Of a stretch of 64,000 bases of DNA, positions 1 through 64,000 are shown in pieces. The DNA lies in the NCBI RefSeq assembly GCF_013449375.1, contig NZ_JACDRR010000021.1:8853-72852 (forward strand), written 5' to 3'. The notes under the pieces are model-generated. The model searched no databases. It had not been told where the DNA came from and was given only the letters and a program-made list of their open reading frames with translations. Numbering within the stretch: position 1 is the stretch's first letter; each line of letters starts with the position of its first letter. The position numbers were made by a program, and so were the translations under genes. Source of the stretch: Pectobacterium sp. CFBP8739 (GTDB taxonomy: Bacteria > Pseudomonadota > Gammaproteobacteria > Enterobacterales > Enterobacteriaceae).

Positions 1-13
1 CCCCCCCCCCCCC
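1..13. repeat. Poly-C run at the left edge
   Basis: Thirteen consecutive C residues open the window and run straight into coding sequence, where they would read as prolines in the frame of the following gene fragment. A C homopolymer exactly at the edge is more likely a contig-end or gap-closure artefact than biology, but the sequence alone cannot decide. Confidence 0.6.
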
Positions 14-268
14 GAGCTTGAGCAAATCAGGCAGGAATACGATGCCATTTTCACGAAAAAATGCTTCGATCTCTTTGCGCCATTCTGTGCGGGTAAGCCA
101 CTTCGTGACCCAGCATTACGTGCGATGAGCGGCTCCACCGAAGGATTATCCTATGCCGCAGTGAAAGGGATGATTACGGAACAGCAGGCTAAAGATGAAC
201 TGTTTCAGGTGATTGTCGCGATGGTACAAAGATGTAGTGCGAGCAAAACTCATACTATTTCCATGTAA
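2..268 (+). CDS. TetR/AcrR-family regulator, C-terminal fragment (cut by window edge)
   Basis: An open frame enters from the left edge and ends at TAA 266-268. About 84 residues follow the poly-C run. They are helical and include MSGSTEGLSYAAVKG and QAKDELFQVIVAMVQ, the kind of sequence found in the C-terminal ligand-binding and dimerisation part of TetR regulators. The N-terminal DNA-binding domain would lie outside the window, so no target or ligand can be named. The family call rests on general similarity of the helical C-terminus and is tentative. Confidence 0.5.
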   Translation, partial: PPPPELEQIRQEYDAIFTKKCFDLFAPFCAGKPLRDPALRAMSGSTEGLSYAAVKGMITEQQAKDELFQVIVAMVQRCSASKTHTISM

Positions 269-357
269 AACAGTCACATGAAAAATAGCTGCAACCTTCT
301 CATTCTGGTGAGTGAGCCCTACATCAAAACGCCGACTCATCCTTGAGTCAGACTGTC

Positions 358-891
358 TCAGGGCTGGCGTTTGCGCTGTCCAATACCGTGCCAATACGCA
401 GGCCAGTGGCTTTCCTCAGCATAGTTATTGATCACGGCGGCGATCGCCACCAGCACAATGCTCCCCAACAGAACGGGTGTGACTAAGAACTCAACCCCCA
501 CGGCACTTTTCCCAGCCAGAATAATCACCAGCGGGTTGGCACCTGCCGGTGGGTGAACCGCACGAAAATATTGCATCAGCATTGTCGCTACACCCACAGC
601 CAGCGACAACACAACGATTGTGTCGCCGAATCCATATAAAGCAATCAGTCCCACGGCTGACGTAATGAAATGTCCCCCAATAACGTTCCTCGGCTGTGCG
701 AATGGCGACGCTGACGCAGCAAATAAAATGACGCAAGTTGCCCCGAAAGGCGCCATCAACCAAGGTACACCGCTGGACTGCCCCAAATAACTTAGGATTA
801 GAATCCCGATGCTCCCACCAACTAACCCTTTCATTAACTGGATAAATGTTGGCTTTGGTGGCAACGCGCCACCTCCTCTGAGTCTCTTCAT
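358..891 (-). CDS. HPP family integral membrane protein
   Basis: This 177-residue inner-membrane protein of the HPP family carries the signature His-Pro-Pro at residues 113-115 inside AVHPPAGANP. Hydrophobic segments lie at about 22-36, 44-60, 74-108 and 134-156. Plant and cyanobacterial HPP proteins have been linked to nitrite transport; the role in enterobacteria is not established. The ATG at 891 is preferred over a longer frame because GGAG lies about 8 bases upstream and the extra N-terminus would be unlike the family. It is transcribed divergently from the TetR gene at 1024. Two copies of a 14-bp palindrome sit between them, suggesting that regulator controls this gene. Confidence 0.85.
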   Translation of the reverse strand: MKRLRGGGALPPKPTFIQLMKGLVGGSIGILILSYLGQSSGVPWLMAPFGATCVILFAASASPFAQPRNVIGGHFITSAVGLIALYGFGDTIVVLSLAVGVATMLMQYFRAVHPPAGANPLVIILAGKSAVGVEFLVTPVLLGSIVLVAIAAVINNYAEESHWPAYWHGIGQRKRQP

Positions 892-944
892 CGCCCATCT
901 CCGATAAAAAACATGCGTGTTATGAAATTGCTGTGCTACATTAA

Positions 945-988
945 GTGTACAGATCTGTACACACACAACAAAGAGTACAGATCTGTAC
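945..988. promoter_or_regulatory. Twin palindromic operators between HPP gene and tetR
   Basis: The perfect palindrome GTACAGATCTGTAC occurs at 947-960 (extending to 18 bp, 945-962) and again at 975-988, centre to centre 28 bp. They lie in the divergent intergenic region between the HPP gene and a TetR-type gene. Paired palindromes there are the classical arrangement for a TetR repressor acting on itself and its neighbour. The assignment to this TetR protein is inference from position. Confidence 0.75.
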
Positions 989-1023
989 ATACAAAAACAA
1001 CCTATCATTGGTGAAGAAAAACG

Positions 1024-1587
1024 ATGAAAGAGAGCATGGGCAAAAGAGAGCACATTTTAGATATCGCCGAAGCGCTGTTTAATGAATTTGGCTATACCGC
1101 CGTTGGTGTTGATTTAATTAGAGATAAGGCGGGGGTCTCCAAAACATCCATGTATCGCCATTTCGGCTCAAAGAATAAGTTGATTGAAGCCGTGCTGGCT
1201 CGCCGACATACACGTTTTGAAGAAGGGTTAACCCGCATGGTATCGGGCGTTAACAATGCAGAAAGTCGTCTGGATGCCGTGATGGACTGGCATTTCTCCT
1301 GGTTCCGAACCATGAACTTTAAGGGATGTATGTTCATGCATGCGCTGGCTGAGTTTAAAGGGCAAGACGACGCGATTGCGGATCTGGCTCTCCGCCATAA
1401 AATCTGGATCAAGTCATTCTTACTATCGCTATTCACTGCCGAAGAGCCAGAAAAAGAAGACAAAATCGAAGCGATCATGACTTTTATTGAAGGGATGATC
1501 GTGAGAGCCGAATTTGTTGGCCTGACCAGCGGCGAGGATGTTTATCGCCAGCACGCCAGACGGTTAGCCTTCCCTCGTCCTTCTTAG
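1024..1587 (+). CDS. TetR/AcrR-family transcriptional regulator
   Basis: This 187-residue cytoplasmic repressor has the normal TetR architecture. The N-terminal helix-turn-helix covers about residues 28-48 and ends in the typical SMYRHFGSKNKL. A variable helical ligand-binding domain follows, with FKGCMFMHALAEF near 102-114, a pattern common in regulators of the YxaF/AcrR branch. The ATG at 1024 has GGTGAAG upstream; a second ATG at 1036 is possible. It diverges from the HPP membrane gene with the duplicated palindrome between them, so autoregulation and control of that gene are likely. The ligand is unknown. Confidence 0.9.
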   Translation: MKESMGKREHILDIAEALFNEFGYTAVGVDLIRDKAGVSKTSMYRHFGSKNKLIEAVLARRHTRFEEGLTRMVSGVNNAESRLDAVMDWHFSWFRTMNFKGCMFMHALAEFKGQDDAIADLALRHKIWIKSFLLSLFTAEEPEKEDKIEAIMTFIEGMIVRAEFVGLTSGEDVYRQHARRLAFPRPS

Positions 1588-1651
1588 CCATAACCCGGTG
1601 CTGTTACACACCGATGAAGCAAACCGACGAACAAAGTAGTCGTCATTAACT

Positions 1652-1780
1652 TTATACTCTAAATAATTCGAGTTTCAGGCAGGCGGCAAGCGAAGGAATC
1701 CCGATGAGCTTACTCAGGTAAGTGATTCGGGTGACTGAACGCAGCCAACGCACATGCAACTTGAAGTATGACGAGTATAT
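1652..1780. repeat. Intergenic repeat family A, copy 1
   Basis: An element of about 129 bp flanked by short inverted ends (TATACTC on the left, GAGTATA on the right). It contains AATAATTCGAGTTTC near one end and CAACTTGAAGTATGACG near the other. The same sequence, reversed and with an insertion, is at 19525-19718, and a 64-bp deletion form is at 44379-44442. It separates the TetR gene from the VOC gene and ends 20 bp before the VOC start codon. Confidence 0.75.
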
Positions 1781-1800
1781 CTCTCATTGAGGAAGTAACC

Positions 1801-2202
1801 ATGAACTCACCACTCACACACGGCGTTCACCATATAGGTCTGACGGTATCAGCATTGGAAGAAAGCGCGCGCTTTTTTACCACGCTTCTGGGATGGAAAG
1901 AGGTAAAACGAAAAGAGGATTATCCCGCTATTTTCGTCAGCGATGGTACGGTAATGCTCACACTTTGGCAGACGCAAACCACCGAGCCGGTTCAGTTCGA
2001 TCGAAAACGTCATGTCGGCTTGCATCATCTTGCCATTAAGGTTGATAGCAAAGCGGCACTGCTTGAGATCGCTGAGAAATTATCAGCGCATAACATCAAC
2101 ATTGAATTTGCGCCCGCTTTAGTGAGCGGTGGCCCGGCAATGCATATGATGTGCTATGAGCCAAGCGGGATCCGCATCGAGTTTTACTGGTCGGGTCAGT
2201 AA
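1801..2202 (+). CDS. VOC-superfamily (glyoxalase/bleomycin-resistance fold) protein
   Basis: This 133-residue protein has the paired beta-alpha-beta-beta-beta modules of the vicinal oxygen chelate superfamily. HHIGLTVSALEESARFF opens the first module and LHHLAIKVDSK the second, and the C-terminal YEPSGIRIEFYW supplies the usual acidic metal ligand. Members include glyoxalase I, dioxygenases and antibiotic-binding proteins, and nothing here fixes the substrate. The ATG at 1801 is chosen because GAGG lies about 9 bases upstream; a longer frame from 1768 begins inside the flanking repeat. It stands alone after repeat copy 1. Confidence 0.85.
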   Translation: MNSPLTHGVHHIGLTVSALEESARFFTTLLGWKEVKRKEDYPAIFVSDGTVMLTLWQTQTTEPVQFDRKRHVGLHHLAIKVDSKAALLEIAEKLSAHNINIEFAPALVSGGPAMHMMCYEPSGIRIEFYWSGQ

Positions 2203-2341
2203 GTAAGGCTTAAGAAAATTTGACTCATGACCCGCATCAATAAAGGCAGGATATTCCTGCCATTTAACATGATATAAAATTGACCATAATCAATAAAAAA
2301 CCAGTAAATACATTACTTTACCTTTCTATACACCCCAGCCT

Positions 2342-2372
2342 TTGACCTTCCCGTAGGGGGAAGGTGTAGCGT
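2342..2372 (+). promoter_or_regulatory. CueR-type copper operator/promoter of cueP
   Basis: A perfect inverted repeat, ACCTTCCC-N5-GGGAAGGT at 2345-2365, overlaps a -35 hexamer TTGACC (2342-2347). The candidate -10 TAGCGT (2367-2372) lies 19 bp from the -35. This long spacer with a dyad beginning in the -35 is the hallmark of MerR-family promoters, and the half-sites match the known CueR boxes of copA and cueO. It lies about 45 bp before cueP. Confidence 0.9.
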
Positions 2373-2415
2373 CATAACCTGTGATTCCAGATGATGACGC
2401 TATTAAGGGGAAATA

Positions 2416-2970
2416 ATGATGAAGATAAAGATGATGACAGCGCTGCTCGCTCTGACATTGAGCGGTACGGGTTTCGCCGCGGCGACTGACGCCAACGCGT
2501 TCCTGGCCAAACAGGGGCTGGCGGGGAAAACGGTCGAGCAGCTTGTCGATACGATCGATCAATCGCCGCAGGCAAGACCGTTGCCCTACAGCGCATCGGT
2601 TACCAGCAAGGAACTGAAACTATCCGATGGGCAACAGCAGTACAGCTATCCGCTGGGGGATAAATTTTATCTTTCATTCGCCCCTTATATTCAGCAAACC
2701 CATCCCTGCTTTAACCACAGTTTATCCGGGTGTCAGGGTGAGCTCGCCAATACGGCGTTTGAGGTAAAAATCACGGATAAAGCCGGTAACGTTATCGTGC
2801 AGAAAACACTGAGCAGCCATCAGAATGGTTTTGTCGGCGTATGGTTACCACGCAATATTGAAGGAACCATCAATGTCACCTATCAGGGGCGCGTAGCCAG
2901 TTCACCGTTTGCGACCTATGACGACAGCCAGACCTGCATGACGACACTGCCATTGAAAGAACGCGCGTAG
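2416..2970 (+). CDS. cueP: Periplasmic copper-binding protein CueP
   Basis: This 184-residue exported protein has a signal peptide of about 22 residues ending near GTGFAAA. The three cysteines expected in CueP are present at 98, 106 and 174 (in HPCFNHSLSGCQ and SQTCMTT), and their spacing equals that reported for Salmonella CueP. CueP binds periplasmic copper and supplies it to periplasmic superoxide dismutase in Salmonella. The tandem ATGs at 2416 and 2419 follow AAGGGGAAATA and either could start. A near-ideal CueR operator precedes the gene, so copper induction is expected. It is monocistronic. Confidence 0.9.
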   Translation: MMKIKMMTALLALTLSGTGFAAATDANAFLAKQGLAGKTVEQLVDTIDQSPQARPLPYSASVTSKELKLSDGQQQYSYPLGDKFYLSFAPYIQQTHPCFNHSLSGCQGELANTAFEVKITDKAGNVIVQKTLSSHQNGFVGVWLPRNIEGTINVTYQGRVASSPFATYDDSQTCMTTLPLKERA

Positions 2971-3206
2971 TAAAAAGACGCCGTGAGAGGGTACATCACT
3001 GAACACCAGCCAAGGTAGTAAGTATGTCAGCACGCATACTCGTTTACACTGGTGAAATATTTTCTCACGGCATCATTACCGATAAAAAACACAGAGAAGA
3101 AAAGGAATACATTGATAAATAAAAGCATGTCTACAATATCGACCTGAAATAAAGGCTCCTGACCGTAGGCAAGAGCCCCGATATTGTCCAGATATGGAGT
3201 AGGTTA

Positions 3207-3632
3207 TTAATGAGATGTCACTTTCCTCGACATCAGGAAAGGGAGAATACACTGTGCTACAAGGGGAGCCAAAGCAATAGCAGGACGATCCGCAATGTCA
3301 TACCAGAATATTTCTTCAATTTCCGCTGCGGCTTGCACTTCTTCCAGAATATGCACCTCCCAGACCGTTGCATGAACATCACAATCAGCCTCATTTGCAG
3401 CTGGCGCAACCCATTTTCCCAGATAATCGGCGTGACCAGAAACAAGAGATATTCTCAATTCCTCGTGTAATTCTCTTAATAACGCCGCTTCTCCATTTTC
3501 ATTAGCCTCAGGTTTTCCCCCTGGGAGCATGAAATATTTGGTTCCTTGTTTGCGAACCAGAAGAAGCTGTTTATCGCGATTAAAAATACATGCTGCACAA
3601 ACGGCAATTTGCGACCTTACTTTTGCGTCCAT
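3207..3632 (-). CDS. Nudix hydrolase
   Basis: This 141-residue cytoplasmic protein has a complete Nudix box starting at G39, with E45, R53, E54, E57 and E58 matching the GX5EX7REUXEEXGU pattern except at the last glycine. Such enzymes hydrolyse nucleoside diphosphates linked to another moiety; the substrate cannot be read from sequence. Its ATG at 3632 lies 16 bp inside the 3' end of the upstream LOG gene, so the two are translationally coupled. This pairing suggests nucleotide salvage or clean-up, which is inference. Confidence 0.9.
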   Translation of the reverse strand: MDAKVRSQIAVCAACIFNRDKQLLLVRKQGTKYFMLPGGKPEANENGEAALLRELHEELRISLVSGHADYLGKWVAPAANEADCDVHATVWEVHILEEVQAAAEIEEIFWYDIADRPAIALAPLVAQCILPFLMSRKVTSH

Positions 3633-4183
3633 TTCTTTTCCGGTGGCTGATAAGTATGAAAGAACGTTAATAACTCTTCTGGGCTTTCGGAAAATAACAG
3701 CATATCGGCATAATTACTGCGTAAAAAACCAGCATCAACCATGCTTCTAATCATGTCTCGCAGTGGGTCAAAATAGCCAGCAATGTTGAGGAAAGCACAG
3801 GGTTTTTCATGAATCCCCAACTGCGCCCATGTCCACTGCTCAAATATCTCTTCAAACGTTCCGGCCCCGCCGGGAAGCGCGATAAAAGCATCAGACAGTT
3901 CCGCCATCTTGCTCTTGCGCTCATGCATATTTTCAACAACATGCAATTCAGTCAGCCCTTGATGCACGATTTCTTTTTCAACAAGCGCTCTGGGCATCAC
4001 ACCGATAACGGCACCTCTATGGGATAGCGCAGAATTTGCTATTTCCCCCATCAGCCCAACTTTACCACCACCATACACAATCCCCACGCCGGAATCGGCC
4101 AGAAAATGTCCCATCTGTTTTGTTTTCTCAATATAGATAGGTGAATTACCTGATGCCGAACCGCAGAAAACGCCAATTCTCAT
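3617..4183 (-). CDS. LOG-family protein (nucleoside 5'-monophosphate phosphoribohydrolase type)
   Basis: This 188-residue protein of the LOG (TIGR00730, 'lysine decarboxylase-like') family has a Rossmann-type fold. The catalytic and phosphate-binding motif PGGAGTFEE is at residues 104-112, with YGGGKVGLMG at 37-46 and ENMHERK at 84-90. Characterised LOG proteins release free cytokinin from its riboside monophosphate or hydrolyse AMP, and older 'lysine decarboxylase' labels are wrong for this family. The ATG at 4183 is chosen because AAGGAG lies 8-9 bases upstream. It is followed by the overlapping Nudix gene. In a plant pathogen a cytokinin link is tempting but unproven. Confidence 0.85.
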   Translation of the reverse strand: MRIGVFCGSASGNSPIYIEKTKQMGHFLADSGVGIVYGGGKVGLMGEIANSALSHRGAVIGVMPRALVEKEIVHQGLTELHVVENMHERKSKMAELSDAFIALPGGAGTFEEIFEQWTWAQLGIHEKPCAFLNIAGYFDPLRDMIRSMVDAGFLRSNYADMLLFSESPEELLTFFHTYQPPEKKWTQK

Positions 4184-4274
4184 CACAAGCTCCTTGCAAC
4201 AAACTGTACTAGCCATTTTACTACTACATGCTAAATACAATATTGAGTTATCGCATATAAGACTGTCGGATATC

Positions 4275-4352
4275 TGGAATCAACCAGCCGCAGGTCGTGG
4301 TCTGTTTCGCTGTCGTAACTGTCACCGCGTGTTTCTACTCACCTATACCTAT
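4275..4352 (+). mobile_element. IS1-family InsA-like remnant
   Basis: In the + frame this stretch reads GRGLFRCRNCHRVFLLTYTY followed by EARK. This resembles the zinc-finger part of IS1-family InsA proteins (CxxC, then FQLxYxY and a basic stretch). Both ends fade into unrelated sequence and no terminal repeats or InsB are visible. It abuts the broken 3' end of the AAA ATPase fragment, as expected if an insertion followed by deletion removed the rest of that gene. Confidence 0.5.
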
Positions 4353-4675
4353 GAAGCGCGTAAGAAGAAACCGTTTTTAGGTTTATTAATCCCTTTCTCC
4401 ACCCGCAGGAAATGCGACAGTCTGGAGTGCGAGGTACGGGTGCCGAAATGAAAATTGCGGGTACCGCCTTCCGGATTGAACCCCATCGAAACGGCAATGG
4501 CTTCTAACAGCGTGGATTTTCCTGAGCCATTCTCGCCGATAAAAAAGGTGGCTTTCGGGTGCAACTCCAGCTTATCCAACGAGCGAATCGACGGAATAGA
4601 AAACGGATAAACTTCGAATTAGTCCACCTTTTCATGTGCCAGCGCGATTCGACTGATGTACTGCGTTGAGATCAT
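4352..4675 (-). pseudogene. AAA-family ATPase, N-terminal remnant
   Basis: Reading from ATG 4675, the frame gives MISTQYISRIALAHEKVD, then a TAA stop (4621-4619), then continues in the same frame as FEVYPFSIPSIRSLDKLE into a Walker A, GENGSGKST. The frame keeps family-like sequence up to GFFLRA and then stops at the junction with an IS1-like scrap near 4352. The Walker B and the rest of the protein are absent. Two independent lesions, a nonsense codon and a 3' truncation, make this a pseudogene. The intact family is an ABC/SMC-like AAA ATPase of unclear function. Confidence 0.85.
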
Positions 4676-4728
4676 TCTCAGTCTTCCTGACGGGTAATGA
4701 GTGAAAATATCCTAACATAGCGGTAAAA

Positions 4729-4760
4729 GAAAAAACGCCCGTATCGCTGTGATATGGGCG
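4729..4760 (-). terminator. Terminator of fhuE
   Basis: On the minus strand CGCCCATATC and GATACGGGCG form a stem with a five-base loop, followed by TTTTTT. It lies about 60 bp after the fhuE stop codon. Confidence 0.85.
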
Positions 4761-4822
4761 CCATACTGGTTCCCAACGACAGCTCATCGCATCGCAGGGA
4801 AAGTCACTCGCATCAACGCAAG

Positions 4823-7066
4823 CTAGAACGCATAGTTAACAGTCATCGAGACGCTACGCGGCGTACCATACACGGCATAAGGTGCAAGGTAGTCGCTATA
4901 TTCTTTATCAAACAGGTTGTTGATATTCGCCTGCACCGCCAGTTGCTTGGTCACCTGATAGCGACCAAACAGATTAACCAGCGCGTAGCTGCCCTGCTCG
5001 GCGCGCAGCGTGGTGTTTTGCGGGCCAGAACCTTCCTGCCAGATACCATTTTGCCAGTTCACACCGCCGCCCACGGTTAACTCCGGCAACGTTGGCACTT
5101 GGTAACGGGTAAACAGTTTGAACGATGTGCGCGGCTGTTCTGGGTTGACCGACTTACCGTCCTGATCGTCAACAACATAGCGCGAACCGCCAAACGTCAT
5201 TTGCAGGTTGTCCGTTACCGCACCGTTCACTTCAAACTCGATACCTTTACTAACGACACCGTCAACAGACTCGTAAGCCGTTTCTTGTGTCACCACATTC
5301 CTCTCAAGCGCAGTTTGAGCTACGCGATCCTGCTCAATTCGGAAGACCGCAACTGAAGCCGTCAGGCGACTGTTATACCAATCCCCCTTCACACCCGTTT
5401 CATAATTTTTCCCGGTTGTAGGAGACAAATATTGATTATCTACACCTTTTTTCGTTTGTGGCTGGAAGACATCGGTATAGCTGGCATACGTTGACCAGGT
5501 ATCGTTGATGTCATACACCAGACCGACATAAGGCGTCACACGATTCTTATTGGTATTTCCCGTCGTTCCAACGATGCTCCAGTCGGTATAACGTGCGCCA
5601 GCAATCAGATGCAATGGATCCGCTAACGAGAATCGTGCTGAGGTATAGAGGGATTTTTGTCGTGTGGTTGAGTGCTCATAATCATTATTCCAGAGCCCCG
5701 GCACAAAAGTGCTACCCACCCAAGATCCCCATGTAGGATCGGCACTATTGCCATTCCAGTTGTAAAAATTGCCCATATCCGCAGGGCTTATCGTCGATTG
5801 GGTATTAGCGAATTGATTGCGCTGCCGAGTATAGCTACCGCCTACCACCAACTCATGCTGGCGTCCCAGTAATTCGAACGGGCCAGACGCGTAAGTATCA
5901 ATCGCATCAACCTTACGTGTTCCCTTATTCCATCCACCATAAGCACCGACATTACCGCCGAACGGATCAACCAGTATTCCGGTATCTTTATCTGGGAAAC
6001 CATTGGCATACATCAGTTTTGAGTCAAAGTCGTTTTCTGCATGCGAACCATTCATGCGTACTTGCCAGCCGTTATCAAAACGCTGAGTCAGATCAGCAAA
6101 AACCTTCTTCGAGGTTTTATCCGAGTAACTCCAGTTTGGTGCGGTGTTAAAACTACGACCGAAATGCGTACGGCTGCCATCGGTAAACCACGTCGGCAAT
6201 CCGCCCCACGTAGGGCTATCGGTATTGCTTTCCTGATAATCATAACCGAGGGAGATCGTCGTCGAATCGGTGACATCAGCATCGATCACGCCGTAGAGGA
6301 ATTTTTTGCGGCTGTGGTAACGATCGAGCCAGGTGTCGTTATCCTGATAGCCCGTAATCACCCGCCCACGCACGTTGCCGGATTCCGTCAGCGGCGCAGA
6401 CAGATCGCCCACCATCCGCTGTTTATCCCACGAGCCGTAGCTGCCAGATATCGAGCCTTTGAATTCGCGGCTGTCCGCATGTTTGCGCACCATGTTTACT
6501 GCGGCAGAAGGGTTACCTGTTCCAGTCATCAGCCCAGTCGCCCCGCGAACCACTTCGATACGATCGTAGATTGCTGTATCGGAAGCGGAATCACCGAAAT
6601 CCCAAATTTCGTCTACGACCGTAGGAATTCCATCGAACAGATAGTTAGTAATCTGGAAGCCACGCGCAAAATACGTCATGCGTTCGGAGTCGATAATTTT
6701 AGAGGACACACCGGTCGTGTTTGCCATGACCTCGCCAATCGTCTGTAATCCTTGATCCTCGATACGCTGCTGGCTGATGACGCTCACCGACTGCGGGATA
6801 TCACGCGGCGTCAGCGTCATCTTCGTTCCGGCATTAGTCACTTTCACGCTGTAATCCTGCGGGTCGCTAGCCTCTGCGTTAGCGTTAGCATTGGCGCTGA
6901 CGACAAGCGTATCGCCTGAGGCTGGGGTTTCTTCGGCAATAGCCTGAGCAGACAGGAAAGAAGCTGAAATCAACAGGGCGAGAAGAGAGACTCCGAATGG
7001 TTTTGCTCCGGTCAGCGAAGAATCACAAACGCGCGTTTTTCCGGCGCGAGTAACTCCAAAAGACAT
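4823..7066 (-). CDS. fhuE: TonB-dependent hydroxamate siderophore receptor, FhuE type
   Basis: This 747-residue outer-membrane receptor resembles E. coli FhuE, which imports ferric coprogen, ferrioxamine B and rhodotorulic acid. An extended signal peptide ends near SAQAIAEE and is followed by a repetitive ANANANAEA linker. A plug domain comes next, with RDIPQSVSVISQQ and EVVRGATGLMTGTGNPSAA. A 22-strand barrel follows and ends in the aromatic-terminated VNYAF. Phrases such as SPTWGGLP, DPLHLIAGARYT and ELTVGGGVNWQN recur in FhuE. A Fur-box-like sequence lies 80 bp upstream, so iron repression is expected. Energy would come from TonB-ExbBD, encoded elsewhere. Confidence 0.85.
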   Translation of the reverse strand: MSFGVTRAGKTRVCDSSLTGAKPFGVSLLALLISASFLSAQAIAEETPASGDTLVVSANANANAEASDPQDYSVKVTNAGTKMTLTPRDIPQSVSVISQQRIEDQGLQTIGEVMANTTGVSSKIIDSERMTYFARGFQITNYLFDGIPTVVDEIWDFGDSASDTAIYDRIEVVRGATGLMTGTGNPSAAVNMVRKHADSREFKGSISGSYGSWDKQRMVGDLSAPLTESGNVRGRVITGYQDNDTWLDRYHSRKKFLYGVIDADVTDSTTISLGYDYQESNTDSPTWGGLPTWFTDGSRTHFGRSFNTAPNWSYSDKTSKKVFADLTQRFDNGWQVRMNGSHAENDFDSKLMYANGFPDKDTGILVDPFGGNVGAYGGWNKGTRKVDAIDTYASGPFELLGRQHELVVGGSYTRQRNQFANTQSTISPADMGNFYNWNGNSADPTWGSWVGSTFVPGLWNNDYEHSTTRQKSLYTSARFSLADPLHLIAGARYTDWSIVGTTGNTNKNRVTPYVGLVYDINDTWSTYASYTDVFQPQTKKGVDNQYLSPTTGKNYETGVKGDWYNSRLTASVAVFRIEQDRVAQTALERNVVTQETAYESVDGVVSKGIEFEVNGAVTDNLQMTFGGSRYVVDDQDGKSVNPEQPRTSFKLFTRYQVPTLPELTVGGGVNWQNGIWQEGSGPQNTTLRAEQGSYALVNLFGRYQVTKQLAVQANINNLFDKEYSDYLAPYAVYGTPRSVSMTVNYAF

Positions 7067-7784
7067 GGTATATCCTCGATTAACTGATGGTGATTTTGGC
7101 GAGATGCTGAGACGTTTTTATCAACATTTGCACAGAAAGGTAAATGATAACTATACGCATTATTATTGTTATTTCAAAGTAAGGATTAATTTCATTAAAA
7201 TACAAATAGATAAAAAAGAAAAAATCACCATGCCGTTAACAAGGTATGTTACAAAAAGAACATTCGAGGCATTTACAACAGACTTGCCCTGCTTGTCTTC
7301 CAATAGGTCAATCGGTGCTTCAAAGACCTTGGCACTGATCATGTACCATGCAACCGGCAGACCGATTGTTAGAAAGCACGGCAACAGGTTGTGCCCTTTT
7401 GCAACATACGTTGGCGGAGGAGATAAACAAGAGAGGAATGCCAGCGAAACAGGGGACGTTTCGCTGGCGTTAGCCGGGCTGAGAGATCAATTAGGCAAGG
7501 AGAAAAACAGAGGAGTAACCCTCTCATGAAAACATATTTCTCGACAAAACATACTTTTTTATTATAAAAAATCTGGTATTTTCCCTGGTGAGGCAAATAC
7601 GTGCTTACTTTCTGATTTTCATCAAAATACAATTAATGTCTATCAGATTATGTTTCTTATCATAGAACAATATGGCAACCTAAGAACGAGTGAAATCCAC
7701 TCTTGCCTAAATGTTTTTTATATGATAAAGAAATATTCATATTGGAAGTATAATTTAGCGTGCTAATAATGAGGTTTTATTGTA
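7067..7784. other. 718-bp intergenic region upstream of fhuE
   Basis: This AT-rich stretch holds the fhuE promoter with a Fur box near its left end and a perfect 11-bp stem hairpin at 7440-7468 (GCCAGCGAAAC / GTTTCGCTGGC, 7-base loop, no U-tract). A minus-strand frame at 7169-7384 has a hydrophobic C-terminal segment but only a TTG start and no ribosome-binding site. I do not call a gene here. Confidence 0.5.
7146..7164 (-). promoter_or_regulatory. Fur box of fhuE
   Basis: GATAACTATACGCATTATT matches the 19-bp Fur consensus (GATAATGATAATCATTATC) at 14 positions. It lies 80 bp before the fhuE start, where Fur repression of a siderophore receptor is expected. Confidence 0.65.
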
Positions 7785-8198
7785 ATGGATCTAAATATTA
7801 CTAACATACCAGATTCAGATGAAGAAGAATTTGTAATAGCAAGCCTTTGGAAACACAATGAACAGTACGAAACTGTTGATATTTCCCCTCTATTCTTAAA
7901 TTTCAAAGACGATGAAAATAATATTATCGCAGGGTTAATCTCCAGAACCTGGTGGGGTGCATTAGAAGTTCAATATCTTTGGGTGAGTGAGAAATATCGT
8001 AAAAGTGGACTTGGCCGTCAACTCATGCAGGCTGCTGAAAAAGAAGCATTAAAGCGTGGTTGTCATCTAGCTTACGTAGATACATTCGGATTCCAGGCTA
8101 AGGGGTTTTACGAAAAGTTGGGCTACAAAGAGTATGGAAACCTACCTGGATATGCGCAAAAACATACTCGTCATTACTTAGCTAAATTGATCCGCTGA
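7785..8198 (+). CDS. GNAT-family N-acetyltransferase
   Basis: This 137-residue protein has the acetyl-CoA binding motif A, in which YLWVSEKYRKSGLGRQLMQA provides the R-x-x-G-x-G/A loop. The C-terminal motif GFYEKLGYKEYG is also typical. The substrate is unknown. The ATG at 7785 is preceded by GAGG. The gene is visibly AT-rich compared with the permease downstream and lies 29 bp before a regulator of similar composition. The pair looks acquired together. It could be a small-molecule or protein acetyltransferase tied to that regulator. Confidence 0.85.
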   Translation: MDLNITNIPDSDEEEFVIASLWKHNEQYETVDISPLFLNFKDDENNIIAGLISRTWWGALEVQYLWVSEKYRKSGLGRQLMQAAEKEALKRGCHLAYVDTFGFQAKGFYEKLGYKEYGNLPGYAQKHTRHYLAKLIR

Positions 8199-8227
8199 AT
8201 TAATCCCGACCTATTAAGGAGGGCAGG

Positions 8228-8917
8228 ATGCCATCATCACAAAAAAACATGACTGATTATATTCGTAATCTGATTATTATGATGGAATGTTTAAATGAAC
8301 CATGGGGTATTAAAGATTTATCATCACGCCATGTTTACATGAATAAAGCCGCTTACCTTTATACCAATACGCCAATGCGCTTTGATATTGAAGGACGACT
8401 AGATGATGAATTTCCTGCCAGCTGGACGGAGCTTTCTGACGATTTAAAAGAACACGACAGGCTGACAGAAAACAGTGAGAAAAGAGTCACTGTTATCGAA
8501 ACACACTATTGGTATGGAAAGAAAACGCTGACCCCCTTCGTCAGCGAAAAGATCCCCATCTTTGATGAAAATAAGCTTTGCATCGGTACAATGTGGAATG
8601 CCAGACCGCTGGATACGCGGTCGCCACTCATCTATATAGACCAAAAGAAGCCAACTACGTTACAAACTGAATTAACAACCAGCATTTTCACTCAATCAGA
8701 ACTTGATATTATTTTCCTGCTATTACAGCGTTTATCGAATAAAGAAATTGCCAGAAAGATGAACGTTTCACCGAAAACAATAGAGAACAGAATATATAAT
8801 ATGTATCAAAAGGCAGAAACACATTCTTTACCTCAATTTGAGGAATTTTGTCGCCATCTTGGCATCGATGGTTATATTCCTAACTCTCTCATCGAGAAAG
8901 GCATTCAATTTATATAA
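8228..8917 (+). CDS. LuxR-type regulator with N-terminal PAS-like sensor domain
   Basis: This 229-residue regulator has an N-terminal region (about 10-125) resembling a PAS sensor, including the PWGIKDLSSRHVYMNKA segment typical of enterobacterial PAS-LuxR proteins. A LuxR/FixJ helix-turn-helix covers about 150-195 (SQSELDIIFLLL, LSNKEIARKMNVSPKTIENR). The signal sensed is unknown. GGAGGG lies just before the ATG at 8228. It follows the GNAT gene by 29 bp and precedes the permease by 14 bp, so the three probably form one transcript and the regulator may control the permease. Confidence 0.85.
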   Translation: MPSSQKNMTDYIRNLIIMMECLNEPWGIKDLSSRHVYMNKAAYLYTNTPMRFDIEGRLDDEFPASWTELSDDLKEHDRLTENSEKRVTVIETHYWYGKKTLTPFVSEKIPIFDENKLCIGTMWNARPLDTRSPLIYIDQKKPTTLQTELTTSIFTQSELDIIFLLLQRLSNKEIARKMNVSPKTIENRIYNMYQKAETHSLPQFEEFCRHLGIDGYIPNSLIEKGIQFI

Positions 8918-8931
8918 GAGAACATATCCCT

Positions 8932-10248
8932 ATGGAAAAAATAGATGATTACCCCGTCAGCCGCGTTCCGCTGAGTGTCCGGCTGCCTTTTTTAAATGTG
9001 GCATTAGTCCACATCGGCATGTTAACCGCATTAGATCAGTTTATGTTAGGTGCGGTGCTCGGCCATTCCATGACGCTGAGTCAGGCATTTCTCGCCATTT
9101 TTATTGGCAGCGTCATTTTTGGTGTGGTAACCGTGGGGCTGGGCTACGCCGGAATGAAAGAAGGGATGTCGGGCAGCCTGCTCGCACGCTGGTGCGGCTT
9201 TGGTCGTATTGGTGCCGTCCTGATTGGGCTGGTCATCGCTGTGAGTCTCATCGGCTGGTTCGGCGTTCAGAATGCCGTATTCGCCAAAGCGCTCAACTTC
9301 GCGATGGCGGATAAGCTCGGTTTCGGCTGGTCTGCCGCCCTGTCCGGTATTGCACTGACGCTACTCGTTGCCTTCGGTTTTAGAGCACTACGCTTCACCG
9401 CCAAAATTGCCGTACCAATGTTTGTCATCGTCGTCGGCTATATTTCGATCATGACGCTCTCCGGCCACAATATTGCTGAACTGATCGCGTCTGCACCTAA
9501 TGGTGAAGCCATTTCTATTAGTGCTGGGGCGACGATGGTTGTGGGCGGATGCATCGTCGCCAGCTTAATTACGCCAGATATGACGCGCTATTCTCAAACC
9601 GGAAAACACGTTTTCTGGATGACGATGCTGTCGATTATCGTCGGGGAATTTATTGTAAATGGCCTCGCCATCATTATTGCCCGCGCGCTCAATACCGCAG
9701 ATGTTGTGACGATCATGTCTCAGGCGGCGGGCGGCATCGGGCTGATTGCCGTTATATTTTCGACACTGAGAGTCAACGATATCAACCTGTATTCTTCATC
9801 TTTGGGAATCGCCAATGCCATAGAGGGCGTCACGGGGAGAAAATTACGCTATGTCTCGATCACCCTGGTGATTGGTGTCATCGGCACAGCGCTTTCCGTC
9901 GCCGGTATTCTGGATCGTTTCATTGATTTTCTGACGCTATTAGGCGTGCTATTCCCCCCCATTATCGGTGTGATGCTGGTTGACTATTATATTTTACGCA
10001 CTCACAGAACGCTGCTCGATGCCAGCCGTGCCGAAGGCCAATTACCGGATAGCGCACAAACACCACTGATTGGCTGGCCCGCGATTATTGCCAGCATTAT
10101 CGGCGCCATTGTTGGATTAGCCTTCGAGTGGGGCGTGCCGGCGTTTAATTCGTTACTGGCAGCCAGTATCCTTTATTGGATAATAAAGCACTACACCAAC
10201 AATCATGTGTATTTTAGGAAACTAGAACATAACCAAAATTTAAAATGA
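8932..10248 (+). CDS. NCS1-family cytosine/purine permease (CodB-like)
   Basis: This 438-residue inner-membrane transporter has about 12 hydrophobic segments and belongs to the nucleobase:cation symporter-1 family. Similarity to CodB-type cytosine permeases is seen in the N-terminal DDYPVSRVPLSVR, in GLGYAGMKEGMSGSLLARW and in the SLIGWFGVQNAVFAKAL region. The substrate is probably a nucleobase or related heterocycle. No deaminase gene lies beside it, so cytosine specificity is not established. It starts 14 bp after the PAS-LuxR gene and ends before a clear terminator. Its base composition is like the core genome, unlike the two genes before it. Confidence 0.85.
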   Translation: MEKIDDYPVSRVPLSVRLPFLNVALVHIGMLTALDQFMLGAVLGHSMTLSQAFLAIFIGSVIFGVVTVGLGYAGMKEGMSGSLLARWCGFGRIGAVLIGLVIAVSLIGWFGVQNAVFAKALNFAMADKLGFGWSAALSGIALTLLVAFGFRALRFTAKIAVPMFVIVVGYISIMTLSGHNIAELIASAPNGEAISISAGATMVVGGCIVASLITPDMTRYSQTGKHVFWMTMLSIIVGEFIVNGLAIIIARALNTADVVTIMSQAAGGIGLIAVIFSTLRVNDINLYSSSLGIANAIEGVTGRKLRYVSITLVIGVIGTALSVAGILDRFIDFLTLLGVLFPPIIGVMLVDYYILRTHRTLLDASRAEGQLPDSAQTPLIGWPAIIASIIGAIVGLAFEWGVPAFNSLLAASILYWIIKHYTNNHVYFRKLEHNQNLK

Positions 10249-10282
10249 AATAGGTAACAGGAAAAAATTAACCTATAATCCA

Positions 10283-10317
10283 ATCGACCTCTCTCTACAG
10301 AGGTCGATATATTTTTA
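10283..10317 (+). terminator. Terminator after the CodB-like permease
   Basis: ATCGACCTCT and AGAGGTCGAT form a perfect 10-bp stem with a six-base loop, followed by ATATTTTTAC. It closes the GNAT-regulator-permease transcript. A smaller palindrome, GGCCATGATGGCC, follows at 10331-10343. Confidence 0.85.
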
Positions 10318-10430
10318 CTTAAGAGAAACAGGCCATGATGGCCTTGGGATGGGTCTTATTTATCAACGGAGAATTTCTCTCCTTAAAATAATAAGGCTGA
10401 TTAGCAATATTACTGCTAGGAAAAGGATTT

Positions 10431-12296
10431 ATGTCAAAAATAAAAACACTTCTCACGCCGTTAAACTGTCTACTCGTTTTAAGCGGTGCCTTAATGGTCA
10501 ATACGGCAAACGCTGCCGAGGCTTGTGTCGCGGGTAACTGGCAGGTGGATAATTCCATCACCGATATGCCTTCCGTGAAATACCAGACCGAGCATTTTGC
10601 CTTCCGCTGGAATAATAACGATGTTAACCGTAATGATGCGGTTGCCGCAGGGCAGAAACTGGAACAAATTTGGGATAAGTTTATTAAACAAATTGAGTTC
10701 CCCGAGCCTTATTGCAAACAGACCGTGAAATATAAAGCCAATATTCACATCGACCCGACCTTTGGGCTCAGCGGAGGTATTGCGGGCGGTGGCAGTATGG
10801 GCATGTGGATCGGCCCTGCGTCGCTCAAAGATAACTGGGGGCTGGCGCACGAATTTACCCATGCGCTGCAAGGGCAAACTGGCGGCTTCCAGAGCTCAGG
10901 TGATAACTACGTTGGCTGGATTTGGGAATCCCACGCGAACTGGATGACGCACCAGATGGACGAATTCCGTGGTACGTCTGCACACTGTTCGGAAATGCTG
11001 GTCAACTATCCGCATATTTATCTGGGTTCGACGCGTAACCGTTACTGCAACTGGCAGTTTATGGAATACCTGAAGAACCGCTTTGGCTATAGCGCCATCA
11101 ACGATATGTGGGCAAAAGCGCCGAAATGGGGCGAAAGCGGCCAGTCTACCGCCGATCCGCTGTCCGTTCTGCGTACCAACATGGGCTGGAGCCAGTCTGA
11201 ATTTAACGATGTCTTCGGCGATTGGGCGATGCACAACGTCAACTGGGATTACATCGATCCAGACGGTTTCGATCGTGGTCGTTTTTATCGTTCAACCTAC
11301 GGCAGCTATGGTGCGGTACAACCCAACCAGAATAATGCTGACCGTCTGCTGAGAACCACGACACTTGAGCCGGTTGTTGGTGCCAGCACCACCCTGCGCC
11401 GTTTCTCTGTCCCGTTCGATCAAGCTCCACAGCAGTTGGGCTACAACATCGTCCGGCTGATCCCAGAAAGTGGCGCGACGCAAATCAGCGTCAAATTCCG
11501 TGGTATGGTGCAGAGCAAATCTGCCATTACCCGCTTCCCTGGGCTGAAAAACGATCCGGCAACAATGCCACAGCCTAATTCCGACTGGCGCTGGGGGATT
11601 GTCGCTATCGGTTCGGACGGTGTTTCTCGCTACAGCGAGCTACAACGCGGCGCGTCTGCCACGGTGAAAAATTTCACGATCCGTCAGGACGATCGCGGCA
11701 TTTACATGGTGGTCATGGGCACACCATCGCAAATGCAGAAGATCAAGTGGGATCAGGCTTACTACTCCCTTTACCGCTACCCGTGGATGGCTGATTTCAC
11801 TGGCGTCTGGCCGGAAGGCAGCCAGCCTGGCGCACCGAATCCGACCGCTAACGGCTCTCGCCATCCAAACGGCGGCGGCTGGGTCTCCAACGCAGCCAAT
11901 GTTGCCCCTACCGCATACGTCGGGCCTTATGCTCGCGTCATCGGCGGTACGGTAAGGGATAACGCCAGAATTGAAGATCGTGCAACGATTCTGAACGGAA
12001 CGGTAGAAGGTCGTGCTGTCGTTAGCGGCCTGACGGTGCTGCAAGGCAATACCGTCGTACGTGATAACGCGCGGCTGCATACGGTCTTCATGGGGCCGGG
12101 CGCGTTTGAACGCGGCATTGTGCTGTCAGGCAATGCACAGATGCGTGGAGATGCGGAAATTCGCGGTACTTCTGCGTCGCAAGGCGTGTTCTATGGCTTT
12201 ATTGATGAAAATGAAGTCAAAAGCAGCGCAGCCGGTGCTTACCTGACCGAAGCAGTGTCAGAAGTGACGGCCGTTCCGGTCTACAGCACGAAGTAA
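10431..12296 (+). CDS. svx: Secreted virulence-associated zinc peptidase Svx
   Basis: This 621-residue exported protein has a signal peptide of about 28 residues ending in NTANAAEA. A gluzincin-type zinc motif HEFTH is at residues 140-144, followed by WIWESHANWMTH, whose Glu is the likely third ligand. The C-terminal 130 residues form imperfect hexapeptide repeats (AYVGPYARV, GTVRDNARI, NTVVRDNARL), which predict a left-handed beta-helix. It matches the Svx/AvrXca-like protein of Pectobacterium atrosepticum, which is secreted by the Out type II system and needed for full virulence; its host target is unknown. AAGGATTT precedes the ATG. The gene stands alone between two hairpins. Confidence 0.88.
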   Translation: MSKIKTLLTPLNCLLVLSGALMVNTANAAEACVAGNWQVDNSITDMPSVKYQTEHFAFRWNNNDVNRNDAVAAGQKLEQIWDKFIKQIEFPEPYCKQTVKYKANIHIDPTFGLSGGIAGGGSMGMWIGPASLKDNWGLAHEFTHALQGQTGGFQSSGDNYVGWIWESHANWMTHQMDEFRGTSAHCSEMLVNYPHIYLGSTRNRYCNWQFMEYLKNRFGYSAINDMWAKAPKWGESGQSTADPLSVLRTNMGWSQSEFNDVFGDWAMHNVNWDYIDPDGFDRGRFYRSTYGSYGAVQPNQNNADRLLRTTTLEPVVGASTTLRRFSVPFDQAPQQLGYNIVRLIPESGATQISVKFRGMVQSKSAITRFPGLKNDPATMPQPNSDWRWGIVAIGSDGVSRYSELQRGASATVKNFTIRQDDRGIYMVVMGTPSQMQKIKWDQAYYSLYRYPWMADFTGVWPEGSQPGAPNPTANGSRHPNGGGWVSNAANVAPTAYVGPYARVIGGTVRDNARIEDRATILNGTVEGRAVVSGLTVLQGNTVVRDNARLHTVFMGPGAFERGIVLSGNAQMRGDAEIRGTSASQGVFYGFIDENEVKSSAAGAYLTEAVSEVTAVPVYSTK

Positions 12297-12311
12297 GATC
12301 ACCACAAAAAA

Positions 12312-12353
12312 GGGAACCGACTCAGAACCACGTTATGTTGGTTCTCGGTTCCC
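12312..12353 (+). terminator. Hairpin terminator after svx
   Basis: GGGAACCGA (12312-12320) pairs with TCGGTTCCC (12345-12353), and an inner AGAACCA/TGGTTCT stem lies within it. It begins 15 bp after the svx stop codon. There is no U-tract, so it may act as an RNA 3'-end stabiliser as much as a terminator. Confidence 0.6.
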
Positions 12354-12362
12354 CATAAATAC

Positions 12363-12387
12363 ACAGGCCGCCATGATGGCGGCCTGT
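12363..12387. terminator. Second hairpin between svx and the small ORF
   Basis: ACAGGCCGCC and GGCGGCCTGT form a perfect 10-bp stem around ATGAT. It sits 18 bp beyond the stop codon of the minus-strand small ORF and could serve either strand. Confidence 0.55.
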
Positions 12388-12404
12388 TTGCATAGCACAA
12401 ATTC

Positions 12405-12491
12405 TTAGAACAGTGCGCCGGGCGGTACGTCTTTATAAGTATTCAGGTAAGCCGCCAGCATTTTTTTAAAGAAGTTACGCACTTTTTTCAC
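12405..12491 (-). CDS. Candidate small protein, 28 residues
   Basis: A minus-strand frame from GTG 12491 to TAA 12405 encodes 28 residues: a very basic start (VKKVRNFFKKML), then AAYLNTYKDV and PPGALF. An in-frame TAA lies 12 bp upstream of the GTG, so it cannot be the tail of a longer gene in this frame. A weak AAGG overlaps the start and a perfect hairpin follows the stop. I recognise no family. The charged amphipathic N-terminus and the Pro-Pro-Gly tail look more protein-like than chance sequence, but this remains a candidate only. Confidence 0.35.
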   Translation of the reverse strand: MKKVRNFFKKMLAAYLNTYKDVPPGALF

Positions 12492-12871
12492 CTTATTGAC
12501 TTAGCTCGTTATTCTAATGACGCGATGGGGTGGTTCTTGCCTTACGTGGCAGTGGGCTGCCTTATGGTGGTGAATTGTACAACCCCTATGGTTCAAAAGC
12601 CAATTTTTTGTGACATACATCACATAATAAAATTCACCGACACTTTCCCCTATTCCCACCTGCTTCCCACGCTGATTTTCTTTTGTTGCGAATCATTACC
12701 CTCAGTGACCAATACACCGCAGGCTATGCTATGCTCATGATGAAAGACGAAATTTTAGTCACTGTCCGTTATTAATTGAGCGCCATTCACTGTCGGTTAG
12801 CACACTTTTTGCGCGCAGTCACCACGGTTTCGCCATTGGTTATTCGCTAATGAAGGCCTATTCCGACCCCC

Positions 12872-14065
12872 ATGGAAACCTGGAAACTTAACCTCTTCTC
12901 TGCCTGGCTGGGATGCTTTTTCACTGGGCTGGCAATGAGCCAGATATTACCCTTTCTGCCGCTGTACATTGAGCAGCTCGGCGTTCACTCGCACGAATCA
13001 CTGAGCCTGTGGTCCGGCTTGATTTTTAGTTCGTCTTTTCTCGTCTCCGCCGCCGTCGCGCCACTGTGGGGAAGCCTCGCCGACCGTAAAGGCCGCAAGC
13101 TTATGCTACTGCGCGCCGCGCTGGGCATGGCAGTCGTGATGTCGTTGCAAGGGCTGGCGACCAACGTGTGGCACCTGTTCATCCTGCGCACGCTGATGGG
13201 GCTGACTTCCGGGTACATACCCAACGCGATGGCGCTGATCGCCTCACAGGTTCCGCGTGAAAAAAGCGGCTGGGCGCTGGGTATGCTATCGACCGGGCAG
13301 ATCGCCGGTGTCATTCTCGGCCCCTTATTTGGCGGCTTTATGGCCGACTACATCGGGCTACGCATCGTCTTTTTCATCACTGGCGGCATGTTGTTTACCA
13401 GCTTCCTGATTACGCTTTTCGCGATTAAAGAGAGCGTGGTTAAAGTCACCAAAGAGAATCGGCTCAGCGGGAAAGCCGTCTTTGCGTCTCTGCCGTATCC
13501 GGCGCTCATCATCTGTCTGTTCATTACGACGATGATGATCCAGATGGCGAACGGCTCCATCAGCCCCATTCTCACCCTGTTCATCCGCGATCTAACGCCC
13601 AGCACGGACAACATCGCCTTTATCAGCGGCGTGATTGCCGCCATTCCCGGCGTATCCGCCCTGCTATCCGCCCCGAGACTTGGTCGTTTAGGCGATCGAA
13701 TCGGCGCACACCGCGTTCTGATCGCCGCACTGGCCATCAGCGTACTTCTGTTCCTGATCATGGCGGCGGTAAAAAGCCCCACACAACTCGGCATCCTGCG
13801 CTTTATGCTAGGCTTTGCCGATGGCGCACTGATGCCGACCGTGCAGGCGCTGTTAGTCAAATACAGCAGCCAGCAGGTGACGGGCCGTATCTTCGGTTAT
13901 AACCAGTCATTCATGTATCTGGGCAACGTACTGGGGCCGCTGGTCGGTTCCGGCGTGTCCGCCATGATGGGATTCCGCTGGGTGTTCGTCATCACCGCCT
14001 TTCTGGTGCTGTGCAACACGCTCCAGCTCGTTTTCGCTTTCAGGAAACCTCACGGAAAGAGATAA
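12872..14065 (+). CDS. mdtG: MFS multidrug efflux transporter MdtG
   Basis: This 397-residue, 12-helix major facilitator protein closely resembles E. coli MdtG (YceE), a drug:H+ antiporter linked to fosfomycin and deoxycholate tolerance. Shared segments include [13 protein letters not shown] at the N-terminus, MFS motif A as [32 protein letters not shown], and [20 protein letters not shown] in the second half. In E. coli the gene belongs to the MarA/SoxS/Rob regulon; no such box was confirmed here. The ATG at 12872 lacks a strong ribosome-binding site. A hairpin follows the stop. Confidence 0.85.
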
Positions 14066-14097
14066 CGATCCGGCGAGCGACGGATATACCTTGAAAA

Positions 14098-14129
14098 CCA
14101 TAGACTTCATTGCAAAATGAAGCCTATGG
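14098..14129. terminator. Hairpin after mdtG
   Basis: CCATAGACTTCAT pairs with ATGAAGCCTATGG around TGCAAA, 13 positions with one mismatch. It lies 33 bp after the mdtG stop. It has no U-tract, so termination is likely but not certain. Confidence 0.6.
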
Positions 14130-14206
14130 TCACAAAACTGACATGACGATTATCTATGCTCCGACAATACGTCTGTTCAATCACCCCACATCAAAGAGCG
14201 AATCCC

Positions 14207-15568
14207 ATGAAACACACGTTGTTAGCACTGCTGGTTGCCGGATTTTTGCCGTTCAGCGTTCAGGCCGCAGGAGAAAAGGTGACACGCTATGTCGTCACCT
14301 TCCCAGCCAGCGAGCGTGTGACGTATCAGGGAAAATTCGCCCAGAATTTCCCCAATGGCCTGCCTGTTGGCATTGGTTCCGGCCTCTATTTTACAGGCAA
14401 ACAGGGGAACGACCTAATGTTCACCACCGTCACCGATCGCGGCCCGAATGCCGATGCGCCGCTGGTCGGCGAGAAAGAGGCCAAGATCTTCGCCAGCCCT
14501 GATTACGCGCCGCTGATGATGGACATTCGGGTCAGTGCGAAAACCGCCGAGGCGATCAACGCCCGCCCGCTGCACGATGGCGAGGGTAAAATTACCGGCC
14601 TACCGCTGCCGGCAGATTTTATTGGCACCACCAATGAAGTGGCGCTGAACGATGCGTTGCACCCCCTCAGCACCAGCCAGCGCGGGCTGGACACCGAAGG
14701 GATTACGCCGGACGGCAACGGCGGTTTCTGGCTGTGTGACGAATATGGCCCGTTCCTGATCCACGTTGATGCCAGCGGGAAGATCCTGCAAAAATTCGGG
14801 CCAACGCCTACGAGCAATGAACACTCGGTTGCCAGCGGCTTACCGAATATCATCAAGTGGCGTCAACCAAATCGGGGTTTTGAAGGGCTGACCCGCCTGC
14901 CAGATGGCACGATCGTCATGGCTGTGCAAAGCACGCTGGATATCGACGGCAAAACCAAAAATAAAGCACAGTTTACGCGTCTGGTGATGTTTAATCCGGA
15001 AACCCAAACCAGCCGCATGCTGGGCTACCCCATCAACATCGACAGCTATAAGAAAGCGAAAGATGCCAAGATCGGCGACATCGTGGCGCTGGATAATCAG
15101 CGCATTCTGCTGGTCGAGCAAGGCGCGGATAAAGACAAACAGATGCAGAACCGCATCTATCTGGTCGATCTCAGCAAAGCGAGCGACCTGACGCCGTTCG
15201 ATGCCGATGGAAAATCGCCAGAATTTGACGATCTCGCCCAGTTGGAAAAACGCGGCATTACGTTGGCGAGCAAGCAGGAGCTGGTCGATCTGCGTAAGCT
15301 CGGCTGGCAGCAGGAGAAAGTTGAGGGGCTGGCGCTGGTCGATCAGCAAACACTGGCCGTTATCAACGACAACGACTTTGGTCTGCAATCCGTGCTGCAA
15401 TCTCCAGTGAAAGTGAAAGACAAAGCGGACGACTATCAGGTTACTGCCGATGGTAAACTGACGCGGGACGGAAAAGCCGTCGATACAACGCTAGCCATCA
15501 AACCGTTAGAGAAGCCAGAAGCCGATAATGAACTGTGGGTGATTCACCTAGCACAACCACTGAAGTAA
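14207..15568 (+). CDS. Secreted esterase-like / phytase-like protein
   Basis: This 453-residue protein has a clean signal peptide (residues 1-20, cleaved after VQA). The mature part matches the 'esterase-like activity of phytase' domain: TVTDRGPNADAP, EGITPDGNGGFWLCDEYGP, GFEGLTRLPDGTIVMAVQS and a late VEGLALVDQQTLAVINDND, all typical of its beta-propeller repeats. It probably acts in the periplasm or outside the cell, and the natural phosphoester is unknown. The ATG at 14207 is chosen because only this start gives a signal peptide; a longer frame from 14156 does not. It is monocistronic, between two hairpins. Confidence 0.85.
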   Translation: MKHTLLALLVAGFLPFSVQAAGEKVTRYVVTFPASERVTYQGKFAQNFPNGLPVGIGSGLYFTGKQGNDLMFTTVTDRGPNADAPLVGEKEAKIFASPDYAPLMMDIRVSAKTAEAINARPLHDGEGKITGLPLPADFIGTTNEVALNDALHPLSTSQRGLDTEGITPDGNGGFWLCDEYGPFLIHVDASGKILQKFGPTPTSNEHSVASGLPNIIKWRQPNRGFEGLTRLPDGTIVMAVQSTLDIDGKTKNKAQFTRLVMFNPETQTSRMLGYPINIDSYKKAKDAKIGDIVALDNQRILLVEQGADKDKQMQNRIYLVDLSKASDLTPFDADGKSPEFDDLAQLEKRGITLASKQELVDLRKLGWQQEKVEGLALVDQQTLAVINDNDFGLQSVLQSPVKVKDKADDYQVTADGKLTRDGKAVDTTLAIKPLEKPEADNELWVIHLAQPLK

Positions 15569-15576
15569 CCTTTAGT

Positions 15577-15610
15577 ATGGCTTCCACCACAGGATCGAAG
15601 TGGAAGCCAT
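15577..15610. terminator. Bidirectional hairpin between the phytase-like gene and rspR
   Basis: ATGGCTTCCAC and GTGGAAGCCAT form a perfect 11-bp stem with a 12-base loop. It lies between two convergent genes, 9 bp after one stop codon and 20 bp from the other. Confidence 0.7.
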
Positions 15611-15629
15611 CATTCAGCGCGGCAGGTAC

Positions 15630-16316
15630 TCAGACGTGCTCGAACCAGTCACTATTCTGTTGCGCAATCGGCGTGATCGAATAGATCATTTCCTGCAAAT
15701 GCTCACGAATCGCTTTTTCCGCGGCATCAGGATCGCGCGCTTTCAGGGCACTAAAAATCAGGTAGTGTTGTTGGATCAGGCTAACCGGCGGAGAAACCTG
15801 GCTCAGGCTGAGAAAACGTACGCGATCCATCGTCGCTTTGATCGATTCGATGGTTTCCCACGCCAGTGGACAGTTGGCAATCTGCGTAAGAAGCTGATGG
15901 AAACTGTCATCAAGACTGAGAAACTCGCGCACCTGCTCATTCTGCGCAGCCAGTTCCTGACGGCGTAAGTTGTGCTCCAGCGTCAGCAGTTGTTCATCTG
16001 TCACCATTTCTGCAGCCCGACGTACAATCGCGCACTCCAGCGCCTGACGGATAAAGCGGGCATCTGCCACGCGCTGCTCGGAGATCTTCATGACAAACGT
16101 GCCGCGCTGCGGCAGGATCTGCACCAATCCAGCCTCTGCCAGCTTGATAAAAGCCTCTCGAACCGGCTGGCGGGACACATCAAAACGCACAGAAATTTCT
16201 TTTTCAGACAGCAGCTTACCCGGCGGAATATTGCATTCCACAATGTCTTTGCGCAGTACGCGATAAATTTGCTGATTGACTGGTTCGTTGTTGTTGATCT
16301 GAAAAGAGGTATCCAT
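15630..16316 (-). CDS. rspR: GntR/FadR-family regulator RspR
   Basis: This 228-residue regulator has an N-terminal winged helix-turn-helix ([20 protein letters not shown]) and a C-terminal all-helical FCD effector domain. It is closely similar to E. coli RspR (YdfH), which controls rspAB; shared segments include [34 protein letters not shown] and the end NSDWFE. The ATG at 16316 is preferred over an upstream TTG at 16334. It lies at the downstream end of the rspA-rspB-ydfJ-ydfI set and presumably controls it in response to a sugar-acid derivative. Confidence 0.88.
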
Positions 16317-16405
16317 GCCGCTGTGCTTAGCCAAGAAATTTACCGCTTATGATACACGCTTAGCGCAGCGAGTGTCAGTCTTACCGCACCCGCGGCGCTT
16401 TCGTC

Positions 16406-17872
16406 CTACCAAGACATCTCCTGCAAAGTGCCCTTCACGCCCTTCGCTAACAGCGACAGGTAGTGCTGCGTCACCGCATCGACAAAGACTGGATTGTTCG
16501 GTAAATCCTCACCAAAAATCGCCGTCAGCGTCAGCAATGCCGCAACACGGCTTTCACCTTCTGAGCTGCGTTGCACCGTTTCAGCAATCTGATCTTTTAG
16601 CGGATCGCTGATCTCAATCGGTTTTCCTTGTTCATCCACACCGCCGACATAGCGCATCCAGCCTGCCACACCGAGTGCCAGTGCATCAAAACGGCTGTCG
16701 CGCGCCAGATGCCAGCGGATCGAATCCAGCATCCGCTGCGGCAGTTTCTGCGAACCGTCCATCGCAATCTGCCACGTACGGTGCTTTAACGCCCGATTTC
16801 GATAGCGATCCAACAGCGCCTCCGCATAGGCCGCGAGATCAACCCCCTGTGTCCGTAGCGTTGGCGCTTGCTCATCCAGCATCAGATGGTGCGCCGCCGC
16901 GACCAGATCGCCGTCCTGCATGCACTCACTGATATGCTGATAGCCCGCCAAATACCCCAGATACGCCAGAAACGAGTGGCTGCCGTTCAACATGCGCAAC
17001 TTCATTTCCTCAAACGGCAGCACATCCTGTACCAGCTCCGCGCCCGCTTTTTCCCATGCGGGGCGGCCGTTAACGAAGTTATCTTCAATCACCCACTGGA
17101 AGAACGGTTCACAGGCGATGCCCGCCGGATCGGCCACACCCAGTTGCCCTTGAATCGTCTCAAGCGTTTCCTCGGTGATAGCCGGAACAATTCGGTCCAC
17201 CATGGTGGACGGAAAGGTGACGTGCTGCTCAATCCAGCGCGCCAGTTCGACATCCTGCTGTTCGGCCAGTTGCACGAGCACGTTGCGCGTAACGTGCCCG
17301 TTCTCTGGCATATTGTCGCAGGACATCACGCTGAATGCCGGTAGCTGGCGTTCCCGTCTGCGTTTGATGGCAGCCAGAATCACGCCGGGCAGCGAGCGTG
17401 GTTCTGTAGGGGACGCCAGGTCATGGCAAATCAGCGGATGTTCAAGATTCAACTGCCCCGTCGCCGGATGGTGGCAATAGCCTTTCTCCGTGACGGTAAT
17501 CGACACAATGGCGATATCCGGTGCGCTTAGCGCTTCCAGCACCGCATCGATGCCTTCGACTTCCGCATGCAGCGCACCGGTTGCTACGCCGATGACTCGG
17601 CTATTCCAGCCGCTGTCCGCCATTTCGGACACCGACCACAGTAAATCCTGCTGGCGAATAGCCTCAATCTGCTGCTCGCCGCCAATCAGGTTGATTTCAC
17701 AATAACCCCAGTCGCTGCCGTGCTCCATCGCTAACTTATCGGCACAGACTGCCTGATGCGCTCGGTGGAATGCGCCAAAGCCAATATGCGCAATACGTGT
17801 TTTTAGCAGGCTGCGGTCGTAACGCGGCACCACAACCTGCGGTTTAAGAGTAGAAAATTCGCTGATACTCAT
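16406..17872 (-). CDS. ydfI: Mannitol dehydrogenase-family oxidoreductase (fructuronate reductase type)
   Basis: This 488-residue NAD(P)-dependent enzyme of the polyol-specific long-chain dehydrogenase family is similar to E. coli YdfI and UxuB. The N-terminal nucleotide-binding region contains [13 protein letters not shown]; the catalytic region has [20 protein letters not shown], with the conserved Lys-x9-Asn/His set. It likely interconverts D-mannonate and D-fructuronate. The ATG at 17872 is chosen because AGGATAACG precedes it. It lies between the ydfJ transporter and rspR, and with RspA (a mannonate dehydratase homologue) and RspB it forms a sugar-acid pathway. Confidence 0.88.
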
Positions 17873-17920
17873 CGTTATCCTTGATAGGTGATTCAAAAAA
17901 TACGTCTTCGCCCTAAATGA

Positions 17921-17958
17921 TTCGAGTTGCAGTAAGGTCACCTCATCTGCAACTCGAA
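17921..17958. repeat. Inverted repeat between ydfI and ydfJ (family A end sequence)
   Basis: TTCGAGTTGCAG (17921-17932) and CTGCAACTCGAA (17947-17958) form a perfect 12-bp stem with a 14-base loop. The adjoining CCCTAAATGATTCGAGTTGC matches the end of repeat family A, so it looks like a collapsed copy. It could attenuate transcription between ydfJ and ydfI. Confidence 0.65.
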
Positions 17959-17975
17959 CAATGACAATCTGAACG

Positions 17976-19349
17976 TTATGCCGCGTCGTCTAATTCATCT
18001 AAATCGCGATCTTTCACTTCCGGCATGCAGATAGCCGCAAATAAGCCAATCACTGAGTAGGCAATCAGCATCACGACAATCGGCCACCAGGAACCCGTCA
18101 TGTTGCAGAAAATACCGGCTAATACTGGACCGAAACCAACGGCAACTAACCCACCGGTTTCTTTGGCAATCGCCATTTGCGTAAAGCGGCTACGCCCACC
18201 AAACATTTCTGCCAGAGTGATATTCTCCAGTGCAAATAATCCCAGCACCGCGAAGTTATGAATAATGATGATGCTGACGATAATGACATTCACGCTATTC
18301 TCTTTATCAACAATAAGAGAGAGCATTGGGTAGGCTAGTAATATCGCCGAGATATTCAGAATAATATAAGGTATGCGACGCCCCACTTTATCCGATAGCC
18401 ATCCTAATAACGGAATGGTGATAAAACCGATAATAGAACTGATCATCAAGGCATCTGTTGGAATATATTTCTCAAACAGCAGCGTTTGAACCAAATATCC
18501 CGCTAGGAAGGTCTGAATTAATCCTGAATTTCCCGCCTGACCAAAACGTAACCCAACCGCCAGCCAAAATGCTTTGCCTCTGAACATCGACAATATGGAT
18601 TTTTGCTCGCTTTGCTCAACCACCAGTGCGGGGGATGGCTCTTCAGTACCGGATACATCATTGCTGACTTTCTCAAAGACTGGGCTTTCTTTCAGGTTCA
18701 TGCGCAGCCAGATCGCGAATATCATCACGATGACGCTAGCCAGGAACGGCACACGCCAGCCCCATGCCAATAATTCTTCTCTGGAGAGGGCAAAGAACAT
18801 GAAGGCCCAAATAGCCGTGGCGCTAAGCGTACCGCAGTTGGTGCCCATAGCCACCAGTGAGGAAATAATCCCGCGTTTCCCCTTCGGCGCATATTCCGCC
18901 AGCATCGTTCCCGCACCGGAGATCTCCGCCCCTGCACCTACACCCTGTACGATACGCAAGGTCACCAGCAAGATCGGTGCGAAAATACCGATCTGCGCGT
19001 AGGTCGGCAGCACGCCGATTAACGTGGTACAGATACCCATCATGGTAATGGTAATAAAGAGCACTTTCTTTCTACCAATGGAGTCACCCATGCGGCCGAA
19101 AATAAAGGCGCCGACAATACGTGCCACGTAGCCAGCACCATAGGTGCCCATTGCCAGAATCAGCGCCATCGCCGCCGATTGTTCAGGGAAGAAGATTTCA
19201 TGGAAGACCAGCGCCGCCCCGAGCGAATACAGTTGGAAATCCATAAATTCCAATGCGGTGCCCAGCCAGCCGGATACCGCCGCTTTGACTAAGTCAGAGG
19301 TACTTCTTGCAGGCTTATTTTGTCCAGATGCTATCTTATGCTTATTCAT
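17976..19349 (-). CDS. ydfJ: MFS metabolite:H+ symporter, intact YdfJ homologue
   Basis: This 457-residue, 12-helix transporter of the metabolite:H+ symporter branch carries MFS motif A as [15 protein letters not shown] and the family's [21 protein letters not shown] after helix 1. Position between ydfI and the rsp genes matches ydfJ of E. coli, where K-12 has a broken copy next to the Qin prophage. Here the frame is complete. The likely substrate is a hexuronate or aldonate fed to RspA, RspB and YdfI; this is inference from context. Repeat family A copy 2 lies just upstream. Confidence 0.8.
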
Positions 19350-19747
19350 ATATATACTCTCGACGATTTGTAATTATGGTAGAGCACAGTAAATAAAATT
19401 ACCGTTCATCATGGTGTCGAAATCCACTCCAGTCCGTTATTAGCGGCCTGGAGTAATTAAGAGAGAAATAATTACTTAAAATGAATCATGATATTATTAT
19501 GTAGTCGATAACGTTTTTCCTTTTATACCCGTCATACTTCAAGCTGCTTGTGCGTTGGCCGCCCTTACTCACCCCAGTCACTTACCTGAGTAAGCTCTTG
19601 GGGATTCGCTCGGTTGCCGCGTTACAAGGCCATAAATGGGCCTTGCCCTAAAGGGTCAACGCAGAGCGTTGTTCAAAACGCTAACGTTTTGTCACGCAAA
19701 TCGAATTATTTAGGGTATATATCATTCGGTGACATTATTTATATCTG
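19350..19747. other. Intergenic region between rspB and ydfJ
   Basis: About 400 bp without a gene. Its left part is AT-rich and may hold a ydfJ promoter, and its right part is the large repeat copy at 19525-19718. Confidence 0.5.
19525..19718. repeat. Intergenic repeat family A, copy 2, with nested insertion
   Basis: The reverse complement of the 1652-1780 element: TATACCCGTCATACTTCAAGC at one end and CGAATTATTTAGGGTATA at the other, with ACTTACCTGAGTAAGCTC shared in the middle. Copy 2 carries about 75 extra bp (roughly 19620-19696) including GTTCAAAACGCTAACGTTTT. A related segment (GTTCAAAAACGTTCCTGACG) is inside the 27276-27456 element, so the insert seems to be a separate repeat module. 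Confidence 0.75.
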
Positions 19748-20770
19748 TCATGCATCATTAAATTTCAGCAGGACTTTGCAGCAGCGTTTTTGATCTTTTT
19801 CAAAAACTTCAATTGCCTGTACAACCTCCTGATAATCAAACCGGTGAGTAATCAGTTTTTCCGGATCGATACGTTTCTCTTTCAGCCACGCAATCACGAT
19901 TGGGAATTTGTTGGCATTCAACCGTGATGAGAAAATGGAGAGCTCTTTGCTGGTGATGCCCTGCTGGCTAACCTGACAAGGTTCGCTGGAAAAACCCATG
20001 ATGGCGATACGTGCCGCAGGAGACGCAATCGTAATCGCTTCCTGCAAAATAGACGGATGGCAGGCAGCATCAACAATCAGCGTAGGCTTGATATTCAACG
20101 CTTCCAGTTCGTCTTTTAAGGACAGCGATGCGTTGTTGATAACCCTGTCCGCTCCGCTGCGTAATGCCATATCCAGACGTTCAGGAATGCGATCGACGAC
20201 AATGACTTCCTTCACGTTGAACACACCTTTCAGCACCTGAACCGAGGTCAACCCCATCGGCCCCGCGCCATAAATCAGGGCGACATCCTGCTCCGTCGGC
20301 TTCACCTGTGCAGTCACGTTGGCGGAAATCGTGAAAGGCTCCACCATGACGGCTAACTCATCAGGAATCTCATCCGGAATAGTGTGCGCGTTCTTCGCTG
20401 GTACGGCGGCATACTCGCTGAACCCGCCATCACGATGCACGCCCAGCACCACCAGTGAGGTACAGACGTTCGGCTTGCCGATAGAACACGGGTAGCAGTG
20501 GCCGCAGCTTACGACCGGATCGACCGACACGCGTTCGCCCAGACGGGAGGTGTCCACGCCCTCACCGACCGCTTCAATCACGCCGAAGAATTCATGTCCA
20601 ATCACGCGTGGGTACTTGGCAAAAGGGTTATGCCCGCGATAGATGTGGCTGTCCGAACCACAGATGCCCGCCAGCTTCACCTTCACCCGAACTTCGCCTG
20701 CCGCTGGTTGCGGAATACTGCGTTCTTCAATCACCAACGTATTTGGCTGCTGTATCACAATGCTTTTCAT
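19748..20770 (-). CDS. rspB: Zinc-dependent alcohol dehydrogenase RspB
   Basis: This 340-residue medium-chain dehydrogenase/reductase has catalytic zinc ligands C37 and H59-E60 (GHEFFG), and structural zinc cysteines at 89, 92, 95 and 103. The nucleotide fold is marked by YGAGPMGLTSVQVLKG. It matches the E. coli 'starvation-sensing' protein RspB and related L-gulonate/L-galactonate 5-dehydrogenases. It starts about 30 bp after rspA ends, in one operon, and presumably oxidises a sugar acid that its partners process further. The physiological substrate is not fixed by sequence. Confidence 0.9.
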   Translation of the reverse strand: MKSIVIQQPNTLVIEERSIPQPAAGEVRVKVKLAGICGSDSHIYRGHNPFAKYPRVIGHEFFGVIEAVGEGVDTSRLGERVSVDPVVSCGHCYPCSIGKPNVCTSLVVLGVHRDGGFSEYAAVPAKNAHTIPDEIPDELAVMVEPFTISANVTAQVKPTEQDVALIYGAGPMGLTSVQVLKGVFNVKEVIVVDRIPERLDMALRSGADRVINNASLSLKDELEALNIKPTLIVDAACHPSILQEAITIASPAARIAIMGFSSEPCQVSQQGITSKELSIFSSRLNANKFPIVIAWLKEKRIDPEKLITHRFDYQEVVQAIEVFEKDQKRCCKVLLKFNDA

Positions 20771-20799
20771 GTTTTAGCCTCTTATTCCCCATTCGACCC

Positions 20800-22014
20800 T
20801 TACCAATTCCACAGCGTGCCGTCTTCCAGACGGGCAACCGGCAAATAAGCGGGGTCATAGGGATATTTGGCCGCCAGCTTTTCATCGAACTCGATGCCTA
20901 ACCCCGGTTTTTCGCCTGGGTGCATGTAGCCATTATCGAACGTCCAGCTATGTGGGAACACTTCCAGCATTTGCTCCGAATATCCCATGTACTCCTGTAC
21001 GCCGAAGTTTGGCACCCAGAGATCAAAATGCAGTGCCGCCGCCATGCAAATAGGCGACAGATCCGACGGCCCATGCGAACCGGTGCGTACCTGATAGAGT
21101 GAGGCAAAATCGGCGATGCGGCGCATGCCGGTAATGCCGCCCGCGTGGGTAATCGTCGTGCGAATGTAGTCGATGAGCTGTTCTTCGATCAGCTGCTTGC
21201 AGTCCCAGATGCTGTTAAAGACTTCCCCCACCGCAATCGGCGTGACGGTGTGTTGGCGAATTAAGCGGAAACACTCCTGATTTTCCGCCGGCGTTGGGTC
21301 CTCCATCCAGAAGAGGCGATAGTCTTCAATGCTTTTGCCAAAGCGCGCCGCTTCAATCGGCGTGAGGCGGTGGTGCATGTCGTGCAGCAGATGTTCATCA
21401 AAACCAAACTTATCGCGCACCGCTTCAAACAATTTCGGCGTGAAATCGAGGTATTTCTCCGTCGACCACAGTTGCTCTTCCGGCCAATTGCCTTTCGTCG
21501 CCGGCTCATACGCCAACCCTTTGCCCTTCGCCATGCCGTAGGTGGTTTTCATACCCGGCACGCCGCACTGCACGCGAATCGCCTTGAAGCCCTGATCGCG
21601 ATGCTTGGCGTAATCGTCCAACACTTCATCAATCGAGTGGCCTGTGGTGTGGCAATACACCATCACGCCCGTGCGCGATGCGCCCCCCAGCAGTTGATAG
21701 AGCGGCATGTTGGCAGCTTTGGCTTTGATGTCCCACAGCGCCATATCGACCGCGGAAATCGCGGACATCGTTACCGGGCCACGACGCCAGTACGCGCCTT
21801 TGTAAAAATATTGCCAAATGTCTTCGATCTGGTGCGCATCGCGGCCGATAAGCTGCGGGCACACATGATCTTTGAGGTAAGAGGCGACCGGCAATTCACG
21901 CCCGTTGAGCGTCGCATCGCCGAGGCCAGTTAATCCGCTATCTGTCGTAATTTTCAGGGTGACAAAGTTCCGCCCCGGGCAGGTGACAAACACTTCAGCG
22001 CTGACAATTTTCAC
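20800..22014 (-). CDS. rspA: Mannonate dehydratase-family protein RspA
   Basis: This 404-residue enolase-superfamily enzyme of the D-mannonate dehydratase subgroup is almost identical in plan to E. coli RspA, which has the same length. Shared features are [12 protein letters not shown] at the start, the metal-binding barrel segments [15 protein letters not shown] and [12 protein letters not shown], and the [11 protein letters not shown] strand. The start is GTG at 22014: AAGGA lies about 9 bases upstream and this gives the family N-terminus VKIVSAEVF, while an upstream ATG at 22035 has no support. It heads the rspA-rspB-ydfJ-ydfI-rspR set. Confidence 0.92.
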
Positions 22015-22191
22015 GTTACTTATCCTTCTATGCATGTAGCCATTCGTTTATGCTGACTACCATACAAGTATATTAATAACGATAATTTGAATCGCCTCAC
22101 ATTTATTCACATCTGCAACATTTATCTAAAATCACTGATTCGAGAGAAGAGAAACTGGAGTACGTAGAGGGGAGATAAATCCTTTTTACTC

Positions 22192-22848
22192 TTATCCAGC
22201 TTTACGAAACGTAAGATTAAAACGGCATTCGTCGGACATCCCTGCCGGCACGTTACCGCTTTTCAACGGCAAAATGCCGTGGAAATAGAGCCGTGATTCG
22301 CCGCCCCAGACCACCACATCGCCGTGCGTCAACGCCACACGCTGCGCTTTATCACTCCGCGCCTTGCCACCAAACAGGAACGTCGCGCTAAGCCCCAGCG
22401 AGACGGACACAATCGGTTGGTGAAAATCCCGTTCGTTTTTATCCTGATGCAGAGACATACGTGTGCCGACGTCATAGCGGTTGATCAGGCAGGCATCCGG
22501 TTCAAAATCAGCAAAGCCGGCTTCGCTCGCGGCCTGCTGTGCCAATCGGGAAAAAGCCTCCGGCATAGCAGGCCACGCTTCTCCGCTCAGCGGATCGTGT
22601 GAGGTGTAGCGATAGCCATGTGCATCCGTCACCCAACCGAGCGACCCGCAGTTGCTCATCGCCACCGACATCACAAAACCACCCGGCGTCACCATCTTCC
22701 GCAGCGGCGCACGCGCGGTGACGGCTTTCAGCCCCGCAAGCAATGCCGAGGCGTCATCATAGGCGCGCCCACGCAGGATAAACGCCCCCGAAGCCAGCGT
22801 TTCCGTCCAGCGACGCGGCGCTTCATCGGCAAATAAATCAACATTCAC
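22192..22848 (-). CDS. alkB: DNA/RNA oxidative demethylase AlkB
   Basis: This 218-residue Fe(II)/2-oxoglutarate dioxygenase removes methyl groups from 1-methyladenine and 3-methylcytosine. Iron ligands H134, D136 and H190 are present (LHQDKNE and YFHGILP), and the 2-oxoglutarate arginines are R209 and R215 in CRFNLTFR. The length matches E. coli AlkB (216). It follows ada by 29 bp on the same strand, the classical adaptive-response operon, so induction by methylated Ada is expected. Confidence 0.95.
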   Translation of the reverse strand: MNVDLFADEAPRRWTETLASGAFILRGRAYDDASALLAGLKAVTARAPLRKMVTPGGFVMSVAMSNCGSLGWVTDAHGYRYTSHDPLSGEAWPAMPEAFSRLAQQAASEAGFADFEPDACLINRYDVGTRMSLHQDKNERDFHQPIVSVSLGLSATFLFGGKARSDKAQRVALTHGDVVVWGGESRLYFHGILPLKSGNVPAGMSDECRFNLTFRKAG

Positions 22849-22877
22849 GATAATGAGTCCCCTTGCGGATGCGTGCC

Positions 22878-23975
22878 CTATTCTTTCTCCAGCCGTTCTT
22901 TGTCCAACTGTTCTTTCTTCAACAACGCGCGTTTACGCACAATGCCCCAGCGATAGCCTGACAGCGCGCCGTCGTGTCGAACCACGCGATGACAGGGAAT
23001 GGCAACCGCCAGCCGATTTGCCGCACAGGCACCCGCGACCGCACGCACGGCGGCTGGAGCGCCAATACGCTCAGCAACCTCACGATAGCTCAGCGTTTCT
23101 CCTGCGGGGATCGCCCGCAGCGCCTGCCAGACGCGCTGTTGGAATGCCGTACCGCGAATATCCAGCGGCAGCGTCAGTCCGATAGCCGGATCGTCGACAA
23201 ATCCGACAACCTGTGCCATCCGTTGCTCAAACGCCGCATCGCCGCCGATCAACTGTGCGTTAACAAACATCTCCTGAAGCGCGTTGAGCAGCGATTCAGG
23301 ATCGTCTCCCAACAGGATCGCGCAGATCCCTTTCTCGCTTTCCGCCACCAGCACCTCGCCGAGTGAGCAGCAAGCAACGGCAAAGTGGATCGTCATCCCT
23401 TTTCCTTTGTTCTGAAACGCCGTCGGCGTCATTCCTAAATGCGCCCCCGCTGCGGCATAAAAGCGCCCGCTGGCGTCATAGCCCGCCGCGGTAATCGCTG
23501 CGGTGACCGCTCCCTTTTCTGCCAGTTGTTCACGTAGCTGCCGATGACGATGGGCGCTGGCATACTGTTTTGGCGTCAGGCCGGTGATGGTTTTGAACAC
23601 GCGATGAAAATGGAACACGCTGATCCCCACGGCTTGAGCCAGCACCGCCAGCGTCGGCTGATGCGCTGACTGCTCAATTATCCGGCACGCGTGGGCAATC
23701 TGCTGCACCTGCTGTTCCTGCCGCGAACGTGTTCCCGGACGACAGCGTTTACACGGGCGGAAACCTGCTACCTGCGCCTCGTTGGCCGTCGCGAAAAACA
23801 CTACATTTTCACGCTGAGGCTGGCGTGATGCACAGGAGGGCATACAGTAAATCCCCGTCGTCTTCACCGCATAGATAAAGCAGCCGTCAGCCGCGTGATT
23901 ACGTGTCACCACCGCCTGCCAGCGCGAGTCAGCATCCTGAAACGGCGTATCACTCAGCATCGTATCGTTACGCAT
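22878..23975 (-). CDS. ada: Bifunctional O6-methylguanine-DNA methyltransferase and regulator Ada
   Basis: This 365-residue protein has the full Ada layout. The N-terminal zinc domain has C44, C48, C75 and C78; the first is the phosphotriester methyl acceptor. An AraC-type DNA-binding domain follows (AVGISVFHFHRVFKTITGL, residues about 105-180). The C-terminal methyltransferase has its active cysteine in IPCHRVV (C328). Methylation of the N-terminal Cys turns Ada into an activator of ada-alkB and often of the divergent alkA-type gene, here 205 bp away. GAGGTG precedes the ATG at 23975; an alternative ATG is at 23960. Confidence 0.95.
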   Translation of the reverse strand: MRNDTMLSDTPFQDADSRWQAVVTRNHAADGCFIYAVKTTGIYCMPSCASRQPQRENVVFFATANEAQVAGFRPCKRCRPGTRSRQEQQVQQIAHACRIIEQSAHQPTLAVLAQAVGISVFHFHRVFKTITGLTPKQYASAHRHRQLREQLAEKGAVTAAITAAGYDASGRFYAAAGAHLGMTPTAFQNKGKGMTIHFAVACCSLGEVLVAESEKGICAILLGDDPESLLNALQEMFVNAQLIGGDAAFEQRMAQVVGFVDDPAIGLTLPLDIRGTAFQQRVWQALRAIPAGETLSYREVAERIGAPAAVRAVAGACAANRLAVAIPCHRVVRHDGALSGYRWGIVRKRALLKKEQLDKERLEKE

Positions 23976-24180
23976 TTGTACACCTCACTCCAATCTCGGC
24001 ATTACTGCCAATCTTACTATTACTGAAAGTCATGCCATGCGCTAACACTAAGCCGAAGCCACTTTACGCACACGTGCAACGCTTGCTTTTTCATCCGAAT
24101 AGTCATTTCCACATGGCGCACCATGCGGCAATCTCCTATGCTCGTTTTCTGCCTTTGCGCTCTCATCACGGAAGCCGTTT

Positions 24181-24843
24181 ATGCCATCCCATCCGCCGTC
24201 GGATTTCACACAGCAGGCCAAAATCCATCTCAGCGCCATCAATACACGCTGGGCCAGCCTGATCGAACAGATTGGCGACTGTCGCCATCAAACCGCGCCA
24301 CACCGGGAACCTTATGAGGCGCTGATGCGTGCCGTTGCCTACCAGCAGTTGACGACGCGTGCCGGAGACGCGATGGTCGCGAAGCTCCTGCGGGTACATG
24401 GTGATGTCTTCCCCAGCCCGGAACAGATGCTGGCCTGCTCCACCGACACGCTGCGGCAATGTGGTTTTTCTGCGCGTAAAGCGGATACGCTGCACGGCAT
24501 CGCACAGGGTGCGCTGAGCGGACTGGTTCCCAGCCTCGAACAGGCCGCAAAAATGGATGATGACATGCTCATTCAGCAGTTGACGTCGCTCAAGGGGATC
24601 GGGCGCTGGACGGTAGAAATGTTTTTGATTTACTCGCTTGAACGCACCGACATCATGCCGCTCGACGATCTCGGTATTCGTCAGGGGTTACGCTACGCTT
24701 ACGATTTGCCGGAGATGCCGAAACCGCGCGAGTTGCAGGCACTCAGCCTGCCATGTCGGCCTTATCGCACGGTGGCGTCGTGGTATTTATGGCGATCGCT
24801 TGAATTACCGGCGTATCAGAGCTTTAAACTGACACACCGGTAA
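24181..24843 (+). CDS. DNA-3-methyladenine glycosylase II-type (AlkA-like)
   Basis: This 220-residue base-excision glycosylase of the HhH-GPD superfamily has the helix-hairpin-helix LTSLKGIGRWTVEMF at about 134-148 and the catalytic aspartate pair D162/D163 in MPLDDLGIRQG. It lacks the extra N-terminal domain of E. coli AlkA (282 residues) and belongs to the short AlkA type. It removes alkylated purines. The ATG at 24181 follows GGAAG. The gene diverges from ada-alkB, so the three form one alkylation-repair cluster, probably co-regulated by Ada. I could not confirm an Ada box. Confidence 0.88.
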   Translation: MPSHPPSDFTQQAKIHLSAINTRWASLIEQIGDCRHQTAPHREPYEALMRAVAYQQLTTRAGDAMVAKLLRVHGDVFPSPEQMLACSTDTLRQCGFSARKADTLHGIAQGALSGLVPSLEQAAKMDDDMLIQQLTSLKGIGRWTVEMFLIYSLERTDIMPLDDLGIRQGLRYAYDLPEMPKPRELQALSLPCRPYRTVASWYLWRSLELPAYQSFKLTHR

Positions 24844-24865
24844 CGCACGAATTAACGCAAATGAA

Positions 24866-25108
24866 TTAGCGCAGACGGGAGTTGGCCGACACCGGACGAA
24901 CATGGCGACGGCGGCTCACAATGCGTTCCCGCAACGTATCGTAGGCCCAGTTATACACCACGGTGTACGGCAGGAAGAACAGGAAGAAGCCGATCTCCAC
25001 CATCAGCGCCTGCCATAGCGTGACGTTCAGCATCCACGCCGCTGCGCTGACGGGCTCAACCTGCTGGAAAAATAGCCCGCAGGCACGTGCCGCCATCACT
25101 GCCGCCAT
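24866..25108 (-). pseudogene. PACE-family efflux transporter, C-terminal remnant
   Basis: The frame encodes about 80 residues. From residue 26 on it (WMLNVTLWQALMVEIGFFLFFLPYTVVYNWAYDTLR) matches the second transmembrane pair of PACE (bacterial transmembrane pair) efflux proteins, which are about 140-150 residues with four helices. The first pair is missing, and the residues before the match (MAAVMAARACGLFFQQV) do not look like PACE. No family N-terminus is readable upstream to 25587. I read this as a decayed gene whose 5' half was lost. A short protein made from the ATG at 25108 cannot be excluded. Confidence 0.7.
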
Positions 25109-25586
25109 TACGCTGGCAAAATCACATCAGTAATCCCATCGGCCACAGCATTGTGGCTTTATGATGTATCCGAGTTTCTTCCAGAGATAAAAAACGGATA
25201 GCCGCGTCTTTATATCGCCAGGTAATAACATTAAAGATTAAATGGTTATTGTTTTTAGTTTCACCATTTACTTTACTTAATTAAGCCAATTAAAAGAGGA
25301 ATATCTTCACGTTAAATTGCGTGCCATTTCCCAGCGCATCCGCGCACAGGAAACCTCTGTCATACCGCCGTTCCACGCGTCTGCGCCGGGGAAAAAATAA
25401 CACGTGCATTATTATTGTGATGTACCAAAGTGGTACTTCCCGACAAAAAACCATACTATTATGGCGATTACTACTTTTGTATTCGAGACATCCCTGTAGT
25501 GCTGCGGTAATACGCCTTAATAATAAGATGCTGAATCCTATAAGGTGAAAAATTTACTAATTAATGCAATTGCAAGTGAGAAAAAA
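25109..25586. other. Intergenic region upstream of fumA
   Basis: About 480 bp without a convincing gene. It is AT-rich in parts, carries the palindrome GTACCA-AAG-TGGTAC at 25422-25436, and must hold the fumA promoter. A + frame at 25321-25548 shows no family likeness. Confidence 0.5.
25422..25436. promoter_or_regulatory. Short palindrome upstream of fumA
   Basis: GTACCA and TGGTAC are separated by AAG, 150 bp before the fumA start codon. It could be a regulator site. No known site was matched. Confidence 0.3.
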
Positions 25587-27230
25587 ATGTCGAATAAACC
25601 CTTCTATTACCAAGATCCTTTTCCACTCAGTAAAGATGACACCGAATATCGCCTGCTGAGCAGCGATTTTGTCTCTGTCGCCCAGTTTGAAGGTCAGGAC
25701 ATCCTGAAGATCGAGCCAGCCGCGTTGACCCTTCTGGCTCAGCAAGCCTTCCACGATGCCTCTTTCATGCTCCGTCCCGCCCACCAACAGCAAGTGGCCG
25801 ATATTCTTAGCGATCCGGAAGCCAGCGAAAACGATAAATACGTTGCCCTGCAATTCCTGCGCAACTCAGAAATTTCCGCCAAGGGCATCCTGCCAACCTG
25901 TCAGGATACTGGTACGGCGATCATCGTCGGTAAAAAAGGCCAGAACGTCTGGACTGGCGGTAACGACGCCGAGGCGCTGTCCAAAGGCGTGTACAACACG
26001 TTCGTTGAAGACAACTTGCGTTACTCGCAGAACGCCGCGCTGGATATGTACAAAGAGGTCAACACCGGCACTAACCTGCCTGCACAGATTGACCTCTACA
26101 GCACCGAGGGCGAGGACTATAAATTCCTGTTCGTCACCAAAGGCGGCGGTTCCGCTAACAAAACCTATCTGTATCAGGAAACTAAAGCGCTGCTGACGCC
26201 GGGTAAACTGAAAAGTTTCCTGATCGAGAAAATGCGTTCACTGGGCACCGCGGCCTGTCCGCCGTACCATATCGCGTTTGTCATTGGCGGCACTTCGGCA
26301 GAAACCACGCTGAAAACCGTTAAGCTGGCGTCAACCAAGTACTACGACGAACTGCCGACCGAAGGCAATGAACATGGCCAGGCGTTTCGTGATGTCGCGC
26401 TGGAGCAGGAAATTCTGGAAGCCGCACGCGATCTGGGCCTGGGCGCGCAGTTCGGCGGTAAATATTTTGCGCACGACGTGCGGATTATCCGCCTGCCACG
26501 CCACGGCGCCTCTTGCCCTGTTGGTATGGGCGTGTCCTGCTCGGCTGACCGTAACATCAAAGGTAAGATCAACCGCAAGGGCGTCTGGCTGGAGCAGTTA
26601 GAGCAGAACCCAGGTAAATATATCCCTGAGCACCTGCGTGAAACAGGCGAAGGCGATGCGGTTAAAATCGACCTGAATCGCCCGATGGCCGAGATCCTGA
26701 AGACGCTGTCGCAGTACCCCGTATCCACCCGTCTTTCCCTGACTGGCACCATCATCGTGGGTCGTGATATTGCTCACGCCAAGCTGAAAGAACGTCTGGA
26801 TAACGGCGAAGGCCTGCCGCAGTACATCAAAGATCACCCGATTTACTACGCGGGGCCGGCAAAAACGCCAGAAGGTTATCCGTCCGGCTCGTTAGGCCCA
26901 ACCACCGCTGGCCGCATGGATTCCTACGTTGATTTATTGCAGGCCAACGGCGGCAGCATGATCATGCTGGCAAAAGGCAACCGCAGCCAGCAGGTGACCG
27001 ACGCGTGCCATAAACACGGCGGTTTCTACCTCGGCAGCATCGGCGGCCCGGCAGCGATTCTGGCGCAGAACAGCATCAAGAGCCTGACCTGCGTGGAATA
27101 CCCGGAGCTGGGTATGGAAGCTATCTGGAAAATCGAAGTTGAAGATTTTCCGGCCTTTATTCTGGTCGATGATAAAGGCAACGATTTCTTCCAGGTGATC
27201 CAGAGCGCCAAGTGCGTGAAATGCGGTTAA
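25587..27230 (+). CDS. fumA: Class I (iron-sulfur) fumarate hydratase
   Basis: This 547-residue enzyme converts fumarate and malate in the TCA cycle. E. coli FumA and FumB are 548. C105 in [12 protein letters not shown] is the first cluster cysteine, and [19 protein letters not shown] and [13 protein letters not shown] are further class I signatures. The end ends in [11 protein letters not shown]. The ATG at 25587 gives the conserved N-terminus [14 protein letters not shown]; a longer frame starting at 25545 adds residues not seen in the family. A strong terminator lies 260 bp downstream after the 181-bp element. Confidence 0.95.
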
Positions 27231-27275
27231 CTCACTCTTACTGTGATTAGAGGTTAGTAGCTAACGCCAGCCGAG

Positions 27276-27456
27276 CGGGAGTAACGGATAGATCGTAAAG
27301 TCGCTGTAAACACGTCCATGTGCGCTCGGCTTGCGCAGATATGAATCTCATCCCTGAGATTCACCCTTTCAGGGCCGTCGCTAGCGACGTTCAAAAACGT
27401 TCCTGACGTTTTTGTCCATGGTGCAAACGCTTTACTCTTCTATTCCGTTACTCCCG
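27276..27456. repeat. 181-bp element with terminal inverted repeats (MITE-like)
   Basis: CGGGAGTAACGGATAG (27276-27291) is matched in inverse by CTATTCCGTTACTCCCG (27440-27456), perfect but for one extra base. A second inner pair GTAAAG / CTTTAC follows. The body contains several GC-rich hairpins and GTTCAAAAACGTTCCTGACG, related to the insert in the repeat at 19525. No ORF lies inside. It sits between fumA and its terminator. Confidence 0.75.
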
Positions 27457-27493
27457 TTTTCGTTCGGTAAATAGGTTTGTCTGCGGTCTACAG

Positions 27494-27518
27494 CGCCCCG
27501 ATTTTCGGGGCGTTTTTT
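27494..27518 (+). terminator. Terminator of fumA
   Basis: CGCCCCGA-TTT-TCGGGGCG is followed by TTTTTT, a strong intrinsic terminator on the + strand. Its T-tract overlaps the stop codon of the convergent norR gene. Confidence 0.92.
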
Positions 27519-29055
27519 ATTTGATGCCCAACCGCTTCGCCAGCCGATGCAGGTTGCCGCTGTCTAGTTCAAGTTCCCTTGCGCAGGATGACCAGTTGCC
27601 CTCATGGCGTGCCAGCGTTTGTTGGATGACTCGACGCTGATAGTCGTCCGTTGCCTCCCGCAGGCCGCCACTGATGAAATACGCGGGTGCCGTGTCGATA
27701 GCGCTCGACGCCCCTGCGGCGGCATGAACAGGCAGGGAGGGAAGCTCAAGATTGAAATGCTCACGCCCCAACAGCACCTCGCCCGATTCCTGTCCTGCTC
27801 TCGCCAGCACGGTGGCACGGTAAATAGCGTGTTCCAGCTCGCGCACATTCCCCGGCCAGTCGTATTGTTCCAATAGCGCGCCCGTGTCGGCCGTTAACGC
27901 CAGACGTGCCAGCCCCAGTTGCACGCGGCTGCGCTCACAGAAGAACCCCGCCAACAGCGCCACATCCTGACGGCGCTCGCGCAGCGGCGGTACGGATAGC
28001 GGGAACACGCTCAGACGGTGGAACAAGTCAGCACGAAAAGCGCCATCCAGCACCGCCTGCCGCAAGTCACGGTTAGTCGCCGCCAGCACGCGCACGTTCA
28101 CTTTCAGGCTATTGTCATCACCCACGCGCTGGAGATCGCCATACTGCAATACACGCAGCAGTTTCGCCTGTAGCGTCAGCGACAGTTCGCCAATCTCATC
28201 CAGAAATAGCGTGCCGTTATCCGCCATTTCAAACTTACCGGTGCGATGATGGATCGCTCCGGTAAACGCGCCCTTCACATGACCAAACAGCTCACTCTCC
28301 GCGACCGACTCCGGCAGTGCGGCGCAGTTCAGGTACACCAGAGGATGACTTGCGCGGCTGGAACCACGATGGATTGCTCGCGCCACCAGCTCTTTACCAA
28401 CGCCGGTTTCCCCCATAATCAGCACGTTCAGATCGGAGCCCGCGACGATATCGACCTCCTTCTTTAGCCGCTGCATCGGTTCCGACAGCCCGACCATTTC
28501 CTCCACGCTTTCCGCCGCCGGACTTTCAGCACGGACCGGCGCGGGCAACTGCCGCTCAAGACGCTCCATCAGCAGCGCATTGCTCAGCGCTGCCGCCGCC
28601 ATCGCCCCCACCAGCCGCAGTTCTTCATCGCTAAAATGGTCGAACTGGCAGGGATCCATACCGTCCACGGTCAGCGCCCCGATCAGATTCTGATTGGCAA
28701 ACAGTGGCAGGCCGACGCAAGCATGCACCTTAAGATCCTCCTGACTGGGAATCAGGCCGTCATAGGGGTCGGGAAGCTGGCTATCCGCCGGGAAGCGCAC
28801 CACGTCGCCCGCACGGGCAATCGCCTCCAGACGGGGATGATCGGACAGGCGAAAGCGTCGCCCCAGCACGTCCGGCGCCAGACCGTCGATCGCCAGCGGG
28901 CGGAACAGCTGATTCTCGTAACGCAGCAGCGCCGAGGCATCACAGCGCAGCAGTTGGCGCAGGCTGTTAATCAAGCGCTGAAAACGATCCTGATTTGATA
29001 GCCCCATTTGCAACTCGATAGCGATACGGGCAAGGGCATTAATGGAGAGTGTCAT
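27517..29055 (-). CDS. norR: Nitric oxide-responsive sigma-54 activator NorR
   Basis: This 512-residue bacterial enhancer-binding protein has an N-terminal GAF domain (about 20-175) that binds NO through a non-haem iron. The AAA+ domain has Walker [11 protein letters not shown], the sigma-54 contact loop GAFTGA, and [21 protein letters not shown]-terminal Fis-type helix-turn-helix ends in [16 protein letters not shown]. The ATG at 29055 with AGGA upstream gives the family start; a longer frame from 29100 does not. It diverges from norVW across three GT-N7-AC sites and a sigma-54 promoter. Confidence 0.95.
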
Positions 29056-29060
29056 GGTGT

Positions 29061-29116
29061 GTCCTAATGACAGAGCCTGTGTCATTAAGACAATAGGCAA
29101 ACCATGTCATTTTGAC
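29061..29116. promoter_or_regulatory. Three NorR enhancer sites
   Basis: Three matches to the NorR core GT-N7-AC are GTCCTAATGAC (29061-29071), GTCATTAAGAC (29081-29091) and GTCATTTTGAC (29106-29116). Three sites upstream of norVW is the arrangement known in E. coli, where all three are needed for activation. Confidence 0.85.
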
Positions 29117-29158
29117 AATAAGTATTTATTAAATAGTTATAAATCAATATATTAAAAA

Positions 29159-29175
29159 TTGGCACACTTTCTGCA
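29159..29175 (+). promoter_or_regulatory. Sigma-54 promoter of norVW
   Basis: TTGGCACACTTTCTGCA has the -24 GG (29161-29162) and -12 GC (29173-29174) elements at the invariant spacing. It lies 46 bp before the norV start and downstream of the NorR sites. Confidence 0.9.
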
Positions 29176-29220
29176 ATCTCTACAGCATATTTCCGTATAC
29201 GACTATTGAGGTTTCAGAAC

Positions 29221-30750
29221 ATGGCAATTCACGTTAAGAACAATATTCATTGGGTTGGACAACGCGACTGGGAAGTGCGTGATTTTCACGGCACGGAGTA
29301 CAAGACGCTGCAAGGCAGCAGCTATAACAGTTATCTGATCCGCGAAGAAAAAACCGTGCTGATCGATACTGTCGATCACAAGTTCAGCCGCGATTTTGTG
29401 CAGAACCTGATGGCGGAAGTGGATCTGAACACGATTGACTACATTGTGATCAACCACGCCGAAGAAGATCACGCCGGGGCGCTGAGCGAACTGATGGCGC
29501 GTATTCCCAACACGCCAATTTATTGTACCCACAATGCGATCGATTCCATCACCGGTCACCATCATCACCCTGAGTGGAATTTCCATACGGTCAAAACTGG
29601 CGACAGGCTGGATATCGGTAACGGCAAGCAGTTGATCTTTATCGAAACGCCAATGCTGCACTGGCCGGATAGCATGATGACCTATATGACCGAGGACGCC
29701 GTGCTGTTCAGTAACGATGCGTTCGGTCAGCACTACTGCGATGAGCACCTGTTCAATGACGAAGTGGATCAGACAGAACTGTTCGAACAATGCCAGCGCT
29801 ATTTCGCCAACATTCTGACGCCGTTCAGCCGCTTAGTCACCGCCAAGATCCATGAAGTGCTGGGCTTCAACCTCCCGCTGTCGATGGTGGCGACCTCACA
29901 CGGCGTGGTATGGCGTGACGATCCTGCCCAGATCATCCACCTGTATCTGAAATGGGCGGACAGCTATCAGGAAGATCGCATCACGCTGTTTTACGACACC
30001 ATGTCCAACAACACCCGCATGATGGCCGACGCCATTGCGCAAGGCATCAACGATGTCGACCCCGGCGTCGCGGTGAAAATCTATAACGTCGCCCGCCACG
30101 ATAAGAACGAAATCCTGACGCAGGTCTTCCGCTCGAAAGGCGTGCTCGTCGGTTCATCTACCATGAATAACGTGATGATGCCGAAGGTCGCCGCCATACT
30201 GGAAGAGATCACTGGCCTGCGTTTCCAAAACAAGAAAGCCTCAGCGTTCGGCAGCTATGGCTGGAACGGCGGCGCGGTCGATCGCATTCAAACCCGTCTG
30301 ATGGACGCCGGTTTTGAAACCACGCTGGCGCTGAAAACCAAGTGGCGTCCTGACGGTTCCGCACTGGAAATTTGCCGCGAACACGGCCGCGAAATTGCTC
30401 GTCAGTGGGCGCTGCATCCGCTGGATGATACGCCAGCCCGTCGCGTCATCTCGCCCGTAAAACAGACCACGGTGACACCACAAACCGCCAGCGCCCCGCA
30501 GGGTGTGAGCGCCCCCGCCGAGAGCGCCTGTGGTTGCAGTGAAGTCGCAGCGCCGCAGTCCGCAGCACAGCCAGCAATGCCGTCAGAAAGCGGCTGTATG
30601 CAGTGCAGCGTCTGCCAGTGGATTTACGATCCGGCACTGGGCGAGCCGATGCAGGATGTCCCCCCCGGAACCATGTGGTCGGACGTACCAGACAGCTTCC
30701 TCTGCCCGGAATGCGGGCTGGGCAAAGACGTTTTCAATCCGATTAGCTAA
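29221..30750 (+). CDS. norV: Flavorubredoxin, nitric oxide reductase NorV
   Basis: This 509-residue cytoplasmic enzyme reduces NO to N2O under anaerobic conditions. The N-terminal metallo-beta-lactamase-like diiron domain has H79, E81 and D83 in [10 protein letters not shown] flavodoxin domain follows ([17 protein letters not shown], about 255-395). The C-terminal rubredoxin has [10 protein letters not shown] and [11 protein letters not shown]. The linker before the rubredoxin is rich in Ala, Pro and Ser, so the protein is about 30 residues longer than E. coli NorV (479). It is co-transcribed with norW, its reductase, from the sigma-54 promoter. Confidence 0.95.
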
Positions 30751-30760
30751 GGAGAGGATG

Positions 30761-31939
30761 ATGAAAGATATCGTGATTATTGGCGCGGGCTTTGCCGCCC
30801 GCCAGCTTATTCGACAGCTCCGCAAACTGGATGCGCACTGTCCTATCCGCCTGATCACCGCTGACAGCGGCGATGAGTACAACAAACCGGATTTAAGCCA
30901 TGTGATGAGCCTGCAACAGCACGCCGACGATCTGACCAAGATGCAGGCCACCGCGTTTGCCGAAGAAAACCGCATTACGCTGCTGGCCAATACGCGTGTC
31001 ACCGCCATTGATCGCCATGCGCAACAGGTCGTCTGTGGTACGGAGCGTTACGATTACCATAAGCTGGTGTTCGCAACGGGAGCGAGCGCCATCGTGCCGC
31101 CAATTCCGGGATGCGAACATATGCTGACGCTCAATAGCCAGCAAGAATACCGCGCCCATGAACGTCGACTCTGGCAGGCCAAGCACGTACTGGTGCTCGG
31201 AGCCGGACTCATCGGCACTGAGCTGGCGATGGATTTGGATCGCGCGGGAAAACAAGTCACGCTGGTTGACTGTGCCAGCAACATTCTGCCGGCATTGATA
31301 CCGCCTGAAGTCAGCGCGCGCCTACAATTCACGCTGACGCAACAAGGGGTTTCACTGCTGCTGAACACGACCCTGCAACAGTTGGAGAAAACCGAAACCG
31401 GTGTGCTGGCCACATTTACCGATGGCCGAACTGTCGAGGCGGACGAAGTCCTCTCCGCTATCGGTTTGCAGGCCAACACATTGCTGGCGAAAGCAGCGGG
31501 GTTAGCGGTGCAGAAAGGTATTCAGACCAATGCGCAGTTACAGACCACCGATCCGCAGATTTATGCGCTGGGCGACTGCGCGGAAATTGGCGGTAAGCTC
31601 CAGCCCTTCCTGCAACCTATTCAGCTCAGCGCCATGACGCTGGCGAAGAACCTGCTGGGTGCCAGCGAGTCCCTGACGCTGCCGCCGATGCTGGTGAAAA
31701 TCAAGACGCCGCTGTTTCCGTTACAAATGGCGGGTGATACCACGCGTGGCGACTTGCACTGGCAGCAGGAATGGAACGATCAGGGGATGGTAGCGAAAGC
31801 GCTGGATCGTCAGCAGGCGCTGCGCGCCTTTGTGGTCGGCGGTGAACGGATGAAAGAGGCATTTCCGCTGCTGCGACAGCTTTCCACGACGAGTGCAACC
31901 ATGACGAATGTAACCATGACGAATGTAACTACAGCCTGA
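30761..31939 (+). CDS. norW: NADH:flavorubredoxin reductase NorW
   Basis: This 392-residue FAD enzyme passes electrons from NADH to NorV. FAD and NAD motifs are IIGAGFAARQL at the N-terminus, VLGAGLIGTELAMD near 145 and YALGDCAEIGG near 270. Two adjacent ATGs follow GGAGAGG; the second (30761) has the better spacing and gives the family start MKDIVIIG. The C-terminus carries a 15-bp tandem duplication encoding TMTNV twice, extending the protein past the E. coli end. norV and norW are 10 bp apart. Confidence 0.92.
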   Translation: MKDIVIIGAGFAARQLIRQLRKLDAHCPIRLITADSGDEYNKPDLSHVMSLQQHADDLTKMQATAFAEENRITLLANTRVTAIDRHAQQVVCGTERYDYHKLVFATGASAIVPPIPGCEHMLTLNSQQEYRAHERRLWQAKHVLVLGAGLIGTELAMDLDRAGKQVTLVDCASNILPALIPPEVSARLQFTLTQQGVSLLLNTTLQQLEKTETGVLATFTDGRTVEADEVLSAIGLQANTLLAKAAGLAVQKGIQTNAQLQTTDPQIYALGDCAEIGGKLQPFLQPIQLSAMTLAKNLLGASESLTLPPMLVKIKTPLFPLQMAGDTTRGDLHWQQEWNDQGMVAKALDRQQALRAFVVGGERMKEAFPLLRQLSTTSATMTNVTMTNVTTA

Positions 31940-32041
31940 CACAGCAAAAATAAATGATGCATTTAAAATACATATTTCTGGTCAACCCGCGTGCGGATTA
32001 ATAGAATAAAGCCATCGCTTTTGGAATTTACAGAGGTAAAC

Positions 32042-32902
32042 ATGCAAGATCTCATTTGTTATAAGAAGATGCCGCAGTGGAACAGCCAGACGCTGCCTGC
32101 CGCGTTTCAGGAAAAGCACAACACGCAGGAAGGTACCTGGGCAAAACTGACCGTTTTTAAAGGGGAAATGGCCTTCTCCATGCTGACCGAAGATGGCGAG
32201 ACGCTGGAGACGTTCCGGTTCTCCGAGCAGAACCAGCCGCCGTTTGTTGAGCCACAGGCATGGCACCGCATCGTTTCCTTCTCTGACGATCTGGAATGTC
32301 AGCTCAGCTTTTTCTGCTCGGCGGAAGATTTCTATCATAAAAAATACGGTCTGACGCGAACCCACTCCGAAGTGATCAACGCAGTGCAGTACATCAAACC
32401 GGGCAAAACGCTGGATTTAGGCTGCGGCGGCGGACGTAACTCGCTGTATCTGAACCGACGTGGGTTTGACGTCACAGCCTGTGATAAGCACGAACAGAGC
32501 ATTGATTCGCTGAATAACATCATCAAGAGCGAAGCGCTGGAAAACATCCGAGCGGGCGTTTACAACATCAATCTGGCGGAAATCAAAGAACAGTACGACT
32601 TTATCCTGTCAACCGTCGTGCTGATGTTTCTGGAACGCGATCGCATTCCGCACATCATCAGCAATATGCAGGACAGTACCGTTAACGGTGGCTATAACCT
32701 GATTATTGCCGCGATGTCGACGGAAGATTGCCCGTGCCCGATGCCCTTCTCGTTTACCTTTCAAGAAGGTGAGCTGAAGAACTATTACGCCGACTGGGAG
32801 ATCCTCAAATACAACGAGGATATGGGTGAGTTGCACAAGACGGATGCACACGGCAACCGCATCAAACTGCGCTTTGCCACGCTACTGGCAAGAAAGCCAT
32901 AA
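32042..32902 (+). CDS. tehB: SAM-dependent methyltransferase TehB (tellurite resistance)
   Basis: This 286-residue cytosolic protein has an N-terminal cupin-like domain (about 1-95, DUF1971 type) fused to a class I methyltransferase whose SAM motif is DLGCGGGRN at 125-133. This two-domain form is the long TehB type, as in Haemophilus; E. coli TehB (197 residues) has only the methyltransferase. It methylates tellurite or selenite. No tehA lies beside it. The ATG at 32042 follows AGAGGTAAAC. A terminator serving both strands follows. Confidence 0.9.
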
Positions 32903-32940
32903 ACACAGGCTGGTCATTAGAAACCTACCCCGTAAAATAC

Positions 32941-32970
32941 AAAAGGGCCGATGAATCGGCCCTTTTGTTT
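32941..32970. terminator. Bidirectional terminator between tehB and ribB
   Basis: AAAAGGGCCGAT and ATCGGCCCTTTT form a perfect 12-bp stem around GA. T-rich sequence follows on the + strand and A-rich sequence precedes, so it can end both convergent genes. Confidence 0.92.
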
Positions 32971-32988
32971 GCGTGGTATCTGCGTGAA

Positions 32989-33642
32989 TCAGCTGGCTTT
33001 GCGCTCTGCCGCAATGCGGTAAGCCACCAGATCTTCAATCGTCAGTACCGGCATGTTGTGCTGCTTGGCAAACGCGATCACTTCCGGCGCGTGCGCCATT
33101 GAGCCATCATCGTTCGTCAGTTCACACAGAACGCCAGACGGCTTCAGGCCCGCCAGCGTCATCAGGTCTACCGTTGCTTCAGTGTGACCACCGCGCGTTA
33201 ACACGCCACCCGGTTGGGCGCGCAGCGGAAATACGTGACCAGGGCGATTCAGGTCACTCGGCTTGGCGTTATCCGCAATCGCAGCACGAATGGTGGTCAG
33301 GCGGTCGGCAGCGGAAACCCCCGTTGTAACGCCTTCGGCAGCTTCAATCGTTACAGTGAACGCCGTTTGGTAATGGCTGGAGTTCTTCTCCACCATCATC
33401 GGCAATTCTAACTGCTGGCGACGCTCTTCCGTCAGGCACAGGCACACAATGCCACTCCCGTGACGAATCGTCAGCGCCATTTGTTCAACAGTCATATTTT
33501 CAGCGGAGAAGATCATGTCACCTTCGTTTTCACGATCTTCATCATCCAACACCAGCACGCCGCGGCCATGACGCAGTGCATCAAGTGCGCGTTCTACGCG
33601 TTCGGTAGGATTGCCAAATTCAGAAAGTAATGTCTGATTCAT
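32989..33642 (-). CDS. ribB: 3,4-dihydroxy-2-butanone 4-phosphate synthase RibB
   Basis: This 217-residue enzyme makes the four-carbon precursor of riboflavin from ribulose 5-phosphate. The magnesium and substrate loop [13 protein letters not shown] is near residues 33-45, and [19 protein letters not shown] and [11 protein letters not shown] are the later active-site stretches. E. coli RibB is also 217. It lies alone on the minus strand behind an FMN riboswitch, the usual enterobacterial arrangement, with ubiK divergent on the far side. Confidence 0.96.
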
Positions 33643-33770
33643 GGTAAAAACCTCAATGTTATTATGAATTACCAGAATCAGGGCGAGCTTGAGGAGTAAC
33701 CATTACGACTGGTTGCATAGTAATAGTTAGCAAAAATAACGCGAGCGAGCATGTAGCCCGACAGATACCG

Positions 33771-33945
33771 TTACTCTCTCCCATCCGGACTTTAACCGTC
33801 GGCCCCGGAATTACACCGGATCTGCTGACCCCACATTGCGAAATCGATAATCAACATCGAAAAACACAGTATGAGCGCTCGCGGGCTTCCAGTATGTATA
33901 CTGGTTTACCGCCGGTGGGGAATTACACCCCGCCCTGAGAATAAG
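33771..33945 (-). ncRNA. FMN riboswitch (RFN element) of ribB
   Basis: Read on the minus strand, the conserved blocks occur in order: CTTATTCTCAGGGCGGGG, then ATTCCCCACCGGCGGTAAA, AGCCCGCGAGCGC, GGTCAGCAGATCCGG, ATTCCGGGGCCGACGG and AGTCCGGATGGGAGAGAGTA. These are the strands of the RFN junction. It lies in the leader about 130 bp before ribB and represses it when FMN is plentiful. Confidence 0.96.
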
Positions 33946-34017
33946 CGCATTTACTATAACGCTAATACCTCGACAGGGCAATTGATCCGCCGCAGGAAAT
34001 AGGGCAAAACGTATGCT

Positions 34018-34078
34018 GAATTGCAGTAAAACTATTCTCAATTACAGTAAAACTATTCTGAATTACAGTAAAACCATG
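34018..34078. repeat. Short direct repeats upstream of ubiK
   Basis: The unit CTGAATTGCAGTAAAACTATT and its variants occur three to four times in tandem, each about 21 bp (from near 34015). This is a simple tandem array with point differences. No function is evident. Confidence 0.7.
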
Positions 34079-34198
34079 CTGAATATGTGCAAAGCAGGAA
34101 GCGGATTTAGTTTATCCATCTCACAACTCGCATTACACTTACTCTCGCATTACACTTGCTGTAGTAGTGACTTTACATAACCTAATCAGGAAAGCGAC

Positions 34199-34480
34199 AT
34201 GATTGACCCAAAGAAGATTGAGCAAATCGCCCGTCAAGTGCATGAATCTATGCCAAAAGGTATCCGGGAATTGGGTGATGATGTAGAGAAAAAGATTCGT
34301 CAGGTCTTGCAAGCACAGCTGACCCGATTGGATTTGGTGAACCGTGAAGAGTTCGATATTCAGACGCAGGTTCTGCTCCGCACGCGCGAGAAGATTGCCC
34401 GCCTGGAACAGCGTATGACCGAGCTGGAAGCGAAATTGTCTACGGAAGAAAAGCCTGCCGCAGCGCCGGAAAACGACTAA
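34199..34480 (+). CDS. ubiK: Ubiquinone biosynthesis accessory factor UbiK
   Basis: This 93-residue protein of the YqiC/BMFP family helps the aerobic ubiquinone biosynthesis complex with UbiJ. It starts [21 protein letters not shown] and has a C-terminal coiled coil (about 55-82, [20 protein letters not shown]) by which it trimerises and binds lipid. Adjacency to ribB is the usual enterobacterial order. A hairpin follows the stop codon. Confidence 0.93.
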
Positions 34481-34504
34481 TCCTTCCCCTGTCATCATCA
34501 CGAT

Positions 34505-34528
34505 GCAACGCCCTAGTCAGGGCGTTGC
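34505..34528 (+). terminator. Hairpin after ubiK
   Basis: GCAACGCCCT-AGTC-AGGGCGTTGC is a perfect 10-bp stem 24 bp after the ubiK stop. A short T-poor stretch follows, so termination may be partial. Confidence 0.7.
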
Positions 34529-34564
34529 TCAATTCCCAAATAGCAATATTGAGAAAAAACGAAC

Positions 34565-35818
34565 TCAGTGAGAAAGCAGTTCAACCGACTTACGCGGCAG
34601 GAACAGCCACAGTACGACCAGCATGATTAACGCATACAGCGATTTCCAGCCGATCATCAGCAACAGCGCACAGCAAAGAAAACCGCCGATTGCCGCCATC
34701 ACACGCGCACGTCCTTTCAGTAAACGCCATCCAGCCAGCATACACAGCAAATAGATCAGCACAAAGATACCGTTCGCGTACACAATCAGCAGATCCAGCG
34801 GTAGCCTGAGCCAGTAAATTAACAGGCAGCACACCAAACAGCAGCTCACGACAACCGACAGCGCATTTACCGGCGCATGTCCTGCGGACAGCTTTGCCAA
34901 TGCGCTGCTTCGCGGTGCCTGCGACCAGACGAGGCGGGCGAAACCCTGCGTATAAATATTCACGCTGGCAAAGCAAGCCAGATACCCGACAAAGCAGGCA
35001 ATCCACAGTGCATGTTCACCAAACAATTGCACAACGATACCCGGCAGTGACGCCGTGGCCGCCATCCCCTCACCATAAGCCTTAAAATGCAATACCGCCA
35101 CTGTGCATCCCCAGTAAACCGCGCCAGCAACCAGCATGCCGATGAGTAAAGCCCGCGGAAAATCGCGCTCCGGCACCCGGAATTCCGTCGCCATATGGGC
35201 AAACGCTTCAAGACCCACGAAGCACCAGAACATCACAGCCAGCGCGCCAAAGGTGTTAGACCATGACAGTTCACTCACCGACGGCCAAGGAATGTGTGCG
35301 GGCGTAATATCACCCTGCCACCAGATGGCAACGACCAATCCCACCACCAACATCGCGATAACGATCTGAATATTGGCGCTGGATCCTGCACTACGTAGGC
35401 CAAGCAGCCAGATACCGCCCAGCGTCAGCAACTGTACGCAAAGCAACCCCAGATCACTCCAGCCAAACGCCGCCTGCCAGAATCCAGCGGCAATTTGCAA
35501 GGCAGCAGGCAGACCCAGTGGAATAACGGACAGGAATAGCCAGCCGGTCACTCGCGCCATGCGCGGCCCAAAGGCCTGGTTAACAAAGTGCGCGGCTCCG
35601 CCCGCATTAGGAAAATGTTGCCCCAGTGAGGCAAAGCCAATGGCGATAGGGAAAACAAACAGAATCAAGATCGGCCATGCCCACAGGCTATCTTGCTGTG
35701 CCAGTTGCGCGACCAACGCAGGAACCGCAAACACCCCTGTCCCCAGCAACGAAGTCGACAGCAGCCCCACGCCCTGGATTAGACCAAGCTCTTGTTTTAA
35801 TCCTTTTGCTTCACTCAC
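34565..35818 (-). CDS. yjeH: L-methionine/branched-chain amino acid exporter YjeH
   Basis: This 417-residue APC-superfamily transporter has about 12 helices and is collinear with E. coli YjeH (418), which exports methionine and branched-chain amino acids. Shared segments include LSTSLLGTGVFAVPALVA, VTGWLFLSVIPLGLPAALQIAAGF and MFWCFVGLEAFAHMATEFRVPERDFPRAL. The start codon is GTG at 35818, supported by AAGGTG nine bases upstream. It lies between ubiK (convergent) and zipA, on the same strand as zipA and after zipA's terminator. Confidence 0.9.
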   Translation of the reverse strand: MSEAKGLKQELGLIQGVGLLSTSLLGTGVFAVPALVAQLAQQDSLWAWPILILFVFPIAIGFASLGQHFPNAGGAAHFVNQAFGPRMARVTGWLFLSVIPLGLPAALQIAAGFWQAAFGWSDLGLLCVQLLTLGGIWLLGLRSAGSSANIQIVIAMLVVGLVVAIWWQGDITPAHIPWPSVSELSWSNTFGALAVMFWCFVGLEAFAHMATEFRVPERDFPRALLIGMLVAGAVYWGCTVAVLHFKAYGEGMAATASLPGIVVQLFGEHALWIACFVGYLACFASVNIYTQGFARLVWSQAPRSSALAKLSAGHAPVNALSVVVSCCLVCCLLIYWLRLPLDLLIVYANGIFVLIYLLCMLAGWRLLKGRARVMAAIGGFLCCALLLMIGWKSLYALIMLVVLWLFLPRKSVELLSH

Positions 35819-35875
35819 AACGTTTCACCTTTTCTTGCTTTTTACACCACACCACGGCTGGGACTAAAAATAAAA

Positions 35876-35897
35876 AAGCCTCCACTAACGGAGGCTT
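35876..35897 (-). terminator. Terminator of zipA
   Basis: On the minus strand AAGCCTCC and GGAGGCTT form an 8-bp stem followed by a long T-tract (TTTTTTATTTTT). It lies between zipA and yjeH. Confidence 0.92.
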
Positions 35898-35946
35898 CTC
35901 TCACCCACTGCATTCACAAACTTATGCTTTCACATAGATAGTGCTA

Positions 35947-36972
35947 TCAGGCGTTGGCTTTCAGCACATCGCGGATGCGGGCTTTGTAGGATTCAACCTT
36001 CTGTGGTGTCATCATGCGACGTTCATCATCCTGCACCACGCCGCCAACATCATCAGCAATACGCTGGGCAGACTGTAACATCAGTTTAAAATTCTGGCTG
36101 GCGTCGCCATAAGACGGCACCATCATGAAAATAGACACACCGGGCGTCGAGAATTCGGACATCGCGTCCACATTAAACGAACCGGGCTTCACCATATTCG
36201 CCAGACTGAACAACACCGGGCCAGCACCCGCTGGGTTTACATGACGATGGAAAATGTTCATTTCACCAAACTGGAAACCGGCCTGAAGCAGGCTTTGCAA
36301 CAGCAGCTCGCCGCCAATAACCCCGCCCTGATGCGCCACGACGTGCAGCACCAGAACCGCTTCTTTTGCCGCAACGGGCTCAACAGGCTCAGCGGGTTGC
36401 TGAGGCTGTGCAGGCTGAACCTTCTCATGCAGCGAATGCGCAGCAGGCTGCTGCGGAACGGACTGCGGCGCATCATAGGCAAATGACTCACGCGGCGAAT
36501 CAATGTTCGACTGAGATGGACTTGGCGTTTCTCTGGGACTGACAACCTGCGGGTTGCTATCGCCACGCACCAGCGAACGCGGAGAATCCACTGGCGTGGC
36601 TTCATCCAGTAAAGGATCGTAAGAAGAGACGGGAGACAGGTGCTCGAACGGCGATTTCGCCTCTAGGCGAACGTCTTCGCGTGCACTGCTGTTATCAAAT
36701 GGCCGGTTATCAAACGAAGAGTTATCAAATGACGCACTGCCAAATGAAGGCTCACTCTGTTGCGGGCGCGCACCCTTCACGCGAACGTCGCCAACGCCTT
36801 CATCCAGTTCGTCAAGCTGTGCTTCATCACGCGCTTTCTTTGCACGCTTAACCGGGCGGTCACGAAAAAGGGACGAGCGCTCTTTACGGCTAGTCCACAA
36901 GCCGTGCAGTAACAGCGCTATTATGGCGATCGCGCCAACAACGATTAATATCAGACGCAAGTCCTGCATCAT
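35947..36972 (-). CDS. zipA: Cell division protein ZipA
   Basis: This 341-residue inner-membrane protein tethers FtsZ to the membrane at the division site. The N-terminal helix (6-27, [22 protein letters not shown]) is followed by a basic stretch. A long flexible Pro/Gln/Ser-rich linker comes next, here with a triple repeat [17 protein letters not shown]. The C-terminal FtsZ-binding domain ends in the conserved [19 protein letters not shown]. The start is the first of two adjacent ATGs (36972), giving MMQDLRLIL as in E. coli. It diverges from cysZ, the normal gene order. Confidence 0.95.
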
Positions 36973-37196
36973 TGCTATCCCAGTTGTTCCAACAATACAT
37001 TGCCACCACGGCAAATACTTATACTACTAACTCTATTTGCCTGAGTACACAAGTGCAAGCCTGCACGGTACTTTATGACAATAAAGATAGATACAACGCA
37101 CTTTTTTGCTGTTTTTTCATCCAAGTACGGGCTAGTCAGCATAAGACCATCCCGATATGATGCCTCAACAAACAAATGACTGAGTATATTGTCACT

Positions 37197-37988
37197 ATGT
37201 CTTTCGAAAAACCGTCTTACGGCAACACCGCAGGCCAGGTTCGCAGCGGAATACACTATTTTCTTGCTGGATGGCGTTTGATCTCACTACCGGGCATTCG
37301 GCGTTTCGTCATCCTCCCCTTACTGATGAACATCGTGCTGATGGGTGGCGCTTTCTGGTGGCTTTTCACCCGGTTGAGTGATTGGATTCCTCAGCTCATG
37401 AGCCACATTCCAAGCTGGCTGCAATGGCTCAGCTACCTCATTTGGCCACTCGCCGTCCTCTCCATCCTGCTGGTATTCAGCTACCTATTCAGTACGATAG
37501 CCAACTTTATTGCCGCACCGTTTAACGGCTTGCTGGCGGAACAGTTGGAAGCAAAATTAACCGGCCAGACGCTGCCGGACGGCGGCATGCTCGGCATCGC
37601 CAAGGATGTCCCGCGGATTATGAAGCGTGAGGCCCAAAAGCTAGCGTATTACCTGCCACGCGCAATTGTACTATTGCTTCTCTATTTCATCCCCGGCATC
37701 GGGCAAACTGTCGCGCCGGTGCTGTGGTTCCTGTTCAGCGCGTGGATGCTGGCGATTCAGTACTGCGATTATCCCTTTGATAACCACAAAGTGGGCTTTT
37801 CCACCATGCGGCAGGCATTACGCCGTCACAAGGTCGCCAATATGCAGTTTGGCGCCCTGGTCAGCCTGTTTACGCTGGTGCCTTTTTTGAATCTGGTCAT
37901 CATGCCCGTCGCGGTATGTGGCGCAACGCAGCTGTGGGTGGATCGCTATCGGGATCTGTCTGCGACGCTGCCGAAAAAAGCGTCATAA
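37197..37988 (+). CDS. cysZ: Sulfate transporter CysZ
   Basis: This 263-residue inner-membrane protein takes up sulfate for cysteine synthesis. It is strongly similar to E. coli CysZ (253) across [79 protein letters not shown] and MPVAVCGAT. The start is uncertain: ATG 37197 gives MSFEKPSYG, and an ATG at 37176 adds seven residues; neither has a good ribosome-binding site. cysK follows on the same strand, so sulfur uptake and cysteine synthesis sit together. Confidence 0.9.
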
Positions 37989-38150
37989 AAAGCGCATGTG
38001 CACTGGCTGATCGGGGCCAGTGCTTTCTATTGTAATGAAAAGATATTTCTTAAGAACATAACGATATAGCAATTCTTTACTTCACTGAAAGGTGTGAACG
38101 AGTATTCTCTCTACGTTCGCAAAAATTTCATACAGTTATAAGGACAGGCT

Positions 38151-39119
38151 ATGAGCAAGATCTACGAAGACAATTCTTTCACAATCGGCCATACGCCGCT
38201 GGTTCGCCTGAACCGTATCGGCAACGGACGCATTCTGGCTAAAGTGGAATCCCGCAACCCCAGCTTCAGCGTAAAATGCCGTATCGGCGCCAACCTGATT
38301 TGGGACGCAGAAAAACGCGGAGTTCTCAAACCAGGTATTGAACTGGTTGAACCGACCAGCGGAAACACAGGGATTGCTCTGGCCTACGTCGCAGCGGCTC
38401 GCGGTTACAAACTCACGCTCACCATGCCAGAAACCATGAGCATCGAGCGCCGTAAACTGCTGAAAGCGCTGGGCGCCAACTTGGTGCTGACCGAAGGCGC
38501 GAAAGGGATGAAAGGTGCCATCGCCAAAGCGGAAGAGATTGTCGCCAGCGATCCGAGCCGTTATCTGCTGCTACAGCAGTTCAGCAACCCTGCTAACCCA
38601 GAAATTCACGAGAAAACTACCGGTCCTGAAATCTGGGAAGACACAGACGGTCAGGTTGATGTCTTTATCTCCGGCGTCGGTACCGGCGGTACGCTGACCG
38701 GTGTCAGCCGCTACCTCAAGAACACCAAAGGCAAAGCCATCATCAGCGTAGCGGTTGAACCTACTGATTCACCTGTGATCTCTCAGGCGCTGGCTGGCGA
38801 AGAGCTGAAACCAGGCCCGCACAAGATTCAGGGCATTGGCGCGGGTTTCATTCCGGGTAACCTAGATCTGAAATTGATTGACCGCGTAGAAAAAATCACC
38901 AATGAAGAAGCGATCAGCACTGCACGCCGTTTGATGGAAGAAGAAGGCATTCTGGCTGGGATTTCTTCCGGTGCCGCCGTTGCCGCCGCGCTGAATTTGC
39001 TCAAAGAGAAAGAGTTTGAAGGCAAAACCATCGTTGTGATTCTGCCTTCTTCCGGCGAACGTTACCTCAGCACGGCACTCTTTGCCGACCTGTTCACTGA
39101 GCAAGAACTGCAGCAATAA
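38151..39119 (+). CDS. cysK: Cysteine synthase A (O-acetylserine sulfhydrylase)
   Basis: This 322-residue PLP enzyme makes cysteine from O-acetylserine and sulfide. The PLP lysine is K42 in [11 protein letters not shown]; the SGNTGIAL motif near 69-76 binds the substrate carboxylate and GTGGTLTG near 177-184 binds the PLP phosphate. The C-terminus has the [12 protein letters not shown] of the family. AAGGACAGGCT precedes the ATG. It lies downstream of cysZ and ends before a strong terminator, ahead of the pts operon, the standard enterobacterial order. CysB control is expected. Confidence 0.97.
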
Positions 39120-39158
39120 CCTCCCGGCCACACTCGAGCAACAAGTGACCAATGTGTT

Positions 39159-39186
39159 AAAAAAGCACCTATTTAGGTGCTTTTTT
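39159..39186 (+). terminator. Terminator of cysK
   Basis: AAAAAAGCACCT-ATTT-AGGTGCTTTTTT is a 12-bp stem ending in a T-tract, 40 bp after the cysK stop. Confidence 0.95.
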
Positions 39187-39482
39187 GTGGCACACTTCAA
39201 ACTTTATACTACATACAGATTGCTTTTCTATATCAGGTTTAGTATTTAACCGAACAATTATTTTGATGCGTGAAATTAATGTCAGACAAATACCACGCCC
39301 CATCACATTGTTTTTTGTCCTGCGCACGATAGCCACATCGCCGTTTTGCGACCGAGGTTAAGATAATGGGTAGCGGGAGCGATGGTATTTGATGGTATTT
39401 TATCCAGGAAATACGTTTGACGGTTTTCTTGTCGCATCGTGGGCCCGCCCCTGTAACATAAATCAGGCGCAGACCAAACAGG

Positions 39483-39512
39483 CTAAAGTTCAGCGAATCA
39501 GCTAAACTTTAG
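39483..39512. promoter_or_regulatory. Inverted repeat in the ptsH leader
   Basis: CTAAAGTT and AACTTTAG are 14 bp apart, 42 bp before ptsH. The interior contains CAGCGAATCAGC, which on the other strand loosely resembles a Cra (FruR) half-site. The regulator assignment is a guess. Confidence 0.35.
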
Positions 39513-39553
39513 TTCCACAACATTAATTTAATCCATAAGTTGGGGAAAAAAGC

Positions 39554-39811
39554 ATGTTCCAGCAAGAAGTGACTATCACCGCACCGAATGGCCTGCACAC
39601 TCGTCCCGCTGCTCAGTTCGTTAAAGAAGCCAAAGGCTTCACTTCTGAAATCACCGTGACGTCCAACGGCAAGAGCGCCAGCGCCAAGAGCCTGTTCAAA
39701 TTACAAACACTCGGCTTAACCCAAGGAACTGTGGTTACTATCGCTGCGGAAGGCGAAGACGAACAAAAAGCGGTTGAACACCTGGTCAAACTGATGGCTG
39801 AGCTCGAGTAA
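39554..39811 (+). CDS. ptsH: Phosphocarrier protein HPr
   Basis: This 85-residue cytoplasmic phosphocarrier of the sugar phosphotransferase system has the phosphorylated His at position 15 (GLHTRPAAQ) and the regulatory Ser at 46 ([13 protein letters not shown]). It takes phosphate from enzyme I and passes it to sugar-specific EIIA proteins. It is the first gene of ptsH-ptsI-crr; ptsI follows after 45 bp. Confidence 0.98.
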
Positions 39812-39856
39812 TCGACGAGTTTTTTAGTGAACACCAGAATCGAGTAAGGTAGGGTT

Positions 39857-41584
39857 ATGATTTCAGGCATATTAGTATCACCGGGTATTGCTTTTGGTAA
39901 GGCACTGTTACTGAAAGAAGATGAAATTATCATCAACCGGAAAAAAATCTCTGCGGATCAGGTGGAGCAGGAAATTGAACGTTTTCTGACTGGCCGTTCC
40001 AAAGCATCCGCACAGTTGGAAGCTATCAAGAAGAAAGCGGGCGAGACGCTGGGCGCAGAGAAAGAAGCCATCTTCGAAGGCCACATCATGTTGCTGGAAG
40101 ATGAAGAGTTCGAGCAGGAAATCATAGCCCTGATTAAAGATGAACAGGCTTCCGCCGACGCCGCTGCGTTTTCCGTTATCGAAAACCAGGCCAAAGCACT
40201 GGAAGAGCTGGATGATGAATATCTGAAAGAACGCGCCGCAGACATGCGTGATATCGGGAAGCGTTTACTACGCAACATTCTCAATATGACCATCGTCGAT
40301 CTGGGCGATATTCAGGATGAAGTCATTCTGGTTGCAACGGATCTGACGCCGTCAGAAACCGCACAGTTGAATCTGGATAAAGTGCTGGGCTTCATCACCG
40401 ATCTCGGTGGCCGCACGTCCCACACGTCCATTATGGCTCGTTCGCTGGAACTGCCTGCGATCGTCGGCACGACCAACGTAACTCAGCAGGTCAAAAATGG
40501 CGACTATCTGATTCTGGATGCGGTAAACAACCAGATCTATCAGAATCCGACCGCTGAAAAAATTGAAGAATTAAAAGCCATTCAGCAGCAGTACAACGCT
40601 GAAAAATATGAGCTGGCCAAGCTGAAAGATCTGCCAGCCATCACGCTGGATGGTCATCAGGTTGAAGTCTGTGCCAACATCGGTACCGTGCGTGATGTCG
40701 CCGGTGCTGAGCGTAACGGCGCAGAAGGTGTCGGCCTGTATCGTACCGAATTCCTGTTCATGGATCGTGATTCTCTGCCGACCGAAGAAGAGCAGTTCCA
40801 GGCGTATAAGGCGGTGGCCGAAGCCGTTGGTGCTCAGGCAGTTATCGTCCGTACCATGGATATCGGCGGTGACAAAGACCTGCCTTACATGAACCTGCCG
40901 AAGGAAGAAAACCCGTTCCTTGGCTGGCGTGCTATCCGTATCTGTCTGGATCGTAAAGAAATCCTGCACGCCCAGTTGCGTGCCATTCTGCGCGCGTCCA
41001 GCTTTGGCAAACTGCGTATCATGTTCCCGATGATTATCTCCGTGGAAGAAGTGCGTGAGCTGAAAGCCGAACTGGAGATGCTGAAAGCGCAGCTGAGAGA
41101 AGAAGGTAAAGTCTTCGACGAAAGCATTGAAGTCGGCGTGATGGTTGAAACCCCTGCCGCTGCCGCAATCGCGCCACATTTAGCCAAAGAAGTCGACTTC
41201 TTTAGTATTGGGACAAATGACTTAACCCAGTATACTCTGGCTGTTGATCGCGGTAATGAGCTGATTTCTCATCTCTATAACCCGATGTCCCCCGCCGTCC
41301 TTACCCTGATTAAGCAGGTTATCGATGCGTCTCATGCCGAAGGCAAGTGGACAGGGATGTGTGGTGAGCTCGCCGGTGACGAACGTGCTACACTACTGTT
41401 ATTGGGAATGGGTCTGGACGAATTCAGCATGAGTGCGATCTCTATCCCGAGCATCAAGAAAATCATCCGTAATGCGAATTACGAAGATGCGAAGGCGCTG
41501 GCGGAGCAGGCATTAGCTCAACCGACAGCACAAGAGTTAAGCAATCTGGTGAGCCGCTTTATTAAAGAAAAAACGCTCTGCTGA
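39857..41584 (+). CDS. ptsI: PTS enzyme I
   Basis: This 575-residue enzyme takes phosphate from phosphoenolpyruvate to HPr. The active His is H189 in [15 protein letters not shown]. The PEP-binding barrel has [26 protein letters not shown] and the C-terminal [17 protein letters not shown] with the catalytic Cys. Length equals E. coli PtsI. It lies between ptsH and crr in the conserved operon; a hairpin at 41625-41654 separates it from crr. Confidence 0.98.
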
Positions 41585-41624
41585 TTCTGCTTTACCTAAT
41601 AGGTTTCAAGGTGGCAATCAGCAC

Positions 41625-41654
41625 CCCCGACAGGCGATACCGTCGCGGTCGGGG
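41625..41654. other. Hairpin between ptsI and crr
   Basis: CCCCGAC and GTCGGGG form the outer stem, with an inner GCGA/TCGC pair. It lies 40 bp after the ptsI stop and has no T-tract. It may set the 3' end of ptsHI transcripts or stabilise them; crr is usually also made from its own promoter. Confidence 0.55.
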
Positions 41655-41733
41655 TAGCGAAAAAAGCCAATGCCACAACGACTTGAAAGATTAGGGTATA
41701 TGCTGGCCCAATATTAATGCTTAGGAGAGAATC

Positions 41734-42243
41734 ATGGGTTTGTTCGATAAATTGAAATCTCTGGTTTCTGACGACAAAAAAGACACTGGCAGCATCGAAA
41801 TCATTGCCCCGTTGTCGGGTGAAATCGTCAATATTGAAGATGTTCCTGATGTCGTATTCGCAGAGAAAATCGTCGGTGACGGTATTGCCATCAAGCCAAC
41901 TGGCAACAAAATTGTCGCACCGGTAGATGGCACCATCGGTAAGATTTTTGAAACCAACCATGCGTTTTCCATCGAGTCTGACAGCGGCATTGAGCTGTTT
42001 GTGCACTTTGGTATTGATACCGTTGAATTGAAAGGCGAAGGCTTCAAGCGCATCGCCGAAGAAGGCCAGCGCGTGAAGAAAGGCGATCTCGTTATCGAGT
42101 TTGACTTGGCGCTGCTGGAAGAAAAAGCGAAGTCTACTCTGACACCAGTGGTTATTTCCAACATGGATGAAATCAAGGAATTGACCAAACTGAGTGGTAC
42201 GGTCGTGGTCGGCGAAACGCCGGTTATCCGTATCAAAAAGTAA
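41734..42243 (+). CDS. crr: PTS glucose-specific EIIA component
   Basis: This 169-residue EIIA(Glc) transfers phosphate to glucose EIIBC and regulates adenylate cyclase and non-PTS permeases. The phosphorylated His is H91 ([13 protein letters not shown]) and its neighbour is H76 (TNHAFSIES). The amphipathic N-terminus [14 protein letters not shown] is the membrane anchor. AGGAGAGAATC precedes the ATG. It is the last gene of the pts operon, closed by a terminator. Confidence 0.98.
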
Positions 42244-42280
42244 ACCGCCCTTCTACGGATGGTCTACTACGTTTGCACGA

Positions 42281-42310
42281 AACGGCACCCGGATGGTGCC
42301 GTTTTCGTTT
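42281..42310 (+). terminator. Terminator of crr
   Basis: AACGGCACC-CGGA-TGGTGCCGTT is followed by TTCGTTT. It ends at the stop codon of the convergent sensor kinase gene. Confidence 0.9.
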
Positions 42311-43677
42311 CAGGCTTTCCAGCGCGGTACGCACAGGCGAATCACTAATCCACGCTGTTCACCGTTGTCCGCTTCAATATGCCCACCGTGCGCCAGCACC
42401 ACTTTGCGAGTAATCGCCAGTCCCAGCCCATAGCCCTTGCCAGACAGCGGCGAATCCACACGAATAAAAGGATCGAAGATGCTGGAGAGCTTACTTTTCT
42501 CCACGCCGGGCCCCTGATCGGCGACCTGAATCGTCCACTCATGCTCGTTGCCAATAAGCGATACGGAAACCTGCTGTTCGCGCGCTGAAAAACGGAGCGC
42601 GTTGCGCATCACGTTATCGACCGCCCTGCGCATCAGCTCCGCGTTACCTTTAATCGTGTAGTCCTCGTCTTCATCCGCCGCAAGTAGGATTTCGACGCCA
42701 GTGACCTGTGCTTCATAGCGCGCATCGTTGACGACGGCCGTCACCAGTCCCAGTAAATCGAAATAGGCTTCCTCAATGCCAGAATGCTCCGTGCGCGATA
42801 GCGTCAACAGCTCGCCAATCATCTTATCCATCAGCAGCGCTTCGCGCTCAATACGCTGTAAGGAGTTATCGACATTGTCTGGGTTTTGCCTTATCAACCC
42901 GATAGCGAGCTGCAAACGCGCCAACGGGGAGCGCAGCTCGTGCGAGACATCATGCAGCAGTTGTTCACGCGCGCTGGCCAAACTGTCCAACCGTTCGACC
43001 ATAGAATCAAAATCACGCGCGACATCGCTGATTTCATCATGACGCTTATGCATCACCGGTAGCAGACGCACGTTCAGATCGCCCTGCGCAACCTGATCAA
43101 ACCCTGCACGAATCTGGTTTAGTGGACGAGCCAGGCTCCATGCCAGCACCGAGCTGAACAACAGGCCACCGAACCCCGCGATAATGACAAACGGTACAGG
43201 CACGTTAAGAAACTCGACTGGCCGAGGGGGACGGAATTCACTGCGCAACAGCTCAGCATCATAACGAATCTGGTACCACTTTCCGGCAGGCCCACTGACC
43301 TGCTTGATCATGTACGTAGCACGCAGCGCGTTACGCTTATCCGGCGCAAAATCATCGACGGACATCGCATTCTCCGAAGCGGAATTCAATTCCTGCTCCG
43401 ACAGCGGCAACGGCGATTCCGTGACGGAAATGTATTGTTGCTCTTGCTGCGGCAACAGCGACATCACATCGTTCAGTTCATCCAGACCGCCATGTTGCAG
43501 CGCCGCCGCCACCATCTCCGTTTGCATCGTCGCAATACGGGAAACCACGATCTCTTCCAGCGGCTTATGCCGCTCGCCGTAAAAAGAAAAAGCCAGCCAC
43601 AGCAACTGAGACATCACGAGGAACGTCAGCCAGAACCCGAGCAATATTTTCCAGAAAAGCCTTCCACGAATCATCAT
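42310..43677 (-). CDS. Two-component sensor histidine kinase (CpxA-like)
   Basis: This 455-residue inner-membrane kinase has a first helix at about 10-30, a periplasmic domain (31-158) and a second helix at about 160-183. A HAMP linker and a HisKA domain follow, with the phosphorylated His at 246 in DVSHELRSPLARLQ. The C-terminal ATPase has NVMRNALRFSA, DQGPGVEKSKL and GKGYGLGLAI. It resembles CpxA in layout, but this is not the standard cpxA locus, so the symbol is withheld. Its ATG overlaps the regulator's stop as TGATG. The macAB genes lie divergently upstream and are likely targets. Confidence 0.85.
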   Translation of the reverse strand: MMIRGRLFWKILLGFWLTFLVMSQLLWLAFSFYGERHKPLEEIVVSRIATMQTEMVAAALQHGGLDELNDVMSLLPQQEQQYISVTESPLPLSEQELNSASENAMSVDDFAPDKRNALRATYMIKQVSGPAGKWYQIRYDAELLRSEFRPPRPVEFLNVPVPFVIIAGFGGLLFSSVLAWSLARPLNQIRAGFDQVAQGDLNVRLLPVMHKRHDEISDVARDFDSMVERLDSLASAREQLLHDVSHELRSPLARLQLAIGLIRQNPDNVDNSLQRIEREALLMDKMIGELLTLSRTEHSGIEEAYFDLLGLVTAVVNDARYEAQVTGVEILLAADEDEDYTIKGNAELMRRAVDNVMRNALRFSAREQQVSVSLIGNEHEWTIQVADQGPGVEKSKLSSIFDPFIRVDSPLSGKGYGLGLAITRKVVLAHGGHIEADNGEQRGLVIRLCVPRWKA

Positions 43678-44357
43678 CAGCGAATCCGGTATCCCACGCT
43701 ACGCACGGTTTCAATCGTCATGGTGTTGCCCGGCAATGCACAGAGCTTCTGACGAATATTGCTGATGTGCACATCCACGCTGCGGTCATACGCTTCACGG
43801 CGACGTCCCAGGCATTTTTCGGACAGTTCATCTTTTGACACCACCCGCTCAGGGGAACGTAACAACAGCTCCAGCAAATTAAACTCAGATGCCGTCAGAT
43901 CAAACGGCTTTCCGCGTCATTCGCTGATGCGCGTTGCGGGGTTCAACACCAGATCGCCACTGGCCGCCACGCTTTCATCCCGTTTTGTACTGGGCTGATC
44001 GTCATAGCGGCGTAGCACCGCCCGCAGCCTTGCCACCAGCTCACGCGGGTAACAGGGTTTAGGCATATAGTCATCCGCGCCCATTTCCAGACCGATAACT
44101 CTGTCAATGTTGTCACCGCGCGCCGTTAGCATAATGACGGGCAACTGTTCGGTTTTTCTGATCTGGCGCAGCACGTCAATGCCGCTCATATCCGGCAACA
44201 TGACATCCAGAATCATCGCGGTGTAATCCCCCGACATCGCCCCCTCGACGCCTTCTTTACCTGTCAGCACCCGGGAGGTCGAAAAACCTTCCGCATTCAG
44301 GTACTCACAGAGCATATCGCCCAGCTCTACGTCGTCATCGACCAGTAAAATATTCAT
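43677..44357 (-). pseudogene. OmpR-family response regulator with in-frame TGA at codon 147
   Basis: A continuous frame of 227 codons is interrupted once, by TGA at 43919-43917. The first part (1-146) is a complete receiver domain with D51 as phosphorylation site (MILDVMLPDMSG) and the lysine of MPKPCYP. After the stop the frame goes on as RGKPFDLTASEFNLLELLLR and the rest of a winged-helix domain, ending SVGYRIR. A Trp (TGG) probably stood there. The codon is followed by C, the leakiest UGA context. A point mutation, sequencing error or readthrough are all possible. The partner kinase overlaps the 3' end by one base. Confidence 0.85.
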
Positions 44358-44378
44358 ATCCTGTCCTCATTAATCGGG

Positions 44379-44442
44379 TATACCCTACGTACTCGAGTTG
44401 CGGGAAGGAAACGCACAAGCCGCTTGAAGTATGATGGGTATA
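44379..44442. repeat. Intergenic repeat family A, short copy 3
   Basis: A 64-bp element with perfect ends TATACCC and GGGTATA. It contains ACTCGAGTTGCGGG and GCTTGAAGTATGATG, matching both ends of the elements at 1652 and 19525 with the middle deleted. It sits between the response regulator and macA. Confidence 0.75.
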
Positions 44443-44607
44443 GATGCTGTATTCTCAGGCTTAGCGTTAATATTCGCAGCCAGATTTACCTAATCCTTAC
44501 CATTTCTTTGAGCAAAGATTACCGCTACCTTTACGGACTCGGGGTAAATTACTCACCTGCGTTATTTACTTCCGTTCAAATGCATTCATTAAGGACGACG
44601 CCCCCTG

Positions 44608-45804
44608 ATGCAATCACGATTTCTTACACGACGCCGTACGACGATCGCGCTAGGTCTTATCGCTGCTGCCGTGCTTATTCATCTGTTTTTCAACAAGCCA
44701 ACCCCCGCGCCAAGCACGATGACTACCGCCGCAGAGATCGCGGATCTCGAACAAACGGTACTTGCTGACGGCAAAATTGAAGCACAGAAGCAGGTCAGCG
44801 TCGGTGCTCAAGCCTCAGGGCAAATCAAAGCGCTGCACGTCAAACTCGGCGCTAAGGTCAAAAAAGGGCAATTGATCGCCGAGATTGATGACCTCACCCA
44901 ACAGGACACATTAAAAAATGGCGAAGCGGCGCTAAAAAATATTCAGGCGCAGCGCACTGCCAAACTGGCAGAGTTGCGTAACAACGAATTGAGCTGGCAG
45001 CGCCAGCAAATGTTGATGAAACGCGGTGTTGGCGTGCAGGCCGATTACGATAGCGCGAAAGCCACGCTCGATGCCACCCGAGCCAATATCGACGCACTGG
45101 ACGCCCAGATCGTTCAGGCGCAGATTACCGTCAACACCGCCAAGGTTAACCTCGGATATACCCAGATTCGTTCACCGATGGACGGCACCGTGGTGGCGAT
45201 TCCGGTTGAAGCAGGCCAAACGGTCAACGCCATCCAGACCACGCCGACCATTGCCAAAGTCGCCAATCTGGACACCATGACCATCAAAGTGAAGATTTCA
45301 GAAGCCGACGTCGTCAAGGTAAAAACCGGTATGCCCGTGTGGTTCAGTATTCTGGGTGAACCCAGTAAACGTTACGAAGCCACGCTGAGCTCAATTGAAC
45401 CCGCACCGGACTCCATCAATACAGACTCAACCACGACATCATCCAGTTCGAGTAGCACCAGTTCTTCATCCAGCACCGCAATCTATTACAACGGTCTGTT
45501 CGACGTGAAGAATCCTGACGGCGTATTACGCATTTCCATGACAGCACAGGTATATATTCTGCTGTCTTCCGTGAAAAATGCCATTGTCGTCCCGGCAACA
45601 GCATTAACCTCGCGCAATGGCATGTGGTATGTGCAGGTGATGAATGCGAACAAGAAGATCGAATCACGCCTGGTCACACTCGGCCTCAATGACAACGTGC
45701 GTACTCAAATCCGTTCGGGGATCAGCGTGGGGGAACAAGTGGTTGTCAGCCCGTCATCCGGTGATGTCGCGTCCACGCATCCCGGCCCGCCGATGGGGAT
45801 GTAA
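44608..45804 (+). CDS. macA: Macrolide efflux periplasmic adaptor MacA
   Basis: This 398-residue membrane fusion protein has an N-terminal anchor helix (about 12-29). A split lipoyl domain follows (VSVGAQASGQIKALHVKLG and YTQIRSPMDGTVVAIPVEAGQTV), with a coiled-coil hairpin between the halves. The beta-barrel domain comes after. Residues about 272-291 form an unusual Ser/Thr run (DSTTTSSSSSSTSSSSS) in a loop that is short in E. coli MacA. It carries drugs or toxin from MacB to TolC. macB starts 3 bp after its stop codon. Confidence 0.92.
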   Translation: MQSRFLTRRRTTIALGLIAAAVLIHLFFNKPTPAPSTMTTAAEIADLEQTVLADGKIEAQKQVSVGAQASGQIKALHVKLGAKVKKGQLIAEIDDLTQQDTLKNGEAALKNIQAQRTAKLAELRNNELSWQRQQMLMKRGVGVQADYDSAKATLDATRANIDALDAQIVQAQITVNTAKVNLGYTQIRSPMDGTVVAIPVEAGQTVNAIQTTPTIAKVANLDTMTIKVKISEADVVKVKTGMPVWFSILGEPSKRYEATLSSIEPAPDSINTDSTTTSSSSSSTSSSSSTAIYYNGLFDVKNPDGVLRISMTAQVYILLSSVKNAIVVPATALTSRNGMWYVQVMNANKKIESRLVTLGLNDNVRTQIRSGISVGEQVVVSPSSGDVASTHPGPPMGM

Positions 45805-45807
45805 CGC

Positions 45808-47760
45808 ATGTCCACATCCTTACTTAAGCTGACCGGCATTACCCGCCGCTTTTCCAACGGCGAACAGGACGTCACCGTCCTCAAGGACATCAACCTGACG
45901 ATCAATCAGGGAGAAATGGTGGCCATTGTTGGCGCATCCGGTTCGGGAAAATCCACGCTGATGAATATTCTCGGCTGTCTGGATAAACCCTCCTCCGGGG
46001 ATTATCAGGTGGCAGGGCGCGCCGTGGGCGAACTGGACAACGACCAGTTAGCGGAACTGCGTCGCGAGCATTTTGGTTTTATTTTCCAGCGCTATCACCT
46101 GCTAGGCGATCTAACAGCGCTGGGAAATGTCGAAGTGCCGGCCATTTATGCCGGTAAGAGCCGACAGGCGCGCCGTCAACGGGCGGCGGAGCTGTTAAGC
46201 CGGCTGGGACTGGAGAATCGCCTTCACTATCGACCCAGCCAGCTTTCTGGCGGCCAGCAGCAGCGCGTCAGTATCGCCCGTGCGCTGATGAACGGCGGCG
46301 GCATTATTCTGGCGGATGAACCCACTGGCGCGCTGGACACCCACAGCGGCAACGAGGTGCTGAGCATCCTGCGCGATCTGCATAGACAGGGCAACACCGT
46401 TGTCATCGTCACGCACGACATGACGATTGCCGAGCATGCGCAGCGCATCATCGAACTGCGCGATGGCGAAGTGATTGCCGATCGACAAACGCGTCCCGAA
46501 GAGGCCACTGCGCCATCGCCTGAGGCCGCCAGTTCTCCGGCAACCTCGGCGCTGAACCAGTTCAAAGACCGCTTTATTGACGCATTCAAAATGGCGCTGC
46601 TGGCGATGAACGCCCAGCGGATGCGCACTTTTCTGACCATGCTCGGCATCATCATCGGCATCGCGTCGGTTGTTTCGGTGGTCGCACTGGGAAAAGGCTC
46701 ACAGGAGCAAGTGCTGGCCGACATCAACTCGATGGGTACCAGTACGCTGGAAATTTTCCCCGGCAAAGACTTCGGCGACATGGATGCAAGCGCCATCCAG
46801 ACGCTGCGCGCCAGCGATATTCAGCCGCTGACACAGCAGCCCTACGTGCATAGCGTCACGCCTTCTATCTCCACCAGCGTAACGATGCGTTACGGCAACA
46901 TAGCCGTCTCCGCCAGCGTTTCCGGGGTTGGCGAACAGTTCTTCACCGTGCGTGGCTACACCCTGCAACGCGGCGTACTTTTCCCTCGCAGCAGCGTCGA
47001 TGAACTGACGCAGGACGCGGTGATTGATAAAAACACGCTTAACAAGCTCTTTCCCCACGGTGAAGATCCCATTGGACAAGTGATTCTGCTGGGCTCGTTA
47101 CCCGTTCGGATTATCGGCGTCGTCAGCAAGAATCAGGGTGGCTTCGGCAGTGACGAAAACCTGAATGTCTGGGTGCCGTACACCACGGTGATGAAGCGCA
47201 TGGTTGGGCAATCCTACCTGAAAAGCATCACGGTGCGGGTGAAAGACAATATTGATATGAACGTCGCCGAGAAAAGCATCACCGCCCTGCTCACACAGCG
47301 ACACGGTACGAAAGATTTCTTTGTCATGAACACGGACAGCATCCGTCAGATGATCGAGAAAACCACCACCACGCTTACGCTACTGGTATCGATGATCGCG
47401 CTGATTTCGCTGCTGGTCGGCGGTATCGGTGTCATGAATATCATGCTGGTCTCCGTCACGGAGCGAACCCGAGAGATCGGCGTCCGTATGGCGGTCGGCG
47501 CACGCACCAGCGATATCATGCAGCAGTTTCTGATCGAAGCGGTGCTGGTTTGCCTGTTCGGCGGCATCATCGGTGTGGGGCTGTCGCTGGCTATCGGCGT
47601 ACTGTTTGCACAGTTCAGCAGCAATTTCGCGATGATCTATTCCAGCGCATCGATTATTGCTGCATTCCTGTGCTCCAGCCTGATCGGCATTATCTTCGGC
47701 TTCTTCCCCGCCCGCCGTGCAGCGCAGATGGAACCGATTCACGCGCTGGAGCGAGAATAA
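45808..47760 (+). CDS. macB: Macrolide ABC exporter MacB
   Basis: This 650-residue protein fuses an N-terminal ATPase to a four-helix permease. The ATPase has Walker [10 protein letters not shown] at 42-50, the signature [15 protein letters not shown] and Walker [12 protein letters not shown]. The large periplasmic domain lies between helices 1 and 2, and the last three helices end near [23 protein letters not shown]. It drives mechanotransmission export with MacA and TolC. Its TAA stop directly abuts the stop of the convergent cysM, with no room for a terminator. Confidence 0.95.
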
Positions 47761-48645
47761 CTAACGATCAAATACCCCGGTGGACAGATACCGATCGCCG
47801 CGATCGCAGGCGATTGCCACGATCACGCTGCCGGGGTTTTCCGCAGCAAGCCGCAGTGCGCCAGCAACCGCGCCGCCGGTACTGACACCGCAAAAGATCC
47901 CTTCCTGACGCGCCAATTGCCGCAGCGTATTCTCGGCGTCGACCTGTGTCATATCCATAATACGATCGACCAGATCGGCGCGGAAAATGCCCGGCATATA
48001 GTCCGGTGACCAACGGCGAATACCGGGAATGTGGCTGCCTTCCGCAGGCTGTAGCCCGACTGTACAGATTACTGGGTTCTGCTGCTTCAGATAGCGGCTG
48101 ACACCGGATATCGTGCCAGTCGTTCCCATGCTGGAGATAAAGTGGGTCAGCTTACCCGCCGTTTGGTGCCAGATCTCCGGGCCAGTCGTGAGAAAATGCG
48201 CCAACGAATTGTCCGGGTTATTGAACTGATCGAGCGTTTTCCCCTCTCCCGCCAGCACCATCTGTTTTGCGCGATCCCGCGCCCCTTCCATCCCTAACTT
48301 ATGATTCACTAACACCAGTTCTGCGCCATACGCACGCATCGCAGTCTGACGTTCATAGCTCATGTTGTCCGGCATCAGCAGACGTAGCCGATAGCCTTTT
48401 ACCGCCGCAATCATCGCCAGCGCAATGCCGGTATTCCCGCTGGTCGCCTCGATTAGCCGATCGCCGGGCGTAATCTCGCCGCGATTTTCTGCCTGCTGGA
48501 TCATAGAGAGTGCCGCCCGATCTTTTACCGATCCGGCGGGGTTATTCCCTTCCAGCTTTAGCCAAATTTCACTGTTCAGCCCCTGCGTCAGGCGCTGCAA
48601 TTTCACCAGCGGGGTATTGCCAATACACTGCTCAAGCGTTGTCAC
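47761..48645 (-). CDS. cysM: Cysteine synthase B
   Basis: This 294-residue PLP enzyme uses O-acetylserine with sulfide or thiosulfate. The PLP lysine is K41 in NNPAGSVKDRAA. EATSNTGIAL-type substrate binding is present as [13 protein letters not shown], and the phosphate loop is GTTGTISGVS. It is distinguished from CysK by its shorter length and RRWSPDYMP segment. It lies apart from the cysPUWA genes, next to yfeX-yfeY. The stop codon abuts that of macB. Confidence 0.95.
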   Translation of the reverse strand: MTTLEQCIGNTPLVKLQRLTQGLNSEIWLKLEGNNPAGSVKDRAALSMIQQAENRGEITPGDRLIEATSGNTGIALAMIAAVKGYRLRLLMPDNMSYERQTAMRAYGAELVLVNHKLGMEGARDRAKQMVLAGEGKTLDQFNNPDNSLAHFLTTGPEIWHQTAGKLTHFISSMGTTGTISGVSRYLKQQNPVICTVGLQPAEGSHIPGIRRWSPDYMPGIFRADLVDRIMDMTQVDAENTLRQLARQEGIFCGVSTGGAVAGALRLAAENPGSVIVAIACDRGDRYLSTGVFDR

Positions 48646-48677
48646 TTATTAAATCCTAAAGAAGCCCACGGCGGCAG

Positions 48678-49577
48678 TCACAGCGACAGCAGTTGATCCA
48701 GAGAAGGCGCAAAGAAGTAGCTGCCGCTGACGGCACGCGTAAAGCGCAGCATCTCATCACGTTTACCGTCACGATCGCCGAACATGCTCAGCAATTGCTG
48801 CTCGATGTTATGCAGACGTGCGCAGTAGGCGACAAAATAGAGCCCGTTTTTCCCACTCGCGGTGCCATAAGGCAGGCTTTGACGCAGGATTTTCAGCCCT
48901 TTGCCGTCTTCCTTTAAATCCACGCGGCTGAGATGCGACGTCACAGGGCGTTCATCAGAAGACAGCTCTTCGTTGTCCCGCTTGGTGCGCCCGATCATCT
49001 GTTCTTGCTGCTCCACGCTAAAACGCTGTAACTGCTTCAGATTGTGTTCCCAACGTTGGGTAAACACGTAGCTGCCGCCCGCATCCGGCTGGCCTTCCGG
49101 GATAATCGCCACGGCGTGACGGGCATCCCCCTGCGGGTTTTCCGTGCCGTCGACAAAGCCGCTTAAATCGCGATCTTCCACCCAGCGGAAACCGTGCGTC
49201 TCTTCTTCAATACGAATCGCGCCACCAAACGCGGCCAGCGCCGCCTGTGCCAGCGTGAAGTTCACATCATGGCGCAGCGATTGAATGTGGATCAACAGAT
49301 CGCGCTGCGTGGCAGGCGCGAGCCCGTTGCCCAGCGGCGTAAAAGATTTCAGTTCTGCCGCACCGTGGTTGCAGTCCAGATCGCGCCAGACATCGTTGCC
49401 AAATGCCAGCACCGCGCCTAATCCCGCATCGGGAAACTGCTGCTGTAACGCTTGTAACGTCTGACAGAATTTTTTGCATCCCTGCCGGATAGCATCAAAC
49501 TCTCCCTGAATCATCGCTTCCATAAAAATGGCAAAACGGCGGTGTTCCAATAAAATACCGCTTTGAACTGGTGTCAT
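48678..49577 (-). CDS. yfeX: Dyp-type haem peroxidase YfeX
   Basis: This 299-residue dye-decolorising peroxidase has the same length as E. coli YfeX. The catalytic Asp is D143 in [11 protein letters not shown] and the proximal haem ligand is H215 in SHLSRVDL. It acts on porphyrinogens or similar substrates; deferrochelatase activity has been proposed and disputed. The ATG at 49577 with GAGGAAGC upstream gives the family start [11 protein letters not shown]. It stands beside yfeY, as in E. coli. Confidence 0.93.
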
Positions 49578-49710
49578 TTCTGCTTCCTCAAGCATCAGTT
49601 TTTTCTTTTGTTGTTGTGGTTTACGACTGTCTACGGCTGCTCTGGCTGGTGCCAGACGGCACCGTTATCATACCGGAAGCCGCCTGACGTTTACCTTGCG
49701 TAAACGCAAG

Positions 49711-50310
49711 TTAGTTTCGCGCCTGCGCGTGCCACACAATCTTACTCACTTTCCAGTTTTTCAGGATATCGTCCGGCGGCATCAAGCCTTCTGGGCCGCT
49801 CCATTCGCCGGAATAGAGGTAGCTGATATGCGTACTCTGCGGCGCGGCGCATTCCACACTTTGCGCATCATCACCTTGTCCTAACTGACAGGATTCAAAC
49901 GCTTTGCTGTAAGTATTGCTAAAGGCGTCACCGATTTTCACACCGCCTGCGCTGCCAATCGCGGGATCCATGACCTCAACTTTGCGCACGCTGCCCTTCG
50001 GCTGACCGCTGATGATCATCTTCACCTCTTTCCCATCCAGCGCCTGATAAAACGCGACCAGTTGACCGTTGGAGGTCCCCATTCCGCTACGCAGTTGATA
50101 GTCACCATCCAGCGCGCTCTGTAGCGCCCCTTCGGACAGTGGCGTACCGGCATTAATGCCACCAACACCCGCATCAGTCACCTCCAGCGAACTGCCGAAC
50201 CAGTTAAACGGCGACAGGCTGGACCAAGAGAAATGGGAAAGCGTGCTGCATCCACTCAGCACCAGTGGTAAACCCAGCACCAGCGATAAACCCAGCGGGC
50301 GAAAATTCAT
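49711..50310 (-). CDS. yfeY: RpoE-regulated lipoprotein YfeY
   Basis: This 199-residue lipoprotein has a signal peptide with lipobox LSGC; the lipidated Cys is at 21. The mature protein matches E. coli YfeY: INAGTPLSEGALQSALDGDYQLRSGM, GSAGGVKIGDAFSNTYSKAF and NWKVSKIVWHA. In E. coli it belongs to the sigma-E envelope-stress regulon. The function is unknown. It marks the left border of the region where the fus genes are inserted between yfeY and ypeA. Confidence 0.9.
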   Translation of the reverse strand: MNFRPLGLSLVLGLPLVLSGCSTLSHFSWSSLSPFNWFGSSLEVTDAGVGGINAGTPLSEGALQSALDGDYQLRSGMGTSNGQLVAFYQALDGKEVKMIISGQPKGSVRKVEVMDPAIGSAGGVKIGDAFSNTYSKAFESCQLGQGDDAQSVECAAPQSTHISYLYSGEWSGPEGLMPPDDILKNWKVSKIVWHAQARN

Positions 50311-50583
50311 GGTATGTACTCCTCAAAATTGAACGACTTCCGGCGTTAGCCACCCTGGCAAGATGGGAATTGGCGTCTGCAAGCGACGAAAAGTGCCGTA
50401 AAGACGAAATGACCCAGATGCCTGGCATTCACCTAATCGTGGATTGAGGGGAAACACGGGGATGAGGCTCCCGCAGGGATGCCTCGCACCGTGGTCGCCC
50501 CGCTATCTCGATCCTTAAACGATCGGCATTAGATAATCCTGCGGAAGATTATAGAGGGCATGAGAAAAGAAACCTACCAGAAC

Positions 50584-50614
50584 CGCAGGCCTCCCGACAC
50601 TCGGAAGGCCTGCG
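50584..50614 (-). terminator. Hairpin after fusD
   Basis: CGCAGGCCT and AGGCCTGCG form a strong stem, extended by CC/GG, just after the fusD stop. T-rich but interrupted sequence follows on the minus strand. Confidence 0.75.
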
Positions 50615-50621
50615 AGCAACA

Positions 50622-52295
50622 TCAACTACGCTGCGAGGAAAAATCGGTTAAGTCATAACGGTGCGGGAACAGATCGTCCAACTCCGTCTGGTGCGTAATC
50701 GCCACCACGGTACACGCGGGCAACGCCATCTTGACCAGCGCAAGAAGCTGTCTGGCAGAATCATGATCCAGATTGCTGGTCGCTTCATCCAGATAGAGCG
50801 TATCGGGTTTGGCAATCAGCGCACGGGCAAAAGCGACGCGCTGCCGCTCCCCGCCGGAGAACACCCGATCCCAGTTCAGTTGCTCATCCAGACGATCGCG
50901 CCACGCGCCCAGCCCGACGCTATCCAGCGTCTGACGCAGCATCTCGCTGTCAGCCAGCGTCGGGTGTGGGTAGCAGAGGATCTCTGCCAGCGTCCCTTGT
51001 CCCAGATAGCTTTGCTGCGGTAACAGTAGGCTACGTCCTTCCAGTGCCTGCCAGCGGCCATCGTAATAAGGCCATAGCCCATTTAGCGTGCGTAGCAAGG
51101 TGGATTTCCCCAGCCCGCTGCGGCCAGACAACTTACTCCAGCTACCTGCTTCGCAGCTCAGATCCACATTTTGCAACAGCGGAGCGCCCTGCGGCGTGGT
51201 GAAAGAAAGCTGATCAATACGTAAATCCTGTCCTACCGGCGCATCGACCTGTTCAGACTGGTGACGTTTGATTTCTTCCTTAAACTGGCTCAAACGCGTC
51301 ATACTGGCAGAAAGAATCACGAACTCTTTGTACTTATGGATAAACCAACTCAATGCACCGTGCACTTGCGCAAACGCCCCGCGGATCTGCATCAACCCGC
51401 CCAGCGTTACCGTTTTACTCAGGAAGGCAGGCAGAGCGGCAAAGACCGGCACAATCTGGCTTACACGCATATAGCCCGTGGTGAAGAAGCCCAGATTACG
51501 CTCGGCATTCATAAAACGCCCCCAGTTCGACACAATGGCAGAGAAATGTCGCTGAAGATGGCTTTTCTCTTGCGCTTCGCCGCCGTACAGCGCGATTTGC
51601 TCGGCGTTATCATGCTTACGCAGCAGCGCTGCACGGAAATCGGCCTCTGCCTTTTGCTTCTCATAATTAATATTATGCAGACGTTTCCCGACCACATGCG
51701 TAATCAGGCTACCGAGCAGCGTATACAGAATAGCTATCCAGACCAGATAACCTTCGATTACCCACTCTTTGCCAAACAGCGTAAAGCGCTGAACGCCCGA
51801 TAATCCCCACAGAATGACGACGAAAGAGAACAAACGCGCGGTCACGATCAAAAATTCGATGACCAGACTAACGGCTTTGTCGACAAACAGGTTGATATCT
51901 TCGGCAATACGCTGGTCTGGGTTATCAATCTTGCCCGCAACTGACATGCGATAAAATGCCCGCTTCGCCAGCCAGCTATCCACCAGTTCGGCGGTTAACG
52001 CGGTACGCCAGCGGATAATCAGTAGTTTGGTAAACCACTCCTGATACACGATCGACCCAATATAGAGCAGGATGTAAACGCCGTATTCTTTCATCAGGGA
52101 CATCAGCAAACTGCTGTCGAACGACCCTAACGCATCGTAAAACGTCTTACTCCACTCGTTTAATAACACATTGAGATAAACGATCATCCCGCCCATCGCG
52201 ATGGCGATGAACAAGAGCAACCAAGCCTGCCAGCTTCGTTTGCCGCCCCAGAAAGGGCGGCAGAGATCGACAAATTGAGCCATTACCTTCTTCAC
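50622..52295 (-). CDS. fusD: ABC transporter FusD (SbmA/BacA-like permease with ATPase)
   Basis: This 557-residue inner-membrane protein has an N-terminal six-helix domain of the SbmA/BacA type and a C-terminal ATPase: Walker A SGRSGLGKST, signature FSGGERQRVAFARAL and Walker B TLYLDEATSNLD. It matches E. coli YddA and Pectobacterium FusD. It is the last gene of the ferredoxin uptake operon; a role in importing the cleaved product or iron is proposed but not settled. The GTG start at 52295 overlaps the fusC stop as GTGA and has AGGTGAAAGA upstream; an ATG at 52283 is an alternative. Confidence 0.88.
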   Translation of the reverse strand: MKKVMAQFVDLCRPFWGGKRSWQAWLLLFIAIAMGGMIVYLNVLLNEWSKTFYDALGSFDSSLLMSLMKEYGVYILLYIGSIVYQEWFTKLLIIRWRTALTAELVDSWLAKRAFYRMSVAGKIDNPDQRIAEDINLFVDKAVSLVIEFLIVTARLFSFVVILWGLSGVQRFTLFGKEWVIEGYLVWIAILYTLLGSLITHVVGKRLHNINYEKQKAEADFRAALLRKHDNAEQIALYGGEAQEKSHLQRHFSAIVSNWGRFMNAERNLGFFTTGYMRVSQIVPVFAALPAFLSKTVTLGGLMQIRGAFAQVHGALSWFIHKYKEFVILSASMTRLSQFKEEIKRHQSEQVDAPVGQDLRIDQLSFTTPQGAPLLQNVDLSCEAGSWSKLSGRSGLGKSTLLRTLNGLWPYYDGRWQALEGRSLLLPQQSYLGQGTLAEILCYPHPTLADSEMLRQTLDSVGLGAWRDRLDEQLNWDRVFSGGERQRVAFARALIAKPDTLYLDEATSNLDHDSARQLLALVKMALPACTVVAITHQTELDDLFPHRYDLTDFSSQRS

Positions 52296-55066
52296 TCTTT
52301 CACCTCTTGCGGCAAGGTGATGTATAGCACGCGGTTATCCGGGTTATACAGCTTCGCCGACATCGAACGAACCTCTTCCAGCGTGATGCTATCCGCCAGT
52401 TTGGCTACGCTAGTCAGATAACGCGGATCGTCATAATGGCGGTAGCTCAGGAGCAGACGACGCTGTATCGTCATGAGATCGCTCTGACGCCCTTTTTCCG
52501 CACGAATAAACTGTGCCTTCTGCTCATCCACATCTTCCTGAGTAATCTTTGTCGGCAGTTCAGCAAAGACGTGCTCGGCCAGTTTCCACAGTTCCTGCGC
52601 ACGTTCAGGCGCGCTGGTGAAACTCACTTCCGTCTCAATACGCTGTTTCTTATCTTCCAGCTCGCTATCGACACGCATCCGGTAAATGCCCAGTGCATCA
52701 TCACGCAGGCTCGTCTTGAGATACTTATTCGCGATATTGCGGGCAATACTCACTTGAACCGCGGCCTGCGGCGTCCACGTATATGGCGTGAAGCTCGAGG
52801 TCAGGATGTCGGCACGCGGCTCAATATTGATAGCCGATGTCGCCTCACGTTTACCCGGCAGCGCCAGATGTGATTTCACGTCACTGGCTGGCTGACGCGG
52901 GATCGTCGCGAGATAGCGTTCAACCGCTGGCAACAGCTGTGCAGCAGGCATATCCGCGATCAGATAGTACGTCACGGGTGCAGAAGCCGCTTTATGCCAC
53001 TGTGACAGCAAAGCTGGCGCGGAAACGTGCTTCAGTTCTTCAATTTCAGGCTGCTGCCAAGCTGGCCCGCCAAAACGTAATTTGGCGATATCGCTGGCCC
53101 GTTTTCCTGAAACCGATTGATCGTCATTGGCCTTCTGACGCGCCAGACTCATCATGCTCTCTTTCATCACCTCAGGATCGATACCCGGCGCCACATTCAG
53201 CTCGCGGTATAACCCCAGCAGACTGGCTAGTTGCTCAGTGGGGGCGCTCCCGTTTACCGTCAGTTGATCCGCTTCCTGATCGATGCTCAGCGACAGGGAT
53301 TTATCTTTTTTCCAGTTCGTTAGCGCTTCACCACGCCATGTCGCAGGGCCGCTCTGATTGACCAGTTGACTCGCCAGTTGTGCCTGCCACGGATTCAGCG
53401 ACGTCGCCATGAATCCAGCCTGACTCGTCGCGGTGAGATACACTTTCTTACCCGCTTCCGGCGCGCGCAGCCACACGACACGATCGCCATTGCTCAACTG
53501 CCACTGCTCGACCTTCTGTGCGGCAAACGTCTTCACCGCCGTGCGTTTCCCACTTTGCGTTACGGCAGGAAGCTCAGGGATGACTTTTTCTTTTTCTACC
53601 TGTAACGGTGCCAGCGTCGCTGCTGCCCACTGCGCTTGTAACTTACGCATCGCCTCCGGCTTCGGCAACGTGAAAGGCGTCGCACCTGGCACACTAAACT
53701 GCACCAACGTATCTGGAGAAGCTAACCAACGTTGCCAATGGCGGTTCACATCTTCCGCGGTGATGGTGTCCAGCGCTTCAAGGGCGTCTTTACCGCGCTG
53801 CTGGCTGCCGACATAAGGGCGATCCTGTTGCCAGACGATGGTCAATTGCTGCACCCAGTCCGCAAATTCACGCGACTCAGGGGTATCGCTCATACGCTGT
53901 GCGACTTCACGAATGTCGGATTTGATCTCCGTGATGTCCTGCTCGTTTAACGGATAGCGTTTGAACCGCTCAATTTCTTTCAGTACCGCAGAAATCGCGG
54001 CATCATGGCCACCCGGCATCACATTGGCGAAAAATCCCAGTGCGGCCGTCGTTTTACCGATATCTGATTTACGCACCACCAGACTACTGGCGTCTTGCGG
54101 CAACTCCGCCTGCTGTCGGCGAACCTGACGCGTTACCGCAGACAGTGTGATTTGGGTGAGCAAACGGTGACGGTAATCGGATTGGCCGAAGGTGTCTTTA
54201 TCATTGAAACGGTAGACAAACGACACCTGACTGCTACCACTTTGGCTATCCTGCAAACGCGCCACGTTGAGCTGCGGTTTCAGTAACGGCTCATAGTAAT
54301 CACGAGCTGGCACAGCAACATTCGGCAGCGGTGCAAAATAGCGTTGAATGTCGCGTTCTGCATCCGCAGGCGTGATATCACCGATAATCATCAACCGCAT
54401 ATTCGACGGGTGATACCAACGCTGATAGAAATCCTGTAGTACGCTGGCTGGCGTTTCATTAATCGACTGTTCCGAGCCAATCGTCGGGCGGGAAGGATAA
54501 CGGGAACCGTGGCGAATCGCCTGTACACGCTGCTGGTTCATGCGTTCCGCTACGCCCAGCTTGCCACGCCACTCTTCCAGAATAATTTTGCGCTCATCGT
54601 CGAGATCGGCTTGCGACAATTTGGCATGTCCCGTCATCTGGCTTAGCGCCTGTAACGTCGTCCCCAGATCGCGATTCCCTTTCGGCGGGCTCATCATGTA
54701 CATGGTGCGCTCGTAGTTGGTCACCGCGTTATAGCTCTGTCCGCGTCCCCATCCCTGTTTGTGCAGTTCCGTACTCACACCTTGAGGAAACGCCTCGCTG
54801 GCGCGGAACACCATGTGCTCCACCATGTGCGCCACGCCGGACTCGTTGTCCTTCTCATCAATCGAACCGACATCCACAATCAGGCGAACATCTATCCGCG
54901 ACTTCTGCCCTTCCAGCGGCACGAGGGTATAACGCAATCCATTCGCCAGCGTTCCTTCTTTAAAAGCTGGCAATGGACTTTTCACTTCTTCGGCCTGGCT
55001 CACAACACTTCCAGCTAACAGGCCGACAGCCGTTAGCGATAACCAGCAACATCTCTTCCAGTTCAT
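52292..55066 (-). CDS. fusC: Periplasmic M16 ferredoxin protease FusC
   Basis: This 924-residue zinc protease has a signal peptide of about 26 residues ending VVSQAEE. The inverted zinc motif HxxEH is at H80, E83 and H84 (AHMVEHMVF), and a distal Glu lies in DDERKIILEEWRG. Four M16 domains follow, the second half without zinc ligands. In Pectobacterium FusC cleaves imported plant ferredoxin in the periplasm to free its iron; E. coli PqqL is the homologue. The ATG at 55066 with AAGG gives the signal peptide. It is 102 bp after fusA, across a hairpin, and overlaps fusD. Confidence 0.92.
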   Translation of the reverse strand: MNWKRCCWLSLTAVGLLAGSVVSQAEEVKSPLPAFKEGTLANGLRYTLVPLEGQKSRIDVRLIVDVGSIDEKDNESGVAHMVEHMVFRASEAFPQGVSTELHKQGWGRGQSYNAVTNYERTMYMMSPPKGNRDLGTTLQALSQMTGHAKLSQADLDDERKIILEEWRGKLGVAERMNQQRVQAIRHGSRYPSRPTIGSEQSINETPASVLQDFYQRWYHPSNMRLMIIGDITPADAERDIQRYFAPLPNVAVPARDYYEPLLKPQLNVARLQDSQSGSSQVSFVYRFNDKDTFGQSDYRHRLLTQITLSAVTRQVRRQQAELPQDASSLVVRKSDIGKTTAALGFFANVMPGGHDAAISAVLKEIERFKRYPLNEQDITEIKSDIREVAQRMSDTPESREFADWVQQLTIVWQQDRPYVGSQQRGKDALEALDTITAEDVNRHWQRWLASPDTLVQFSVPGATPFTLPKPEAMRKLQAQWAAATLAPLQVEKEKVIPELPAVTQSGKRTAVKTFAAQKVEQWQLSNGDRVVWLRAPEAGKKVYLTATSQAGFMATSLNPWQAQLASQLVNQSGPATWRGEALTNWKKDKSLSLSIDQEADQLTVNGSAPTEQLASLLGLYRELNVAPGIDPEVMKESMMSLARQKANDDQSVSGKRASDIAKLRFGGPAWQQPEIEELKHVSAPALLSQWHKAASAPVTYYLIADMPAAQLLPAVERYLATIPRQPASDVKSHLALPGKREATSAINIEPRADILTSSFTPYTWTPQAAVQVSIARNIANKYLKTSLRDDALGIYRMRVDSELEDKKQRIETEVSFTSAPERAQELWKLAEHVFAELPTKITQEDVDEQKAQFIRAEKGRQSDLMTIQRRLLLSYRHYDDPRYLTSVAKLADSITLEEVRSMSAKLYNPDNRVLYITLPQEVKE

Positions 55067-55126
55067 AACAACCTTTTCGTTTTTATTTTTGCCTAGGGGC
55101 AATTTCTGAATGCATCAATGCAAAAT

Positions 55127-55161
55127 GCCCCGTCTACGTCAGGCTGTGACGTAGGCGGGGC
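55127..55161 (-). other. Hairpin between fusA and fusC
   Basis: A 15-position stem with one mismatch: on the minus strand GCCCCGCCTACGTCA pairs with TGACGTAGACGGGGC around CAGCC. It is 7 bp after the fusA stop. Only a weak T-stretch follows, so it may attenuate, or protect the 3' end of, the fusBA transcript, favouring receptor over protease. Confidence 0.75.
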
Positions 55162-55168
55162 ATAGGAT

Positions 55169-57772
55169 TTACCAGGTGTAAGCGACACCAAGCCAGAACT
55201 GGCGACCGGGTTTGTAGGTCACGATCGTGGTATTAATATTAGTTTTCTGCTGCGTTTCAACTACTTTATCCAGAACGTTCAGCACATCCAACGTGATATC
55301 CAGCGTCTGAGTTTTGTATATCGGCTGAGAGTAAGAAAAACGCCAGTCATAGGAGATAAAGTCGTCGTATTGGGTGGAGATATATTCTTTCGCCTCTCCG
55401 GTAAAGTTAGGTTCAGCGTTACAGGCAGGGCTGCCACCAGGACACACCGTATTCAATGCCAGAGGAGTATAGCCTTTGTAACCGGAGGTATAGCCGACAC
55501 GCTGACCCCAATTGAGGCGAATGGCAGGGAAGTAGGTATCCACATTCAAGAAAGCGGTCCAGGGAGTATTGAAATCCATCGCATCCATATCACCTTTATA
55601 CATCAGCTTATCATCAACAATGACCCTGCTCTCATCTGAACTCACGTCATCGTAATAAGCAATCGAGTTAGCTTTATTTTCTGCAATGCTGGCGCCCAAT
55701 TTCCAATTAACTTCTGCGAAGCTGAAACGATGCGGGCTAATTGGCTCCACTTCCAGAGACAATGTATTCCCTTCCGTACGTCCAGCATTATTCATCACAC
55801 GGTAGCGTTGCCCATTAACGGTCTTTGATTGAGCACCAAATTGATCTTTCCCTTTGCGATTAACCCATTTCGCCGTCCATACCGTACTCATAACACGCTG
55901 TGATAGTCCCAGTGTTATTTCGTCACTGTAAGGCGTGCTTAAGTCAGAAACATCATAATCAAGACCGGCAATTCTTGCAGGGTTGGAAACCCATGGATCG
56001 TTGGGCGATGTACGGTTTTGAATAATATTTGTATTAATCCCCTGACGCAGTTTATACGACAGCATATTCGCGCCATAATAGCGATTCGCCCCACCAAACA
56101 GACGTGTTGATCGGTCGCCGAAAACATCATAAGAGGCAGAAAAACGGGGCGCGAAATTCAGGTTCTCCAGAAAATCATCATAACTAGCACGCACACCAGG
56201 GGTCACTTCTACACGGCCAAAAGAAATACTATCCTGAAGGTAAACGGCGTAATTAGTATAACTTCCCTCAACGGTACGTTCTGGATATAGAGTCCGGCCT
56301 TTGAAATATTGTTCCCCGGCAATACAATAGTCATCCCCAGCTTGACATACTGTATTTTTATCAAAAGTTGGTCTTGCTCGACTTGAGCTAACATCGCTAA
56401 AGCGGCGGTATCTTGTGTTATAAGAATCAACTTGCCAGCCTAAATCTAACTGATGCTGGGTTCCCCAGATTGCTAAAGGGTTAAGCTCATAGTCCTGCTT
56501 TAATGTAATTGTGCTTTTTTCTGTTGCAAACGTTCCGGCTCCGCCTATTAATGAATTTTGATAGCTACCAGCAGGAACAGAACTAACCCAGTCAATTTTT
56601 TCGGAAATAAAATTATCCCTTGTACTGTAACGATTCCATGTCTGAAAAGAATTTGACTCATGTTCAATTTTATTTTGTTCAGACTGATATCCCGCCAAGC
56701 TGATCACTTTCCCCCAGTTGGCATTGTGCTCCCACTCCATATTGAAGCGATAACCACCGCCAGTATTAGTGAACGAACCGTTTTTAACATCTCGTTTATA
56801 ATATTTTGATTCGTGCGGAGAATACATGCCCATCATTCGAACAATATCACCATTATCCGCCAGATAGACGCCTTTTAGCAGGTAGGTTTCACTCACTCGC
56901 TCCTGATCATCCCACTGTTGCAAATACTGATGATAATAGGGAATATCTGACTGCTGGCGGTTATAGGCAAAAATAAAGCCAGCTTTATCACTCAACGGCT
57001 GATTAAAGGTGGCTGAATAGAACTGCTTCTTAAATTTCGGTTGGTAATATAAGTTAGTAGCAGAATAGAAATTTTCGCTAATATTGGAATCAACGTGATA
57101 ACTCGTCCAGCTATCGTTCGAGGTTCGGTAAGAAACCTTGCCAAATACATTATCCAGTTTGGGATCCATCAGTTTGGCATCCACCACACCGCCAGTAAAA
57201 TCACCGTACTTAGCGGATATGTTGCTATCAAATACTTCCAGCGACTCAATCAACTCTGAATTAATCCAGAATGACTGTGTCCCACCTGCCGGTAGATCTG
57301 TCGCATTATAACCATCAGGATCAGTATCTAGCTGACCCTTATTGGCTCCTGGGTTGATATTACTATTATTCGATAACCCATCGATCATAAAATTATTGTT
57401 ATAAAATTTCTCGCCGTGGAACGAGACGTTTTCCGGTGCCAGCTCCCCCGGTGTATTACTGCTATTCGCCGTGTTCGAGAACTGCACAGCAGCGTTATTC
57501 TTCAATAACTCTGGTATCGAACCGTTTCCGGTCGGCATTTTTTTAATCTGCTCAGCATTAATGATCTGCGTCCCCATTGACTGACTGGTCGGGGTTGAGC
57601 GGACTAAAATGGTATCTTCACTATTTTCCGAAGAGGAATCACCCTGTTGTTCTTCTTCGGTTTCTGCATTGTTTTTCTGCTGATTTTCATCAACAGAGGT
57701 GTCGTTTTGCTGTGCGAGCGCAGGCGCTGATAATAATGACAAAATCATCATTAAATAGACGTTTTTATTCAT
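55169..57772 (-). CDS. fusA: TonB-dependent plant ferredoxin receptor FusA
   Basis: This 867-residue outer-membrane receptor has a 20-residue signal peptide (to PALAQ). A mature N-terminus rich in Gln, Glu and Asn follows. The plug domain (about 50-215) has QIINAEQIKKMPTGNGSIPELLKNNAAVQF and DFTGGVVDAKL. A large barrel ends in GRQFWLGVAYTW. It matches Pectobacterium FusA, which binds [2Fe-2S] plant ferredoxin and also admits pectocins M; E. coli YddB is the distant homologue. It sits between fusB and fusC. The operon promoter carries a Fur box. Confidence 0.9.
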   Translation of the reverse strand: MNKNVYLMMILSLLSAPALAQQNDTSVDENQQKNNAETEEEQQGDSSSENSEDTILVRSTPTSQSMGTQIINAEQIKKMPTGNGSIPELLKNNAAVQFSNTANSSNTPGELAPENVSFHGEKFYNNNFMIDGLSNNSNINPGANKGQLDTDPDGYNATDLPAGGTQSFWINSELIESLEVFDSNISAKYGDFTGGVVDAKLMDPKLDNVFGKVSYRTSNDSWTSYHVDSNISENFYSATNLYYQPKFKKQFYSATFNQPLSDKAGFIFAYNRQQSDIPYYHQYLQQWDDQERVSETYLLKGVYLADNGDIVRMMGMYSPHESKYYKRDVKNGSFTNTGGGYRFNMEWEHNANWGKVISLAGYQSEQNKIEHESNSFQTWNRYSTRDNFISEKIDWVSSVPAGSYQNSLIGGAGTFATEKSTITLKQDYELNPLAIWGTQHQLDLGWQVDSYNTRYRRFSDVSSSRARPTFDKNTVCQAGDDYCIAGEQYFKGRTLYPERTVEGSYTNYAVYLQDSISFGRVEVTPGVRASYDDFLENLNFAPRFSASYDVFGDRSTRLFGGANRYYGANMLSYKLRQGINTNIIQNRTSPNDPWVSNPARIAGLDYDVSDLSTPYSDEITLGLSQRVMSTVWTAKWVNRKGKDQFGAQSKTVNGQRYRVMNNAGRTEGNTLSLEVEPISPHRFSFAEVNWKLGASIAENKANSIAYYDDVSSDESRVIVDDKLMYKGDMDAMDFNTPWTAFLNVDTYFPAIRLNWGQRVGYTSGYKGYTPLALNTVCPGGSPACNAEPNFTGEAKEYISTQYDDFISYDWRFSYSQPIYKTQTLDITLDVLNVLDKVVETQQKTNINTTIVTYKPGRQFWLGVAYTW

Positions 57773-57848
57773 TTATTCAAAATCCCCAGTGAACCTTATT
57801 ATTTGAAAAATAAAATTATTTTTTTAATGACTGCTGTAACATGTATTG

Positions 57849-58823
57849 CTAATCATCAACCTGAATATGACCATTCAGTTTAAAAACGATGGAAACGACC
57901 TGATTCTCAACGGGTGCCTCCGTCCGATAGCGCCAGCGCGCCATGTCTTTCACTACATCATCGCCAAATACGCCGTCTGGCGTTTCGGACAGAATCTGTA
58001 CGTTAGTGACCGTACCGCTACCGGTAATATCGAATTTGACGCGCACTTTTCCTTCCACACCCAGCGCTTTTGCCCGAGCGGGATAATTCACGCGACGATG
58101 CAGCGCTTTGAAATTTTGGCTATTGCTTTTCCCTGCGCCACGAACCGCCTGACCGCTATCGCTCTCTCCCGCTTTGGCCGTTGTTGCGCTCCCCGACATA
58201 CCCACCGAGGATGGCATTGGAGAAGGGGCATCACCGGTTTGCGCTGTCGCTACGGGGGACTCACTTTTCTTCTCGGTCTGTTGTGTCTGCTGCGTTCTGG
58301 CCTGCTGCTGTTCTTTCGGCTTCTCTTCCCGTTTCTTTTCAGGCTGTTTTTTCTCACGCACGGGCGGCTTTTTTTCCGCTGTCGGCGTGACAGGCTTGCG
58401 TTCAATGACGGGTTGTTCAATAACGGATTGTTTAATAACGGGATTGGGGTGTTCTGGTAACGGCGTTAGGATTGGCATCACCACGGGCGTCGGTTGCGCA
58501 GCGGGAGGATCGGCTACGGGTGGCGACGTGTCGGCAGCCTGTGACATCGCAGCCGCCATCATGGTCACCTGCATGCTGCCGCCCGCGTTTCCCGCCATAT
58601 CGTCAATGTTTTCTTTCGGGGAATAGTGCAATAGAAAGAAAACCGCCAGTAACGCATGCGCCACACAGGACAACACAAAAAAGGCCAGAGAACGCCAGTT
58701 AGGGGTATCGGAATTCGACGCGGCAATTGAATAGGAATGAGCAAAAGAACGAGGGGTCAGCAATGCGCTACCGCCAGTGCGATTCGCACCGAGTAAAGCC
58801 CCCTGAAGATTTTCACGACTCAC
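57849..58823 (-). CDS. fusB: TonB-like energiser FusB for ferredoxin import
   Basis: This 324-residue TonB homologue is anchored by one helix at about 43-67 (LAFFVLSCVAHALLAVFFLL). A long Pro/Lys/Glu-rich periplasmic arm follows, then a C-terminal TonB domain (NYPARAKALGVEGKVRVKFDI to VSIVFKLNG). Work in Pectobacterium shows that FusB drives ferredoxin import and contacts FusA. The GTG at 58823 is chosen because GGAG lies 8 bases upstream; a longer frame from 58919 has no signal. About 40 residues precede the helix, longer than in E. coli TonB. It is the first gene of the fus operon. Confidence 0.9.
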   Translation of the reverse strand: MSRENLQGALLGANRTGGSALLTPRSFAHSYSIAASNSDTPNWRSLAFFVLSCVAHALLAVFFLLHYSPKENIDDMAGNAGGSMQVTMMAAAMSQAADTSPPVADPPAAQPTPVVMPILTPLPEHPNPVIKQSVIEQPVIERKPVTPTAEKKPPVREKKQPEKKREEKPKEQQQARTQQTQQTEKKSESPVATAQTGDAPSPMPSSVGMSGSATTAKAGESDSGQAVRGAGKSNSQNFKALHRRVNYPARAKALGVEGKVRVKFDITGSGTVTNVQILSETPDGVFGDDVVKDMARWRYRTEAPVENQVVSIVFKLNGHIQVDD

Positions 58824-58955
58824 TATCCAACTCCATCTCTTGAACTTCCTGGTGTCAGTCGTGCAATCACAATCTTCCAGGCAATAAAATGTAAGCAAAA
58901 TCAGAACATGAAAAAACATGTCAAGATCAAACGGAGAACATTAATAAATAATAAT

Positions 58956-58974
58956 ACAAATGAGAATCGTTTTA
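58956..58974 (-). promoter_or_regulatory. Fur box upstream of the fus operon
   Basis: ACAAATGAGAATCGTTTTA, with the core AATGAGAATCGTTTT, matches the 19-bp Fur consensus at 12 positions. It lies 130 bp before the fusB start in very AT-rich sequence, as expected for an iron-repressed import operon. Confidence 0.6.
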
Positions 58975-59048
58975 CAAATGAAAACTGTTACCTATGAAAT
59001 CTAACAAATTGCATGCAATACCATTACAAAGCGAAGCAATACGTTGAG

Positions 59049-59081
59049 TTAAAAAGAAAAAGTGCGCTAACGGAGGCGCAC
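59049..59081 (-). terminator. Terminator of ypeA
   Basis: On the minus strand GTGCGC-CTCCGTTA-GCGCAC is followed by TTTTTCTTTTT, 70 bp after the ypeA stop. Confidence 0.9.
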
Positions 59082-59151
59082 ATTTTTACAGAGAGGGGCC
59101 AGAAGGGAGAAGCAGTACAAGAGTAGCAGTTTGGCATCAGTGAAATAACAA

Positions 59152-59577
59152 TCAATACTCCCTGTCTTCAATCAGGCGTTTCCCCAGCGTGACACTATCA
59201 ACCATTTCATAGTCGAGTTTTTCATACATGCCGATGACAGCATCGTTGTCCTCACGCACCATCAGGTGGATCTTCGGACAGCCGCGGGCAATGAGTTTTT
59301 TCTCCAGTCGGCTAATCAATGCATTCGCAATGCCGCGACCACGAAAATCAGGGTGTACGCCAAGGTAGTACGCCGATCCGCGGTGGCCATCGTAACCGCC
59401 CATTACCGACCCCACGATTTCGCCGTTCACCTCTGCGACCAGAAACAGATCGGGGTCATGATTGAGCTTACGCTCGATGTCCATTTCAGGATCGTTCCAC
59501 GGGCGCAGCAAATCACAGCGTTCCCAAAGGGTGATCACGGCTTCAAAGTCATCCTGCCTGAATATGCGGATTTCCAT
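59152..59577 (-). CDS. ypeA: GNAT-family acetyltransferase YpeA
   Basis: This 141-residue N-acetyltransferase is nearly collinear with E. coli YpeA (also 141). The acetyl-CoA loop is [17 protein letters not shown], and [22 protein letters not shown] and [17 protein letters not shown] are shared. The natural substrate is unknown. The ATG at 59577 gives the family start [12 protein letters not shown]; an upstream ATG at 59589 adds four residues. It marks the right border of the fus insertion and diverges from hemF, as in E. coli. Confidence 0.92.
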
Positions 59578-59719
59578 CACAGTCGCCATTTTGCAATAAG
59601 GTAAATCGTGATTATCGCGTGATTTTTATCAGACGCAATCTCAAATTGCGCGCCGCCATCAGGAATCACACAACGGGTGACCGGGGATCGATTTGATTGA
59701 TGGTATACTGCCCGCCTGA

Positions 59720-60691
<972 letters not shown>

Positions 60692-60694
60692 GTC

Positions 60695-61147
60695 ATGCAG
60701 ATTTGGGTCGATGCCGACGCCTGTCCTAACGTCATCAAAGAAGTGCTATTTCGCGCGGCGGATCGCACGCAAACACAGGTCACGCTGGTTGCCAACCAGA
60801 CCATAAAAGTACCGCCGTCGCGCTTTATCCGCACGCTGCGCGTCTCATCGGGTTTTGATGTCGCCGATAATGAGATTGTACGCCGCACGGAGGCCGGCGA
60901 TTTGGTGATCACCGCTGATATTCCGCTGGCAGCAGAAGTGATAGAAAAAGGTGGTGCCGCGCTGAACCCGCGCGGCGAGCGCTATACGCCGGATACCATT
61001 CGAGAACGGCTGAACATGCGGGACTTTATGGACACCATGCGCGCCAGCGGAATACAAACTGGTGGCCCCAGCGCATTAAGTCAACGGGATCGTCAGCAGT
61101 TTGCTAATGAACTGGATAAGTGGTTACAGCAGGCGAAAAAACCGTAA
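60695..61147 (+). CDS. yaiI: UPF0178/DUF188 protein YaiI
   Basis: This 150-residue protein of the YaiI/YqxD family (DUF188) has the conserved start [20 protein letters not shown], and [24 protein letters not shown] near 72-95. The acidic pattern suggests a PIN-like nuclease fold, but no function is established. It is three bases after hemF. A hairpin lies 15 bp downstream. Confidence 0.93.
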
Positions 61148-61162
61148 CGGTCTGAAGCACTC

Positions 61163-61204
61163 GCCATCCCACCGCTTCTGCTTTAGCAGGCAAGGCAGGA
61201 TGGC
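61163..61204. terminator. Hairpin between yaiI and mtr
   Basis: GCCATCC (61163-61169) pairs with GGATGGC (61198-61204), with an inner CTGC/GCAG stem. It lies between the convergent yaiI and mtr genes and could end both. Confidence 0.6.
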
Positions 61205-61213
61205 AATGCATAC

Positions 61214-62488
61214 TTAGCGATAGACTGGCAGTAAATCGAGGCTGGAAAGAATGTGTATCAGCGCAGTGCCGATACCAAATAGCAGCACCAGCGCGATCAT
61301 CGCATTACCGCCCCGCACGCGGAACAGCGGGCTACCGAAGCGAACGCGCGATGCGCGAGCCAGCAGCGCGGGCGTAATCACCGCCCACACCGTCGCCGCC
61401 AACCCGGCAAAACCAATCGCATAAATAAAGCCGTTCGGATACAGCAGCCCACCGATAACGGGCGGAAGAAAAGTCACCAGCGCCGTTTTCGCTCTCCCCA
61501 TCCGGCTATCGTCAAGCTTCAGCAAATCTGCCAGATAATCGAACAGCCCCAGCGTTACGCCGAGAAACGAACAGGCAACGGCAAAGTTGGAAAAGACGGT
61601 GAGCAATACGTCCAGATAAGGGCTGTTCAACACCCCACCCAGCGCCTGCACCAACACATCGATATTACCGCCCCGCTCGGCAATCCCAATAAAGTCAGGA
61701 CGGGCAATATTCCCCATCGTGCCAATCAGCCAGATGGCATACATCACCAACGCCAGCACGCTGCCAATAAACAAACAGCGCTTGATGATCTGCGGTTCAC
61801 GACCGTAATGCTTCACCAGACTGGGAACGTTGCCATGAAATCCGAAAGATGCCAGACAGAACGGCAACGTCATCAGCACATACGGCAGATAGCTGGGTGC
61901 CTGTTCCGCCACATTGAGTAAAACAACGGGCTTAACATTCCACAGCAGACTGCCGAACGTCATGAAAAAGGTCAGCACCTTCGCTGCCAGAAAAAAAGCG
62001 GTCATGCGGCTTACCGCCGCGGTACTCCACCACACGGTCAACGCGACAAACAGCGCAAACAGGAAACCGCCGATTCGTGCTGAGAAGTCGATCGACAACG
62101 CCGCAAACGTGTGATGGATGATGGAACCACTCGCTGAAATATAGGCGTAAGTCAAAATATAGAGGACAAAAGCAATCGATATACCGTTAATAATATTCCA
62201 GTGCTTGCCCAGCAGATCTTTAGTCAGCGTATCGAAGCTGGAGCCCGTCGGATAGTTCAGGTTGGCTTCCAGTATCATTAACCCCGAGTGATACATACAA
62301 AACCAGGTAAACACCAGCACGGCAAATGACCAGAAAAACCAGGCACCCGACATCACCACCGGCAGGGAAAACATCCCAGCGCCGATAATCGTTCCTGCAA
62401 TAATCATCGACCCGCCAAACAGCGAAGGAAGACGCCTTTCTGTACCGCTTTTTGCTACTGTATTTTCGTTCACTGCGCGTGTTGCCAT
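61214..62488 (-). CDS. mtr: Tryptophan-specific permease Mtr
   Basis: This 424-residue, 11-helix aromatic amino acid:H+ symporter is strongly similar to E. coli Mtr (414): [72 protein letters not shown] and [18 protein letters not shown]. The C-terminus [13 protein letters not shown] matches as well. The N-terminal 20 residues are longer and more charged than in E. coli. It imports tryptophan and is usually controlled by TrpR and TyrR. It is monocistronic. Confidence 0.92.
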
Positions 62489-62631
62489 AGCCGATAGTCG
62501 CTCGTTGAATTTTTTATCGAGTCAGGGGAAGCCCCCTACAGACGAGGCGGGATCATGGCATAAAACGAAAATTATTCCATTGATTCATATCGGCTGAGCG
62601 ACTATTTGGTCGACAAACTGCGATAAGTAAA

Positions 62632-62658
62632 AAACCCAGCCGACTTCTGGCTGGGTTT
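62632..62658 (-). terminator. Terminator of maeB
   Basis: On the minus strand AAACCCAGCC and GGCTGGGTTT form a 10-bp stem ending in TTTTTT, 22 bp after the maeB stop codon. Confidence 0.9.
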
Positions 62659-62679
62659 GTCTGTATGACTGGAAATACC

Positions 62680-64000
62680 TTACAGCGGCTGAGTTTGGGC
62701 TTCTACCACTGCCAGTGCGACCATGTTCACGATCCGACGTACCGAAGCAATTGGTGTCAGGATGTGTACCGGTTTCGAAATCCCCATCAGTACCGGTCCC
62801 ACCGTCACGCCTTCTGAAGACGACACGCGCAACAGGTTATAGCTGATACGCGCAGACTCCATATTCGGCATGATTAGGATGTTAGCCGAGCCTTTCAGCG
62901 GGCTGTCTGGCATTTGCTCGCGGCGGATCGCTTCCACCAACGCGGCATCACCGTGCATCTCGCCGTCAATCTCCAGTTCTGGTGCCATCTTGTTGACCAG
63001 CGCCAGCGTTGCACGCATCTTCTGCGCCGTCGGAGAATCCGAGGTGCCGAAACTGGAGTGCGACAACAGCGCGACTTTCGGTTCGATACCGAAACGACGC
63101 ACACTTTCTGCCGCCATCAGGGTGATCTCCGCCAGCTGTTCCGGCGTTGGATCGGCATTGACGTAGGTATCAGCGATAAAGGTATTGCCGCTCGGCAGCA
63201 TCAGCGCGTTCATCGCGCCCGCCGCATGTACGCCCTCGCGGTAGCCGAGCACATTTTCCACCACGTCGAAATGCTCTTCATAGGTGCCAATCGTGCCGCA
63301 AATCAGCGCATCCGCTTCGCCACGGTGAACCATGATGGCCCCGATCAGCGTTGGATTGCCGATCACTGCACGCTGCGCTTTTTCCTGCGACACACCGCGA
63401 CGTTTCATCAGTTGGAAATACTCGCTCCAGTATGCTTTGAAGCGCGGATCCGATTCGTTGTTGACCACTTCGAAATCTTTACCGATGGTCAGTTGCAGCC
63501 CCAGTTTTTGCAGGCGCATCTCGATAACGCTCGGGCGGCCGATCAGAATCGGGAACGCCAGACCCAGCGTGACCAATTCCTGAGTAGCGTGCAGCACGCG
63601 AGCATCTTCACCTTCCGCGAATACCACACGTTTCGGCTGCTGACGCGCCTGTGCGAAGATCGGCTTCATGAACAGGTTGGTTTTGTAGACGAACTGGGTC
63701 AGTTTTTCGATGTAGGCATCGAAATCCTCGATCGGGCGCGTCGCCACACCGGAATCCATCGCCGCCTTCGCTACTGCGGGTGCGATTTTGATAATCAAAC
63801 GCGGATCGAACGGTTTCGGAATCAGATAATCCGGCCCGAATGACAGCTCCTGATCGCCGTAAGCCGATGCCACCACTTCGCTTTGCTCCGCCAGTGCCAG
63901 ATCGGCAATCGCGTGCACACAGGCCAGCTTCATCTCTTCGTTAATCGTGGTCGCGCCCACATCCAGCGCGCCGCGGAAGATGAACGGGAAGCACAGGACG
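62680..64000 (-). CDS. maeB: NADP-dependent malic enzyme MaeB, C-terminal part (cut by window edge)
   Basis: The minus-strand frame is open to the right edge and encodes the last 439 residues of a protein that is about 759 in E. coli. At the edge, LCFPFIFRGALDVGATTINE is the end of the malic enzyme domain. The rest is the phosphotransacetylase-like domain, with RVVFAEGEDARVL, ADALICGTIGTYEEH and LMGISKPVHILTP. That domain is thought to be regulatory, binding acetyl-CoA. The enzyme makes pyruvate and NADPH from malate. Confidence 0.95.
   Translation of the reverse strand, partial: VLCFPFIFRGALDVGATTINEEMKLACVHAIADLALAEQSEVVASAYGDQELSFGPDYLIPKPFDPRLIIKIAPAVAKAAMDSGVATRPIEDFDAYIEKLTQFVYKTNLFMKPIFAQARQQPKRVVFAEGEDARVLHATQELVTLGLAFPILIGRPSVIEMRLQKLGLQLTIGKDFEVVNNESDPRFKAYWSEYFQLMKRRGVSQEKAQRAVIGNPTLIGAIMVHRGEADALICGTIGTYEEHFDVVENVLGYREGVHAAGAMNALMLPSGNTFIADTYVNADPTPEQLAEITLMAAESVRRFGIEPKVALLSHSSFGTSDSPTAQKMRATLALVNKMAPELEIDGEMHGDAALVEAIRREQMPDSPLKGSANILIMPNMESARISYNLLRVSSSEGVTVGPVLMGISKPVHILTPIASVRRIVNMVALAVVEAQTQPL

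What the first reader, a model, noticed from the sequence alone, without database searches (positions are those of the whole stretch)
50622..58974. Complete plant-ferredoxin piracy operon fusB-fusA-fusC-fusD between yfeY and ypeA
Four same-strand genes encode a TonB homologue, a TonB-dependent receptor, a periplasmic M16 protease with an intact HxxEH motif, and an SbmA-like ABC transporter. A Fur-like box precedes them and fusC and fusD overlap by four bases. The set matches the Pectobacterium Fus system, which imports intact host ferredoxin and digests it for iron. E. coli keeps yfeY and ypeA close together, so the operon reads as an insertion into conserved gene order. The system is described, but the FusD substrate and the operon's control remain open.
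Basis: partly seen in the sequence, partly recalled or inferred. Interest (0 to 1): 0.8.

Follow-up and report, generated by a model that had tools for sequence, protein, structure and literature searches.

The report
Ferredoxin-import operon with swappable receptor cassette
The window holds a complete, already described set of genes with which soft-rot bacteria steal iron from a plant protein, and comparison with relatives shows that the receptor half of this operon has repeatedly been exchanged for a quite different version that looks signal-sensing, which might explain why strains differ in using plant ferredoxin.

Summary
The operon is real and complete: a canonical Pectobacterium Fus (ferredoxin uptake) operon, fusB-fusA-fusC-fusD, between ypeA and yfeY. 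FusA, FusC and FusB find Fus proteins best among solved structures. That part is already described. Corrections: fusB most likely starts at GTG 58823; the Fur-like box is no better than chance by consensus score, though its surroundings are conserved; the operon is old at this site in this lineage.

New is the locus variation. Of 25 genomes of the genus, 15 carry fusB-fusA (one copy broken); 8 carry in the same place an ECF sigma factor, a FecR-like anti-sigma and a 44%-identical FusA with a FecA-type signalling domain, without FusB; 2 have no fus genes. Between two close relatives the exchange is clean (98% identity either side). On a gyrB+rpoB tree the second type needs at least six changes. 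fusC and fusD do not track receptor type. A ferredoxin-lysozyme bacteriocin gene sits in 3 of 8 loci of the second type and 0 of 15 of the first. Whether the second type imports ferredoxin is untested. No mention was found in the papers searched.

The parts
50622..52295 (-). fusD: fused SbmA-like ABC transporter, GTG start, overlaps fusC by four bases
   Evidence: Walker A-like GRSGLGKS at residue 391. Transmembrane part falls into two classes in the genus
52292..55069 (-). fusC: periplasmic M16 protease, HxxEH intact; GTG 55069 or ATG 55066 start
55169..57772 (-). fusA: TonB-dependent ferredoxin receptor, 867 aa, FusB-box DTILVRST with D53
   Evidence: FusB-box named in PMC13253070
57849..58823 (-). 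fusB: dedicated TonB homologue, likely GTG start with GGAG at 58831-58834 (ORF is open to 58919)
58943..58979 (-). conserved 37-bp block upstream of fusB (presumed promoter and Fur region)
   Evidence: 35 of 37 columns invariant in 15 rows; Fur consensus match at most 11/19, not above shuffles
55024..59149 (-). exchangeable front cassette (fusB, fusA, leader, first ~46 bases of fusC), as bounded by comparison with type-S genome G021
   Evidence: homology of window genome and G021 stops 2 bases past the ypeA stop and resumes 46 bases into fusC; G004/G005 gives 8 bases past the ypeA stop and 32 bases into fusC
59152..59589 (-). ypeA, conserved flank
49711..50310 (-). yfeY (DUF1131), conserved flank

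Best explanation
The window carries a canonical ferredoxin uptake operon: FusA binds plant ferredoxin, the dedicated TonB homologue FusB opens FusA and pulls the protein through, FusC cuts it in the periplasm, and FusD carries a product inward (substrate unknown). These steps are taken from published work on close homologues. Its front half (fusB-fusA) is one of two interchangeable cassettes at this locus. The other cassette has no FusB; it has an ECF sigma factor, a FecR-like anti-sigma and a FusA with a FecA-type signalling domain, in front of the same fusC-fusD. I infer that cassettes are swapped by homologous recombination in the flanks, that the second type senses its protein substrate at the surface to induce the operon and is energised by housekeeping TonB, and that receptor variation is selected by host ferredoxin differences, ferredoxin-bearing bacteriocins, or both.
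For: SHOWN: homology of all four proteins to Fus proteins or their families. Map of 25 genomes: 15 type B, 8 type S, 2 without (FusA, FusC). FusB in 15 of 15 type B, 0 of 8 type S, 0 of 2 without; at E 1e-6 the latter ten match only a 252-255-aa TonB. Domains Sigma70_r2/r4_2, FecR, STN+Plug in two type-S Pectobacterium loci scanned; type-S FusA finds FusA 4zgv best (740 bits, residues 124-938) and its N-terminus matches the FecA signalling domain. Clean exchange G004/G005: 98.1% identity to just past ypeA, then 97.8% from 32 bases into fusC. At least 6 changes forced by well supported branches. Type is associated with flank distance only in the first 300-column window of fusC, which contains the non-homologous signal-peptide codons (0 of 500 permutations); every other right-flank window gives 74 of 500 or more, every left one 43 or more. 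fusA of type B: mean dS 1.28 against 0.54 (fusB), 0.58 (fusC), 0.32 (gyrB), Spearman 0.11 with core distance. INFERRED: recombination route, signalling, energisation, selection.
Against: No experiment. FusB was required for ferredoxin import in strain LMG2410 (PMC7593965, passages), so a system without FusB may import something else. dN/dS of type-B fusA is 0.12, purifying on average. Among type-S genomes fusA is not unusually divergent: dS 0.70 against 0.68 for fusC of the same genomes, so the raised divergence is a type-B matter. The distribution on the tree equals shuffled labels, which also fits neutral exchange. Bacteriocin genes are at the locus in only 3 of 8 type-S genomes. One genome per species: within-species frequency unknown.
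Confidence: 0.8

Rival explanations
1. Type-S cassettes import a different protein (not ferredoxin), so the genus has two uptake systems of different purpose sharing FusC and FusD.
For: Type-S receptor only 43-45% identical to the six type-B receptors compared; no FusB, whose double arginine contacts ferredoxin (PMC13253070).
Against: The same fusC and fusD serve both receptor types with no detectable association beyond the junction; FusD is identical in G004 (type B) and G005 (type S); a ferredoxin-domain bacteriocin gene lies upstream of the type-S cassette in 3 of 8. Neighbourhood is not proof of substrate.
Confidence: 0.35
2. The swaps are neutral: a recombination-prone locus in which either module does the same job.
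For: Distribution on the tree is indistinguishable from shuffled labels (338 of 500 as low); fusD is also mosaic; within type S, fusA dS (0.70) is like fusC dS (0.68).
Against: Within type B, fusA synonymous divergence is more than twice that of fusB and fusC and rises after codon ~80, past the FusB-box, as expected for old receptor alleles kept and exchanged. Published strain panels differ in response to ferredoxins (14, 9 and 1 of 17 strains; PMC5095587 section 9).
Confidence: 0.3
3. One reading: an ordinary, fixed fus operon inserted between yfeY and ypeA.
For: The window copy itself is canonical.
Against: 8 of 25 genomes have another front half at the same place and 2 of 25 lack the operon; the site is shared with Samsonia, Brenneria and others.
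Confidence: 0.1

Closest known systems
Fus system of Pectobacterium (P. atrosepticum SCRI1043 FusA; P. carotovorum LMG2410 FusB/FusC)
   Same: All four genes, order, protein families, FusB double arginine and terminal aspartates, FusA D53 box, FusC HxxEH.
   Different: Position equivalent to FusB R319 is Q in the window (and in 13 of 15 type-B genomes). PMC5095587 states that in Pectobacterium and Dickeya fusA is always with fusB, fusC and fusD; 8 of 25 genomes here, among them P. carotovorum DSM 30168 (L017), are not so.
FecIRA / HasISR cell-surface signalling systems
   Same: Type-S loci have an ECF sigma, a FecR-domain protein and an STN-domain receptor in that order.
   Different: Receptor barrel is FusA-like, followed by fusC-fusD rather than fecBCDE. 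NCBIfam scores for FecI, FecR and FecA are below their cut-offs. The window itself has none of this. HasISR is named from recall and one HasR hit.
YddB-PqqL-YddA of E. coli
   Same: Receptor, M16 protease and ABC transporter in one cluster (PMC6793856).
   Different: Plasmid-record copies of the E. coli receptor are 26-27% identical to the window FusA; no fusB and no signalling pair in the cluster, other gene order.
More distant Fus-like loci with sigma, FecR, STN receptor, ABC, M16 (L198)
   Same: Signalling pair plus STN receptor and both partner genes.
   Different: Receptor 30-34% identical to type-S FusA, ABC gene before protease gene, no ypeA or yfeY in the stretch fetched.
Pectocins P, M1, M2 (ferredoxin-domain bacteriocins)
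   Same: G009 and G017 loci encode Fer2 + Pesticin domains, the published make-up of pectocin P; the G004, G005, G008 genomes encode Fer2 + Colicin_M.
   Different: Not found in the window's own genome by Fer2 and Colicin_M searches. Location beside the fus operon was not stated in the passages read (PMC3302902, PMC4671253).

Membership tests
Fus ferredoxin uptake system (window operon) | TonB-dependent receptor of the FusA family | tested here: met
   4zgv E=0, 1469 bits over residues 19-867
Fus ferredoxin uptake system (window operon) | Dedicated TonB homologue FusB with double arginine and C-terminal aspartate switch | tested here: met
   HRRVNYP and terminal VDD in the window; RR and VDD in 15 of 15 type-B genomes
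Fus ferredoxin uptake system (window operon) | FusA FusB-box with D53 | tested here: met
   D53 invariant in the 20 FusA proteins aligned (L010 dropped for an internal stop, G020 not included)
Fus ferredoxin uptake system (window operon) | FusC M16 protease with HxxEH and distal glutamate | tested here: met
   AHMVEH at 80-85 counted from GTG and ILEEWRG following; 6b03 1894 bits
Fus ferredoxin uptake system (window operon) | FusD fused ABC transporter in the same operon | tested here: met
Fus ferredoxin uptake system (window operon) | FusB ferredoxin-contact residue R319 | tested here: not met
   Q in the window. Not a defining residue: PMC13253070 reports Q or E at this place in Brenneria, Samsonia and Dickeya
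Fus ferredoxin uptake system (window operon) | Iron (Fur) control | tested here: inconclusive
   at most 11/19 consensus match, 239 of 300 shuffles as good; block conserved
Fus ferredoxin uptake system (window operon) | Import of ferredoxin and growth on it | not testable with these tools
   needs deletion strains and growth assays
TonB-dependent transducer / FecIR signalling (type-S loci, not the window) | STN domain on the receptor, FecR-domain anti-sigma, ECF sigma adjacent | tested here: met
   Pfam on L017 and L019 and L197; solved relatives for L017; the other type-S loci by homology to L017
TonB-dependent transducer / FecIR signalling (type-S loci, not the window) | Ligand-induced transcription | not testable with these tools
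   needs reporter assay
Fus system (type-S loci) | Presence of FusB | tested here: not met
   0 of 8 type-S genomes: so these are filed as Fus-like variants, not as canonical Fus

The most novel reading that the evidence does not exclude
The fus locus is a two-state receptor switch in an arms race. The type-S cassette imports plant ferredoxin without any dedicated TonB that grips the substrate, turns itself on by surface signalling, and at the same time protects its bearer from ferredoxin-domain bacteriocins that enter through type-B FusA. The bacteriocin gene and the non-target receptor therefore travel together as a weapon with receptor-mismatch immunity. (Probability lowered from 0.2 on checking, because type-S fusA is no more divergent than its fusC.)
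Probability: 0.18. Interest if true: 0.85.

Novelty: new variant of a known kind. Interest (0 to 1): 0.6.

Why it matters
The window operon alone is a known kind. What is new in the papers searched is that its receptor-and-motor half is an exchangeable cassette. If type-S strains import ferredoxin, the rule that a substrate-gripping TonB homologue is needed to pull a folded protein through an outer-membrane receptor does not hold for all Fus-like systems, and nature has run the comparison in close relatives. It also gives a direct test for an observation that the papers read leave to differences in ferredoxin sequence or do not explain: Pectobacterium strains differ in growth on ferredoxins (14, 9 and 1 of 17 strains for three plant ferredoxins, PMC5095587) and in pectocin M1 sensitivity (7 of 10, PMC3302902). 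And it suggests how one type of the operon is controlled: by a sigma and anti-sigma pair.

Tried and rejected
RyhB control of fusB: the conserved fusB leader looked complementary to the RyhB core. All 25 genomes have two RyhB matches, but pairing was not above background (455 of 1638 window stretches and 8 of 44 gene starts as good or better). A first version timed out; a second with nearly whole RyhB was mixed and dominated by long imperfect pairing (as good or better in 124 of 410 stretches for copy 1 and 295 of 410 for copy 2; 7 and 101 of 200 shuffles). Rejected.

Fur box as a statistical hit: not above shuffles for the window (239 of 300); elsewhere in type B from 9 to 249 of 300, and in G018, G019, G016 and G024 the best match is not the presumed box. 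For type S, 13/19 upstream of the sigma gene and 14/19 (13/19 in G015) upstream of fusA-S, reached in 1-30 of 300 shuffles in the eight Pectobacterium genomes (mononucleotide shuffles, weak test).

Plasmid carriage of the cassette: best FusA match among 72,556 plasmid records 61.9% on a Pantoea record; no record covers 80% of the ferredoxin-lysozyme protein. Type-S FusA was not searched there.

Bacteriocin immunity gene at the locus: in G017 the only other ORFs between ypeA and the sigma gene are of 42-59 aa; they were not compared with immunity families. Not pursued.

Structure of type-S FusA and mapping of fusA variation on loops: not done, the prediction machine was busy at each of 13 tries. 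I make no claim about loops.

Literature: eight full-text searches. No paper seen describes a sigma/FecR pair in place of fusB at the Pectobacterium fus locus. PMC6793856 figure 2 and its tables show varied contexts of FusA homologues and could not be viewed, so prior mention there is not excluded. Papers seen: PMC5095587 (abstract, results part 1, section 9, passages), PMC13253070 (abstract and start of introduction, sections 6, 8, 10, passages), PMC6071955 (abstract, section 6, passages), PMC6793856 (abstract, section 6, passages), PMC7593965 (abstract, passages), and passages only of PMC6963963, PMC3302902, PMC4671253, PMC11658791; all others search listing only.

Full report
WHAT IS IN THE WINDOW. 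On the minus strand between ypeA (59152-59589) and yfeY (49711-50310) lie fusB, fusA, fusC and fusD. Pfam finds TonB_C in FusB, Plug in FusA, the two M16 domains in FusC, and SbmA/ABC_membrane_2 plus ABC_tran in FusD. The nearest solved proteins are the ferredoxin receptor FusA 4zgv (1469 bits), FusC 6b03, 6b05 and 6brs (1833-1894 bits), and the FusB C-terminal domain 7zc8 and FusB-ferredoxin fusion 9hi3. FusD's best solved hit is 6tqe, called an ABC transporter ATP-binding protein/permease. The own genome has one such fusA; a second hit is a weak 57-residue match. fusB is best read from GTG 58823 behind GGAG. From that start the arginines are 243/244 and the last aspartate 324, two above the published R241, R242 and D322 (PMC13253070). 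D53 of the FusB-box is invariant in 20 aligned FusA proteins. HxxEH and the four-base fusC/fusD overlap hold in 22 of 22 fusC genes examined; the frameshifted G020 was left out.

WHERE THE SITE COMES FROM. E. coli K-12 reads yfeX-yfeY-yfeZ-ypeA-amiA-hemF. The genus search covers 25 genomes including the window's own; the genus is Pectobacterium by contig match of nine of them to named records. All 25 have yfeY (in two pieces in G017 and G019); 23 of 25 have fusC. Samsonia and Brenneria, two loci from unnamed genera (L076, L078) and Symbiopectobacterium and group-g23 genomes have fus genes between ypeA and yfeY. Erwinia, Klebsiella, Siccibacter and others show fus genes in the stretches fetched without ypeA or yfeY beside them. 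Of the two genomes without fus, G003 keeps about 130 bp matching the inside of fusD, which points to loss; no remnant was found in G007.

TWO FRONT CASSETTES. The FusA search of 25 genomes gave 14 full matches at 68-100% identity, 8 longer proteins at 44-47%, one broken copy (G020), and two genomes with only weak partial hits. Mapping the locus gives type B (fusB-fusA-fusC-fusD) in 15 of 25, G020 included, and type S in 8 of 25: an ECF sigma (179 aa in P. carotovorum DSM 30168), a FecR-domain protein (316 aa), a FusA with an STN domain (938 aa), then fusC and fusD. Two of 25 have nothing. The yfeY side was seen in all 25. The ypeA side was seen in 14 of 15 type B (not G012) and 7 of 8 type S (not G009, whose contig begins there). 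FusB is found in 15 of 15 type B and 0 of 8 type S; all 25 have a 252-257-aa TonB with 34-45% identity to part of FusB (E 1e-6 or better). Type-S FusA finds FusA 4zgv best among solved structures (740 bits over residues 124-938), while its N-terminal region matches the FecA signalling domain. NCBIfam FecI, FecR and FecA models match below their cut-offs, so these are relatives of the ferric citrate proteins, not those proteins.

THE SWAP. G004 (type B; P. aroidearum L6 by contig match) and G005 (type S) are 99.0% identical over gyrB+rpoB. Their loci are 98.1% identical to 8 bases past the ypeA stop, show no alignment of over 100 bases across the cassette, and are 97.8% identical for 8.3 kb from 32 bases into fusC, inside the signal-peptide codons. 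The window genome against G021 behaves the same way (93% either side). On a gyrB+rpoB tree type S needs 7 changes, at least 6 forced by well supported branches; shuffled labels average 7.0 and 338 of 500 are as low. Three supported sister pairs differ in type: G004/G005, G010/G012, G008/G009. Permutation of type labels along the flanks (left: 18 genomes, 6 of them type S; right: 22 genomes, 8 of them type S; the rest lacked the stretch, lacked fus, or were broken) finds association only in the first 300-column window of fusC (0 of 500), which includes the non-homologous signal-peptide codons; all other windows give 43 of 500 or more. So FusC and FusD serve both receptor types. This is the main functional inference: the two receptors probably feed the same downstream path.

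MORE VARIATION. Among 14 type-B genomes (91 pairs, G020 excluded) mean dS is 1.28 for fusA, 0.54 fusB, 0.58 fusC, 0.82 fusD, 0.48 yfeX, 0.32 gyrB. fusA dS barely follows core dS (Spearman 0.11), fusD dS does not (-0.02), fusB and fusC do weakly (0.35, 0.38). The first 80 codons of fusA, with signal peptide and FusB-box, are ordinary (dS 0.35-0.51); later windows run from 0.77 to 1.46. dN/dS of fusA is 0.12, so the protein is constrained (all). Against a general receptor arms race: among the 8 type-S genomes fusA dS is 0.70, no higher than fusC (0.68) in any real sense, with sigma 0.32, fecR 0.50 and gyrB 0.36. The window genome's nearest relative on the core tree, G013, has a fusA only 68% identical in protein although its fusB and fusC are 94-96% identical. 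In a tree of 18 FusA proteins, type S (4 rows, three genera) and type B (10 rows, 91/96 support) separate, so the split looks older than the genera, and G013's FusA falls with Erwinia and others (83/92 support) rather than with the window. FusD falls into two classes with 22 fixed differences, all at residues 36-321 and none in the ATPase part. The classes were picked by identity, so that count is descriptive.

CONTROL. Type B: 35 of 37 columns upstream of fusB are invariant in 15 rows, but the Fur consensus match in the window is at most 11/19 and not above shuffles. Type S: Fur-like matches of 13/19 before the sigma gene and 13-14/19 before fusA-S are somewhat better than shuffles. Type S adds the sigma/anti-sigma pair. 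That it senses ferredoxin is inference from the FecA, HasR and FoxA pattern.

FERREDOXIN BACTERIOCINS. Upstream of the sigma gene, G009 and G017 encode a protein with a plant-type ferredoxin domain and a pesticin lysozyme domain; G021 has a related gene interrupted by an insertion. In G017 and G021 it lies between ypeA and the sigma gene; G009's contig starts before ypeA is reached. Within the stretches held it is in 3 of 8 type-S and 0 of 15 type-B loci; by hand the one-sided exact probability is 0.03, without correction for relatedness. Fer2+Colicin_M proteins are encoded elsewhere in G004, G005 and G008, that is in both types. Ferredoxin-pesticin proteins elsewhere in the 25 genomes were not searched. 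Pectocin P with this domain make-up is described (PMC3302902, PMC4671253, passages); its place beside fus is not stated in the passages read. The window's own genome shows no such protein among five Fer2 matches.

OUTSIDE THE GENUS. Type-S FusA at 59-68% occurs in four genomes of two other genera (G190, G273, G345, and a degenerate copy in G339) among 392 genomes drawn from the family. G190, G273 and G339 have it at the same locus; G345 has sigma-fecR-fusA-fusC-fusD without ypeA or yfeY in the stretch fetched. More distant receptors (30-34%) were STN-bearing in the two scanned; one such locus (L198) has sigma, FecR, receptor, ABC and M16 genes. The signalling arrangement may thus be the older one, and FusB the derived one (inference).

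AGAINST WHAT IS PUBLISHED. PMC5095587 states that close fusA homologues occur in all other sequenced P. atrosepticum and P. carotovorum, in all cases with fusB, fusC and fusD. PMC6963963 reports fusABCD in all species but P. betavasculorum. PMC13253070 treats FusB as conserved in the genus. Among the 25 genomes here, 8 depart from this. I found no mention of the sigma/FecR form in the papers searched, with the caveat about figure 2 and the tables of PMC6793856.

VERDICT. The window operon is a new member of a known kind. The locus as a whole, with its exchangeable signalling-type receptor cassette lacking FusB, is a new variant of a known kind. The exchange is well supported; its purpose is not.

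Noticed in passing
L013:6130-8352 (-) and G006 locus L064: A 740-aa TonB-dependent receptor gene (Pfam on the L013 copy) sits in opposite orientation between ypeA and fusB in two type-B genomes.
   Followed up: partly
L004:4738-6824: Three ORFs (220, 233, 246 aa) without a Pfam match at 0.001 lie between ypeA and fusB; the site accepts other insertions too.
   Followed up: partly
L021:10001-15474: fusA and fusC are matched in several pieces in Pectobacterium sp. PL152 while fusD is intact; could be assembly error.
   Followed up: no
L010:10001-12574: FusA of a Klebsiella sp. contains one internal stop.
   Followed up: no
L199: Degenerate type-S fus locus in one genome of group g23 (fusA, fusC and fusD in pieces).
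   Followed up: no
G017 and G019 (L071, L072), yfeY: yfeY is matched in two pieces in two genomes.
   Followed up: no
window 58790-58942: The fusB leader has a stretch (CCTGGAAGATTGTGATTGCAC...CCAGG) largely conserved to Samsonia; not explained by RyhB pairing.
   Followed up: partly
L017:9569-9692: Before fusA of type S an inverted repeat CCTGAA...TTCAGG covers the likely ribosome site in all eight Pectobacterium genomes aligned.
   Followed up: no
window 27517-31939: A sigma-54 activator with a GAF domain, diverging from a flavodoxin-rubredoxin protein and its reductase: looks like an ordinary nitric oxide reductase cluster (norR-norV-norW; names recalled).
   Followed up: no
window 4823-7066 (-): Another TonB-dependent receptor gene in the window (747 aa).
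   Followed up: no
window 10431-12296 (+): 621-aa protein of family DUF6055, function unknown.
   Followed up: no
25 Pectobacterium genomes: Each genome has two RyhB matches above the Rfam threshold.
   Followed up: yes
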